Positions 1 to 64,000 of a DNA stretch of 64,000 bases are shown piece by piece (positions within the stretch are counted from its first letter, which is position 1; each line of letters opens with the position of its first letter). The translations under genes and the position numbers were made by a program. The stretch spans positions 14,012,501-14,076,500 of the forward strand of contig OX485808.1 in assembly GCA_950295325.1 (NCBI GenBank). Direction: 5' to 3'. Source of the DNA: Polytrichum commune (Eukaryota; Streptophyta; Polytrichopsida; Polytrichales; Polytrichaceae). The notes under the pieces were generated by a model. The model was not told the origin of the DNA. It ran no database searches and was given only the letters and a program-made list of their open reading frames with translations.

Positions 1-1659
1 GGTTGCGGGTCCCGTTCAATCTCGTCTGGTTCATGCTTGTTCGATACATTTGTTGCTCGCCCGGCAGAGGCAGACTTGGGTGCTTGACAGACGATGGCAG
101 GGCCGATGTGGTTTTTGATAAAACATATATAAAATTTTGATGATTACGACATTCATTTTAATTTTTATGTGAGGAGGGTTGCTGCAGCAAGAGAGTGCGT
201 TCATGAATGGATTTTTGTGATGAATTATGGTCCGGTGTTATGAGATAGGGTGTGGGTTGCATTGTCCATGTGACGCATGTTGGGGTAGGTATTGTTGGGT
301 GGTTATGTGGATGATATTATGTGTGATCGTAGAGGGGCAGGTTAATAAGTTGCAAATTTAGGTGCATTGTTTTGTAATGGAGGGTGGTGGGATGTCGTGT
401 TTGGATTGTGAAAATGTTTGCATCATAATGGAGTTTTGGTCTTGATATACGATTGTGCTGGTCGTCAGACTATAGCGCACTTGTTTTATAAGCGTATATT
501 GTTGGGTTTTGCCTATTGTGATACGTGGATGGTTGATTGTGATGTCGTTGAAGCAGCGTGTTTTGGACGCTGTGGATGAGATATCGGTGTTGGTTAATTG
601 GATTTGGTGTGGAAAATGGCATTATGAAAAGGGGTTCGATCTATCCATGCAAAAGAATGTGGAGAGGTTAGGTCAAGGGATACACGAATTAGGTCAATGG
701 ATGTCGTAATGCAAGGGGATTGGTTTGCGATAATTATTAATATGCAATCCTCGTGAGTAAGTGGTACAGCGTCCTCGAGAGGGTAAGCGGAGTATGTAGG
801 AATAATTTCACATGTAAATGAAAAGCAAGGGAGTTCTCCTGAGAATCGAACGCAATTAAATTAAGAAAGATGGCATTCAGAGTATTCTTAATTTGCGGGA
901 AAGCTGTTCTCTGTGGTGATAATGGAAGTTCAATAGGGATTCTTATGGCTATGGATGTTTCGGATTTGGATGTATGTGTGGAGATGGTGTTTGCCAACTT
1001 TATACGATGTGCGTTGAATGCACGCATATGTTATGTTGAGTTTGTTGCTGTTATCTACACACTTTATGGGAGAACATTCTACTAGGCAAGGTAAAGCATG
1101 CTAAAACCACCTTGCAGTAACACTGTAAAATTTTGCACTCTGAAGCATGTCTTTTTTTTCTTTCAGAAGTCCGCCATCCGAGAGAGTTGGGTGGATTACC
1201 AATAAAGCTTTGGTGAAATTGTTTCTTGATTCTTGCGAATGTGAAATATTGCGTTCTAAATTTGGTCCTCCAACTTGAAATATTGGTGACTAGCGTTTGC
1301 TAAGTGGATGAGAGCATTTCCAATCCAATCCAACTGGCATAAATAAGATAAACATGACACCGGTACCTTTGTTTCTGAGATGAAGTGAGTAGTAGCCCGT
1401 TCTTCCCGACCTTGATCACGTTTTACCAACCTTCGAGGTAGGGCCACTCCCTTTGTTTCGGGAGGTGGGCTACACTGCGACACTTATGTAACATGTGTCT
1501 TGTTTATCTTGGTGACTGCTGTTCTTGGTTTCTTTGGGGGGAGCTGATCTACCCGGTGGTCGGGTGTAGTCTAGTTTTCTTTTGTTGAGTACGAGGTACG
1601 TGAGGTATTGGATGGCCCTCTGATGCATGTCTTTCATGAGGTTTTTGATTCCACTTTTG
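1..1659. other. No recognisable gene
   Basis: Several short open frames exist on both strands, but none has a recognisable motif, splice context or composition unlike its surroundings. The stretch is GT-rich on the plus strand, as is the decayed minus-strand LINE that follows, so it may be diverged element DNA. Nothing specific can be supported. Confidence 0.4.
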
Positions 1660-2093
1660 GGGACTTTTAGGGTTTAGGGTTCATTAGAGACCCATTTGTC
1701 TACGCATATGAAGTTGTTGTTGTTGTTGTTTTTATATATATTTTTGACTTTAAAAAAAGAAGAAGATTGTAATTTGTATTATTAGGCGATTCTGAAGTTT
1801 TGTCTTGGTGGGACTTGTTTATGTCAATTTGAAGGTTGGGTGTCTCACCTTTGTGCTCGCTGGTCGCGACTCCATTGACCCAGTAGGGTGTGGTGTGTGC
1901 AAAATGTGTTTGGGGTGCAGTGTTGGGTTTGTTGTGGGTGGTTCCTTCATTTGTAAGTTGGTCCGCAATGTCATTGCCCATGATTCCAACACGTGGATTG
2001 AGGTTTTGAGTTTCATGAGTATTTTTTATTTGACTTTGGGTATTTTTAGGGTTTAGGGTTCATTAGAGACCGATTTGTCTATGTATATGAATT
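1660..2093. repeat. Direct repeat pair with telomere-like motif flanking a LINE fragment
   Basis: Two direct copies of about 50 bp lie at roughly 1,660-1,712 and 2,039-2,093. Each reads TTTAGGGTTTAGGG followed by TTCATTAGAGACC and then ATTTGTCTA, ending near ATATGAA, with few differences. They bracket the RNase H fragment at 1,712-2,035. The arrangement could be a local tandem duplication or the footprint of an insertion. Confidence 0.7.
1712..2035 (-). pseudogene. LINE RNase H C-terminal fragment
   Basis: The minus-strand reading frame contains GIMGNDIADQLTNEGTT followed by an AHTTPYW segment. This matches, block for block, the RNase H end of the LINE at 53.4-55.5 kb (ELADELANEGTTQ, then AHPTPY). 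In RNase H this block follows the last catalytic His/Asp region. The catalytic N-terminal part is missing here, and a GTT microsatellite lies just past the end. It is a non-functional remnant, probably from the same disrupted element as the RT piece at 3,968-4,260. The assignment rests on the internal match within this window. Confidence 0.65.
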
Positions 2094-3967
2094 TTCCGGG
2101 GGAAATGGTACAAAAGTGTAGTTGGAACACACCACTGTGTTATAGTAATAGAGGATGAATGTGGTTTCACCAAAATCAAAATAACATCAAATTTAGGGTA
2201 TAGGGAGCCTTGGGGAGCGCATATTCCATTGGTCATGTGTTTTACCACCAAGATAGTGAACATGAGGATTGGTTCTATGTTGTAGATGTCGAGGGTTGTG
2301 GGTACCTGGAGGCAGTAACACAATCTGGTTTGGGTCCAAACGAGCTAGTGGTTGAAAGCCAAATCAAGGATGTTGACGAAAAGGTTGAGGTCAAGATCTG
2401 TTGAGTTAGCAATGAGTGCTCATCCTGGTGAGACATTGGTTGATGAAGCAATGATGGCAGGCACTGTGAACGAAGAATTTATGGAGGAGAATTCGGCCCA
2501 ATCTGCGAAGGATTTGGAAATAGAGATTAGTGATGTGTTAGATAGAGTGACAAAGAATCCATTGAACGGGAGGATTTTAACAACAATGAGTAACATTGGC
2601 CCATTGATTTCAATACATGGAGAAACAATACATGAATGGTGTATGGTGTGTAATTTAGATGTTTTTTTGAGTGGTTGATTTTTTTATGGTATGTGTTATT
2701 ATTATACTTTATGATAATTAATAAAAGATTTTACAATGCCAATGTAATAAAGAAACCATAAACAATGTTTTCCAACACATTATTAATCACATATTTGCAG
2801 AGTGTAACGAAATTGAAAAGTCTAGGTTACCTCACATAATAAAGCATTAGTGTTTGGTTTATAAACATTTAGATAACCATTGCAATCCCATGATTTTATG
2901 GATTATGTATTATTGTAGGGCTGATAAAGAGCGTATTTAATTGCAAATAAAGGCATCATTATTACTGTGAGCTTTAGAGGTGCATAGGATCAAGTAAGGA
3001 AATATAGAAATGGAAATGCAAAAGGAAACATACCCAATGTTGGCCAACATTAATAAGTAATTTGGGAAAATTTGAAAGTGGTAAAAAAACTCCTAACTTG
3101 TGATGTATAGTAACAACCATGACAAAGTGGCATTTGTAAGAAATATGATCCTTTATGAGCTATGACATCAAACAATAAAGTTGGAGGATGAAATGTATTT
3201 GGACATAACACCTCACAATGATAAAAGTGAAAACCTACCAAGGACCTCCATCACTACTCACGATGGATAATGTACATGGGCAATTGGACACGGGAAATTA
3301 CCATAGGAACAAGAGTTGTAATATTCCATGGCTCACTGTCTTGCAAATGATAAAAATGGTATACCATACATTTTAGCAGTAGTGATGCAACCTACCTAGA
3401 CTTAGCACATGTATAATCCAAAATTACAAAATCAAATAGACCCCCTCAATCTCCTCATGTAGACAGGGATCACCCAGTAAGCATTCATGTCCAATGTTTT
3501 TGTGGAAGTAGAATCACATGGTGGATGTGAACTTATTAATGGGTTTTCCCACTCCTTCTTTGCTCCATTAACTAGTTCGCTGCTAGTCGCGTCCAAGCCT
3601 TGCAAAGACACCTCCAAAGCTAGTCCTTCATGCCTAGACTGCTCCTTCAATGTATAATACCCCAAAAATTTCGTGTAAGGCTTGAAAATATGCTATGAAC
3701 ACTCCCTACCAACTAATATTTTTGGCTTGATCGGCCAACTTTTGGAGGTCGTTTCCACAAAATAAGCTTGGATCTAGCATCTCTAACTTATACCAACCTA
3801 TGGTAGAGTTTTCAGGTGATTTTGACCACCTACATATTTCCAACCAGTTGATGTTTTTGGTAAGATCGGCCAACTTCTAGAGGTGGTGTCAACAAACCGA
3901 GTCTGGATATGCCCTTTTGTTGTGGCCTAAAGCCTTCTTGACTCTAGTGAAGTATTTTGTGTTTTTC
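2094..3967. other. Unassigned stretch inside the broken LINE
   Basis: Short plus-strand frames near 2,210-2,678 read like acidic protein (for example GETLVDEAMMAGTVNEEF) but lack identifiable motifs and sit in overlapping frames. The remainder is AT-rich. It separates the RNase H and RT pieces of the minus-strand LINE and is probably inserted or diverged element DNA. Confidence 0.35.
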
Positions 3968-4260
3968 ACCAAAGCTAGTAAGGAGTGATGTTAATGTGTT
4001 GGTATAGAAGTTTGTAAATAATATTGGCTAAGGCGATGGGTTTGTAGTTGGTGATGAGGAGGGGGTCCTCTATTTTGTGGAGTAATACGATATTGACGTG
4101 TTTCCAATAAACTAGTATGTTTTTGTTTTTTTGGAGGTAACATTGTTTGAAGAAAAGAAAGAGCACATTGTGGAAGGATGTTGGCAGTGCTTTTAGGATC
4201 CGTTTGGGATGTTGTCGGGTGTGGGGGCTTTGCCCCTTGCTAGGTTTTATAGGCTATGTG
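3968..4260 (-). pseudogene. LINE reverse transcriptase fragment
   Basis: The minus strand encodes ARGKAPTPDNIPNGS, a stop, then LFLFFKQCYLQKN, YWKHVNIVLLHK and NYKPIALANIIYKLLYQH. These are the N-terminal fingers blocks of non-LTR reverse transcriptases: the GKAPGPD motif, then the W-K...K-....NYRPI block. The LINE at 34.6-37.6 kb has the same blocks in the same order (GKAPGPDNIPND, YWKHSKTNMLHKK, NYKPIALVNTIYKL). The catalytic YADD-type block is absent, and stops and frame changes occur. It is a remnant of the element whose RNase H piece lies at 1,712-2,035. Confidence 0.75.
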
Positions 4261-4775
4261 GATATGTGGAAGAGTTTCTAGGTAGTGGGGGGCTATTATG
4301 GTGCGTTGATAGGGTGAGTTGAGGTTGTGTGTGCATGTAGTGGGAAGTTTATGTGTGTCGAGTGGATTGTTGATGTGTGTTGGACTTGTTGGGGGGGAGG
4401 GGGTTGGTTATTTGTGTGTAAAGCGGTATGTTAGAGAGCAAGATTGTGGTGAGGAGTAGCATTTTGATTGAGTGATTGGAGCACCTTCTTGAGATGGTGT
4501 GTTGCGGAGATATTGTGAAAGTCCAATGGTTGAGCTTGTATTTTTTCTTTGTACATTGGTAGAGAAGGCAAAGGGCAAGTATGTAGCACCATTGGTGGCT
4601 ATTTGGGATGAAACTATCCATTATGGTGTTGCTTTGGTTGAGTTGTTGATCTAGTTGAGAGCATTGTGGGATTATGAGAAGAGTCCAAGGAATAAGCTTG
4701 TACCCTTTATTGATATATATGCAGAGAAAGAAGAGTACAAGTGTAGAGGTCCATTGATGGCTATAGGTTGGGAAG

Positions 4776-7059
4776 CTATCCGTTGTATGTGTTGTAGTCT
4801 TGGTGCTGATTGTGGGAGGTGTGCGGTGGAAGCCCGGTGGAGGTTGGAGTTGGAGTGGCGTTGTGGTAGTGTGCGTCGATGTCCTTGGAACTTGTGGTGG
4901 TGGTGGGCATTGGAGACTTTTGAGGCATTGAGTCAGTCATGTTTTGAACAATACCTTGCATGCGTTGGTTCGACATTTGTTTCTCGTATGCCAAAGTGCC
5001 GACAATCGCATGGAGGTTGGATGCTTGGGTCATGATCTTGTGGGTGGCCGATTCCATGCGGCCATCTGTGAGCCCAATATTGTGCCCACATGTGTTCTTA
5101 ATCTTAAAATCATTAAAACCTTAGGCTTTAGATTTACATTGGATATTCAAAAGGATAAAAAGAGTGAGGCTTTCAAGTTTAGGTTGGAGTTGAGCTTAAA
5201 GACTAGTGTAGGAGTTACTTTGGGCTTGAGGCTAGAAGAATTGATTTGGGGATTAATTAATTGTTAGGTAAAGCTTAAGGTTAGTTGGGTTATGACTTAG
5301 CTTAGTGTTTGTTTTAGGATAGTGGCTTGAGGCACAAGCATTGTTCGTTTAAGGCTTGATCATGGTTTGTTTTAGGATGGGGGGTGCCTCCAAAGTGTAG
5401 ATTAGGAAGCTTGATTTCCAGATTAGGGAGAGGGGGGTCCCTGGAACTCGGGGGGTCGGCCACAGTTTTGCTCTCTCTCACATTCGCCGAACATGCAGTC
5501 CGGAGGGGGCGAAGCCCTGCCAGATTTTCAAGGAGGTTCGATCTGAAGTGGCATCAAGAGCACAAAGAGGGTGGGATGAGTAAGGCGATGGAGAGCAACT
5601 AAGCCCTGGAGGAGGTCAGCAATGAGCTGCCGGAAGCAGCTGGAGAATTCTCTTGCTGGTGAGACGTGGCTGCACAAAAAGGTGGCTACACCAGGACGGT
5701 TGGTGCTACAGGGGTAGAGGTGGCTTAATATTCTAACATGCTATTTGTGCTGCTAGGGAGTGAGCTAGCGAGGATTCCAAGAAGCCAGCCAGTAGGTTGC
5801 GAGAGGGGAGGAATGCAGGTGGCTAGCTTGCGAGGGTTTAAGAAGCGAGTTCACATGTGTGTTGGACGGGAGATCTGCTTCCTCAAATGCTAGAATATTT
5901 GACACGAATATGAAATCGTTCAGGGCGAAGAGGGCAACAGAAGAAGGCGAGGAGGGTGGTTTAACAAGTGTCGCATTCAGATAGGAATTCTCTCCAACCA
6001 TTTTCCTCCGAGCACAGACGAATGCTAACGGCAAGGGCAACAATGACGGAGGCAACTCTCTTCCTCGTCCAGGTATGAACACAACATTGCAGCTGGAGGG
6101 GCACTACATGGGAGGGAAATTTATCGCACTTGGAATCATGGAGAGGAACTACAGAATCTGAGGCAACAGGCCTTGAAGGTCGACGTTGGCAATTCAGTTG
6201 CAACCACTTGAGAATTCGGGAAAAGAGGAGGTCGGTGTCGACATAGTTGCTGCCAACAGAGTGCAGGTTTGTGGTTGGGAAAATTGGAAGCGGAAGACAA
6301 CAAGCTGCTGGCCTCCGACATTGCCAGCTGAAGTGTGGGTAGGGTCAAGGAGAACGCCACGGTGAATTGGGAGCCTCAGGCGAGCTGAAGTATGCAACCA
6401 GGTCCGAAGAGTGAGTATGGTCTTACTACAGAGTTTCAGTGGCCGAATAAAGGGCTGGCAATTTGCTAAGGTTGATTCCGTGGATTGGGAAGGAGATCAG
6501 GAGCGGAGGCCGCTTCGACACAAGGGGCTTCAAGGTGTCACAAAGCATACTAGAACAGAGTAGCACTTAGGACCGTAGGGCTTGTGTTAATTTATTAGCC
6601 AATTTGAGTTCACAAGTGGCAAGCTAGTTGTTTGTTGTGGCTAAATTAATGATTTGAATTTAAGGGTAGACTAGAATAGTGAGTTAGGAGGCTCAAGTGT
6701 GGAGTGTGAACAGTTGATAAAATGAATGATTGTGTGACAACGGCCACAAGGGAGTAGAGTATTTTTGAATACTTTGGGCCTTGTGTTCTTTAAATAAAAG
6801 TCGTGAGTGTTTTATATTTATATTGTTGGAGCATTGGGAGCTAGATTCCAAGGGCTAAGGGAGGTCATACGAATACATGTGGGCCCTGGACTCTCACCCG
6901 GACTACGACGCATAAGGGTGGGGGTTTATGGCTGACACCATCGGTGTTAAGATTGATTGCGGAGACCATTGTGGCAAAGTTTCCTTCGAGTTTCTCCTCC
7001 CAATCTTGCATGGAGTGGTTGAAAAAATTATCGGTAATCGGTGGGTTGGTGCATGTCAC
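4776..7059 (-). pseudogene. Unknown element ORF (LINE ORF1-like?) split by a solo LTR
   Basis: Removing the LTR at 5,067-6,937 and one copy of its 5-bp duplication joins two minus-strand frames without a shift: DWEEKLEGNFATMVSAINLN from the right continues into TDGRMESATHKIMTQASNL on the left. The protein goes on with a predicted helical, Gln/Met-rich segment and then a Pro/Thr/His-rich tail. It lies upstream, in the minus-strand sense, of the RT fragment, so it could be ORF1 of that LINE. I recognise no domain. The clean restoration of the frame shows that the sequence was coding when the LTR inserted. Confidence 0.5.
5067..6937 (+). mobile_element. Solo LTR, TGTGAGCC family, copy 1
   Basis: The copy begins TGTGAGCCCAATATTGTGCC and ends in GGGTGGGGGT...GGCTGACA, so it has the TG...CA ends of an LTR with short inverted termini. 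The perfect 5-bp duplication CCATC lies at 5,062-5,066 and 6,938-6,942. An AATAAA signal lies near 6,795, about 140 bp before the end, as expected for the R region. It contains no gag-pol coding sequence and no partner LTR is placed to pair with it, so it is best read as a solo LTR of 1,871 bp. Confidence 0.85.
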
Positions 7060-7917
7060 ATTGTTTGTTGCTTAGATTATTTGGGCGATTGCTTTGCGAG
7101 TGGGAGAGTGGACAAGTCGTATGGTGGTGCTATTCGATTTTGTCCTGTCAATGCTTCCCTTATGAGCCATGAAGTTGATTTGCCTCCCGAGGACACCATC
7201 GGACTTCGCTGTAGACTGCGGCATTCATGCATTGGATATGGCACCAACCGTATTGTCTCTCATCTTTGTTGTGTGATGCGTGCCACAATGGTGCCGAGTC
7301 GGTAAAACAGGGGAGAGTTGCTACCGAGGCAGTAATTCGAAACACCTTGTGCCTTTGGGGTCACAGAGGAAAGAGGCCACTCTGAAATCACCGAAGTCGC
7401 CAATTTCGAGGTCAGGGGAAAAGACACTAAGCCTAGGCAACTCGACAGCTACACAAACGGTGAGCTGATGTGAGGTGATCACAACCAGAGCAACAGCTGG
7501 AGTCTGCTAGTCAAGGCAGCAGTTCAAACTGCCCTGATTCGGGCTTAAGGAGAGACAAGGTGCGGGGATCGGCAGGAGCCAGAAGGATTATGTAGGAGTG
7601 GGAGCTACAGGAGAGAGGAGCAGGTAGTCAATTGACGTAGCAGTAGGACTGGGATTGAAGGGGGCAGTTACTCCGAGGTGAGGAGTCACCGATTTCCCGA
7701 AGGCCAGGGAGGTTGTGGAAGCTTGGACATGGACAAAACATAGTCATAGATGGCTGAGAGTTGAACAAAAATTAGCCTATAAATTAGTAATTAGGGATTG
7801 AAGTATTAGGCATAATCGAAGTGAGTAATTAGGTAGGAAGTGTTAGGTTGATGAATGGGCATCGTCACACCAAATGTGCAATTGGTGTTGTATTAATGTT
7901 ATGAGGCAATGGTTTAG
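6943..7917. other. Part of outer LTR or unassigned sequence
   Basis: Apart from the end of the interrupted frame (to 7,059), no gene is visible. From about 7,270 the sequence resembles the interior of the TGTGAGCC family LTRs (GTGCCACAATGG, GA-rich stretches). It is probably the left part of an older LTR whose right end is at 9,711 and into which copy 2 inserted. Its left terminus could not be placed. Confidence 0.3.
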
Positions 7918-8623
7918 ATTAGTGTGAGCCCAAAAGGGTGCCCACATTTAGTCTTAGACCCTTGAAACGTTAGTTGATGCACTTTGAAGTAGCATGTTAC
8001 TTCACAAAAATATAAAAAGAGTGAAATGTTAGTCTTAGAAGTACCATGTTGTAAGAGGCTAGGATGTGAGTTGTTATTGTGTTTTTACCTTCGGAAGGAT
8101 TTGAGTGAATGAGGATAGGTAAGGAGAACTTGGATTGAGTAGTTAGTGAGTAGGCTAGTACAAATGGATGGAGACAACCAAAGTGACTCAAGAGGCAAGT
8201 GCATTCGAATTGGGATGAATGGAGGATCACATGGAGCGCACAAGTGGACCACCTCATCATGGCCACTTAATGGGGAAGGCCCAAGGAAGAATGCAAGATG
8301 GAGGATAAGCAAATTCTCAAAGCACCAATCAAATCACGAGTTAAGCATCGTGGTTTGAATTAAGTGGTGAGCGACGATTTGGAAAAGTAAGGGGAGAAAG
8401 TTATGGCGGCGGAAAGCGAAGGAGGCTAAGTTTGGGTTGAAGCATCCCAAGTTTGGTAAAGTGTGGTAGGTAGAAAGCCAAGGCTAGTTAAATGTTCGAA
8501 TTAGGATCCTTGTTGATCATTTGAGGGAGGAAGGCTTAGAAGATAGGATTGGCGCCTACTAAGTAGGAGGAAATCTCAAGGGCTTATCGTGAGCCTTGAG
8601 GGTGCTCACCCCCTCAAGCTTAC

Positions 8624-8630
8624 TATATAA
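8624..8630 (+). promoter_or_regulatory. Candidate LTR TATA box
   Basis: TATATAA is followed within 30 bp by a CT-rich initiator-like stretch (CCCTCATTCTTCCCTCACTC). Its position about 700 bp into a 1.5-kb LTR fits the U3/R boundary of a plant LTR retrotransposon. Confidence 0.45.
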
Positions 8631-9147
8631 TCCCTCATTCTTCCCTCACTCATCCTCTCTTTCCTTTGTGCTCCAAGGCACCCCACGAGTTATAAGTGTG
8701 GGTGTGGGAAGCCATATTGGAGCACATGTGTGTGCTTAGTTTTTAGTTTGAGAGCCAAGGCTTGTTAGCCTTGAAGAGGGCTTGACCTCTTGGTAGAATT
8801 AGTGTTGACGTGAAGGATTTTAAAGTTAATTCATGATTCCAATTTGTGGTACTTTAAGTTCATGTTTTGAATACACGTGGTTGCAAGTTCCATGTTTAAG
8901 AGTTGAGCACTTGATGTTGTGATGAGTGCAAAAATATACTTGTGTGGATTAGTTAGTCTTAGTGAAGTTAGGAAATTCTCTCTCCCCCTCTCCTCTCTAG
9001 GATTTTAGGATTTTAGGATTAGAGAAGAATTGTGTGATTAGAAAGGGGTTGTTAGTAGAATTAGGGAAATTAGGTAGGAAGATTAGTTAAGGGCTTGAAT
9101 AATTAGTGAGGTAGTTGGGGATTACAACTACAAAGTTGTGGGTTCAT

Positions 9148-9300
9148 GAAGGAGCTGGGTTTATGAAGGAGCTGGGTTTGTTTAGTTAGAAAGTAAAGAG
9201 CTGGGTTTATGAAGGAGCTGGGTTTGTTTAGTTAGAAGCTAAGAAGCTGGGTTTATGAAGGAGCTGGGTTTATGAAGGAGCTGGGTTTATGAAGGAGCTA
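9148..9300 (+). repeat. 17-bp tandem repeat inside LTR copy 2
   Basis: The unit GGAGCTGGGTTTATGAA recurs several times, with some units separated by TTGTTTAGTTAGAA. It is a local minisatellite unique to this LTR copy and absent from the other three. Confidence 0.8.
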
Positions 9301-9443
9301 GTTAAATCCAAGACCACTTGAAGGGTGAACCTTGCACTATGGACTCATCCAAGTCCAAATCCAATACCGCGGAGGAATGTGAGCCCAAACCCACTACTCG
9401 GACTACGGACGCTTAAGGGTGGGGGGTTTGGCCTCACAATTAG

Positions 9444-9711
9444 TTAGTTAGCTCATGATTTAGGTTTGTAGGGATTAAGGTGTGGGTGTTGATGCTCATG
9501 GCATGAACCGTTCAGGAATTGCTACTGGGAAAGAGAGTATTTCTAAATACTTTGGGCCTTATGTTCTTTGAATAAAAGTGGTGTGTTTAATGTTCATGTT
9601 GTGGAAGTATTGGGAGGTGGTTTCCAAGACTTAGGAGTTCAAGTAAGTACATGTGAGCCATGGGCTCTCCCCCGGATTACGACGCACAAGGGTGGGGGTT
9701 TATGGCTGACA
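9444..9711 (+). mobile_element. 3' end of an older TGTGAGCC-family LTR
   Basis: This stretch closely follows the last 270 bp of LTR copy 1: GAGTATTT...AATACTTTGGGCCTT, then ATGTTCTTTGAATAAAAGT, then GGGTGGGGGTTTATGGCTGACA. It ends at 9,711. Copy 2 lies immediately to the left, so this is the right part of an older LTR split by copy 2. The CCCTC flank at 9,712 has no partner I could find. Confidence 0.6.
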
Positions 9712-9739
9712 CCCTCCTTCTCATGATGATGATATAGAC

Positions 9740-10363
9740 ATGCAGTTAGCCGATGTTTCCCCTGAGCACGGAGGGAGCTCACTTCAATTCTCATTGTTGC
9801 ACACTGAGTATGCCGCCATCCCAAACCAAGCCGCCATCTCAACAACTCGACTAGACATCACCAACTTAGCCGATGCGACTCCCATTACCTCACACAAGAG
9901 CCCAAGGAAGGAAGCCACAATTGACACACAAAGCGCCAAAAGACGTAGTAGTGAAGCAGGAAGACACACGGCCCAACTCGGCGCTAGCAAACTCCAACAT
10001 GAGAAGACCAAAGAAGACATCCCAAGCATAGACATGATTTCACACATGTGGCTAGGCTTTCCCATCCACGAAGCTATCACAATACAAAGGGGCATAAAGA
10101 TCATACACGGACACCGCACCAATGAAGATTTCGCAAGACTAGGGACCCCCTCGAGAGAGATCATCGACTTCAAGACCCTTCGAAGAGCGTTTCCACATGT
10201 GCCGCAAACTTACTACCGGAACGAGAGACCGGATGCGGTCCCCGGCAACCACCTCCACTTCAGTCAAATCCCGAAACAAGAGAATATAGACCCCACAACC
10301 GGCCTATCAGAAGGTTTCCATATCACCATCCGATATTACTTTGGTTTCAAAGGCATGAGTGTT
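9740..10363 (+). other. Open frame of unknown origin, truncated
   Basis: A continuous plus-strand frame begins MQLADVSPEHGGSSLQF and includes MWLGFPIHEAITIQRGIK, FKTLRRAFPHVPQTYYRN and EGFHITIRYYFGFKGM. The plus strand is A/C-rich and G-poor, the same skew as the LINE coding strands here, so it may be part of a LINE ORF1. At about 10,365 it runs directly into an oppositely oriented TNP1-like gene, so its 3' end is lost and the frame beyond that point is accidental. I recognise no domain. It begins only 28 bp after an LTR end, which leaves no room for its own promoter. Confidence 0.35.
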
Positions 10364-10364
10364 G

Positions 10365-12665
10365 TGGTGGACCCTTTCCCTTTTGAGATAGAACGCATGT
10401 GCTCAGACTTTACCTGCGCGGCCTCAGTGGCGCGAATAGCTACCAATGTTTTCCAATGCTCCGGATCGACATCGGTTGGTTTGTCGCGTTGTTGTCGATG
10501 AGCTGAATTAGTCTCCAACGGGTGTTGATGAGGACCTTTATTATGATTGGCCGCATCCACTTTTCGCACACTTTGTCGCAGTGGCCGCACATCTGCCAAT
10601 CTGGATGCCAAACACAAACGTGATTTTCCTTGGACTATCGTCGCATCCTGGGATCAATTTTGGCCAACATTGTCAACATTTGTGCACTGGATACCAACAA
10701 AATAACATTCTAAGCAACAAGAGTTGTTCATGCATGCGAAGACAGAAAGGGGGACAAAATTCTAAGCGCGTCATCGTCAACAGTAGATGTCTCGGACGTC
10801 TTCTGCGTGTCCCTGCACATGTCCCTTTGGATGCAGGGTTGAACACGAAACTTGTGGATAACCGTTCACATGACCGCGGACATGCGCCAAGTGTAAGGCA
10901 AGAAGAAATTACTATACTTACCTGTATACAAACGTTTGAATAATCATTTTCTCTCATGGCGTGGCTGGCCTTCCCATCCCGTCATGGGATCCAGGTCCTT
11001 CGCATACTTCTTGATATCGCTACAAAGGACGGCCTTCATTGACCCAAATGGTTGCCCTTGCGCGTCCAATTCCACATGTTTCTTCATGCCGGTGCTCCCC
11101 CCTCCCTTTCGTGTTGGTAGCGGCTGCAAAGTTTTAAAAACATCATTGTTCTCACCCTCGGAGTCCTCAGTGCCTGAGTGTGTTGGGTATCCTTGGCTAC
11201 ACAATGCACATTTTTGGATTCAGTTCACCCTAACTATGTTCACATGATGTTGACATCCTGTGACATTGCACTACTGTGTTGCACGGTTTTCGCTCTGCCC
11301 CAATTTTGCTTCCCTAAACCTTGATGAAGTTAAATTTCAGGTTGGACGTCAACTCGGACATTTACATGTTTATGCCGACATCTTGGGTGACACAGTCTAT
11401 GTTGCCGTGGACTCCTGTGCGTCCAGATAAACGTGAAGCTAAAAACCTGACATCTATATCTATTTCTATCTATCTATATGACGTAATCAGAGCATTCTTT
11501 GGTGAAGGAGGTATGGTCCATGGCCATCGCAATTGTTAATTCCATATCCATCTACTTTTGCAAGACACACGTACACTGCCTACATTGTTGGGTTTAGACA
11601 TATCCTGAGGAACCCTAATAACGTAAGTCGTTCAAACCTTGGTAACCTAAAAACTACTGTTTGTAGCTATCCTCATTGAATCCGATACAGAAGGACGAGG
11701 TTGCTAGCTAATGTAAATATTGAAGCAAAGTCACATTAATTTCACCTCATTCAATAAATGTACAACAAAACTCCTACGACCACGTTTGTTACTCAAACCT
11801 ACAACTGCATGTTTCAATTCCCTTGCATCCATGCATCACCCTTTCATAACATGCTTCATAGCATGTGCGCTTGGCAAGACAAGAAACCCTTAAAATTCAA
11901 CAGACAATGAGAATAAGAAACGCATGTTGGGTCACGCTCCTTCAAAGCCTTGATGTCCTTTCAGATGCGCTTTGCGGATAATTTCATCCTTCATAAAAAT
12001 GTCGATTACGAGGCTGAATAGCTGTGTGCTCAAAAGTGTGTTGCTGGAGAGCTTGTCTCCAAGATGGAAAGCAAAAGCTCTCTCTAGTGACCTGTGGGAA
12101 AGAATTGACGAATACAAGCATTTCGCAAGAGAAGGCTCCTTCACTAAACCTTGACGATGATAAATTTTAGGTTGGACGTCAACTCGGACATTTACTTGTC
12201 TATGCTGACATCTTGGGTGACACAGTCAATGGCGCCGTGGACTCCTGTGTGTCCAGAGAAACGTGTTTGTGTTTTCTCGGACATTGTTGAGAATGAAACT
12301 AACTTATTGTACACCACTAACGAGACCAGGAAAGTGTATTATTTGGAAGCGAGAGTGACACATACCTCCAGGATTGCTCTCTGTCTGTCATCCCTCCGAT
12401 GTGCTCGCATTCTGGAGTCGCCTCCTCCTCCGAAGATGTCACTTCAATTACCCTGCTCCGCTTTGCCGGAGGTGAGGCACACCTCAACAAATCCCTGCTT
12501 TTGGAGTTGGGCACACGCTTTGTGTCCTCCCTTGCCTTAGACCTCCGTTCACCAGCTGGTCGCATGTGTTGACGCAATGTAGCGACATCCACCTCCTACA
12601 GTGGCATGGTTGCTGGAGACGCCGCCTTCCGCTTGCCGCTGCGATCCCTAGGCCGCACCATCTTC
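10365..12665 (-). pseudogene. Decayed TNP1-like (Transposase_24/Ptta type) gene of a CACTA element
   Basis: Minus-strand pieces occur in order. A start MVRPRDRSGKRKAASPATMP is followed by a TAG, then ATLRQHMRPAGERRS and PPAKRSRVIEVTSSEEEATP (12,665-12,317). Next comes GQPFGSMKAVLCSDIKKYAK then DLDPMTGWEGQP (11,204-10,944), and last VDPEHWKTLVAIRATEAAQV (10,500-10,365). The Trp-x-x-Leu-Val block and the Asp-rich/basic N-terminus resemble the plant En/Spm accessory proteins in Pfam Transposase_24. A nonsense codon, intervening unrelated sequence and an abrupt end at 10,365 mark it as a pseudogene. It is a third CACTA-derived gene set in the window, distinct from those at 24-29 kb and 62-64 kb. 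Confidence 0.55.
11317..12263. repeat. 118-bp direct duplication, 828 bp apart
   Basis: Copies at about 11,317-11,433 and 12,145-12,263 share AAACCTTGA, then GGTTGGACGTCAACTCGGAC, CTTGGGTGACACAGTC and CCGTGGACTCCTGTG with about 10 percent difference. They lie within the decayed TNP1-like gene and may be introns or termini of a small insertion between them. Confidence 0.75.
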
Positions 12666-12699
12666 GACACATGCGGCAAACACAGAAGCGTCGAACAAG

Positions 12700-13626
12700 A
12701 CACCACAACAGAGAGTTAAGACGTAGTGACTGTAATTACGAAGGCGGCTGGACCTATGGCCGCAGGAAGACCCTATGGCTGTTGGGGGACCTATAGCCGG
12801 TATAGTCCCCGTGTTTGCCCGTGTCCGCCCATGTGCACATGCTGCCATTGCCGTGCAGCTCCAGCAATGCTGAGCCCAAAAAAATTTTGGGTGCAAGAAA
12901 AAATTTGACCTCCTGCATGGCCTAAATTATGAAGCAGACATAGGCGATGGAATAATCACTTGTTTTGCAGGTGGGTTGTGCGCGATGGTTCGTGATGGAG
13001 TAGGTGGCGTGTACTTTTCACTCCCAAACAAGTGGAGCAAGCGTGAGTTGCAGCGATAGTGTGGACGTTGGGTTGTGTAGTAAATTTTTGCTCTCAGTTA
13101 AATAACCCAAAACCCAGGGTACAAACTCTCAAGGAAGGCTCAACTAGTGTCTATTACATGCATTTGTCACATTATAGTTCATTAATCAGACAATATGGTT
13201 GCTATCTTCACTCTAAATCATGATTGGTATGTCTTTTACTCTCCTTTTTTCTCTTGGTTTTCTTGTCAATATTTCTTAGTCAGTGGGGTATGTGTGTTAG
13301 TAAGCTGTAGTTTCCATCTCGCCATGAGATTGTATAACAATAGTCTTTCGAGAACAATAGTCTTTGAGTATCACAATTGTCTTTGGTAACCAATGGCCAA
13401 TGCATCTTCAAATCACAACGATTCCTTCATTACTTGGTCAATGTTAATTCCAATACAAGACAAATTGTTCATTCATTAATCTCAAGTTTAATCATTAATT
13501 ACTCACAACTTATGCGACTAGCAACAATCATCAAGTCAAGTTGTAGTCTTGATTGCCTTGCACAACCTGCAACAATGACAACAACCAGGGTAACACACAA
13601 GACAATAGTTGATCTAGTTAGCTTGC
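12700..13626. other. No recognisable gene
   Basis: Only short frames in inconsistent phase are present. Around 12,850-13,100 there is a GC-richer segment, then AT-rich DNA up to the target site of LTR copy 3. Nothing can be assigned. Confidence 0.4.
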
Positions 13627-13631
13627 ACTTC

Positions 13632-15898
13632 TGTAAGCCCAACATTGTGCCACATTTTAGTTTAAACTTCAAAAGTGTTAAGACCATAGGATTTGCACTA
13701 CCGTTGAGTTAGTGGGAAGTTAGATAGGTGTGAGATTTTAAATCTTAGATGGATTTGAATTAAGTTTCAAGTTGCAGCAATTAAGTGAGAAAAATTAAAA
13801 AACATTTAGGTGTGTTAGGTGTCAAAGTGTTTAAGTGCCACGGGTGCATGTGAGCCCTAGGGATGGTCTCACATGGGTTTAGACATAAAATAAATATGGG
13901 AGGGCGGAAAAGATCGAGTGATAAGTCTACCTCCACCTCAAAAGGTGAAAAACTAAAAGAAAAAGAGGTAAGAGGAACTAAGAGAGTAGGGAAGTGGAGT
14001 TTTGAAGAGGGAAGCCAAGGAAGGAGGCCCAAATCCCGTTTTTCTTTCCAGGCGGCCTGAAAGATGCCGGGCAACGCGAGAAAAAAAGAAGGAGTTGGAG
14101 GGGTCTCGGGAGGTAGGAGGTTGAGGTCTCATAATGCATGTGTGTGGGGTAGGGGAGGAGAGAGAGAGAGAAGAGAGGCGAAGCCCTGCTTCATTGGGGA
14201 TTGATGCATGAGAGAAAGAGAGATGGGGAAGGAGGCGGAAACCCTGCCTCCGTGGGGAATGGTTGCTCAGTGAGTGGAACAAAACCAGTCCCGACAAAGC
14301 AATGAGACGCTGATGGCTTGGAGAGATGGTGGAAGGAAGTTGCGAGGGTTCTCTAGCCAAGATGGCGGTTGTAGAAATGCTTGGAAGGCCAGGAAGCATG
14401 GGACCAGCGCTCCAAGCAACATATTTGGGCTCGAGTCGGCCGGGGAGACTAGTCGTGCTACAGCTGCACACTGAGTGAGACTGGATTCGAGCGCCCGCAC
14501 AAAGGAGGTTAAGGAGCGGGGAAGAAACCTGTCGAAGTTGAGGGTCGGAGCAGGAATGGCGCCGGAGGCAACCTCGGCAGACATTTAGCGTGTTTATTCG
14601 GCCTGAGTATTCTCACCACAACTCTTGGACAGTTCTCTTTCTGACTTTGAAGTTGAGAGTTGGATGAGCAGTGCTTGCATTCCTAGTTAAGCGTCTTATT
14701 GTGTTAAGAAGCCTCGCAGAGAAGGAGTATGGGCAGCAAAAATGTGGATCTCAGTTTTGTTGGTCTCTCGTGAGACTTGTAAGCGAAACTTCTTCGTTCC
14801 TCGCATAGTCGCCCACTAAGCACGTCTGAAAAGCGCGAAGTTAATCTGAAGTGTTAAACTCTATTGTCGTTGGCTCTACTTTCCTAGGATTCCATGCGGA
14901 TACAGATCCGCAAGAGGACAACAACTTTGAGGCGATGCACACATTCTATTCGATGACAGCAATTGCTTGGTCGACAAATGTCATTATGTTAACCTCGCGC
15001 CAACATTAGTCTTGCAATCTCAAGTTTGGGGGTCTTGGGTGCGTCTTGATCAATCACAGGGGGTGTGCATTTTTTTTTTGTTCGTATTCTTGTGTGTTTC
15101 GGAGAGTGACCGGTGAGGATATCAGGTGCAATGCCGGCACTCTAACTTGCACCGAAGACTATTCCTATGGTTGAGGCAGCTCTGCACCATCTTTAAAGAG
15201 TCTGCTGAACCTCTTGGCTTGCATTTCCAAGTGCGGTCTCTGGGCCAATTCTGTTGAACAGATCACTCCGTGTACTCACTCGTTCCAACCGAGGAGTTTG
15301 CAGTCAGGGGAGCTGTGATTCTCGGAGTTCACTTCCGACCAAGATGGCGGGTGTAGGCGGCAAGGGATGGGCTGCGAAGATGCCAGGTGGGCACTGGGTG
15401 TGAGGATCCTTGGTCACAGAGAGAAGAGAATACTAGGTAGCAGAAGGAGCGTTGCAAAATCAACACGGGAGGAGAGTTCAACCTGCGCTCGGGGGAAGAA
15501 GGTGACGACGGCAAAGGGAATGCCGCCCAGCTGCTGGTTCGAATGGGCAGCTCTCCGGCCATAGCTTCTGCCGCCCCACGAAGGGGTCAAGGACTGTGGT
15601 TGTGGCAATATGATGAGGGAATGAGTAAGAGCAGTTTAGACAAACGGATGGATAGGAACATTGGACAATTAGGCTTAGGATCTCTTTGATGTAGTGTAGG
15701 ATTAAATGAACTTTTATGGGTTACACGAGCATTTGTGAATGCTTGAGGAGCTTTAATAAAAAGGGTGTTATACACACCACTTCTCCCACTTCAATTGAAT
15801 TGTACTTGCACATGTGAATGGTAAGCTTAGGTTGTGGCAATTGATTTCCCCCCCGGGACTAGGACGCAATTGAAGGGTGGGGGTGATTGTTGCTCACA
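13632..15898 (+). mobile_element. Solo LTR, TGTGAGCC family, copy 3
   Basis: It starts TGTAAGCCCAACATTGTGCC and ends GGGTGGGGGTGATTGTTGCTCACA. Perfect ACTTC duplications flank it at 13,627-13,631 and 15,899-15,903. At 2,267 bp it is the longest of the copies. An AATAAA lies near 15,752. No protein coding sequence is recognisable inside. Three short GAGAGA stretches and an A/G-rich central part are shared in character with copies 1 and 4. Confidence 0.82.
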
Positions 15899-16581
15899 AC
15901 TTCCATACTCAAAGATCAAGTCAAAGATCATACGAAATTCGATATAACTCTAGGATAACTTATGCCTAAATTTCATTGATGATCCAAAGTTTATCCTAAT
16001 TCAAATACCTTTAATCAACTTAATTCCTCATTTCTCCTATTAATCAATTGATCAGAATCTCTTCTCATCACATCAATTAACACTACAACAAAACACGTCT
16101 TTTATTCCAACACCTACTTCATTACATGTCTTTTACTACTATAAACTGTGATTGGAGGAATTATAGAAATCCACCTTTGCTCATTTCATGTCCGAATTAA
16201 CTTTGTGGAGTCATGGTAGTGAAGTGGGACAACAATTCAGTTGGGAACGCACTTGTAAACGTGTTTGGGAACGTCTAATAGAACGTGCATGACTATGGAT
16301 AGTGAAGTGGTCGATGTGGATTTGTCAAGTCAAAGTGTCATATGTTTCAAGGGCTTAGACTGAGTACTCACAAAAAATGATCCATTTTTTTTTTGAATTC
16401 ATAATGAAATATACATATTTATACACAATAAGACATTTCTACACATCCAACATATTGTAATTTAATCTATTTGAGCATTTCCATCTTCTTCAATTCCAAA
16501 TTCATCCTCATCTTTATGAGACGGTTCATGCTCATTTGTGTTCAAAGCTACAACCACTTCATCGCTGCTTAAAACCACAAC

Positions 16582-17190
16582 CTAATCCAATATTGGATCA
16601 GTTGGTGTTGCATCATTCTCTAAAGATGTTGGTACCAATCCACAATGCTCTTCAACGTTGCCTAGAGATAGACATCCTATGTCCGGCATAAAGTTTTTGC
16701 TAGAAACAAGTCTTGCTCCCCTTGGCTCTTTCCGTAGATCCACCTTCCATCCATGATTGTTCAAATCATCCGCAAAGAAAACTTGTTCAACATGAAGTGG
16801 AAATGCGAAAGATTCGGTTGATAATGATACCAATCTATCAAAATTCACTAGGCTAAACCCATAATCATCTTGCTTCATAGTGGCATTGTGCCCAACCATG
16901 TTTGTCATCACCTAATTACAATATAACACAACCAATTCATATCGATCATAGTTCACGGCCAATATTTCCTCCTCCCATTCCACATACTCCAAGTTTGTCG
17001 CCTTCAAGTTCTTGCCATGTACACTTGACCGACAATTTTGGGAGAAGGTGGCGGCTACGCCAAAGTCGACTGTTGTCAATGTCCTTTCTGCACTATGCAC
17101 ACGGATATGGTTTCCAAAAGCATACATGGATTGGTAAGATGTTGCTTGGCTAGAGGGTGGAAAAAACAAGATCAACACATCTTCATCAAT
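16582..17190 (-). pseudogene. DUF4216 protein of CACTA element 1
   Basis: Two minus-strand frames separated by a stop at about 16,912 give SYQSMYAFGNHIRVHSAE, NLEYVEWEEEILAVNYDRYE, DDYGFSLVNFDRLV, then HVEQVFFADDLNNHGWKVDL and RKEPRGARLV. This is the DUF4216 domain usually found downstream of tnp2 in plant CACTA elements; its function is unknown. The second CACTA encodes a near-identical, uninterrupted counterpart at 56,140-57,045. The stop and a missing N-terminus make this copy a pseudogene. Confidence 0.8.
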
Positions 17191-17819
17191 ATTTTCTCCC
17201 GCTGTTTTGGCACGTGAAACCTCTGACTTGAATCAATTGTGGAAATGCTCATCTTAGAGATTTTTGGGATAAACAATCATGCCATTTCGTTTTTTTCCTT
17301 CGATATTCCTCACGATCCAATTTGCGTTGTGTCATACTTGCAGTGTGACGCTTGTAGAATAATACAATTTTGTAATGCCTTTCATGTTTGTAAAGTACAC
17401 AATCTCTAAGTATACATAAGTGACATGTATTGGTGATACATGAAGTTTTTTTTCATCACAGACCAAATTCATTTACAATTTGCATGACATAAAGTATGGT
17501 TTCATTCTTTGGGTGTGAACACTATTTTCACAAATATCAAATTATTGTGCATTAGTGATGAAGTAACTTATTCTCTCCACGACTCCAAGGGAGCCACATT
17601 ATTCATCACAAATTCATGTATCCAATCGCGTATCTTGGGTGTTAGTATCATTGGTCGTCCAACACCTTCTAGTATTTCGTCGTTCATTGTAGGATCCTCT
17701 TTATCATCCCATACCCTGCGACTTGTAATGGTATATGTTTGCATGTATTCCGTGCAAAAGTCAAACGCTTCATCTATGGCATATCCTTCGGCTATATTAG
17801 CTTCGGGTCTTGCGTGATT
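17191..17819. other. Spacer between DUF4216 and DUF4218 pseudogenes
   Basis: Short AT-rich stretch with remnants of the N-terminal DUF4216 exon and of the DUF4218 C-terminus, but no continuous frame. No separate gene is visible. Confidence 0.4.
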
Positions 17820-18333
17820 TTAAACATAGCCCTTCAATATCTTCAAGTACATTTTTATAGGATACATCCAACGGGCATATACGGGCCCATAAATATCTAA
17901 TTCCTCAACCAAATGCACCAAAAGGTGCGTCATGACATTAAAAAATACCGGTGAGAACTCTTTTTGGAGCATACACAAGGTGATAGCCGTATCTTCTCTT
18001 AATTCAGTTATTTCCAATGGATTGATGGTTTTAGCACATAAACGTTTGAATATGCGGCTTAGTCTTATTATACATATAATCACCTATTTTCTCATGATTG
18101 TGCGTACACAAAGGGGGAAAACTTGTTGCATAAGGACATGGTAGTCGTGGGATTTCAATCCTTTCAGGTTCCCATTCACGTGAATTTCTTTTTGCAATTG
18201 GCCAACATAGTGAGTTGGAGTTTTCAACTGCCGCACAACATCCACGAATACCTTATTTTCTTTCTTTGTGAGCACATACGAAGCTTGTGGCAAAGTCAGG
18301 CTTCGTGGTTTTCTCCCCGGTATAGGCCACAAA

Positions 18334-18732
18334 CACGGGGAGGTCACTTCATTGTCAAATTGACACCATGTGCGGGCAAAGTTTGCTACCCCTATATTAC
18401 ATGCCATATATAATTTAAAATTTATGATATTTTTTCTACATATACATAACCATTGATAGTATCTTTTTTATATATTTTTAGTCATCTTTATATTTTTAGT
18501 AATTGTTTTAGTTCAATTCTGTGTCATTTTAGTTAGAAACGGTATGTTTTATGAAAAAAACAAATCATCAAATTTAGTTACCATTTTTAACTATGTCATA
18601 GGTATTGTGTATATCTACTCATAAAAATAAATTGATAAAATTTTGACCCATTTTGGTGGTGCAACTTACCAAAAGAAGATTTTTTTTGGTCGCACGTGGT
18701 GTTCAACTTGACAATGGACTGATCTCCCCGTG
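18334..18732. mobile_element. hAT-like MITE, copy 1, inside tnp2
   Basis: A 399-bp element with perfect CACGGGGAG...CTCCCCGTG ends and inner inverted repeats (CATTGTCAA...TTGACAATG and CACGTGCGG-like). It is flanked by an 8-bp duplication GCCACAAA at 18,326-18,333 and 18,733-18,740. Deleting it and one duplication restores the tnp2 frame as NIRPHLWP-IPGRKPRS. An 8-bp duplication suggests mobilisation by a hAT transposase. No coding sequence. Confidence 0.88.
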
Positions 18733-19575
18733 GCCACAAATGCGGCCGTATGTTGGCTTCCTTTAAGTCCATGCAAACCTTGAGTGTATCATTCTCCCCA
18801 AATAGGGTTTTCATGAGACTTTCTGTTATGTTTTTCTCGTAGTGCATTACATCCAACGTATTGCGCATAAGAAAGCCATGTCAGTCCACATAATATCATA
18901 GTAAGAATATTGTCTGCCAAATACCATATAAGAAAATTTTGCAAAGTGTTACAACAATTGTTGTCCGATACGACCATACCATTACTTATATAAGTATTGG
19001 AGTATGAACATGACTACAACTACATGTGTTCAATTACTTCGTAAAGTCATGATCAATTACCTCCAATGGTCATGTTCATTTACTTCTAATAGACATGTAT
19101 TACTTCTCATAGTCTCGGTCGACATTTACTTTCACAGTAACACAATCAAATTGAACCCTCCGTAAAATTTTGATGTTTAAGTAGGGCCCATAAGACGTGG
19201 TCAATAATACCGGGAATATGAGTCGCCAAGATGTACCTTCCAATATGGAAATACAAAGAGTGCGTTCTTTCTCTTCACACCATGCTCGTGGATTGGATCC
19301 AGATTGTCTCATTCTTTATTTCCGGTCGACCATGCCAACCAATTTTCTTTTTGTTTCGCAAACCACAAAATATTGCGTGGAAACAATACCCGCGGGGAAC
19401 CTCGGCGATCCTCTTCTCCATCAGAGTTACTTTTTAATCGTCTGTACAGATGGTGCATTGCCAAGTAACGACGATGACCGATATAAACGTTTTTCCCCAA
19501 AGACTTGGACCTCCTCGTTGACACATGTGGCCCACATGGGGGACAACCCCTGTACCCCTTCGTAACTTGCCCGGT

Positions 19576-21020
19576 TGTGAGCCCAAAAATGTGCCACATG
19601 ACTTCTTAAGCGTAAAAAAGTTACAAGAAAAACCTTAGAGTTCGTGTTTGTTTGATTAGTCAAAAGCATACAAGAAAGAGTGAATGTGTTATAGTTTAGT
19701 TATAGTTGAGCTAAGTGCTGAATTGGAGTTAGTAAATAGAAGAACACCAAAGCAAGTAACGAGTTTAATTCAGTTTTAGGGACACATTAGTTTGATAGAC
19801 TTAGACTAGGCTTGGTTATTGTTTGTATTAGGCTATGCTACAATTGTGTAAAGGGGGGGGGGGGCCTCCCTCACCGAACTAGATCAGGCACCGAAAGTTC
19901 GGATCCAGGGGAGAGGCCTGGAATGCTCGGGCGGGGGACCGGCACTCTCTCTCTCTAACGCCGATGATGGTTGCCGCATCGAAGAGGGCTGGAGATCGGC
20001 CTCTGGACTGAGGTTGCGGCCGAAGGCACCTGGGATTTTGGTCTGAGTATTGTGAGCGTTGAGGAAGGGGGAGTGGAAGGTAAGAGAGCAAAAAATGCTA
20101 CTTGGCTACCCCTGCTGATGTTCAGGGGAAGAGGCTCTGGGCCAATGGCCAAACAGGGGAATCGGGCGATGGCCTAAATCCAAAGGGGGGCAACTATGTG
20201 CACTGATCGAAGGACCAGTAGCTGCATTGGCTGCGAGCTCAACTGAGGAGGAAAGGTGAAGTGGACGGGCGCAACGACTGGGAGTTAAGAGGAAGATTGG
20301 GCCAGCGGCAACATTCAAGGGGAGGGAGTGCCGGAATTGTGATGGAATACTGGCGATTTCGGGACGAATGCGAGGAGCGGTAAGGGGGCATTGGATTGGG
20401 ATTAGATCGTATTCAGTCGCCCTGGATCACCTAATTCGGGAAGGTGCTCCAAACTCGGTTGATGCCTCGGGTCGGGGGACAGGAGGTAGGAGCTGAATGC
20501 TGGGGGTTCGCTTGTCGGCCTCGGAAATACACAGGTTGCAATCGAAAGGGCCTATAGTGGCAATCCTCGGCTGGGCCGAGGTTGGAAGGAGGCCTTGAGG
20601 CAATTGGGCGACTCTGGTCGAATGGCGAAGCACCGTGTAAGGAGGGTGAGAGCCCTGGTGGCACACCAACATACTGTGGAGACCGAGCTGGCTGTAGGGA
20701 GGAAGGGGACTTAATGAGGTGGCAGGGAGGACTTACACCTAGTACCGGCAGCTGGGCAGAGTAGGATAATCAAATGGTAGTAAAGGGATTAGTGACTTAG
20801 ATTAGTGTTAGTGTAGGGTTAGGTGAGTTCGTTGAGCTACAAATATTTGTTAATGCTTGAAGACCAATCAATAAAGAAAATAAAAGAAGGATTAATGTGT
20901 TTTATTCAACCCTCACTGCGGGCGGGTTATGCATTTCCATGAGCTGAGAGGAAGGTTGTGAGAGAGGATCCTCCACCAGGACTAGGACGCAATTAAGGGT
21001 GGGGGTGAATCTGGCTCACA
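19576..21020 (+). mobile_element. Solo LTR, TGTGAGCC family, copy 4, inside tnp2
   Basis: 1,445 bp, starting TGTGAGCCCAAAAATGTGCC and ending GAATCTGGCTCACA, with flanks CCGGT (19,571-19,575) and CCGGC (21,021-21,025), a 5-bp duplication with one change. Excision in silico joins the flanking tnp2 codons in frame (GLLAG-QVTKGYRG). AATAAA signals near 20,870 precede the end by about 150 bp. It contains a G8 run near 19,855 and no coding sequence. Confidence 0.9.
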
Positions 21021-22219
21021 CCGGCAAGCAATCCATAGGCCGGAAAGTCATGAATGCTCCACATAAGAATCGCTTGAAGCTTGAAATTTGGGTTTGTGTT
21101 GTGATTACTCTCCACACTTGAGTGCACCTTCTCCAATACTGATATATTAATTGCCTTCACCCCTTTCCACAACCTTTGTAGCTCCTCTATGAGTGGTGCT
21201 AAGTACACATGTATATTTTCCTCTTTCACACTGTCTTTGCCGGGAATGATTAGGGTTAGCATCACAAAAAACCGCTTCGTAACTAACCATGGTGGCAAAT
21301 TGTAGTTTAGCAATACTACTGGCCAGGTTGAATGACTTAAAGATTGGTTAGAAAAGGGATTGACACCATCCAATGCTAGTACCAGACGTAGGTTCCTTGG
21401 CTCCTTCGCAAAGTCCGGCCACCTTGCATCCACGTGTTTCCATATCTTTGAATCCACAATCGATCTTACTTTGTTGTCCTTGTTTTTCCCCTCGACATGC
21501 CACGTCATAAGCTCAGCCAATCGTTTGCAATGGTACATTCGAAGCAACCGAGGTATAAGAGGAAAATGTCGCAACACTTTCATTGGAATGCTATCAGAAT
21601 TGGTAACATACCGGGATTCTTTGCATTGGGGACACTCTTTCGCGTCCTTGAGTTCATTCCTAAACAAACAGTGGCCATTCTTGCACTCATGAATAGTGGT
21701 GTAGCTCAAACCCAACTTCCTCACCAATTTATTGGCCTCGTAATGTGATGGAGGGCAAGTGTTTTCTTTGGGGAGTAGACCATGTTTTAGTAGTTTCAAC
21801 AACTCGTCGACACATGCGTTTGGTACTCTAAAAATAGTGCATATATTAAGGAGCATGAGGGTTGCTTGCAAGTGGTTGGTGGGGATGTCCTTGAAGAGCG
21901 GAGTACTAGTTTTTTTCAATAATGCCTCCATACTCTCGGCATTCTCATCATTATCTTCTTCACGTACACGTGGTTCTAGATTGACCATTTCGTCCTCATC
22001 TTCTTGTTTTCTATAGACTTCTTCCATTTCCTCATTGTTTGGTGTGGTGTTTGCGCATCCGGGCAAACCACCATACCTCTTGAAACACTCATTACCTCCA
22101 CTTCCTCATTGCTATCCTACACCGCTTCTGTATTTGTTTCTGGTAATATGTCTCCATCTACTCTTGTTCCCGTATCATTATTTGCTTCTACCATCATGTA
22201 GCTCCCTTCTTGTGTCGCC

Positions 22220-24640
22220 ATACATATGTCATTTTGTGCTCTGCAAATGTCGTTATTCACCTCCTGTATGTGCATAAGGAATAAGAAAACAATACATTTG
22301 CTCTTAGTAACCTTGTATATTTACGAGGAATCTAGGGGGTTAAATTTTTTTCACATGTTCTCTTCTGGCCCTTTCAACTGCATTCAGTTGTTGTTCACTA
22401 TGTCAAGTAATGTAAATTACTACTTCAAGTAAAGCTGTCCAATACAACTTGCCTTGTGGTATTCTGCCTGTATGTGCATCAGGAATAAGAAAACAATACA
22501 TCTGCTCTCTCTCTCCCTCTCTCTTCCTCGCCAAGAGTGAATGTTCAAGCGGAGTTGGCAGCAAAATCTCACAGAAAAAGAGTGAAGGCTGGGAAGTAGC
22601 ATCACCGTGCTCACAAACCCTGCCACCTCCTTCCTACCTCGTCACTGCCCCCGCCGTCGCCACCACCACCGATTATGACTTCAGCTCCGCCTCCACCTGG
22701 CCAGGTACGTTCATCGACCTATGTGCCTTTTTCTCCCCTCTCAGTTTGGTCACTCATCATTAGGCTCAGGAATCTACAAAATTGGTGACGAATCGCCTCG
22801 GTTTGACTCTTTAGTGTTTCAAGATGTGTGACGAACTCGTGATGGTGGCGGGAACTTGTTGGTGGAGTGCGATCGCATCAATAGGTTTCTTACAGCCGCC
22901 GCGAATGTTAGAAAGAGAGACGCTCCCGTGCTGTGGCTACCCGTCCAGGTTGCGAGAAGGTTGAGTTGTGGTGGCTACATATGTATTCTGTCCCAAGGTA
23001 ATTTCGCAGCTTAGGGGGATTGCATCAGTGGAAATTTCCGGGGAAGTCGATTGATCGCGATTAGGGAGGAGCCTGTTGTGCACCAGTGGATTACTTGCAG
23101 CCGCCGTGAATATTAAAATCTTGCACGTTATATTTTGAGACGGCGTGTTAGGAGATATCCTTCCCTATTCTGGCAACACGTTCAGGTTACGAGATGGTTA
23201 AGATGTGGTGACAGCAGATGCATTCTGTCTTAAGGGAATTTAGCAACTCCCCAATGTTAGGCACACGTCAAGGCCAAATTTCTTTTACCTTGGCCCTCCA
23301 ATGTCCATTTCAAACCTAGTGTTTTCGAACGTGGGTGGCCTGCACATGATACCTCTAATAAGCAAAACGAAGTAGAATATCCCTGTGAATTGGATGTCCT
23401 AGCCAGAGAGAGACACAGAGAAGTTTGAAATCCCAAAAGTAGCAATCACCTTCCTCTGCTCTCCAACTTGAGTTTTTCCTTACATACTAGTCTATGCGAG
23501 CACAGATAAATCCAAGTCATTGGCTTTAAACAAATAAAATTCAGAAACAACTGAATTGTTGGGTAAGCAGAAGTGAGTTCAGAGCCTGCCTCCATCCCTC
23601 TGCACAATTAAATACCCATAACACAATGAATATGAAGAGTGGTCTTTTCATCTGCCAGGGAATTTTGCTTGATTTACGTGCAAAAATTGCCCACATCGGA
23701 ACTGTATGCACAAAAATCGTAGTATACTTGAGTGCCACGAATCCCCGGCCAACCTCTAATCAGCTTATACGCCGTGCATGTACATAACGAGATTACGATG
23801 CAGAAGTGACACCCCTCTTGGAGACCTACAACTGAAAATTCATTCTTGGATCCTTTCTGCCACAAATAGCCCCAACCAAGACAATGGCCTTTTATTGGAA
23901 TTAGCTGGAGCTTTTTGTAATTCCTATGACCTTCATTCCTGACAACGGAACATGTTTCTCTGCACTTTAGGTCTACGACTTTGACGTCATCATTTGGCCC
24001 TTTCAATGCCTTACAAGCAAGCGTCCGGGAGATCACCAGGGCATTCATTATCGAGTAGTGGTGATATCCATGCATTATTTTAACTAAGGGTTCCTGCATC
24101 ATCACAAAGTTGACAATGTGTTGACGAGACCTTTAGACTCAAGAGTCTCAGGTAGAACTCCTGTCATCAATGTGTTTGTGACATGATATCTGCTAATTAT
24201 GTGTTGTAGAAAATTTAAAAGCTTTTCTAATGCTTTGAACTCTGGACACAGAACTTTCCAGTGTCAATCTAGAAGTGTACAAATTCTACAGCAGGGTTCA
24301 GTGGATGTTATTTGGTCTCACAATTTAGAGGTATATGATAACATCATCATGTTTGCAGGTGCGATTGTTGACCTCGTAATTATGTGAGGTATCAGTAATG
24401 CAGGTGCTGGGCACAAATTTGCATCAAATCTGCTCTTTCTGAGGAGGTGTAGAAAGACTGAGAGGAAAATGGGAGAAGAGAGATTTTATCTATTTACCTC
24501 TTGAAGTTGAAAAAGTGAAGAAGCGATTTTGAAGAGTGTGTTCATGCTATCTAATGTTGTGTTTAAATTCCATGTGCAGGTCGATGAAACTCTCATTTGT
24601 ATTTGAAAACTACACTAAATATTGTCTTTAATGTGACCAA
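22220..24640. other. Interior of CACTA 1 between divergent genes
   Basis: No confirmed gene. A CT microsatellite lies near 22,503. A minus-strand open frame at 23,674-24,105 reads HHYSIMNALVISRTLACKAL, GHCLGWGYLWQKGSKNEF and WPGIRGTQVYYDF; it is not recognised. By analogy with CACTA 2 it could be a captured host exon, but this cannot be shown. Confidence 0.35.
22870..23245. repeat. Diverged tandem duplication, about 160 bp units
   Basis: Two units around 22,875-23,010 and 23,085-23,245 share, in order, TTACAGCCGCCG/TTGCAGCCGCCG, a GAGACG block, ATTCTGTC and AAGG-AATTT, with about 25-30 percent divergence. No coding frame runs through them. Confidence 0.55.
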
Positions 24641-24829
24641 TTCTATTTGTCTTACTCAATACTTCTTCTAAGTTGTCCGTGTAGTGTCACTGACACTATA
24701 CGCATACGGTTTCAATATTTGACATTCCTTGTGGTGTTTGAAAACAGTTTTGTTGCGCTCTTCGTACGCTTGAAGTTGCACCGAACTTGCTTCGACCTCT
24801 TCAATATTCGACCCCTACACACAATGGAG

Positions 24830-27800
24830 AGCTTATGGCATGCGCAATGACTTGTGATTCAAAACGTGCGATTCAAGAGGAGATCGAATACGAGCGACTA
24901 AGGCGTCAAAAAATTGAAGCCAACACCAGAATGTTGGAATCCTTGGGGCTTCTTGCATTAGCGGCGGCGGTTAAACCGGCAACTAATTTGAAAAGGCAAA
25001 CTTCCATCCTTGTTGGTGTCTTGGTGATTTTAGTCTACATTAAGAATTGTTGTGGCTTAAAACTTATCACCGTAATTTGTCTCCCTTACCATAGTTCCTT
25101 TGTCGCAGCTACCCAACTCACATCAAATTATTATGGAGAATAAGTTGAAAAACTTACTTAGTGGAATAGCTACATTGTGCAAAGAAGACATGAAGACATT
25201 ATTTTTAGAGGTTTCCCAATTCCCTGCAATCAATGCTTCTATGCTAGCAAAAATGCAAGAGTTGCTAGCTAATACATTCGAGGATTCCAGGACAACAATC
25301 TCCGATTCCCTTCAGCCACCTAGGAGGAGTTCAAGGTTGTCAACCTTACCATCAATCTCAACGCAAATAGAGGCAAGAGAGAGTAGCAAAGAAGATGGTA
25401 TGTCCAGTGAGCATCCATGTAAATTTGATAATGATGTAGACTATGCCTTAGATTCATAAACAGAAGAGGAAGAAAAGGAGCACAGAAAACCCCTTGCAGT
25501 CCAAGCCAAACCGGTAAGTAATCTGATTCTATGGCTGCATGTCATTTCTATCTTTGTCTGCTTTAAGTTGTTCAATTCCATGCATTGAACTTAAACAGAA
25601 ATCAATAAGTACTGTGAGTGTTGTTGTATGTACTATACGAACTCCTAATAGTCAATCAAAGTTGTACATTGTAATCTTTACCCAGTCTGGTGGGATTGTA
25701 ATTGTAATTTTGTGGAGTTGAACATCAGTACGTTTAGTTGTGCACATTCATATGCATGGTTGAACACTACTACACACAGTTGAACATCACTATGCACAGT
25801 TAAATGTTACTATGTACCCTTAACTATGCACAGTAAAGCATTGCTATGCAGTGGTGGATGTTACTATGTACAGTTAAACATCAGCGTGTATAGCAAAAGT
25901 AGGTTGTCGCTTTACATAAATGAGACTATTTCTTCAATTCTTTTGCAGACAACAAACAATCAAAGAATCTGGTCTCAAGGAAGAAGAAGATGGCTTCACC
26001 TTGTAGGGGAAAGAGAAAATTACCCATTGATGATCTTGGATATTGGGAGGAAGATCGTGAGAATGAAGAGGATGAGGAAGAGGAAGGTGAAGCTTTTGAT
26101 TGGAGCAAGCCAATTCATATAGAGGAGGGGAGAGATTATGTCCGGGTACGAGGAAAGAAATAACAACGGGATGATCATGTTCCTCCCAAAGATGATTTTG
26201 CAGCCAAGCTCCCTTTGGAAACCATGAAACGGGAATTGGCATTGACATCACGCCTTCACTCGGCGAAGGCACATAGTAGTGATGAAGAAGAAGATGGACT
26301 CGGCGAAAAATGGATTGTAATGCGAAGACCATCAACACATAACTCGCAAATGAAGACTAAGAGGAGGGCTGCCAATAAAGCATGTCGGGAATAATTTGAA
26401 GAAATAGTAAGGAAGGGAAAACAAAGATTTGTGGTGGATCTTGACGATAACGGTACATACTTTCCAATCCATTATATTTCCAATCTTCCTTAGATGTTTC
26501 CTAGACATGTAATACTCTGAATTATCATGTAATAATTTGTTTCATTTGAAGCTAATGTGGTTATGTTTTAAATATGGGTTGTGGCTGATATAGTTTTTTT
26601 TTTTTTTAAAGGATTTTCTAGCCGGGTGTATAGGCCGCAATGGCTTAACGCCTTGCGCGGCTACTCCAGCGATCTGGACTGGAGTGTTGATAACATAAAC
26701 GATCAGCATGAAACGGCTCTCGACAATATTTACACGCGAATGAAGGAGAACTTGGAATATCGCGGTTTGAAAGGAAAACCAAAAGTCTTAAGGTACGAGG
26801 TCTTTAAAAGCAACAAAGGCCAACAATTGTAGAGCAAGAGAGCTCAAATGAAGAGACGCATACTGAAAGGTATGGGAAAACCAGAGATTATCTATTTGGA
26901 TCACTGGTTGAACATGGTGGAGTACACTCGTGACCCGAAGAATATTAAGCAGGTGAATGTTATGCGGGAGGTAAAGAAATGTGTTAAGAAGGTATCTACG
27001 TTTGGCCAATCCGAGGGGGAAGTGCGAGCTAGGTTGGTAAATTATCGTCTATTTGTTGTTTCATTAAACTACAGTATACGAGGATGTATGTTTGTCGGAG
27101 GTTTATTGCTCACGAGCTACATACGTGCAAGCCTCATAATTGAACAGAGACCTCCGCCAAAATGAGATTGAGGTGGAGTTTGTTAGGGATAAGAACACAT
27201 CACGTTCGAAAAGTGGCCGCCCAACGTCTTCCACCGTGTCGAGGGTGAGGGGTTATCAATGCTCAATATGAATGCAAATTCGGAATATCTCCGCATATAA
27301 GCCACACGGGCAATGCAGGACTTGAGGAGGTGAAGGTAGAGGTAAGTGCTTTAGATGAAAATTCAACACAATGCAGAGTTCGCTAAATACGGTGATGGCG
27401 AAGCTTGGTATCACGGTGGAAAAAATGACAAGCGCACTCTCACGTGAAGACCAACTTTCCAATGTTGATACAGGAAGGTCAAAATCCCGTAGAAATGTGT
27501 CTCTCTTGCACGCTCAATGTCAAAAAAACCTATAAACAAATTACTAGACTTTAGTAGTGCAGATGAAAAATCCATCGTATTAAGCACAGAGATCCCTTGC
27601 GGGTCCTAAAAAACCTCCTCATTGCATGAGGAGCCTGAATATGTATGGAATTTGGTGTGATCCATTTGGGAAGTATGGAATTCTACAATTTATATATACG
27701 TTATGTAAATTCATTGTTTTCTAATTTCAAAGCATCGTGTTTAGAATTTGAATTGCTTCATTGGATGTGTGTATTTAATGTGGTTAATGGAAGTTGTTAT

Positions 27801-28992
27801 GAATATGTACAAGACATTTTTAACGGTGCAATTCAATCAATTGGAAGGCCATCATCAAACGATGATGTAAAGACGCACGAAGGGGATGTAAAAATAAAGA
27901 GGGGACCTAAACCCAAACGAATATGACTGAATGAAGGCGAAAATTTGACTTTGGAGGCGATGCCAATGTTGCAGAAAGGTTACGTTCTCACGAAGGGGGG
28001 TTGCATTATTCCGAATGTTTATGCTAAGTCATATTGTTATATAAACATTACTCCACATAATGAAGTATCATTGTATGAAGTATGAAATATTGGCCATTGT
28101 CTTATTTATTTACTATCATCAGTCACTGACACTTACTACGTATAGTTATTGGCCTCCCACATAGTTGTCCGCGATTACTAGAAGCAGTAATATGACATAT
28201 GTAAAGTCCTGGAGTGTTTAGACATTAGACTTGGATTTAAAGAGTTGTACATTTCTGTAGGAAGTGGAGCATATCAAGAAGCAGGGATAGAAAATTCTAA
28301 AATTAAGGCCAAGCCTACAATTATTCAACCAAGTCTTTATTTGAATTTTGTTGAATTTGCCAATATTGGATCCATTGATAGGAAATCGTAAACGTTCGGC
28401 CATGTCTAGTCTTACCTTCGCTACATCAGTTTACAATGCATTAATCAATGTAAGGCTAAAACAAAGAAATTGAGGTCTAACACATTAAAAAAATGCTCGA
28501 AGAAAATAGAAAAATAAGGAGACAAAGAATTGGTGGATAAACGTCAAGGTGTTAAACCTCCCCTTGTCACGAAGGCTTCAAAGAAGACTAAATCCCCAAA
28601 TGAATTGGTGAGCATATGTTATCGAACGTGCAGTATGAAATAATTGTAAAATACGCAATCCTAAAATAATATATTGTTAACACTAACATATGGTTGTTGC
28701 AATTGTGCAGACTCGTGGGGATGTGGTATACTTGTGTGGCTATGAAGAGGAGGATTCCAAGGCGACATTCATTGGAAAATGTGTTATTCATAATATAGCA
28801 GGTGGGATGTTGTACTCAAAGGTGATTGGCAAGTTGTACGTTTCATTGACAATCACAGAGTCATATCAAGATAACTATTCTCTACTTGAACCCCTCACTG
28901 GAGATGACCCTCAAGTCACTACAATTGGCCAAGCAAAAGGCCATTACATTCTTTGGCCAAGTGATTATATAAGGTTGTGTGCGGCTACGTGA
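24830..28992 (+). pseudogene. TNP1-like (Transposase_24/Ptta) gene of CACTA element 1
   Basis: Plus-strand exons in order: IEYERLRRQKIEANTRMLES (24,880), LLSGIATLCKEDMKTLFLEV through TFEDSRTTISDSLQ (25,140-25,459), an acidic stretch after MASPCRGKRKLP (25,992) with stops, then SSRVYRPQWLNALRGYSSDL and YTRMKENLEYRG (26,610-26,830). KRRILKGMGKPEII and YLDHWLNMVEYTRDP with NIKQVNVMREVKKCVKK follow (26,848-27,040), and a final GDVVYLCGYEEEDSKATFIG block with YILWPSDYIRL (28,709-28,990) resembles DUF8039. TNP1-type proteins bind subterminal repeats of CACTA elements. At least four stops make it non-functional. It is the counterpart of the gene at 62,547 onward. Confidence 0.72.
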
Positions 28993-30064
28993 GTGTGGAG
29001 TGGATTTGTGAACCTATGTTGATTTTCAGACATTTATCCCTATGGAATTCAGTGTTTACCATTGTTAGTAGCGATTTCTAAAACATCCTTGACATACTAT
29101 TGTATAAATATAATTTGGTTTTGAACATCATAACCATGTTTGTATGAGTGCATTTGGTAGATAACTGTATTATGGATTACATTGTATCTTGTAAATGAAT
29201 GATACTACTTACCAGAGTGAAGTAATAAAAAAATATATGACTCCACACAGTGATCCTAGTATAATAAATGGAAATATAATGGGTATGTCATAAACATGTG
29301 ACTATGTTAAGTGAACCCCATGTTACTCGTTATAGTAAACGCACTCATTTGCATTCAAAACATGGCACTTGGTAAAGTCATATACACTTCACTACTAGTA
29401 ATACATAATAAAGACATACGACAACCACATGACCTCACAACGTATGCCAGAAACCGCTGGTTGATGTAAACATTATTCCACTTAGTAAAGAAGATATCAC
29501 GACATGAAGTAAGAAATATATGCCATTGTTGTATTTATTTACTGTTAGCAGTCACAGACGCTTACTACGTAACGTTATTGACTTCCCACATTGTTGTCCG
29601 CGATTACGGGAAACGATAATGTGGTAAAATTAATTCAACTAATCTTCGTCACGTGGAAACATATTTGTTTCAACCATATTGTTAACGTTGACTACTAATT
29701 TGGAATGTATGTATATGCATTACACATGATATAACTTTGTGTAGTGAAGTGCAAACACCATACATGACTGGTACCAGTGCCATGAGTCCACTAGGCTTAG
29801 TTATATGGACATGTGTCTCATCTTACTTATATTGACGAGATGTAGTGAAGTAGGACATGACTTTATGAAGTAAAGTACGCGGAGCACCCCAAACTTCACT
29901 GCCATTGGAAATGTGTCCATTGGGAACGTCTTGTCCGACATGATTACGACCATGCTTTACTGCTTGTCTGAAGCGACTGGTCGTTTTCCACGGCAGTATA
30001 GTCATAGTTTTCTCACTTGTAGAAGTTGAAAAACCCAGTTGTAAAAGATGTGTTTTGTTGTAGT
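28993..30064. other. Subterminal region of CACTA element 1
   Basis: Noncoding and AT-rich. Short motifs such as GTGAAGT, GTAGTCA-like and GGAACGTCT recur, as in the left subterminal region (16,105-16,330). It contains no gene. These repeats are the likely transposase/TNP1 binding zone. Confidence 0.5.
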
Positions 30065-30238
30065 GGGAGCAAATCAAATCATGCCTCACGAAGTCAAAGA
30101 AGACGTGGTACCCACTTACTAGAGATTTGATGGTCAACTTCATCTTCAGTGTAAGGATCTCATTTCCTTCTGGTTTCTTCCTTATCCGCAATCACTTCAT
30201 TTGAGAGTTTAGTTTTGATTGTTTGCTTCATTCTTCAG

Positions 30239-33200
30239 AATGACATAATCCAAGTGGCTAGCGAGGTTGGGCAGTTATACTTGCAAGAGGTGGATGAAAG
30301 CGTGCATAGCGATTCAGGCCTCCAGGAATATGTTGACAAGGCTATTGCTAAGAAGAAGAAGGAGTTATTCACCTACTTCAACAAAGCCCAATCAGTTGCT
30401 AATCCAGCGGTAGGGCAGGGCTTCATGGAAGAGGTTGCTGAATTTTACTTGGATTTTGATTTCGACTCTAGACCTTAGCTCTGCCTCTGCTGATGCATTA
30501 TTTCTTTAGACATGCAGATTATTGCGCATTACAGTGCACATGTTGCTGCCAAAGTTGAGATGTCACTGGAAAAACTGCAAATGGTGGCAACTGCAGCGGT
30601 TGAGCCCAAGTACAAAGTGCGTTGGCTCAAGTAGTGGAACAGTTCAGAAACTGTTCGAAAGGACCTCAGGTTTCCAAAGTACCCTACTGGAGACGACACG
30701 CTGAAGAAATGGATGGACCGTGTTACTCTTTGGGCAGGGATAGAGGAGAGTGTCACTCAAGAGCTTGTTGGTTACATAACACTAGTGGGTGGGGTTGATA
30801 AGTCCAAGGATGTAGAGAGTCTTGAGGACTACATTGACACTTGGCGGATTTGCCTTTGGGACAAGGCATTTCACTCCCTCTTATATGGTTTTGATGCACA
30901 CAATAAATCCCTTGTGTTTGATAAAGTCAAGGATGGGGATTTTCTTGTGAAGTGGCTTTGCCTCAGGTATGAGTTAGTTATTTATTCATTTCATTACATT
31001 TTTTTTTCAATGCCGATGGCTGCTTGCGGTTTTGCTTTAGTGTGATGCTATGTGTGCCTTGCTCATTCATGTTTTTTTACCAATCTCATCTAGTGCCTTT
31101 TTGCTGAATTTTGAAGGTATATGAAGCACGTGCTCTTTAAAGCTGGGGCAATTCAGAAGCTACCTCCTTGTGTGCAGGGGTGGTGCGATTCTTCTTCACC
31201 GACCTTCATCTTCTCAAACGCACAGAAGAAGAACTTCAGTAGAGAGTATCTCATTGAATGTTACTGGTACATCGAATGTCCTAAGGGCTTTGTGCCTGAC
31301 TCGGAGTCTGAGATCAAGAAATCCTTAACTGTCACACATGATCTCCCTAATGATGATGATGCACAAGAAGTTGAAGAAATTGTTGCTCTTGAAGTTTCAC
31401 CTACCTTGGATGGAGAGAAGTCTTCTGGTAAGAAGAAGCTTGCTGCAAAGACTTCAATAATTGGAGTGTCCAAGAAGAGTAAAGCGATTGTTGCTTCAGT
31501 GGTTGCCACTGGATCTGCCACAGTTGAAAACACTTTGATGGGCGAAGCTGATAGTGAGCCCCTTCTACTCACTCAGAGCCGTGTGAAGGTACCAACTCTT
31601 CCATCTCTGTCTCATCATCCTTATTCTGAGAGCAGACCGCAAGTCCTTGTCATCAACGACTTCATTCTTAAGCAGCAGCGGTTCTTTCATGAGGTGCGCA
31701 AATTTGTTGTATCATGCTCTCCTTCTCGCTCATGGAGAATCCACGGCGTGCCTTCATTGCGTGGAGGAGCTGACTTTGTGATTGCAGACTTACCGGAAGG
31801 TCTACCGGTTCCAACTGCCTCGGTGCCATCATCAGTAGTACCCACTTGATATGAGAAGAGTGAAGACTACTTGCAGGAGTTGTTTGATTTTGCAGATGAG
31901 ATTCTACACGATAATGGTGCCTTGTTATTTTTTTCCATTGATAATGGAGAGTTCCTTGAGGACATTGAGAGGTTTTATGATTCTTTTCGCTTTGTTGTGT
32001 GCAAAGAGTGGATGGGGGTCAATCTCTTGCCCATTAGCTCGGCAAGGATTCCCAATACCATCACGAAGAGATTCAATATCCTTCTTCTCAAGCGGGTTTC
32101 GCGGCCCGAGGACTTCGTGTCTTGGATTTCTACATTTTCCATTCGTTATGTACCAGAGTTCAGGGAGGTCACTTCATTGTCAAGTTGACACCACGTGCGG
32201 ACAAAGTTTGCTACCCCTATATTACATGCCATATATAATTTTAAAATTTATGATATTTTTTCTACATATACATAACCATTGATAGTATTTTTTTGCATAT
32301 TTTTTTGAAATGTTTAGTCATATTTTTTTTAGTAATTGTTTTAGTTCAATTCTGTGTCATTCTAGTTAGAAACGGTATGTTTTATGAAAAAAACAAATCA
32401 TCAAATTTAGTTACCACTTTTAACTATGTCATAGGTACTGTGTATATCTACTCATGGAAAAAATTTGATAAAATTTTGACCCATTTTTGTGGTGCAACTT
32501 ACCAAAAGAAGATTTTTTTTGGTCGCACGTGGTGTTCAACTTGACAATGGAGTGATCCCCCCGTGGGTGGCGCAGGATGTGGACGTTGGCCTCAACGACA
32601 CATTGATTAATTTCAGCACCAATCCTCCATGGATGGTGCTCGACCGTGGAGAGGCCCAAGAGAGAAGGATGAGTACTTCTTTTCATGCCTCATTATGGCT
32701 CTAACCACAGTCGGGGACTTGGTTATTGATGTTGCAGCTGCCACTGGTATGAATTTCACTTCATTGATGTCTTTGATCTGAATTCAAACTAATCACTTTG
32801 TGAATATGGTACTTATTACAAATTGTTGATTTCTTTGTAGGCAATTTTATTCGTGCTTGCAAGAGTACTGGCAGGCACTTACTGGGCCTGAAGAGTGACA
32901 AGAAGTTGTTTGGGGTTGTTCTTCAGCCTATGATGTCTATTGCTCCACCACCTCCACCTCCTCAAGCCCTTGTAGCAATTACAAAGAAACCAAAGAAGGT
33001 TGCTGCAGTGAAGCGACGTCGTGTTGAGGACTCTGAGTAAGTAAGTACCGCTTACTCTTTTTATTTCATTGGTCAATATTCATAGTTTTTTTAGAACCAT
33101 GATATCACTTGTGCCTAAACTCTTTAAAATGTTCCAATATTGCAGAGACTATCCTAGTCCAGCTAAGAGTTGGAGACTCCCTTCGTATGCAGAAGAAATT

Positions 33201-33431
33201 GCTAAGATGCAAGCAGTACATGCATCTCCATCTCTCCAGTCAAATGCCTCTCCGAAGTATAACCCTCGTGTTTTGAAATTCTTGCATGTTGTTGCAGATG
33301 TTGATTTTGAGATTGGCTTGACTGACACTCAAGCCAGCCCTAGTGATTTTGTTGGTGGTTATATTTCTCTATCCACCAGCTTTGTTGGTAACGGTTTGAT
33401 TTATGTGGATGATGAGGCTATTAGTGAATAG
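30239..33431 (+). pseudogene. Spliced gene for a permuted methyltransferase-like protein, damaged
   Basis: Proposed exons: 30,239-~30,478; 30,518-30,966; 31,117-32,167; 32,617-32,746; 32,841-33,036; 33,146-33,431. The last four junctions keep frame with GT-AG sites. The protein has an N-terminal unknown region (EDYIDTWRICLWDKAFHSLL), a motif-IV-like GGADFVIADLPEG, a strand-helix block DEILHDNGALLFFSIDNGEF, and then a motif-I-like TVGDLVIDVAAATGNFI followed by GRHLLGLKSD. Motif IV before motif I is the order of beta-type N4/N6 DNA methyltransferases, where the motifs read DPPY and D-x-F-x-G-x-G; both are altered. A basic tail (KKPKKVAAVKRRRVED) follows. Stops at 30,632 (TAG) and 31,847 (TGA) break the frame. 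It lies 170 bp from the right end of CACTA 1, which may have removed upstream exons. Confidence 0.55.
32161..32565. mobile_element. hAT-like MITE, copy 2, within an intron
   Basis: About 405 bp and close to the MITE at 18,334 throughout (CATTGTCAAGTTGAC near the left end, GTTCAACTTGACAATG near the right). Left terminus is CAGGGAGG rather than CACGGGG, and no 8-bp duplication is visible. With the predicted donor at 32,168 and acceptor at 32,616, almost the whole intron of the methyltransferase-like gene is this MITE. Confidence 0.8.
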
Positions 33432-33685
33432 ACCTCAGTTCTATTTTTCTCAACCAGTCAATCATATCTCCAATCTGGACAGCCATTCATATGGGTACTT
33501 TTATGTTTTCAAACTGTGTTAATCTCATTTTTACCACTGAATTACAACTGTAATCAATCTTTGCCTATGGTACATCCATACCCTAAACCCTCGCATGAAA
33601 CATGCATGAGTTATATGTTTTTGAGAGAAATTAGAAAAAATTAGTATGGCTGTAAAAATGAAAATAAGCAACAAAGAATTGAAGA

Positions 33686-34290
33686 GTAGAAGTCTTTGAG
33701 AAATCATGAGAAGAGAGAAAAATAAAAATTAAGATAGATAGGGCATTGATGTTATCCAAAGAGTTAATCATTAGAAGAGATCATTGACAAATAAACAACC
33801 CAAAAGTGAGTTTTCTCAAAAGGAAAAAAAATAGAAAAAAATCAAGAATGTTAAAATTTTAAAAAACAATGGACAATGGATTTTAAAATTTTAAAAATTA
33901 GAAATGGCAAATGAAAAAAAAATGATAAGATAAAAAAATTGAAGGTAACAAGTCTTTGAGACTGAGAAGTGAGGAAAATAAAAATTGAAGATGAAAGGGC
34001 ATAAATGTTAACAGAATTGTTAATGAATAGAAGGGATGATTCACAATTGAACAACCAAAAGAATTAGGTTTTTATAAGAAATAAATTAAAAAAATGTTAA
34101 TAAAAAGAAATTGAACAAAAAAATTAATAAGTCTTTGAGAAGTCTTTAATGTAAATAAAAAATAGTTTAAGATTGATTGGGCATGGATGTTAATCATTTA
34201 GTAAATAAATAAAAGACATGAGTGACAAATGAACAATCACAGAAATTTTGATTCTTACAAGGAAAATGGATAAAAGATATTGAGATAGAT
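33686..34290. repeat. AT-rich diverged tandem repeat, three units
   Basis: Units begin AAGTCTTTGAGA near 33,688, 33,949 and 34,131. Each continues with AATAAAAATT/AAATAAAAAA, GGGCAT-x-x-ATGTTA, a short AGAAG/AAGACATG block and ACAAATGAACAA. Spacing is about 260 and 180 bp, with internal poly-A tracts. The plus strand is strongly A-rich. It holds no gene and separates the methyltransferase-like gene from LINE A. Confidence 0.65.
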
Positions 34291-34589
34291 AAGTGAAGGC
34301 CGATGCGTGGCTCTTGAACTTTAACATCATCATGACGTCAGCCCTAATTGATGCATAGAAATTGTGATGAACCTTAAACCCTAAACCAAAGCGGTGGAAA
34401 CATGTACAAAGATTATATTTTTAGATTGAAAATCCACATTTATACATATCAAAAGTTTAAATTAGTAATAAAGTTGTCAAAAGATTCCACGGTTATAGGA
34501 GTTGATTGATCTTAAAATGGCATTCCGAATGTCTATTTTCTGCTCTCCGCTCTCTGCTCTTTGCTCGCATACGACCTTCCCCCCCCCCC

Positions 34590-37500
34590 AATAGCATAGT
34601 CATTAAATCAACACCAACCCCCAACACCAACCCCAAAATCACCTACCCTATACCACATACAAACCTACAAAACCTCCATACATCCTTCCTAGACAAACAA
34701 AATCATGCAATATCTAACCTTACATACACACTTAAACAAGAACAACTCACACAACCCCAATGGGAAGAAGCCCAAACCCAATTACAAGAAATAATAAACC
34801 CCTTCAGCCAATGCATCGAACAAACTTGTATGTCCCAACCCACACCTTCACTCCCCCATAGAGCCAAACTCCAAAGAGGATTCCTCTTTAGGCAACAACA
34901 AATAATATGGAAATCTCACCTTAAAACACATCATAACATCTGCAAAGCCATCCACATGGCCTGCCACTACCCCCATACACAACTACACAATAACCCAGAC
35001 ATCAAGGCGCTATTCTCACTCCTAAATATCAACATCCCCCCACTACCTACTAATAACACCGAACAAAAACAATGGATTGAAGACCTAGCCACCATAGACA
35101 AAACAACCAAGGGCGAAGTGTATAAAATCACAGCCAAACAAACCATGATCAACTGCAAAACAACCATAACAAAATATAGAACCCTGCTCAACACTAAGCC
35201 TAGAACCATCCATAAAAAAATATTCCAACCAACAACCGAGAGTTGCCTAGACTATATACAAAATTCCCAAGGACCCATACTAACCAAGCCAACGGATATA
35301 GCCAACAAAACCTTCCTCACCCAACAAGCATCATTCCAAAGGTATGCACCTATTTGTGAAGACATCATAGACCACCCAAAAACATGTATGTACGCAATAC
35401 GTAAATACCCATGGCACACCCAAGATGATATCATACTAGACAAAAGAGGACCACAAGGAGCACAAATCACCACACATTTCACTCGAGAAATTTACGATAA
35501 ATGTCTAAAAATGCTAACCAAAGGCAAAGCCCCTGGACCAGATAATATCCCTAATGACATAATCCTAACACTACCCCCACAATGTCACGATCTTATGTTC
35601 TTATTCTTCCACCAATGCTATAAACAACGAGAAATCCCAACATATTGGAAACACAGTAAAACCAATATGCTACACAAAAAAGAACATCCCATTTAGCTTG
35701 CCAACTATAAACCAATCGCATTAGTAAACACAATCTACAAATTATATACCAACACCATAACGATCCTCCTCACAAGCTATGGAGAACAACACAGACTACT
35801 ACACTTCAACCAATAAGGTTTCCGACCACAAAGCAACACCTCAAGACAAATTCAAACGATCATAGCGGCTCTCGAAGATGCAAGACTCACCAATAAAAAC
35901 ATATACATCACATACATCGACTTCCGGAATGCATTCGGCTCTATTGACCACGCACGATTACTAGCCCTCATGGAAGATCTTGGCTACCCCATAGACGCAA
36001 TCGAAATCGTAGGAAACATATACAAAAATTCCACCACCTCCTTCACAGGCAACCACTTTGGAACAACACCCCCCATAAATATTAGTCGAGGTACTATCCA
36101 ATGAGACACCCTCATCCCATACTTATTTATTATATTCTTAGAACCACTTCTAAGATGGCTAGACAAAGACAATATGGGCTATCACTTCAACACATCCTCA
36201 TCCACATGTACCACATCAACATACGTTGATGATCTAGCCATTATCTCTGACAAAATAGAAAATATACAGCCTCAAATAACTAAACTACAACAATTCGCAA
36301 AATGGACACATATGGACCTTAACCTAGCCAAATGTGCCATCACTGGATGCCCCAACAAATCCAAACTTAAACCTAACACCTTCAAAGCATACATCCAATC
36401 ACAAAATATCACATATAAAACACAAAACCTCCCAACCCTCACACAAAATGAACCCTATATATACCTAGGCATCCAACTAGGGCCATCACTCAAATGGAAC
36501 TTACAAAAAAAAATCACCCTAAAGAAAGCCAAACAACAAGGCCAATTATTAGCCATTTCCCCGGCCAGCCTAAAACAAAAAATCAAAATACTAAACACAA
36601 TCATAAAACCCCGAATTGTATATGCATATTACGCGGTCCCCTTCTCAAAACCTGACATAAAAAAACTATATAAAATAATCAGCAAAATCACAAAAGAAGC
36701 ATGTAACATATCTAAAAGCACGGCCAACATCCTCACACACCTCCCCCACGAAAACTTCAGCATAAATGCCACCTCACTACTACCGGACTACATCCATTAC
36801 ATAGGCCAACAATTAATACAAGCTCTTATTGACCCAGGACAATTAGGCACCATATACCAAGGCCTAACCAAATACATAAGAGCCAAATACGGAGGCTCCC
36901 TACACCTACCTAAACTCAAACAACAAGCCTGCTCAAGATCACCAATAGCACAAACTCTTTTCCTACTAAAAAGAGAATACGAAATACACATAACCACTGC
37001 GAACAAGGCATTCCCTATCAAGCGAACCTCATTAGAATCAGCATGGAGAACCAACCCTGCATATGCTAACCTAACAAACGAATCCAAAACACAATCCCAA
37101 AAATTCCTAGATAAACCTTACACATATGGTATCACAACACTAATACAAATCCAAAACAAAACTAATAACGCCATACTTACCCCAGAAGAATTCCGCGCTA
37201 TATATAAACACGTTCCCAAAACCATAAAGGCAACACTACAACAAGCAAGAGTACTATTCCCACACACACAAACACCCATACCCCAAAGAAACACACAACT
37301 AGAACAACAAACAAACACAACGAACACACAACACACACACTCCTCACAACCCACACTAGGGCGTGCAATACACAAAATAATAAAAGAAAAAACCACCACC
37401 AGAAAAGATAAATGGGGTGCGCAAGCCATAAATAAGTCATATTTATGCCAATGGCAGACCGCGCATAGCACCACGCACCAATGGCGTACAGAAGAAAATC

Positions 37501-37625
37501 TCCTACACCTGGACAACATCCTACTAGACCACAACCTACCAAACATAACCAAATACCATAACAAACACTATATTCGTTAAATTGAGACTTTCTCTAGTCT
37601 CAAATTAATATATGGATCAAACAAC
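34590..37625 (+). mobile_element. LINE A, 5'-truncated
   Basis: Plus-strand non-LTR element. It begins abruptly just after a run of ten C at about 34,580-34,590, without an endonuclease domain, and ends in a 61-bp 3' tail (37,565-37,625) that is shared with a second copy at 42,905-42,965. The coding strand is A/C-rich and G-poor, unlike its neighbours. A CCCTAAACC telomere-like motif lies 200 bp upstream. Confidence 0.8.
34600..37580 (+). pseudogene. LINE A reverse transcriptase (ORF2)
   Basis: The frame runs from the linker before RT through the full RT domain: LTKGKAPGPDNIPND, YWKHSKTNMLHKK, NYKPIALVNTIYKL, GFRPQSNTSRQIQT, YITYIDFRNAFGSIDH, FLEPLLRWLDKDN, the catalytic TSTYVDDLAIISDK and IYLGIQLGPSLKWN, then a thumb and C-terminal region ending YHNKHYIR. 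The catalytic Asp pair of YVDD is kept. Three stops interrupt RT: TAG at 35,696 (before LANYKP), TAA near 35,816 (NQ-stop-GFRP) and TGA near 36,103 (TIQ-stop-DTL, where GGN for Gly is usual). No RNase H follows. It cannot make a full protein and resembles the RT fragment at 3,968-4,260. Confidence 0.88.
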
Positions 37626-38092
37626 ATTCCGTGTTCCGAAACTATATTGAGAACGATCTCAAATATATTATATGTTCTAATATCCCAAATCTATTATGTG
37701 TGGACATAAGCACATGTGGTAGAGCACTCAACACCAACTTCATCTACAAAAACACTTTGGGTAGAGCACTCCAAACTAGTTTCACCCAAGAAACATATAA
37801 AATGATTCCTATTATTAGCATGGTCAATAAAATATAGACATTGCAACATACAAAGTGCATGCAATAAATGCATTTTTCTTCAATGGAAAATTTAGTCCCA
37901 AACTTAATAAAAAAAATGAACTTCACAACTGTATTGAAATATAGTAAATGGATATTCATCCAACCCCAAACAATATAGCATTCGCAAGTTCTACCCAAAC
38001 TTTGACCCAAGTTTGAGGAGCACACATATGAGTAATATATATTCGTCGAATTACAGTTTACACTATAATCATGCTAACACAATCCTACCAAC
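37626..38092. other. No recognisable gene
   Basis: AT-rich spacer between the LINE A tail and the DUF7869-like gene on the opposite strand. A short pair AGAGCACTC-AACACCAACTT and AGAGCACTCCAAACTAGTTT near 37,720-37,780 is repeated. Nothing else is visible; it would contain the 3' UTR of the minus-strand gene. Confidence 0.4.
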
Positions 38093-38095
38093 TTC

Positions 38096-41000
38096 TCATT
38101 CAACGTGGGTTGCTTCTTCTGCGATCCGAGCAAGGTTGTCTTTTGCAAAAGTTATGTACTTTTGAGGGATGGACACTGATCCACTATGATTTTTCCGTGG
38201 TTTCCATGCTATGAATATGGAATCTGTATCTACCCAAGATGGACCATGCTCAGAATCCACCTTCCACCGAAACTTAGGGTTTGTATCCCAGCCTGTATAA
38301 TGCCGAACAACATCTTCATTCCGTGCTGTCGGTCGGTAGTACTCTACTTGTATTTGTCGAAAATGAGGGCTGGAAGTTACAAAATTTGGTTTGGACAAAG
38401 CTCTTGCCACCCACACTGGCTTTGCATATGTCTCATCTCCAGGACGCAAAATGAGCATATAACCTTCATGACAATCCACTGCAATGCGGAAAGATGGTGG
38501 CGGACGACTACTAGCAGGCCCCACGTAATGGTCGTCCACATCAAACTCCTCTCGAACCTCTCCATTTCCCAAAAGACTAGCCTCTGAAGCTTGTACATTG
38601 ACACGTGTTTGTGGCCAAAACCCATGCCTTAAAGTAAGGGGTGTATCTTGATGAAGGTTTGCCAAAGCGCCACGAACACGTGTCCAATATTGTATCCAAC
38701 TTCCGTAACGAAGCCAACACGATCCACCAACATCCGCTACCCTCAAACTCTCCCAATATTGTATGAAGCCTGATATGCCTTTACAAATGTCCTCCAAATT
38801 CTTCATGGGTATTGGTTTGCAAGGCTTAGGCTCTCCGTCAGGCAACATCGTCCTTCCTTCCCCATCAACACGCCATACAAGGAGACCCTCCGGCGGGCTC
38901 CAGTCTTGTGATGTGCACAACAACTTGTATTGCATGGCGGGGACACCATCGTCACGCACGTAGAACCGAAATTGTTGTGCCTTCGTATGCCCGATCAATC
39001 GGTGAGCTCCGCTTCGAATATACGGTTCTATAAATGCCTTGAAGTCTGGAACCTCCTCGATCATATGGGGGATGACGGGAATGTTTTCCAAATCCATGTA
39101 CGACTTCATCAACAATGGGATTGTTGGAAAATCCTCCTCGCGCAACTTCATGCTCCACCGCCCAAAGGACGCATCAATATCATCGTGCGTATGGCCTACC
39201 AATAGAAAGGACACAAAAACCTCCTTGAAAATGCCTTTCGCAACCAACAACGACCAATATGCAAAAACATATCTACTTTTATTGTCCTTCGCACAATTGT
39301 CCAATTGGACACGCAGAGTTGGGGGCAACTTCTTGGCAATCACATCTTCACTTGGTGGCTCCGGCAATGAGTGCACGCATACATCTCTTCCATCCAAGAC
39401 CGCTTCATATAGAGGTGTTGATCCCGAGTTTTCAAATAACAATCTTGATGAATAGGACGGCGGTTTCTCCAAATCACGTAAAAGCTTTGCAAATGACCCT
39501 ATCGTGTGGTTTGAATCCGCCAGATACAAATCAAGAGCATAATGAGCATATTTGACATCACCATGCCCATGTGCAATCATTCCTGCAAAGGCAACCCAAT
39601 GGTTTAATATTCAACTATAACACCAAAAAATTCACATGGTGTACATGTATGGCCCCAAGTACAAACCTAAACGCACAAATTTGTGTTTAGGTAATGCAAT
39701 GCAATTGTTATCAAAATCACCTGTAACCGAAACAGGAAGCTTAAAAAGGCCGTCCGTGGCTTTTATTCGATTTGCAAAACATGGTGAGGCTGTTTTGGCA
39801 TGGTCCATCTTGTCATGGATGATTGTAAGGACTTCCAAAGGCCTGGAGATGGACAAAGCTCTATTTGTGTAGTAATCATTACGGTGTGCCTCTTGCATGT
39901 TCACATGCTTGAAATAGTTCATTTGATGTGCGGCATAGGACTCTGTCCCCATCGTGTGTGCATCTCGAAGGCGTTTCAACTTCTCGCATTTGGAACAACG
40001 GGCAAATTTGTCGCCTCGTCTTTTTGTGATGTATTCGCTAAAGTGAGATTTTTTGATAGCACTCAGTTTCGACAACGAAATTGGGTCCAACCCGGCCTTC
40101 TCGCCAACTGCGTTTACGTCCAACAATATGTCTTTCCATTTCGTGCCTGTAGGAAGAACCTTCTCCACAACCTTTTCACCGGTTGCGAGTGTGCGTGTTT
40201 TGTGCGGCATTGCATCGGCAAGGGGGACAATGATGGTTGCCAAAGTGGCTGTTGCTTGTCTCGTTGCTTCTCTTGGTTTCTTTAAGCCCATGTTCCCATG
40301 GTGACGGGCACGGCGGCCTTCATTGGCATACGCGGCTTGTCTATAAAATTCCGCTTTCGACACACCATGAATGGTGTACCATGCCGTACAACACACGTCT
40401 ATGCTCTCAAGGGTGATGACCTTGCGACCCGCTCCGTTCACATGTATCGCCCTATGGACATCAAGTTTTTTGGTGGATCTTAGACGGAAATCTCCAAGCC
40501 ACATTTTTTCACGGATGGCCTTCAATTTATCTCTTGGGAACAATTGGCAACAACGATGTACACAACAATCCTTCGTAGCAACTTCTCTAATAGACTCCTC
40601 ACAGAGCAACCTTTGACATTTACACTTATTTGCAGACGGAGTAGGACGTGTCAATGTTTCGTACTTCCGAAGGCCTTTGCGTGGCCGAATGTTTGCTTGG
40701 AGCTCCTGTTGGATTTGGACGTGTCGTCGCTCATGGTCGCGCAAGCTAACCCCCTCAATTGTCACATTCCTCAACGGCCACCTTCGCAACGAGAACCTAT
40801 GAGTTGGATTGACTTCCGAATGTACGAGTGATTCCAATATAACAACTCCAACATCCTCGGTGCCAAGGGGGTGTTCATCAATGCAATCTTGTGGATGTGT
40901 GTTACAACAAATACCCTCCGCCACAGCAACTCCACTGTCATTAACAAGTACCACATCCAAATTCACCCATGAAGCTCGTGAAAGCCCCGCACATTCCACA

Positions 41001-41164
41001 ATGGGGCAAAAAGGGTCAGATGGCGAAGGACTCCCCAAATGACCTTCATCTGCACTGTCATCAAAACTATCCTCCCCGACAATGTCTAGCTCATCCCCAG
41101 ACAGAGATTGGGTGCTGCCCATGTCTTCAGAGAAGGAATCCCCTCTTCCACCAACTCCCTCCAT
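38096..41164 (-). CDS. DUF7869-like, transposase-derived(?) protein, two exons
   Basis: Exon 1 (41,164-39,667) and exon 2 (39,582-38,096) join with GT-AG sites (CGTTTAG|GTTTGT, CTTTGCAG|GA) to read KFVRLG-MIAHGHGDV, giving about 995 residues. The N-terminus is acidic and Ser-rich. A Cys-rich region follows (NKCKCQRLLC, KDCCVHRCCQLF, then DVCCTAWYTIHGVSKAEFYR), like the region before DUF7869 in known proteins. SKCEKLKRLRD supplies another Cys pair. In exon 2 QLDNCAKDNKSRYVFAYWSL and FLLVGHTHDDIDASFGRWS carry the Asp, Asn and Asp residues of the DUF7869 block, probably an RNase H-like fold related to transposases. The start at 41,164 (MEGVGGRG) is chosen because an acceptor-like TGTGTAG precedes it; 41,185 is possible. 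There are no internal stops, so the gene may be functional. Confidence 0.65.
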
Positions 41165-41365
41165 TACGCCTACACACATGCACATGAAACCTCAACAAAC
41201 ATGGACACAACGTAAGGGTCCAAAAGAATCAAATATTGGAAAATGCAAAACATCACGATGAATGGGGACACTGAGGATCAAGACATTTGCAACACAAATG
41301 CAATGTGAGCTCCCAATACTGTGCGCCAGTCCACAAAATGTTCCACAAAATATTTTGGGTGGGAG

Positions 41366-42150
41366 TTTGGGTCAGCCGACCTAAACCCTGTGGCACCAGG
41401 GATTGAGGGCCATCCCCACCTTGCCCGTGGGATAGGGTCGGGTTCCGGTCGACCGACTCAAACCTTGTACAATGATGGGTTGAGGGCCATTTAGAATTCC
41501 ATCACACTGTGGGGAAAACTTTGGGTCGACCGACCCAATCCTTGTCATGGTCAACTACAACCGCCGAAACTGGGGAAGGGGTTTGGGTCGACCGACCCAA
41601 ACTTTCACAGGGTAAACCCACCCACACTCAGAAGGGGTTTGGGTCGGTCGACCCAAACTTTCACAGGGTAAGTCCACCCACACCGGGAAAGGGTTTGGGT
41701 CGGTCGACCCAAACTTTCACAGTGTAAATCCACCCACACTGGGATGAGGTTTGGGTCGCTCGACCCAAACATTACATATGATGGGATAAGGTTCCTACTA
41801 TGTCCGTCCAAACCTTCTGAGTACCTTGGGTAAGGGCCATTAACAATTCGTTCACGATGTGCGAAAAAGTTTGGGTCGACCGACCCAAACCTTCTAAAAG
41901 GTTTTACGATAAACGCCCACAGTGGGGTAGGGGTTTGGGTCGACCGACCCAAACCTCACAAGGGTCAGAGTAGACCCCCCCCCAACACTAGTGAAGGGGT
42001 TTGGGTCGACCGACCCAAACCTCACAAGGGTCAGAGTAGACTCCCCCCAACACTAGTGAAGGGGTTTGGGTCGACCGACCCAAACCTCACAAGGGTGAGA
42101 CTAGAACCCGCCCACACTACTGGAGGGGTTTGGGTCGACCGACCCAAACC
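41366..42150. repeat. Array of TTTGGGTCGNNCGACCCAAA palindromes
   Basis: About twelve copies, near 41,370 (decayed), 41,461 (decayed), 41,520, 41,591, 41,637, 41,694, 41,750, 41,867, 41,934, 41,999, 42,065 and 42,128. Arms are 9 bp and the central two bases vary (AC, GT, CT). The last four sit in a regular unit of about 65 bp (with CTCACAAGGGTCAGA between). The middle ones sit in units of about 57 bp (with TTTCACAGGGTAA between). No gene runs through the array. Confidence 0.95.
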
Positions 42151-42189
42151 TCACAAGGGTCAGACTGGAACCCGCCAACACTAGTGTCG

Positions 42190-42837
42190 ACCGACGTATA
42201 ATACAGCGTATAATGCGGCGTATAATGCAGCGGATATTGAGAGGTGTGTGGAATTTCAGCTCATTGCAAAGTTCACTGCGGACTTGCATGCTGTGGATAG
42301 GTCCTCATGAACAGCAGCGTGAACGAACCTCGAAGTACAGCTCCGACTAAGAGTTCTCTCTACGAATTCAGGAGTGGGAGAAGAGCAAAAAGAAACCAAC
42401 TTTTGGGGGGTGCGCCCCTTTATACTATCCACCTCCACTTGCCCGACTTCCTCATTGGATGCCTTTCCCGCCTTGTTATTTCAAACCTCCTGACAGAATT
42501 CCCCGTTTTCTGTTTATTGTAGAAAATGCGCATCTTTCAATGCCCCTCTCATACCCCAGCCGTCATATGATTTAGTCTATGATATTTAATCTTTTTTTGG
42601 TTTTGTGTGTATATGACATACGACATTGGGAGGAAGGGTGGCGGCCACATTAATTTTTTCAAGTGTCACAACGGTATATTTTAACCAATATGTATACCCA
42701 ACCACAACTCCATTCAATGCTTTCAAGTGCAAACCTATTTCGGTGGGGTTGGGGCCATTTGGAGGCTGCAATTATGAGAGAGTTTCCAAGGCTTGAGGCC
42801 ATTGTCATGATGAATAAAATTATTTATTTGTCTCCCC
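42190..42837. other. No recognisable gene
   Basis: Starts with a short tandem CGTATAATGCGG-like repeat (42,195-42,235). The rest carries short frames only. Nothing assignable. Confidence 0.4.
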
Positions 42838-43350
42838 TAAACCCTAAACCCTAGAACATTGCTCTATTATCTCGCATGGAAGTGTGGCAATGATAAACGT
42901 ATGTAACACTATATTCGTTAAATTCAGACTTTCTCTAGTCTCAAATTAATATATGGATCAAACAAAAACTTCTACAATGTCACCCTAATGCATCATATAC
43001 ATATTAAATGATGATATTGATCTACTTTAATTCAAACATTACGGTATGGCATTAACCAATATGTAGACAAAAGAAGTCTAAACATTGTGTAACGCCTTAT
43101 GGTAAGAGTCACTAAATACAATAGTTAAAGTGGTTATGAAGATCCTCGCAAGGGGAATTATTAATTTTGAAATCAAATTATGTCATGACAAAGTTCATTT
43201 ATTGTTCCAAATCTGAATTTGCAACAATGCAAGTGACAAGAGCTTTTATATATAATATGTTGTCATCCCTAAACCCTAAACCCTACAATATTGTCCTCTT
43301 CTCTCGCATGCAAGTGTGGCAATGACGAATGTATGTGGACATCGATAAGG
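42838..43350. repeat. Duplicated segment with telomere-like motif
   Basis: Copies at 42,838-42,904 and 43,266-43,338 share CCCTAAACCCTAAACCCTA, then ATTGTC/ATTGCTC, TCTCGCATG and AAGTGTGGCAATGA, ending in GTATGT. The left copy stops at GTATGT where the LINE tail begins; the right copy continues. So the LINE tail occupies a site that is empty in the right copy. Confidence 0.75.
42905..42965 (+). mobile_element. Isolated LINE 3' tail (61 bp)
   Basis: Matches 37,565-37,625 at 60 of 61 positions: AACACTATATTCGTTAAATT, CAGACTTTCTCTAGTCTC, then AAATTAATATATGGATCAAA. It is a severely 5'-truncated insertion of the LINE A family. TGAGACT...AGTCTCA forms a hairpin in the LINE A copy; here one stem base is changed (CAGACT). 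Confidence 0.85.
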
Positions 43351-43446
43351 GGATACTAACTACCAATGTCGCTTTTTAGTTCAATATTTCCATGCTAATT
43401 GAATCCATCCTCAAGTTCACTTCAAGCTTACTAATGTGTGTGAACA

Positions 43447-44280
43447 AAACATCCAAAGTTGAACCCTAAACCCTTATAACATCCACAACATGAAATTATA
43501 CGTATTGACTAAACCATACACCAATTAGTATATCATGTTTAGACGTTCCAAATAACATATTCACATGATCAAGATTGTGGTCACTATAACCTTCCTATTA
43601 GACTCTTCTTAATATATAAACAACATTTCTTATATCTTTCTCCATTATCTAATATACGTGGAGGGAACAATGAACAACAACACGATTGCTTGCATGGCTT
43701 CATTTGATGTTGTGCTTAACCGATTTACGTTTATATCACATTCCATATATTAAATACATCACGAACCATAGTTTATTGGCGACTATGTGATTCATCAAAG
43801 GGAGCAAAACATCCAAAGTTAGACCCCTAAGTCCTAATAACATCCACAACATGAAATGCTATTTGAATAAACACAAGACCAATTAGTATATCACGTTTAA
43901 ACGTCCCAAATAACAACTTAACATACTCAACATCATCTTTACTATAACCTTCCTATAAGACTCTTCTCACCAGTAAGTCAATGTTGTACGTTAATATTGG
44001 ATAGATTAATATGTTATAACCATGACTCCTAAACCCTAAACCCTAAACCCTAAACCCCAAATCTTGTAGTTGTTCAGTGCTACCTCCATATACAAACAAC
44101 ATCAAGTTTGTCTTGCGCCATTATCTAATATACTTGGAGCGAACCTTCAATAACAACATGATTGCTTGAAGGGCTTCATATGATGTTGTGGTTCTCCGAT
44201 TTGCTTTTATATCACATTCCAAGTACATATATCACGATCCATGATTTATTGGCGACTATGTGATTCATCAAAGTGAATAT
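43447..44280. repeat. Diverged tandem duplication, two units
   Basis: Units start at ACATCCAAAGTT (43,449 and 43,810) and share TAACATCCACAACATGAAAT, CCAATTAGTATATCA, CTATAACCTTCCTAT, GACTCTTCT, TTATCTAATATAC, GATTGCTTG, TTTATATCACATTCC, and end TGGCGACTATGTGATTCATC. Unit 2 is about 110 bp longer because of a segment containing four telomere-type repeats. Confidence 0.8.
44029..44058. repeat. Interstitial telomere-type repeat
   Basis: About four tandem CCCTAAA units (TTTAGGG on the other strand), the plant telomere motif. Shorter runs occur at 42,838-42,856, 43,266-43,284, 1,663-1,680, 2,046-2,060, 34,377 and 45,789. Confidence 0.85.
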
Positions 44281-44640
44281 CTAGGGGATACCCTAGAAAA
44301 CTTGAGCATGTTAGCATTTTGAAATAAAGATCATGCAATTCCAAACCCTCACAATATGCACTTGGGGAAGGTATTCATTTAGGCTCCACATTCAAATATC
44401 CTCAATTTCCGAATTTCATGTTGGGGGGTGGGGATTGTCTTTTTTATTCATTGCATATTGTGTGAGTTGTTGGCATCAATGGTAAAGTCTATTGTATTTG
44501 GCACGTAATTGTATTTTTTTTATAACGTGCTCAAACAAACGAGAAACCAATGACTTCAACTTGTTTGGAAAATTTAGTTAATGGTGTCATGTAAGTAGGA
44601 ATTAAGTATTAGTGTTAGCATAAAGTTGCGTTGTAAAGAT

Positions 44641-45598
44641 GTATTAGTTGTATAAATGGTTTAGTTTTTTAGAATACCTCATTTGATGTATACCTTAGGC
44701 TACTCCAAAGTCTATTCAAAATTGTACTACCCGCTAAGGGTTTACTCCTTAGAGGGATGGGAGTTAGGGTTCCCCGTAACCCTATTCCCGTTGCTGCCCT
44801 AATCACGTTGGCACCCTATTCGCGCGGTTGGGGGCCAATTCCCGAGGGTAACAAAATCCCAGCCGCCAAGCATTCTCCTCCTTTCTCTCTCTCTCTCCCG
44901 CCAACCTTTCGCTCCGCGCCTCTTGTGGAAGCGCCGCCTCTCCTGAAGCGCCGTGGCGATTCAGGGTGGCGCTTTTCTTTACATTCCTTCTCCACCCTTT
45001 TTTCTTCTCCTTCCCTCCCTTCTCTTGCTCTAGCGGGAGATTGCACTAGTGTTGCAATATATAGCATTGTTGAAGTGTTTTCCAGATTGTTGAAGGGTTT
45101 TCCAACATTCTGTGTGAGCTTTAGGCAGTGCTTGCGAGAGTTCGAAGTGCGGATGAGTGCATGTGAGTGCTTGTGAGTGCATGTGAGTGCTTGTGAGTGC
45201 ATGTGAGGGCTTGTGAGTGCATGTGAGTGCTTATGAGTGCATGTGAGTGCTTGTGAGTGGTTGTCAGATTAGGAAGTTCTATAAGAGATACAAAAGTGAT
45301 ACAAAAGTGCTTTCAGAGATTTAGTTATTGTTTTGAGAGATTCAGTTGTTGTTTTAACAGACTCAGTTGTTGTTTGAGAGTTACAATTGTTGTTTGAGTG
45401 ATTCTGAAGAGACTCAGGAGTTGTGTGAGAGATTGTGGGTTTATTGAGAGATTCAAGAAAGGTTTGAAATCTTTGGTAGTTGTTTGTGAGTTTTAGCGTG
45501 TCTGCGAATAGGAATTCACTGATTTTGTCTTAGTCGAAGAAGAACACTTGTTCAAAAGCAACCATCTGCAACGACTACAACAGAAACCCTCAGCAAAG
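44641..45598 (+). promoter_or_regulatory. Putative promoter and noncoding first exon of the ParB-like gene
   Basis: A weak TATAAAT lies at 44,651-44,657 and a CT-repeat pyrimidine patch at about 44,885-44,905. A frame of 139 codons at 44,757 has no recognisable product and ends in a tandem repeat. A donor site AAAG|GTATTG at 45,598/45,599 pairs with the acceptor TTTGCAG at 46,108, directly before the ATG. So a 5' UTR exon ending at 45,598 is likely; its start is unknown. Confidence 0.35.
45151..45262 (+). repeat. 20-bp tandem repeat GAGTGCATGTGAGTGCTTGT
   Basis: About five and a half near-perfect 20-bp units, each made of two 10-bp halves (GAGTGCATGT and GAGTGCTTGT). It lies in the presumed 5' UTR exon. 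Confidence 0.9.
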
Positions 45599-45720
45599 GT
45601 ATTGTTTTTCAAGGGGTTCCAATATGTGTTTCTTAATTGACAGTGTTGTAGCATACACAATGCATAAGCATTGTATATGCTACATGCCAAGTTTAAAAAA
45701 CTATATTAAAATAGAACAGT

Positions 45721-45871
45721 TTGGGGAAACGACCCAAACACAGCCTATAGTTTGGGTCGATCGACCCAAACAGCACGATGTGCTTTGGGTCCCTAAACCC
45801 TAAACACAGCCTATAGTTTGGGTCGATCGACCCAAAGCACATCCTGCTGTTTGGGTCGGTCGACCCAAACG
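45721..45871. repeat. Palindromes in the 5' UTR intron
   Basis: Three good copies of TTTGGGTCGNNCGACCCAAA at about 45,750, 45,817 and 45,851, and one decayed copy at 45,721. The centres AT at 45,750 and 45,817 make perfect palindromes. A further decayed copy is at 46,061. Two stand in a short duplication with CACAGCCTATA between. Confidence 0.9.
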
Positions 45872-46108
45872 CAACCTCTACAGTATAAACTTTTCAAGAA
45901 ATCCTTGATGACAATATAAAACGCAAATCCACCTAAGATAACGAAATACCATATAAACATATAAATGAAGTTCTAAAATAACAAGACACTATCCAAAAAT
46001 AAATGCGTTGATGCATTACATTTCCCTTCCATCACGTGACATCTAATCTATTGTGAAGAAGTTTGGGTCGAACGACCGAAACTAACATCCTTGCTTCTTT
46101 CTTTGCAG

Positions 46109-49100
46109 ATGGCCCCAAAGAAAAGACCAGGAGAAAGGTGGTTCATGCTTGCGCCAGACGTGTTATGGCAGGAGCACGAAACACCTCAGGATGACTCATA
46201 TGTCCCTAAGGACAGGCTTGTCCTCGCCTGGTCAATTCAAGTAGTAAAAACCTCCATTTACAAACTGATATTCGTTGTCAAAGTAGGGACCGTGGAAAAA
46301 CATACCTGGGCGACTCTTACGGGATGGGAGGTGGCGTCGGTCCAGTCTTTTGGAGACTACGCAGACGTCATCCTTGAGAACAACGCTGTGCAGAATGCTC
46401 ATATGTTTATGCACCAGTTCGTCGAACCCTTTGACGCTACATATGCAAGGGAGTCATGTGTCGAACCTGATGTAATCAAACCCGAGACAATTTTCATCGA
46501 TGCCAGTACATCGAACACAAAGGTCTCGAGCCGGTTTACGAAACTAAAGCATGCAATCAGCGTGCTCAACAAAGCCCTGCAGAGCAAAACGAAGTCTCAG
46601 CAACCCGTCAGGCGGAAGGTACCCACTGAGGAAGGTGCAGGGTCGTCAAGGCCTCAATCAGTGAGGATGCCGCAACCAGTCCCGGCTAGCTCAAGACGAA
46701 CCACTCCATCGGAGACACCGGCGGATAGCCAGACTCCTACGCCTTCTGGCAGCCGCCAAACAACTCCCTCCAAGAGGGCGAGAGAGTCATCTGTGATGAC
46801 TGACGAGCCAGTCTCTCCAGAATTGCGCATGCCGAAGCCAGGGCAGGAAGTGGATGCAGGGGAGATCCAAAAAATCGTGAACAATTTCACGACCAAGTGC
46901 TCCCATTGCTTTTTCATGGGCAGGGATTTCAAATTCGACGTGAACATCAGTCAGTGTCATCTCGCGCCACCAGAAAAATGTGTCCGGGCAAAAGAAGACG
47001 CCTACGTCGATTGGATAATCGCGCAGATCGTTAGCGAACAATTCAAAGACGACAGGCAAACCATTGTAGTGATGCCCCAGGGACTGAAGAAAATGCCTAC
47101 CCCTGAAATGTGGGCGACAATTCAGAAAGGCGATTTTTGGCTCATAGACGGCCAACACAGCGTTGAGGCTTCCAAGAAAATCCAACTGATGACTGAGTGG
47201 GACGATCCCAACCATCAGAAGGAGAAGTTGAAGGTGTGGAAGGCACTGGTGGTGTGGTCTGACGATGAGACCCGACTGAGCGACATCTCCCGTTACTTTA
47301 ACATGGGGAATAAAAAAAGGGCCTACCAAGCTTCCTGGATAAGGAATATCATGGCCTCGCGGGAGGTGTGGGAGTTCTATGGTAGGCCTCCCAAGGAGAG
47401 GGAGAATACAAAGGACAAGAATCCCAAGTGGGAGGTGAGTATTGTTTGGGTCGATCGACCCAAACTCCTTTTGCAACTTTATTTGTGTACTTTGGGTCGC
47501 TCGACCCAAAGTCTTGTTGCAGTCATGTTTTTTAGTTTGGGTCGCTCGACCCAAAGTCTTGTTGCAGTCATGTTTTTTTAGTTTGGATCGATCGACCCAA
47601 ACTCTTGTTGCAGTCATGTTTTTTTAGTTTGGGTCGATCGACCCAAACTCTTGGTGCAGACACTGGTCATGATATGTTTTGGAAATCACATGTTCATATC
47701 TAACATGCATTCAAATGATTGTTTTGATCACATGCAGGACTTCAAATACCAAATGATAAATAAATTCTCCTCCATTGATAATGCTAGTCACAAACAGAAG
47801 AAATACAACGAGCTTAGAGGGGAGATTTATTTAATAACAGCATCCGACTCCGTTTGGATGAAGTGGAAGAGTGTATTTGAGAAGCATGAGACGGGTGAGC
47901 TCATCGACCCGGACACAGGAATTTTCTTCAACCAAACCACGCGCTTCAAACAAATGAAGCCTCTCGTGAGAGAGTTCTTTAGAACTCTTCAAGGCCTTTC
48001 CGAGACGGAGATGGAGAAGGCGGCGGCGCACATCCTGCATTTCACGCCCACGGCGAAAAGGTGCTGGGTGCACCCGAAGATTGTCTTCTTAAAGCCCAAA
48101 TCCTTCGTCCCTTCATGCTACACCATGAAGGAATGGACTGAGAATAGGAAAAAGAAGACAACTATAGTGCAGGAGCTGCATAAATTGGTGCCGGAGATGA
48201 ATATTGTCGTGGACGGCGAGGTTCATGAGGCTAACTGGAGAGCATTCAAAGCTGAATATAAGTTCACCAGTGCCTCCATGGCGGCTTTAATAAGGGAAGC
48301 GGGGGATGACTTCTTGCGGGCCAAGATGGTGAAGGGTGGGAAGAACCGGGCGCTTCCGGATCACACAGCGCGTGCGTTCTCGAACTTCATCAAAGAGAAG
48401 AAGATTGTCCAGTTTGAAGGGGACGCTTACTTCAACCTTGTCACCTTTGAGCCTTTGAAAATTCAGGGCTGGCCAGGTCAAGACGCCAGAATGGCGATAA
48501 GGACGAAAGCAGGGGGGCGTTTCCCATTCGGAATGATAGATTTCAGGAACATTCCTGGAAGCTCATTTGAGGGTACGATGAGCACACTGTTTTACGACCC
48601 CTTCCTATCTAAGTTCGTCGATTATGCGAGTCCTAAGTTCAGGGAGGTTGATGTCTGGCTATGGATAGTCGAGGATAGGAGGGCGGAGCAGGTGTACGAC
48701 CTTGTCCGGAAATTGCAGCCGGAGTATGCAGTCTCCAAGTCTCACTACATCGCCGCACCGGCGGAGGGGGCCTACACGTCGTTGAAGGACAAGAGGACCA
48801 AGGTCGTCAACGTCCTGTGTTTGTACTTCGTGTACAAAGCGGAGTTGTTGAAGGTGCCGAACCACCCTATATCCCGGATGGACAAGTTCTTCCAAGTTCC
48901 AGATGGGTTAGGTTCCAGCAAATGCCTATACGACGAGGCCAAATACGCAAACTATCCTGCAGATGAGCTGCGGATGGAATTCTACATGCGGATGCTGAGG
49001 ACGCTGACTAGGAGAGGGGACTGTATCTTCAACGTGTTCGGGGGCTCGAAACCCCTCTATGCTGCCATGGTAAGTTACATTCTTTAGCTCTTGCGCAGTT

Positions 49101-50719
49101 TGGGTCGGTCGACCCAAACTAGTCTCTCTCTTGGTTTGGGTCGGTCAACCCAAACTAGATATTGTTTTTGGTCTTGTTTTTTGTCTTGCAAATTCTAATT
49201 TCTATATAACTTGGATTGTGTAGATGTTGGGGTTGAACATCTACTCGTACATAGAGGATAGCGATCTGCAATTTTACAGGACGCAGAAATCGCTGGCAAA
49301 GAAGATGGATATCCTCGATTGGATCCCGGGAAGCTACGTGGACGAGGTTGTTGAGGGGGGTGAGAACCCTCTTGATAGGGTGAGGCGGATCAACCCGGAA
49401 GAAATTGCGATAAGGCAACAACCCAATTACCCGAACCTCTAGTCGGGTTGCATCCGGGCAATCCGTCCCGTACAGGAGGTGGAGAGGTGGAAGAGGAGGA
49501 GGAAGAAGAAGAACACGGAGAGGAGGAAAAGGAGGGGGATGTGGAGGAAGGGGCAACGGGATTCACGCAAGAATCTAAAGCCCCTCAGAGGAAGAAGGCT
49601 ATGCGTGTGGCAACCCCGCAGAGTAAGATGATGCCCGTCCTTACGGTGGACGATGCGAGGGACATGTACTCCAGGGACGCGACTGCCACGTTCCGGGAGA
49701 GGAGGAAGTTAAAGGGAAAGAAGCTCTATGGCGATTACGCATTGGAGGAGACCATTGCCATTAGCAGCGAGGACGACGACGACATTGAGCTCGCCAAACG
49801 GCTCAAATCGGATCCCCCCTCCCCGACAGCGTTCGCAGGCATGGTTAGGGTGAAACCCGAAGTCCTCACTGTGGAGGAAGCCAACGAGAAGATGCGTAGA
49901 GACGAGGAGCAGCGCGTCCGCCTGCAGAGGGCTGCCGCGGAAGAACCCTCCGTGCGGAACGAGGTTGCAGAGCTGAGGGCTCTCCTCTTGGAACAAGAAA
50001 GACTAAGGGCGATGGCCCAACCTCCATCCAGCGCCGACTTGATATCGCAAGTCATACAAGGGATGTGGGCGCAAGGATTGGTGGTGGCTCCATCCAGCTC
50101 GTTTCCGCACTTGCCCCCCGGTTTCCCAGCGCAGAGCATCCCTCAGCACCCAGTGTCACAAGGGTCATTCAGCTTCCAGCACATGATGCGGCCGCCCCAT
50201 GTTCCGTACGCGCCGGTCCAACAAGTGGACGATCCCAACATCTGGCGCGTATCTGGAGCCTCCTCCCCGTTGGGCCGTCCACCACTACGACCCCCCATAG
50301 TGATGGCGCCCCCTCACCAGCCGGACGATCCCAGGATGTTTGGGTCGACCGACCCAAACCCACCCTCGACTGTAGTGCCCCAAGGCGCCTCCCCCGATGC
50401 AGGACAGTTTGGGTCGCCCGACCCAAACCCCGGAGCAGCTCAGTCCTCCCTTGACGAACTTGTGTCTCAAAGAGACACAACCATGTTAGATGTTGAAGGC
50501 CTCCAAGGGCCTGGTGATACTTCTAATCCTAACCAAATCGATGAACCCATGCATGATGCATATGCGGAGATTGGTTTAGGACAAGGGCCTGATGCTCAAC
50601 CTTTGCAGGACAAGGTCCCTAACGTAGGCGGAGAAGGCGGTGGCGAGATAGGTGGGGCACCGGGGACGGTGGAGGCATCCACATCGTCGAGACATGACCA
50701 GGGCGAGGTAACACACTGA
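46109..50719 (+). CDS. ParB/Srx-like domain plus methyltransferase-like fold protein
   Basis: Exons 46,109-47,434, 47,738-49,069, 49,224-49,359 and 49,476-50,707 (or to the stop at 50,719); all junctions are GT-AG and in frame. The ATG at 46,109 follows an acceptor and begins MAPKKRPGERW. Residues 315-430 look like a ParB/sulfiredoxin fold: LIDGQHSVEASKK, then DISRYFNMGNKKRAYQASWI. Exon 2 and 3 residues about 700-905 look like a permuted DNA methyltransferase: FPFGMIDFRNIPG in the motif IV place, a strand-helix VDVWLWIVEDRRAEQVYDLV, then RRGDCIFNVFGGSKPLYAAM and MLGLNIYSYIEDSDLQFYRT as motif I. DPPY is lost, so catalysis is doubtful. An acidic run (GGGEVEEEEEEEEH), a coiled-coil-like EQERLRAM segment and a Pro-rich tail with FGSTDPN and FGSPDPN follow. 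ParB-methyltransferase fusions are known in phages and bacteria. Introns hold the palindromes. Confidence 0.6.
47444..47650. repeat. Five palindromes in intron of the ParB-like gene
   Basis: Copies near 47,444, 47,491, 47,536, 47,581 and 47,629, spaced about 46 bp, separated by CTTGTTGCAGTCATG and T-runs. Centres are AT or CT; the copy at 47,581 has GGATCG for GGGTCG. Reading on from the exon gives a short run of repeated FSLGRSTQSLVAV-type peptide, which is an intron read-through artefact. Confidence 0.92.
49098..49155. repeat. Two palindromes in the next intron
   Basis: TTTGGGTCGGTCGACCCAAA at about 49,099 and a copy with one change (GGTCAACCC) at about 49,135, 15 bp apart, in the intron between exons ending 49,069 and starting 49,224. 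Confidence 0.92.
50338..50429. repeat. Two palindromes inside the coding sequence
   Basis: Copies at 50,339 (centre AC) and 50,408 (centre CC) lie within the long last exon and are read in frame as FGSTDPNP and FGSPDPNP. A third copy with one change follows the stop at about 50,730. Both coding copies have the same phase. Confidence 0.9.
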
Positions 50720-51168
50720 GCCCTCCCAGTTTGGGTCGACCGATCCAAACCTCCTTGGTCATTGTCTTGTTGGCGTGGTCTTGTCCCCCCTAGCTATGAG
50801 GAACTACACCCCCCCGACGCACCCAACAACGTGCTCCCCCCGCGATCCCCTTCGTCTCACCTCACTCGACTACGCTCAACCTTGGCGGCGCGCAACCAAT
50901 TTTGTAGATGTACAATTAGGATAGTGTGAATGCCCTCGTTCACCGCGCCCCCCCCCCTCAAATTGTACATAGAGATTTGTAACAATAAAATTATTATTTT
51001 TGGCGCCCATATGTTAGCATCCGTGTCCCAATGTATGTTGTTCCCCTTGTATGTTTTTGTTGCCACCAATGGTCCAATTCTTCTTGTGTTTGCACAAAAT
51101 TTCCGTTCTGCTTGAATTAAACATAGCATAACATAGTCCTCGCCGCCTTCTCTCGCTCGTCGCCGCAG
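50720..51168. other. Intron or intergenic region before the FCP1-like exon
   Basis: It can be an intron: the donor GAG|GTAACA at 50,707/50,708 and the acceptor CGCCGCAG at 51,168 are both phase 0. It also carries a C-run and an AATAAA-like ACAATAAAATTATT near 50,985 that could end the upstream transcript. The sequence cannot decide between the two. Confidence 0.4.
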
Positions 51169-51981
51169 GGATCGGAGCATAGCGTCGTGGCTCCCCACCG
51201 GTCCTCCCCGAGGAGCGTGGAGGACAGCGCGGTGGTCCCCCCGATTTTGCCCTCCCCGTCTCCGCCGCCCAAGACACGGTTCCTGGTGCTAGACCTCAAC
51301 GGGGTCCTCGTCCAGTGCGTGCACTGTCCCAAGGTCCCCACGGTGCCTTTCTGCAAGCCCGAGGACGGGAACTACGATGGTCCCCCCGCGTACATCAAAA
51401 GCAAGCTAATGTACCTCCGCCCGTGGCTTCGGCGCTTCCTGCAGGTCGCCCTATCCAAATGGTGGGTGATCGTGTGGAGCTCCATGAAGTCCGAGAACAC
51501 CCAGGCCGTCGTGGAGTTCATCTTCAAGGGACTCCAACCCCCGTGCTTGGTCCTAGGACAGGATTCTTGTAAAACATTGTACACCCCCGAGGGCAGGGTT
51601 GTGAAGAAGCCCAACAACCCCGCCGTAAACCAATTTCTTAAGGTCTTGAAGCCAGTCGTATGGGATCAGCGTCCGACCATGGTCGGCTGTCCCTACGACG
51701 TTCGCCCCACCCGTGACAACACGTTGATGGTGGACGACAGCGCTTCCAAGAACATTTTGAACCCGACCTCGAACTTCATAGTTTGCCCCACGTGGACGGT
51801 CGAGAAGGTCCGAGACCGCTTTTTGTTAGACCTACTTAAGTACATTCAAACGCTCGTGGGGAGCGGACTACCCGTGCCCCGGTTCCTTAGTTGTAATCCG
51901 ATAGGCGAAAGATACATGGATCCGAAGGACTATATGTACAGAGAGTTGTACGCTCACGCGAAATATAATAAACTCATTTGA
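51169..51981 (+). CDS. FCP1-like HAD-family phosphatase domain protein
   Basis: After the acceptor at 51,168 the frame begins GSEHSVVAPHRSS and reaches FLVLDLNGVLVQCVH, the HAD motif I with nucleophile Asp (DLNGV in place of DxDGT/V; Asn at the second position is frequent in plant FCP1-like paralogues). VIVWSSMKSENTQAVVEFIF is motif II. LKPVVWDQRPTM and NTLMVDDSASKNILNP are the later motif, with the DDS pair. The family dephosphorylates Ser/Thr or peptides such as the RNA polymerase II CTD; the substrate here is unknown. The domain is about 190 residues, normal for FCP1-like proteins. It ends YNKLI at 51,981. It may be the last exon of the ParB-like gene or a separate gene. Confidence 0.8.
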   Translation, partial: GSEHSVVAPHRSSPRSVEDSAVVPPILPSPSPPPKTRFLVLDLNGVLVQCVHCPKVPTVPFCKPEDGNYDGPPAYIKSKLMYLRPWLRRFLQVALSKWWVIVWSSMKSENTQAVVEFIFKGLQPPCLVLGQDSCKTLYTPEGRVVKKPNNPAVNQFLKVLKPVVWDQRPTMVGCPYDVRPTRDNTLMVDDSASKNILNPTSNFIVCPTWTVEKVRDRFLLDLLKYIQTLVGSGLPVPRFLSCNPIGERYMDPKDYMYRELYAHAKYNKLI

Positions 51982-52102
51982 GATACTACATGGTGTGCCA
52001 TTGTGTGTGATATAATATGCCTCAATTGTATATCGATTTTCTCATGCTCCCCCCCCTGGCCCCCTCCCCTTGGGTTTTGTTTGTTTTAATTTTCCCATCA
52101 GC

Positions 52103-52921
52103 GTTTGGAGCCCTCAATTGACATCATCAGCGAATCAAACTTGGGGAGCTTCTTCTACGAGACCGTCTACGATGCCGCGTCCACCATCGACTACTCCAAG
52201 GAGCCTATTGACGCCGGCGTCGTCGATAGCCCCCCACCCAAGCAAATCTTCCGGCCATCTCCGTCCCCGTCGCCGCTCAAGGGCATAAATCGCAAATGCG
52301 TCCGGACGTCCCCGTCTCGGCCCGGCGGCAGTAGTACACCTCAACGGCGGCTGCGGATGGACGCTCGGCCTACGAAGAGTGGCACCCTTTCTATTCCTTT
52401 GCGGGACGCATTGCCCCTCCTCGCCGACTCCGACGGGAACGCCCCCGGTGACAAGGTGAACCCCCCCCCCCCCAAAAACATGGTTAACCGCGCATTACAA
52501 TCATCCGGCACTTAAAAAATGAACGTGTGACACGTTTGGGTCTTCCTCCCTAAACTAACACGTGTGTTCTTGCATTCACGCGTTGCAGGTTGCTCCCACC
52601 CGTAGACCTATGCGGGCTAGTGCGTCCATCGAGTTGGAGCGTTTCTACTCCATGACCAGAAATGCAAGACAGTCCACTTCATCGTATTCGAATTCTTCGT
52701 CGTATAATTCGGGCGGCCGACGGAATCCAAAATGTGTTATTGATGGCGGTCACCCCAAGAATGGCTATAGTCGCGGGGCGGAGATTTTCAGGAATGTTGA
52801 AGCAATGCGAGCAAAAGAAGCCGCAGCAAAAGAAAAAGAGGCAAAAGAAAAAAAAGCAAAAGAAAAAAAAGCAAAAGAAAATGAAGCAAAAGAAAAAGAG
52901 GTAGTCTCCGAGGCTAGATAG
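52103..52921 (+). CDS. Two-exon basic/charged protein of unknown function, partial
   Basis: An exon from the acceptor CCCATCAG (52,102) to the donor GACAAG|GTGAAC (52,455) joins in phase 0 to an exon after GTTGCAG (52,589). Together they read PSIDIISESNLGSFFYETVY, a Ser/Pro/Arg-rich middle, ADSDGNAPGDK-VAPTRRPMRASAS, IELERFYSMTRNAR, and end in a Lys/Glu repeat (AKEKEAKEKK) with VSEAR before the stop at 52,921. The start exon is not visible; it could be part of the FCP1-like gene through an alternative splice, because the upstream reading has no ATG. No domain is recognised. The run of four to five KEK units is low complexity. Confidence 0.4.
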
Positions 52922-53065
52922 GCCATAGTAGGCGTAGGGTTGTGAGCCATAGGCAAGAACATTTTGGGTCGCACTATCCAATGGATGTGTGGTGTTAGCA
53001 TGCTATGCATTTTACATGCCATAATTTGTATGTTTTTTTTGCAATAATATAAGTGTCACATGATT

Positions 53066-53300
53066 TCCCCTTCAATATGGTCTAAGGTTTGGATTGCCCT
53101 ACCTAAACCATCACAAATATGAGTTTGGAATATTTTGTATGTTATATTATATTGGTTCACATATTTCCCCTTCAATATGATCTATGGTTTGGATTGCGCT
53201 ACCTAAACCATATTCATACAAGTTTTTGTGCGATAATATAAATGTTTTAAGATTTCCCCTTCAACTTGGCCTAAGGTTTGGATTGCCCACCCTAAACAAT
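53066..53300. repeat. Decayed palindrome array
   Basis: Three units about 90 bp apart contain GGTTTGGATTGCNCTACCTAAACC (about 53,091, 53,186 and 53,275; core shown in part). Compared with TTTGGGTCGNNCGACCCAAA, most changes are CG to TG/CA. Each unit also has TTTCCCCTTCAA on its left side. Confidence 0.75.
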
Positions 53301-53433
53301 CCCAAATATGAGTTATTAATGGGGTTCTTGTTCTAAACACCCGCTTCAAAGTGTTCGCATCTTACAACTTTCTCCAATATGTGTTCCATTTATCCTTGTT
53401 CTTATTTATGTGATTATCTCAAAATGCCCAAAA

Positions 53434-55520
53434 AGTCTCAATTTAACGAATATAGTGTTAACACAATAATAGAACAAAAAAATGCCAAAACATACGCTAA
53501 CTACCTTACTTATGTCCAAACAAAGGATAGAAAATTCATACAACCACCACTAAAAATCACCAACCTCAAAACAACCATCCAAGAATGCAACCCGGATAAA
53601 GACATCCTAGTCAATAAACCAACCATACAAATACACACCTCGGAAGCCAATGTCTACAACGAAAATGGGAACCACGTCGCTACCCTCACCATAGAAAGAC
53701 TACAATATGGCTATGGAGCCAATTCTCTCACAACAACTTTCAACACCTAACCAACTTCTTACACCACCACCACAAAACTTCGAAACTGAAATACTATGGC
53801 TCATCCAAAGATATATAACTATCCTCCCCAAGAAGAAACCAAAAATAATCCAATCAACAAACCTCCACCAAACATTACACCCTGAAATTACCAAAGTGTT
53901 AATTAACTCATTTCAAATCACACACTCATATTACTCATCCCCCCTCACTTGCCCCATCCAAATTACGCAATACAACTCACCGCACAACCGAGATATAATA
54001 TTTGGATCGATGGGACACGCAAAATCCTCTAAATGGACAGAAATAGGACTAGCCTTCCCTACGGACTACAACACAACTGTAAAAGCTATCCACTGGGCTA
54101 GAATGGCTGCCAAAAAAGACGAGAGAACGATCACCGTCCTAACAGTCAAGCATAAAGACTGGACATCACAACAACTCCCACTCACCACAAAAGCCGATAT
54201 ACATGTCATGGCTACAATACCACCACATACCATACAATATAAACCCACGCCCGAATGGCCAAAATACTACCAATACGTCGAACCATCACTCACATCAATC
54301 ATATGTATACACAATCAAACAACCCTAACCCCAAACGTCCAAACCCCACATACGCTAAAACAAGTCCTACACCAAACAACAAACACACACATAGATGCCC
54401 ACCTCAACAAACCCACCCTTACACATTACAAAGTCAAATTCTCCAATGCATGGAAAACCGCCCCCAAAATAAATATACCACACACCAATAACTCCACCAC
54501 AACACCTATACCGGACACATATAAATACATCCACCCACTCAAATTTCATCCACAACAATGTGTATATACAGATGGCTCATTCATCCCGCCAACAAAAAAT
54601 TATGAAGTACAAATAGTGGGCAACACTGCAGGATCAGGTGTATATAGCCCCAATAACAACACACAGATATCAAAAAGATTACATGGCTACCAAAATATAC
54701 TCAGAGCCGAACTAAACGCCATACTCATAGCCATCAAAAATATAAAAGTTACCCAAACATACACACATCTATTCACTGACAACCTTAACAACATATACCT
54801 AATAAACAATCACATTCAACACCCCACATCCCAACACCACCACCCAGATAAACTACTCATAGCAGCCATAGTGCGACAAATATATTGGACCCCACAACAA
54901 ATCCACATACATAAAGTCCGAGCACACTCAGGCATCACATGAAACGAATTAGCCGACGAACTCGCAAATGAAGGGACAACCCAAGAAAAAACAACAAGCA
55001 CCCCACACATCCACATTGCCCATCCAACCCCATACTAGCTAGCCAGTTGTCCAACAACCACACACGACGGCGCCATCCGCAACCTACGCACATTCATATC
55101 AAAAGAACATGGAAACCAAGAAAAAACCTTTGCCAAAACCAAATTTCCATACGTTATCAAATTTCCATACGACAAATTGTTATCAAACACCCAAATAAAT
55201 CAGAAACTCTCTAACCACTTTTGGCATAATGACAAAATACCAGATACCCAAATCACCCAAATACTAAAATTTTGATATGCCCAATATATGGGCAACCACA
55301 TGAAAAACATATTTTGGCCCCTCACACACCAAAACCCCAACTGCACACTATGTCATAGGAACGAACGAGACACATGGCCCCCCCGGGTAGATCACTCATA
55401 CATGTATTTAATAACCCATGTGCGACGGAAGGGTATTTATCATGGGGCTATTTATCTAAGAAATTGGAACTCTTTACACCCTATTAGTACATATAAATCT
55501 AAATTTTATCATTTTAGATG
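53434..55520 (+). mobile_element. LINE B fragment with 3' half of ORF2
   Basis: The left boundary has a 26-bp inverted copy of the LINE A 3' tail (53,434-53,459). The plus-strand coding sequence then contains a unique block (53,960-54,300) and an RNase H domain, and ends with a Cys motif (NPNCTLCHRNERD) near 55,350. CACTA 2 begins 130 bp to the right. The plus strand is A/C-rich, as in LINE A. Confidence 0.75.
53707..55030 (+). pseudogene. LINE B RNase H and upstream domain
   Basis: The long frame holds HNRDIIFGSMGHAKSSKWTE, IGLAFPTDYNTTVKAIHWAR, MAAKKDERTITVLTVKHKDW and then the RNase H blocks: QQCVYTDGSFIPPT (Asp), LRAELNAILIAI (Glu), HLFTDNLNNIYLI (Asp) and IHIHKVRAHSGIT, then a stop, NELADELANEG (His...Asp). 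All four catalytic positions are kept. The TGA at 54,940 lies where Gly is usual, and a TAG at about 55,036 lies where the fragment at 1,712 has Trp. A frame change near 53,710 separates an upstream piece (YSVNTIIEQKNAKTYANYL). The block before RNase H resembles a Dam-like N6-adenine methylase in pattern, but I could not confirm this. It is non-functional as it stands. Confidence 0.8.
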
Positions 55521-56139
55521 ACCCTATTTGTATTTATAAAGTCGCAAGTGAACTAGTTTCTAGTACCCTATGCCCCTTATAATTTTTATATTTGACCCCA
55601 TGAATGACGAATCATAGGACTCTTGAAAGTTTATAGTGAAATTTCACACTACAAGGAGAACACGGAAAAATGACTACGGCCATATGACTAGATATGACTA
55701 TTGGTTTCATGGTAGTCATGTTGAACCAAAATCGTGACTAGAAATGAGTTTAGTCATCATATAACTATGATTTTAGTCATAGCGGACAAGAATTTTTCGG
55801 GAACCCTGTGGAGAACGTGTTGGGAACTTGTTCTCCCAATATTCTATGTTATTATTGTAGTCATAACTGTCCATATGACTACAATTGATACTCAGTTGAC
55901 TATGGTTTCGAGATCCCAATAGCGATTGGTTGGTGTGATGCATTCGGATGACTTCCGTGCTTCTCCTTGTGGAGAGACCCCGGTTTTGTGTGTTTTCCTT
56001 GAATGTTTGTTGGCAGCAACATTTTTGTGTGTTTCTTGCAAAACAACCATGATTTTTCACTCATTTGCAATGCTCATGACTTTTATTTAATATAAAGTAC
56101 ATCACACTTTATTGTTTGTAAAAAATGCTCATACATAGT

Positions 56140-57045
56140 CTATTTAGTACATATAGCTCGAGACATGCATGTGGGGAGTGTCTTTTTCATGCAAACTCCC
56201 TTGCTAGTGTTCGGCAACATTGTCTTCACAATGTAGATCCTCCTCCCTAACTTCCAACGCTCACTGACATCTTCCGCGGTCAAAACCTTGCATCCCGCCA
56301 ACATAGGGTTCTGAGATGAGCGGTCAATATCAATGTATGTGTCGCGAAGACCGTGGTAGTCAGCATCCCTGCCTATTTGCAGTGCTTGAAAATCTGGTCC
56401 TCCATCCACCCTTGACATGACTCTACATCCTCGTGGCTCCCTCCGCAAAACTACTTTCCATCCATCATTCCCCCCATCATCCACAAAAAAAACTTGTTGC
56501 ACATGAAGGGAAAATACAAATGAGTCCGCTGAATAAGGAATCAACCGATCAAATTTGAAGAGTGTGAAACCATACTCATCGCATTTCATAGTCGCGCGGG
56601 CGCCACTTTTATTTGCTTGTGCCCATGTGCAATACAACACAACAACCTCAAATTTGCCATAGTCCACGCTTATTATCTCCTCCACCCACCCAACATATTC
56701 TAGATTGCTTGTCCTCATATTCCTGTCGCTACTACTAGACCGACAAGATTGTAAAAACGTAGCGGCGACACCGCTGTCACAAGTAGACAAATTCACTTCA
56801 GCTCCACGTACTCTTATGTGATTACCGTACGCATACATTGACCTATAACCTTTTGCATTCCTTGAGGGTGGCAACAACAGTGCTCGCACATCATCGGATA
56901 TTCCATCCCCCCTCGCAATGTCCTCATCCACCGCGCCATGTAGCCATTCCATGAATGTTACATGTCGTGAATCATTTCCAACCCCAACACGTCTTCCTTT
57001 CCTCCGCCTTTTTGCCCCCTGTTTGGCTTGATCTCTTATGCTCAT
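56140..57045 (-). CDS. DUF4216 protein of CACTA element 2
   Basis: A 301-residue open frame starting MSIRDQAKQGAKRRRKGRRV has a basic N-terminus and the DUF4216 pattern: GYRSMYAYGNHIRVRGAEV, SNLEYVGWVEEIISVDYGKF, KCDEYGFTLFKFDRL, then QQVFFVDDGGNDGWKVVLRR and EPRGCRVMS. The counterpart in CACTA 1 aligns over the whole domain. In plant CACTA elements this domain often lies 3' of tnp2, and it may originally have been a C-terminal part of that protein. The function is not known. There are no internal stops in this copy. Confidence 0.85.
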   Translation of the reverse strand: MSIRDQAKQGAKRRRKGRRVGVGNDSRHVTFMEWLHGAVDEDIARGDGISDDVRALLLPPSRNAKGYRSMYAYGNHIRVRGAEVNLSTCDSGVAATFLQSCRSSSSDRNMRTSNLEYVGWVEEIISVDYGKFEVVVLYCTWAQANKSGARATMKCDEYGFTLFKFDRLIPYSADSFVFSLHVQQVFFVDDGGNDGWKVVLRREPRGCRVMSRVDGGPDFQALQIGRDADYHGLRDTYIDIDRSSQNPMLAGCKVLTAEDVSERWKLGRRIYIVKTMLPNTSKGVCMKKTLPTCMSRAICTK

Positions 57046-57303
57046 TTCATTTTTATACCTCCTGCAGCGTCCACGGTTACATCCACTTAGTTACACGGTT
57101 ATCCCCTTTCTTCCTCCCACTTCCACTTAACTACATTCTATAAAACACAGCTAGTCATTTTCTCCAACACTGTCACTACATATAGTGCGCCCCGGCTTTG
57201 ATATGACTATGAAACATATATGGTGCCAATGTGCTTACTCCCTATACTCTTGTAGTATGTCAGCATTGTTTATGACAAACTCGTGAATCCAATGTTGTAA
57301 GTC

Positions 57304-58062
57304 TCATGTTAGTACACGCCGTCTCCCCTTGCCTTCTAAAACTTCAGAATTCATGCTGGGCTCTTCGGTGTCGTCCCATACACGACGAGCCGTCACATCA
57401 CAATTGTGCATGTACTCTATACAAAAACCAAGTGCCTCGTCCATGATGTAGCCTCTTGCCATGGAGCCCTCCGGTTGCGCGCGTTGCCGTACGTAACCTT
57501 TCAATGTTTTCAAGTACCGTTCAACTGGGTACATCCATCGTGTGTGGACTGGCCCACAAACTTGCAGCTGTTGCACTAGGTGAATTGGCATATGCGACAT
57601 CACATCAAAGAAAGACGGTGGGAACACTTTCTCTAACATGCACATGGTTGTTGTTTCCTCCAACAACTCGTCCATTGTTGACGGGTCCACAGGCTTCGCA
57701 CAAAGACGTGTGAAGACCCTGCATATGCGTATGATTGCCACTTGGACTTCCTTTGGTAGTAGTGTTCGCAAACATAAGGGCATAATCTGTTGCATCAAAA
57801 TGTGGTAGTCATGGGACTTGAGCCCCTACAACTCTCCATCTGCAGTGATTTTCTTTGATAATTGCCCAACATAATTACTCGGAGTCTTCAGCTCGCGAAT
57901 AGTCTTTATGAACATTGTTTTCTCTGACTTGGTCATCACGTATGGATGGTTGAAGTCTGTCACGACGTGCTTGGCACCTGGTAATGGCTCTGTTTTATAA
58001 TTTTGGGCACAGTTGGTTGAGATCCTAATGTATCCAAATTGAGTCCGCTCACAGGTAGACAT
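57304..58062 (-). pseudogene. tnp2 C-terminal part with DUF4218, CACTA element 2
   Basis: Minus strand: HPYVMTKSEKTMFIKTIREL, TPSNYVGQLSKKI, a TAG at 57,823-57,825, GLKSHDYHILMQQ, RVFTRLCAKPVD, FFDVMSHMPIHLVQQLQVCG, RWMYPVERYLKTLKGYVRQR and GFCIEYMHNCD. This is the end of tnp2 plus DUF4218, with high likeness to 17,820-18,333. The catalytic tnp2 N-terminus, present in CACTA 1, is absent: right of 58,062 begin unrelated gene fragments. One nonsense codon is present in an otherwise open frame. Confidence 0.85.
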
Positions 58063-58411
58063 CTTTGGCTTTTGTTTTCTTCATTTGAGGTGTGTTGTTT
58101 GAATGCCTCTGAATTGCAGACAGAAGTAGACATGGTAGTACGCTTATGTTATGTCCCCGTGTTTTGATAGGGAAGGATCAATGTTGTTCAAGAAGTTTTC
58201 TGTAGTTCAGTAATGTTAATTTTGTCTCGGGCGGAGTAGAAATAGGAGACGCAAGGGCACTGAGATCTGTTAGTGTACCGAATCGCTGTGATTTAATATT
58301 GGCTTCTCTGTTGCTTCAATGTCCAAAAAGGATTTCCTGTGGTCGTTGATTGTGGATGCCACTAGCAGCTTTGAGACATATGATACAAGAGGAAATCTTA
58401 TGTGTAGGTAG

Positions 58412-58599
58412 ATTGCGACAAGGTGCAGATTGCGACCAAGATTTCGTTTTCCCAAGACAAGAACGGCAATCGGTCGGTGCGTGGAGACCCGGAGCATGTG
58501 CGCAAGGCGTGCGAAGGCAGCCTTCAGAGATTAGGGATTCATTGCATCGACTTGTATTACCAGCACCGTTTGGACCCTAAGACTCCCATCCAAGTGACT
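58412..58599 (+). pseudogene. Captured aldo-keto reductase exon
   Basis: The plus-strand exon reads KVQIATKISFSQDKNGNRSV, RGDPEHVRKACEGSLQRLGI and HCIDLYYQHRLDPKTPIQVT, ending at a donor GTAAGA. This is the central part of plant AKR13-type aldo-keto reductases (auxin-induced PCNT115/perakine reductase-like); the catalytic Lys of VQxATK and the DLYYQHR block, with the catalytic His, are present. An acceptor-like GTAG precedes it. Neither the N-terminal Asp/Tyr exon nor the cofactor-binding C-terminus follows in the next kilobase. A single exon inside a CACTA element points to capture rather than a host gene at this site. Confidence 0.75.
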
Positions 58600-59591
58600 G
58601 TAAGAATTTCTCTTCTCAATCCTGTGTCTATATTGTATTTACATTGCTAAGGAAAATCTCAGTAACCATTAGTGTCTACTGCAAATCTTAATGCAATTTA
58701 TGTTTTCCTGTGTTTTCATTTAGTGAAAGTCTAAACAGTTTACCTGGGACTATCTAATCAATGGGATCTCAATGGTGGATTGCCAATGTTGAGTTCCCCA
58801 AGTACACTGTAACCTGTTGGTGGATTGTTTCACGCGTGAGTATTTTATCCCTTTGCAGCTGGATTCATAATTCTCATTTTTCCGGGCAACAATCTATTTA
58901 TGAATTGTGTATGTCACACATGCTTCGTCAGCAATTTGCTTGGGTTTAGAATTTGGGGTTTCTTCATTTATCTGCAAATCTTGCTTCATTTTGTTGTGTT
59001 TTCACTGTTTTCATATGTGAAAGTATAAACACGTTACCTAGGACTACCTGAGAGCAACTCCTATGATCACTGCAACATGATTCTCTCAATAAATCGTTTA
59101 CTCATTTTAAGCACCTCTTGTACTAAAACGAGTTTGAAGCTCAATGAACCGATGATAGAATGTTTTCGATCAAACCTCCACACTACTACCTCCAAACCAC
59201 GACTTCCAACCAAATGTCATGGTGAGTTAGAGGATGAACCTATTAGGCAGGAAGATTGTGTAAGGAAATTCTTAATTTTGGAGAGCACTCAACCCTACTA
59301 CTTCTCCGGCTAAGTAAGCATCCGTAAGAATGGTGTCCATACATCCTCGTGGTTCCACTAATTCGTGAGAACCTGATTGTTATAAAATTGATAGGGGGCC
59401 GCAATTGAAACGACGCATATCTCTTTCATGACAATGTATTGCATGAAATTGCAACGGGCGCGAAAACGATAAAACATGTCTCTTTCTGATTTCAAGTAGC
59501 ATCTCTGTGGTTCTGTTATGGCAAGAGAATGGTTCTCGGACAAAACCAATGATACTTGCTTTCGACGTTGCCTGTTTTTTTTTTTTTGCAG

Positions 59592-61164
59592 AGGGTTGGG
59601 AGGATAGGTGGGTGCAGTCCAGCTGGAAGAAAAGCGAGGGTCTCAATGGCAAGTTTGTGCACACCGCGGGCAAATGGTATGGAGACGTAAATGACAAAGG
59701 CGTGGTGAAAGAATCATCCAGTACTTTCTCTCCAATTTTTCTTCCCAAGCATAGCATTCTTGAGCTTTCTTAAGCATGTATAAGGTATGTGGGTGTTATT
59801 CGGTCCGTTTTCTACGTTCTCCAACTTCTAGCAACTAGATTTACACAACAGGACTTGTGTTGCATTAGCAAATCTACAATGACGCATTCCAAAAATCGGA
59901 ATGAAAATTGAACTTCGTCTGATTTAGTAATGGTTTTTGGAAGGGCATGTTTGTTGACTACTTAACTGAATACATAAGTCCTCCCATTTGTGTTTCAGTG
60001 TTGAGTGCAGAGTAGTTTTTAAAATTTGAATGTGTAGTCCAATCTCTACATTACATGTGTCTTGATGTTTTTTGTTCGTTCATCCTCAACTAACCTGACA
60101 CCAATCAAATATAGTCAGAAACATTAAGAAATTTAACCAAATAACACTCACATACCTTAGTGCACTGCTTGTACGCACTGACTGTCGGATGTTTTCAAAA
60201 CTTGGGCTTGTACATGCTAGTGCAAAAGGTTTTTGAGATGTCAAATGTTCCCAAACGTCCAACTTCTGGGTAAAGTATTTTGGTAGAAAGTCATGACTCA
60301 CTCACAGGGATGAGAAACCAATGAACTTGTCACCAACGGAAGTCCGAATTTGTGATGAGGAAGGTAATTTGATCTTTCATCTTATTGTGTAGTTTTGAGA
60401 GTTGTCGAACGTTTCAACTATGTGTTCGACGACTGTGAAACACTGCGATTGGACATCGAATGTTCTTGGTTGCACGATGTTCAAGGGCAGAAAGAGGTGG
60501 CTCCCGAACTTGCGAAAGTGCCCTTGACGTTTATCGGCTGTGTGCAAGTGGTGTATAAGAACGTTCTCATTCTATTCTAGCTTCAAGAATAAATTCAGAA
60601 ATCAAGTTCCTTGATTACATGGATGAATGCCAAGCATAGTCAAGTGGCAAGATCTCATTGGTTGACATGTATTCTGTTACCTATCTTAGGACAAAGCATT
60701 TTCCCATCTACCAAGATTCAACTTAAAGGACCTACTAAAAGAGAATCTCATGGAGTGTACACTTTCCAAGATGCTTATCTAGGGAACACCCACTACACCA
60801 CTCAAGAATGCTATGTGTGTCCTCTTTGCTACTTTAGTTTAGTTTATGCTATCTCAATAGCAGTGTATTCGTGGTTAACCTTGTATTGCTTGATTTAATA
60901 TCCCTATCTTTGTGACTGGATTATGTGTGAAAAAGGGTATTCAAACAGCAGTTGGTGGCCCTTTTTTTCAGGTATTCAAACAATTCCAGATTCTCGATAT
61001 TATGGCATTTCTGCACAGTTTCCAGAGTTTACCAACAAGGGCAGAAATCTTGTACTCCAGTACTCGGTGAAGCATGAACAGGATATTGAATGCAGGGGTG
61101 GCTATGTGAAGCTTATGAGTGGTTATGTCAACTAGAGACAGTTCAGTGGGAACACTCCTTACAG
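59592..61164 (+). pseudogene. Captured calreticulin gene fragment, two exons
   Basis: Exon one, after a poly-T tract and CAG, starts at 59,592 and reads GWEDRWVQSSWKKSEGLNGK, FVHTAGKWYGDVNDKG. The second exon, 60,972-61,164, reads [40 protein letters not shown] and [14 protein letters not shown], a TAG at 61,133-61,135, then RQFSGNTPY and a donor GTAATA. These are the N-terminal lectin-domain exons of the ER chaperone calreticulin. The Cys of the N-domain disulphide region (IECRGGY) is kept. The stop falls where an acidic-to-Gln pair normally stands. The first exon's donor is GC (AAAG|GCGTGG). The P-domain and KDEL/HDEL end are absent, so it is a partial copy with its intron. Confidence 0.85.
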
Positions 61165-61867
61165 GTAATAAATTGAATCTGGTTTGTTTATCTTGCTCTA
61201 TAATGTTGAGTACTTTGTGGTCCTTTTGACTTAACATTGATTAATTTGATGACTTGCCATTGATCGGGCTGACGTTGCACTTGGTGCGTGGAAGGCTTGT
61301 AGTTAAAAATTTTGTAAGTAAACTATACAAGCCTTATTTTCAGCTTTGAAAATTATTCAGTTCAGTATTGATGATGTTATACCAAAGCGTGAATAGACCT
61401 TTGTGCTCTAGGATTTTTGACCATTAGTGTCTACTGTGGGCTTTCTTTATTCTCTATATGACCCAAAAACTGCTTGAGAGGATTGCGTTGGATGTTAGGG
61501 ATTACAAATAACTTATGCACACATAATTTAGTATTTTGTAACAGTAGTCAATACCAGATTGGTATGCACATTGTTTGTGCTCCATAGCTGAGTTGTATAC
61601 TTAAATACATGTTCTGCTTAAAATGTGCATATCTATCTGTGCTGTCTAATTTGAATGTACAAAACAACTTTTATCTGCGACATTGGATGTCTTTTTGCAA
61701 TGTGAAAAGTTGACCCTTGGTATTTCCCCTTATCTAATCAGGAGTATTCTTGCAGATAAGAGTTTTTTCAGAAATTTAGCTTCCTGGAAGGACGACTTCC
61801 ATGCCATCACATAGTTTTATTTGCACAAATTCTTTGTTGGATTTAAGTTTCATCTTTGGGAATGCAG
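61165..61867. other. Intron-like spacer between captured fragments
   Basis: AT-rich with frequent TTGATTAATT-type motifs; no exons recognised. It probably contains the sequence downstream of the calreticulin exon and upstream of the TRM13-like exon. Confidence 0.35.
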
Positions 61868-62051
61868 GGATATTTCTCTTGACGGTACATCAGATCAAGT
61901 GGCTTCAAAGGCATTGCTTTCAGAGGCAGTGAATGCGCTGGATAACACAGAGAGATCATCATTGGGCAGAAAATGTAAACGTTTAATAGACACAGGGAGG
62001 CTTATTTTATATAATCTCAATAAAATCTTTGTTCCACAACTGCTGAACTGA
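61868..62051 (+). pseudogene. Captured exon resembling TRM13 tRNA methyltransferase C-terminus
   Basis: After a GAATGCAG acceptor the frame reads RDISLDGTSDQVASKALLSE, AVNALDNTERSSLGRKCKRL, IDTGRLILYNLNKIF, and ends at a TGA at 62,049. The SLGRKCKRLIDTGRL block looks like the conserved C-terminal segment of TRM13, the 2'-O-methyltransferase of tRNA position 4. The usual downstream residues are not present. This is a single exon, transcribed in the same direction as the other fragments. I am moderately sure of the family and sure only that it is not a CACTA domain. Confidence 0.45.
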
Positions 62052-62546
62052 GGGAGCCAAGTTTCCAAGTGTAAGGGTTTATTTTTGGATTTTTCAGAAT
62101 TTTTCCTCATACGTAATTTATCAATCTTGCACTGCCATGCTGCTCCTGACTGCTCACGTGCCTTGGTGATGAATATCTTGCCCCTGCGATATCAGAGGAG
62201 GAACAGAGGCGGAGCCTTATGACAAGAAGTTTGATATTCTCTTATAGTAAAACATCTTAATTGAACATTCATGCTGGTTTTCATGATTGTTTAACGAATT
62301 TGGGTGATGGTTTTGGTGAAGTAATAAGCCAGGACATAGCTGTTTGACTCACCTCATTTTTGTGGAGTCTCGATGCAATTAGTTTCCTTCGAAATGCAGG
62401 TTTAATTGGAAGTTGTTGTAGTATCAGGTTGCTTAGGTTTTACAAAGGACTTCAGTGATACTGTGTCTATTCTGGTGTAAGTATGTACATTTAAGAGGTG
62501 TTTCTGTGACGAAACTGATTATGGGTTGTGGGGTTTTAGTTTGGAC

Positions 62547-64000
62547 ATGGCTAGAGGAGAGGTTAGCAGCGAGGAGAGCACTGAGGTCGAATCTTCCGCC
62601 ACCCCCAGCCACGATGACAACGACAACAATGATAGCAGCGATAAGGATAGTGGAGCTCGAAGTGGACAGGGAGGGCAGGCTAGGAGGAAGGGTCCGAGAG
62701 GTGCGGAAGAGGAGCCCAATGCATACGAGGTTCAGAGGCAACAACAAATAAGGCGCAATTTAGCTGTTTTCTCGGAGCTTGGCGTAGCTAGACTAGCCTC
62801 TCAAATGAATTCGGTGGATGTTGAAGGGAGGGACTCCGTGGCCGCGACAACTTCAGATCGACGCATTGGTCCCAGCAAGTGCGTATGTGGGCCGTTGTGC
62901 CTACCATCCTAAACCCTTTACCTTTTCAGAATTGCACTTGCATTGCAAGATAAATGGCAGGAATACCTCCATTCCCGCGGTACACCTCTGCACAAGAGAT
63001 ATTGAGGTCCATAGCCAATTTGCCGGATAAGGATGTGGAAGAGGTGTTCCAAGGCATTACTAGAATGCCCCAAATATCGAGTGTTGTTTTGGACCGCATG
63101 GCAGGGTTGTTGTCTGACATATTTGAGGACTCTAGGGACGTCCTTCTTCCGAGAAGGGGAGGACGACCCCCCAATCGCAAGGTTACCACATCGCAGTGTG
63201 AATCTCCTGCTAGAGGTCGTGTGACTAGATCCATTGCCAAAGCAGGGAAGGATGGACCACGCACGGAGGGGGGTGTAGAAGAATACACCAACAAGCAGAC
63301 GGAGTTTGAGGAGGAGCGCACAACAAATCCGATTCAGGAACCGGCAGCAAAGGTGCATATCCTCCACACATAACTCCACTTCTTTGGACCATTGCATGAA
63401 AGAGAAATCATTCTTTTCAAGTATATGACTAATGGTAGTTAAGTTTTTGATAATGTGACTAATGGTAGTCAAGTATATGACTAATGGTAGTGAAGTTCTT
63501 GCAGTAGTCATTGTCACCCTGTTTGTTACTAACAGTAGTCATTGTCAATTAATTCCTCACTAGTAGAAGTCGTTGACGTTGTTGATGGACCTAACATATG
63601 ACTTTGTAAGCAAAGACATGACTCCTAGTAGCCATTGTCATTTCTTGTGTGTAAAAGCAAGCATTGTGTCCGATGATGTGACTAGTGGTAGTCATCAGTG
63701 GAGAGTATATGGGTAGGACAAGCAAAAAACTTTTAGATTACGGCCAAGAGCGGTCCTTACAATAGAATGTATGTCCAAATGCAACATTGATTGGCACGTG
63801 CATTGGTTTGCAGTTGTGATTGTCTGCTGACTTGTGGATTTTTTGTTAGTGCAGGGAGAGCGCGTGACAACAGAGCTACGAATTTGGGAGAGAAGAAGAG
63901 AATCGCTGATAGACCGTGGAGCCTCTAGGTTCAAGACGCCCAAACCCCCTTCCCATGTATTAAATAGGAATGATGCACATAAACGAATTAGGATGTCGTA
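62547..64000 (+). CDS. TNP1-like gene of CACTA element 2, partial at window edge
   Basis: A first exon, MARGEVSSEESTEVESSATP, is acidic/Ser-rich and includes YEVQRQQQIRRNLAVFSELG. A second (about 62,954-63,372) includes QEILRSIANLPDKDVEEVFQ, DRMAGLLSDIFEDSRDVLLP and RRGGRPPNRKVTT. A third after TTAGTGCAG at 63,856 begins GERVTTELRIWERRRE and runs off the window. The first two align with exons at 24,880 and 25,140-25,459 of CACTA 1 (for instance IFEDSRD with TFEDSRT). No internal stop is seen within each exon. The C-terminal Transposase_24 block would be to the right of the window. Confidence 0.65.

Follow-up and report, generated by a model that had tools for sequence, protein, structure and literature searches.

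A DNA transposon of Polytrichum commune carries arrays of a 22-bp palindrome and a putative ParB-like and methyltransferase-like accessory gene

We examined a spliced gene on the forward strand of Polytrichum commune contig OX485808.1, within a stretch of 64,000 nucleotides (the window), and found that it is the accessory gene, or cargo, of a multi-copy, autonomous-type DNA transposon. In the copies examined, this element carries arrays of a 22-bp palindrome upstream of both of its genes and in introns. The best explanation as a whole, in which our confidence falls just short of an even balance, is that the accessory protein binds the palindrome arrays of its own element and controls the element's expression.

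The gene belongs to a multi-copy DNA transposon

The element that houses the gene spans 37564-53459 (15.9 kb) and was inserted into a LINE. Its left terminal inverted repeat (AACACTATATTC..., 37564..37591, forward strand) and its right one (53432..53459, reverse strand) are each 28 bp long and form a perfect pair (100% complementary). They are flanked by two copies of the target site duplication AACA (37560..37563 and 53460..53463), and removal of one copy restores the interrupted LINE frame, which is then open for 95 codons, compared with 13 codons when both are retained. The exact terminal repeat occurs 672 times in the 408-Mb genome (330 forward and 342 reverse), whereas the control sequence gave 0. 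A 4-bp target duplication was present in all 15 end pairs checked, five of them by eye and ten further ones. Exons of the ParB-like gene were found at 10 of 11 places on C1 chosen by the palindrome, the eleventh having no element gene; all 10 terminal-repeat pairs probed had exon 2, exon 3 or the continuation of exon 3 between them, as far from each end as expected. The preliminary description had placed the gene at 46109..50719 and read it as a eukaryotic offshoot of a bacterial and phage family, one of which it knew no description in plants. Its motifs do lie where it put them and its loss of DPPY holds, but the surrounding transposon was missed: the gene is transposon cargo, and genes joining ParB-like and methyltransferase domains are already in print for algal transposons (PMC12477816).

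Opposite in strand to the ParB-like gene lies a DUF7869 gene (38096..41191, reverse strand) made of two open reading frames, 38096-39610 and 39632-41191, the first of which matches PF25273 with E=4.2e-41. From its position and conservation, this protein is presumably the transposase. DUF7869 was not mentioned in the literature searched. The termini of the element contain CACTA, as in CACTA (En/Spm) elements; those elements make a 3-bp duplication, whereas the one here makes 4 bp, and no Transposase_21 (PF02992) gene was found among the scanned element ORFs, which gave DUF7869 and NIF matches. With 4-bp instead of 3-bp duplications (15/15 pairs) and a different transposase, the element does not fit the CACTA label, which we rejected. 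Parts of CACTA-type elements occur elsewhere within the same window.

A conserved palindrome accumulates around both genes

The palindrome, GTTTGGGTCG-NN-CGACCCAAAC, is sharply delimited: its arms are 10 bp long, its two central bases are nearly free and its flanks carry close to 0 bits. Of 279 sites chosen for a perfect left arm, 230 also had a perfect right arm and 264 a right arm with at most one mismatch. Even copies that share just 79% identity across exon 2 have the same arms, and the tandem units around the palindrome varied by copy (32 to 78 bp) while the palindrome itself stayed constant. Among the first 50 of 1661 listed genomic sites (all on C1), 48 lay less than 20 kb and 42 less than 10 kb from an exact terminal repeat, where chance predicts 4% and 2%. 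On the other side, 2 of 13 listed clusters on C1 were more than 20 kb from such a repeat, and for one of these two the 10 kb examined contained no gene of the element. The palindrome matched 0 stretches in IMG/VR, and searches of the literature for the palindrome and terminal-repeat strings returned only papers that are unrelated, judged by title and start of abstract.

In the window, the element contains 27 palindromes. Coding sequence makes up half of the element, yet 25 of these sites fall outside coding exons; the other two lie inside exon 3 (50339 and 50408). Array A (41366..42148, 12 sites) is directly upstream of the DUF7869 gene. Another 14 are found within the ParB-like gene or shortly before it: four in array B ahead of exon 1 (45751..46081), five in array C in intron 1, two in intron 2, the two in exon 3 and one (50730) in the putative intron 3. 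Given this split of 12 to 14 between the two genes, position alone does not name the protein that reads the palindrome. We predict, tentatively and a shade less firmly than the overall reading, that the ParB-like protein, not another, is the binder.

The palindrome could instead be a site of the DUF7869 transposase, used in transposition or for repression of its own promoter, with the ParB-like protein, for example, bridging ends or governing how excised circles segregate. Array A suits such a role, and degenerate look-alikes occur by both ends (TTTGGGTAGAGCACTCCAAA at about 37756 and TTTAGGTAGGGCAATCCAAA near the right end), and a three-mismatch site at 52963 lies 0.5 kb short of the right end. 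Transposase sites, however, are normally located in the outer parts of an element, and no site with one mismatch or fewer was found in the terminal 3.9 kb at the left or 2.7 kb at the right; moreover, over half of the sites are within the ParB-like gene or shortly before it. We regard a transposase site as unlikely, though it is the strongest of the alternatives to our main reading.

The accessory gene is spliced and under purifying selection

The gene begins with exon 1 (46109..47434, 442 codons), followed by intron 1 (47435..47737), exon 2 (47738..49069, 444 codons), intron 2 (49070..49223) and an acidic, proline-rich exon 3 (49224..50707), all on the forward strand. Introns 1 and 2 are both phase 0, are bounded by GT..AG and fall at the same codons in 9/9 copies compared (9 of 11 copies, two damaged ones being left out), with lengths of 154-303 nt. 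Of 11 copies, counting the one in the window, six have a complete exon 1 free of stops and six a complete exon 2; the remaining copies had 1-6 stops, frameshifts or truncations, so that about half of the copies are damaged. Values of dN/dS were 0.03-0.2 for copy pairs where computable, synonymous sites in exon 1 being beyond computing in 15/28 pairs, and 0.37-0.41 for near-identical pairs. We conclude that the gene is under purifying selection and that the splice sites of its first two introns are established. The block at about 43-50.7 kb has diverged between copies in its non-coding DNA too. We therefore rejected silent-site selection as the sole source of this module-wise divergence, and exchange between element lineages is the simpler reading.

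Three splice junctions had been proposed for the gene, and the comparison of copies bore out the first two. The third, an intron from 49380 onwards, was discarded: exon 3 continues in one frame in 7/7 other copies translated (of 10 other copies), and the window copy therefore carries a one-nucleotide frameshift in this exon, where the others run on in frame into the last open reading frame. Nor does the gene probably end at 50719. A phase-0 donor follows ...QGE, and donor and acceptor of this putative phase-0 intron 3 (50708..51168, forward strand) are conserved in 8/8 aligned copies. Beyond it lies a candidate exon 4 (51169..51981, forward strand) that encodes 270 aa with a NIF/FCP1-type HAD domain (PF03031, E=3.5e-13) and has no Met upstream of the catalytic motif. 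It is thus likely, judging from these conserved sites, that the family frame splices from exon 3 to the HAD exon, which would give a product of about 1650 aa.

Probable ParB-like and methyltransferase-like domains

All motifs singled out in the preliminary description were present at their places: DGQHSVEASK (47147-47176, forward strand, within exon 1), FNMGNKKRAYQ, VDVWLWIVEDRR and the split FNVFGGSKPLYAAM/MLGLNIYSYIEDSD. The ParB-like region covers about residues 260-430 of exon 1, where the IDGQH[R]xxEA-type motif reads IDGQHSVEASKK and the Arg of DGQHR is replaced by Ser or Asn in the aligned copies. A degenerate DNA pattern for IDGQHxVEA matched 42 stretches in IMG/VR, and in 42/42 the peptide lay within an open reading frame, of 141-1487 codons, read IDGQHRVEA and had flanks that look alike. 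Two of three IMG/VR pieces scanned against Pfam matched DUF6551 and one gave only GmrSD_N, below cut-off. We take DUF6551 to belong to the ParB superfamily, a link that consists here of sub-threshold ParBc_2 and DndB matches only. Compared with 33 IMG/VR stretches, the family profile reached 95.9% probability and none of 100 column shuffles did as well, but this covers just 20 columns and relatives selected by the motif itself. The viral DGQHR/DUF6551 proteins thus have the IDGQHxVEA core and look-alike flanks in common with the element gene; they differ in keeping the Arg in 42/42 stretches, where element copies have Ser or Asn. Exon 1 and pieces of it gave no match to ParB_N (PF02195) or DUF6551 in Pfam. 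A GHBP match (exon 1 residues 96-293, E=6e-4) was rejected, being below cut-off and gone when residues 261-442 were scanned alone. On the strength of the motif and its relatives, the exon 1 product probably carries a ParB-like domain of the DGQHR type.

In the C-terminal part of exon 2, the proposed place of the catalytic DPPY motif (motif IV, 48590..48604, forward strand) reads FYDPF, FYEPF or FYKPF, and [DNS]PP[YFW] is absent from the copies. The motif I-like IFNVFGGSKP (49025..49054, forward strand, within exon 2) follows the motif IV place, is of the FxGxG type and is retained in the copies that cover it. It aligned in register with motif I of 86 beta-class methylases from viruses (41.9% probability in hhalign and a score of 33.7, compared with 23.9 for the best of 60 shuffles) and of nine phage ParB-methylase fusions (probability 4.3%, 0/100 shuffles as good). 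The motif I pattern itself found four stretches in IMG/VR, of which the two in open frame were ORFs of 39 and 53 residues and not relatives. A degenerate, permuted beta-class methyltransferase domain, with motif I kept and motif IV lost, thus appears moderately supported.

Both domain assignments of the preliminary description therefore stand in part: relatives and shuffles favour them, the first fairly and the second moderately, but no curated model names either fold. Contrary to its expectation of ParB/Srx and N6_N4_Mtase matches, exons 1-3 gave no model above cut-off in Pfam, NCBIfam or PHROGs and none naming a ParB or methyltransferase fold. No match in the PDB names either fold (exons 1 and 2 by sequence, the ParB part only by profile), searches of the exon proteins against phage and IMG/VR gave no result, and two single-sequence AlphaFold models had a pLDDT of 33. 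These negatives, and the low hhalign probabilities against the nine phage fusions (1.0% for the ParB part, with 6/100 shuffles as good, and 4.3% for motif I), are what would be expected if both resemblances were fortuitous and the protein an unrelated DNA-binding protein of the transposon. We consider this improbable, however, in view of the 42/42 pattern matches in open DGQHR-protein frames with their flanks, the correct order of the two motifs and a methyltransferase match beaten by none of the shuffles (0/60 and 0/100). It is very unlikely that the protein still works, always or conditionally, as a DNA methyltransferase and marks the palindromes through a non-standard motif IV, a role like that proposed for the algal ParB-methyltransferase proteins: the order ParB, motif IV place, motif I does match the phage fusions and motif I is retained, but the catalytic signature is missing and the first position of the motif IV place varies between D, E and K among paralogues despite otherwise strong purifying selection.

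Discussion

Our preferred reading is of an accessory protein, probably dimeric, that would bind the palindrome and coat the regulatory DNA of its own element. Its layout would run from a ParB-like domain through a methyltransferase-like domain and an acidic linker, probably to an FCP1-type HAD domain added by the further splice. Bound in this way, the protein may control expression of the element through VANC-like anti-silencing or through autoregulation, and the dead methyltransferase fold may serve as a reader of DNA bases or SAM, or as a scaffold, rather than as an enzyme. Anti-silencing as the outcome is possible, though we would not favour it strongly. A more elaborate scheme, which we think scarcely probable, is a self-recognition system assembled in the plant nucleus from prokaryotic parts. 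There, the ParB-like protein would load at the parS-like palindromes that recur along the element and spread or cluster copies, the dead methyltransferase would read methylation of the two CpGs flanking the palindrome centre, and the FCP1-type domain would target the CTD of RNA polymerase. The transposon would thereby switch the host's transcription or silencing machinery at its own DNA.

Similar proteins are known from algae. The Ectocarpus element Sola1-1_Ec32 encodes a 1104-aa ParB-like plus N4/N6 methyltransferase protein, with its transposase on the other strand, and genes of this kind occur in transposons of green, red and brown algae (PMC12477816). The proteins have been suggested to bind and modify their own element, with no target site or operator named in the text available here, which refers to Iyer et al. 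(2011) and Petroll et al. (2025) (PMC12477816). Among the matches listed for ParB and transposons in the literature, this paper was the only relevant one, judged by titles and starts of abstracts. As in the algal case, we found a large DNA transposon with a gene opposite the transposase and ParB-like and methyltransferase-like domains. The gene here differs in the loss of motif IV and in the FCP1-type HAD exon probably attached to it, and the element is set apart, by description, by DUF7869, AACACTA ends, 4-bp duplications and a palindromic array as putative operator.

The phage fusions of ParB_N and N6_N4_Mtase, such as QGJ85541.1 of a Streptococcus phage (whose own ParB_N match is just under cut-off), have the same domain order and motif I, whereas they retain DPPY, are compact (417 aa) and lack introns and a HAD domain. 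VANC of the Arabidopsis VANDAL elements is an anti-silencing protein whose motifs lie in changing tandem repeats (PMC5735166). Here too, an element-encoded accessory protein goes with a short motif accumulated as tandem repeats in the element's own non-coding DNA and introns, but the motif is a 22-bp palindrome that is the same in the subfamilies examined, and a Pfam scan of exons 1-3, with nothing above cut-off, found no protein domain in common.

A transposon gene joining ParB and methyltransferase domains is thus an already known kind, and the variant described here, with motif IV lost and palindrome arrays present, is new. The element itself seems to display the target of its accessory protein, as one 22-bp palindrome at promoters and in introns whose arms are kept across copies with accessory genes near saturation at silent sites. 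Through this candidate target, the role of transposon ParB-methyltransferase accessory proteins becomes directly testable. If our reading is true, sequence-specific anti-silencing would have a second route next to that of VANC, and a methyltransferase would have been turned from an enzyme into what is presumably a binding module.

The accessory gene is carried by a transposon

The accessory gene is located inside a transposon. A 28-bp inverted repeat with 100% complementarity flanks positions 37564–53459, with a 4-bp duplication (AACA) directly outside it, and the interrupted LINE frame is open for 95 codons with one AACA removed versus 13 with both. The split LINE-type element (34506–37563 and 53464–54942) encodes RVT_1 and RNase H; the ORF of the latter has a further match to PCIF1_WW (E = 3.6e-8), and a chromodomain match falls below the cut-off. 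Four more elements on contig C1 have duplications AAGT, ATAA, TATA and ATCT. A 4-bp duplication was present in 5/5 cases with both ends available (judged by eye; the other tiles had single or mismatched ends), and also in 10/10 additional end pairs. One of these is a 4.8-kb element with identical terminal repeats and duplication CACT (C1:42393157–42397936), which, judged on its ends and duplication, probably represents a shortened, non-autonomous derivative. Across 408 Mb, exact matches to the 28-mer number 330 on the forward and 342 on the reverse strand (control, 0), so the family has about 330 ends of either kind. The element also contains, at 42904–42970, a near-copy of its own left end, which is a nested end fragment or a rearrangement.

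The opposite strand of the element encodes a DUF7869 protein (38096–41191) that, by its position, is the putative transposase, likely of a family whose ends read AACACTA and whose duplications are 4 bp long; the name DUF7869 was not found in the literature searched. Although CACTA occurs in its ends, the element makes a 4-bp duplication and a search for tnp2 in it found none, and we therefore rejected the CACTA label. Parts of CACTA-type elements (Transposase_21, DUF4216 and DUF4218) lie at 20993–22105 and 56140–57825, both on the minus strand. On its CACTA content and TTTAGGG-type repeats, the genome looks plant-like.

Exon structure, selection and exchange

The peptide motifs quoted in the preliminary description are present where it placed them. 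Comparison of genomic copies supports introns 1 and 2, which have GT and AG at identical codons in 9/9 copies compared (from a set of 11, window copy counted), and their lengths range from 154 to 303 nt with constant splice codons. Exon 1 (46109–47434, plus strand) and exon 2 (47738–49069, plus strand) are each stop-free and full length in 6/11 copies; the remaining copies carry 1–6 stops, frameshifts or truncations, as expected for a transposon family with dying copies. Exon 2 proteins are 79 to 97% identical to that of the window. Pairwise dN/dS was 0.03–0.2 wherever computable, near-identical pairs (0.37–0.41) apart; synonymous change was too high for the calculation in 15/28 exon-1 pairs.

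The third junction proposed earlier was not borne out. The frame of exon 3 (49224–50707, plus strand) enters the last ORF of the preliminary description without an intron in 7/7 other copies translated (of 10 non-window copies), and the window copy has a one-nucleotide frameshift. The frame is open to the end of that ORF (…GEVIH) in 2/7 copies; the other five have a later stop, a later frameshift or the end of the fetched sequence. Behind the last ORF, two splice signals are conserved in 8/8 aligned copies: the donor GAG|GTAAYR, which follows …QGE, and the acceptor CCGCAG|GGNTCGGAG. The interval between them is indel-rich and contains one palindrome (described below), as introns 1 and 2 likewise contain palindromes, and the ORF that follows (51169–51981, plus strand) matches NIF phosphatase (PF03031, E = 3.5e-13) with no Met ahead of its catalytic motif. 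These features point to a fourth exon, giving a predicted protein of ~1650 aa. The same eight copies also share a stop codon immediately within the putative intron 3, which makes a shorter product possible. NIF/FCP1-type phosphatases usually carry DxDxT; here the sequence is DLNGVLV, and since the second Asp is replaced, activity of the predicted HAD phosphatase is doubtful.

We compared the window copy with L015/L016 of the same family. Identity was 96–100% over the left 5.6 kb (transposase side) and 94–98% over the right 2.7 kb, but 64–92% over about 43.2–50.7 kb, the accessory module and its upstream region, non-coding sequence included. At four-fold sites, 2% differed in the DUF7869 gene and 8% in the HAD exon, against 38% for exon 1 and 25% for exon 2. 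This pattern suggests that the accessory module has been exchanged between element lineages.

ParB-like and methyltransferase-like regions

ParB-like domains are typical of partition and modification proteins in bacteria and phages. Scanning IMG/VR with IDGQHxVEA, a pattern that fixes most of the motif, gave 42 stretches (33 distinct pieces, some being near-identical), all reading IDGQHRVEA with look-alike flanks, in open frames of 141–1487 codons in 42/42. Two of only three viral pieces run against Pfam matched DUF6551; the third gave GmrSD_N alone, below the cut-off. The family profile matched the 33 pieces with a probability of 95.9% (score 58.4 versus ≤18.7 in 100 column shuffles), a value confident over 20 columns and overstated because the relatives were picked by motif. 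Against nine phage ParB–methylase fusions selected independently of the window, the best alignment again fell on the motif (probability 1.0%, 6/100 shuffles as high). We consider a ParB-like domain probable, a little less so than initially because the 42 matches are partly fixed by the pattern.

For the methyltransferase-like region, RGDCIFNVFGGSKP aligned on motif I of the nine fusions (probability 4.3%, 0/100 shuffles as good). It did so again with 86 viral beta-class methylases over 36 columns (probability 41.9%, score 33.7 versus ≤23.9 in 60 shuffles); these were filtered, on ORF length and the presence of xPPx as motif IV, from 120 stretches found with GDxVxDPFGGSGT, a pattern that itself included the FGGS form. 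hmmsearch with the 86-methylase profile gave E-values of 0.33 to 31 only. At the proposed motif IV place the copies compared have FYDPF, FYEPF or FYKPF, and catalysis is therefore unlikely. The motif I alignment and the absence of DPPY accord with the degenerate methyltransferase first proposed; on the other side, neither this region nor the ParB-like one was recognised by Pfam, NCBIfam or PHROGs. Single-sequence folding gave no usable model of either.

The preliminary description knew of no such family in plants. However, a comparable kind, ParB plus methyltransferase accessory genes of algal transposons, is already in print (PMC12477816). In the literature searched, which is far from complete, we found neither this element and its palindrome nor a version with degenerate catalytic motif or a fusion to HAD.

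A palindromic site repeated through the element

The palindrome TTTGGGTCG-NN-CGACCCAAA has 27 window sites at ≤3 mismatches, with 0.04 expected, and its AT-centred form has 1661 genome sites (control, 0). Among 279 exact left arms in 12 stretches, window counted, the right arm was exact in 230 and had ≤1 mismatch in 264. The conserved span is 10+10 bp, GTTTGGGTCG NN CGACCCAAAC; the search dictated the left arm but neither the right arm nor the outer G/C. At the centre, two bases are almost unconstrained (0.2–0.5 bits), and just outside the palindrome information drops to ≤0.5 bits, then to about 0.05. Because both arms end in CG, a putative reader could bind in a methylation-sensitive way.

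In the window element, 25/27 palindromes lie outside coding exons: 12 upstream of the DUF7869 gene, four upstream of exon 1, five in intron 1, two in intron 2, one in the putative intron 3 and a weak site at 52963, with two in exon 3. Clusters occupy comparable places in other copies, and at least one site (≤2 mismatches) was present in 18/18 further-element stretches examined (of 20 fetched), the most diverged copies included. Counting exact terminal repeats only, 48 of the first 50 listed palindromes (C1 only, out of the 1661) lie ≤20 kb from one (expected, 4%), as do 11/13 clusters among the C1 sites listed. A lone palindrome at C1:4880340 has its nearest exact terminal repeat some 900 kb away, and the 10 kb examined there contains no element gene; it is a remnant or an independent site.

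A candidate self-recognition protein

A cargo gene under purifying selection in a family with this many ends, a symmetric operator in the regulatory DNA of that family and a ParB-like domain are, taken together, most simply read as signs of sequence-specific self-recognition, in which the accessory protein would recognise its own element. The palindrome might instead be bound by DUF7869 or a host factor. We favour the ParB-like protein as putative reader over these two tentatively, at just short of an even call, having lowered our estimate because the palindromes are almost evenly split between the two genes; the rival readings gained slightly.

The palindromes resemble the motifs of VANC, the anti-silencing protein of Arabidopsis VANDAL elements, in combining a fixed motif, a varying tandem unit and placement in the element's own non-coding DNA (PMC5735166). 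Self-recognition by the ParB-like protein would lead to anti-silencing or autoregulation; by analogy with the VANC precedent, anti-silencing would be the first choice, with autoregulation close behind.
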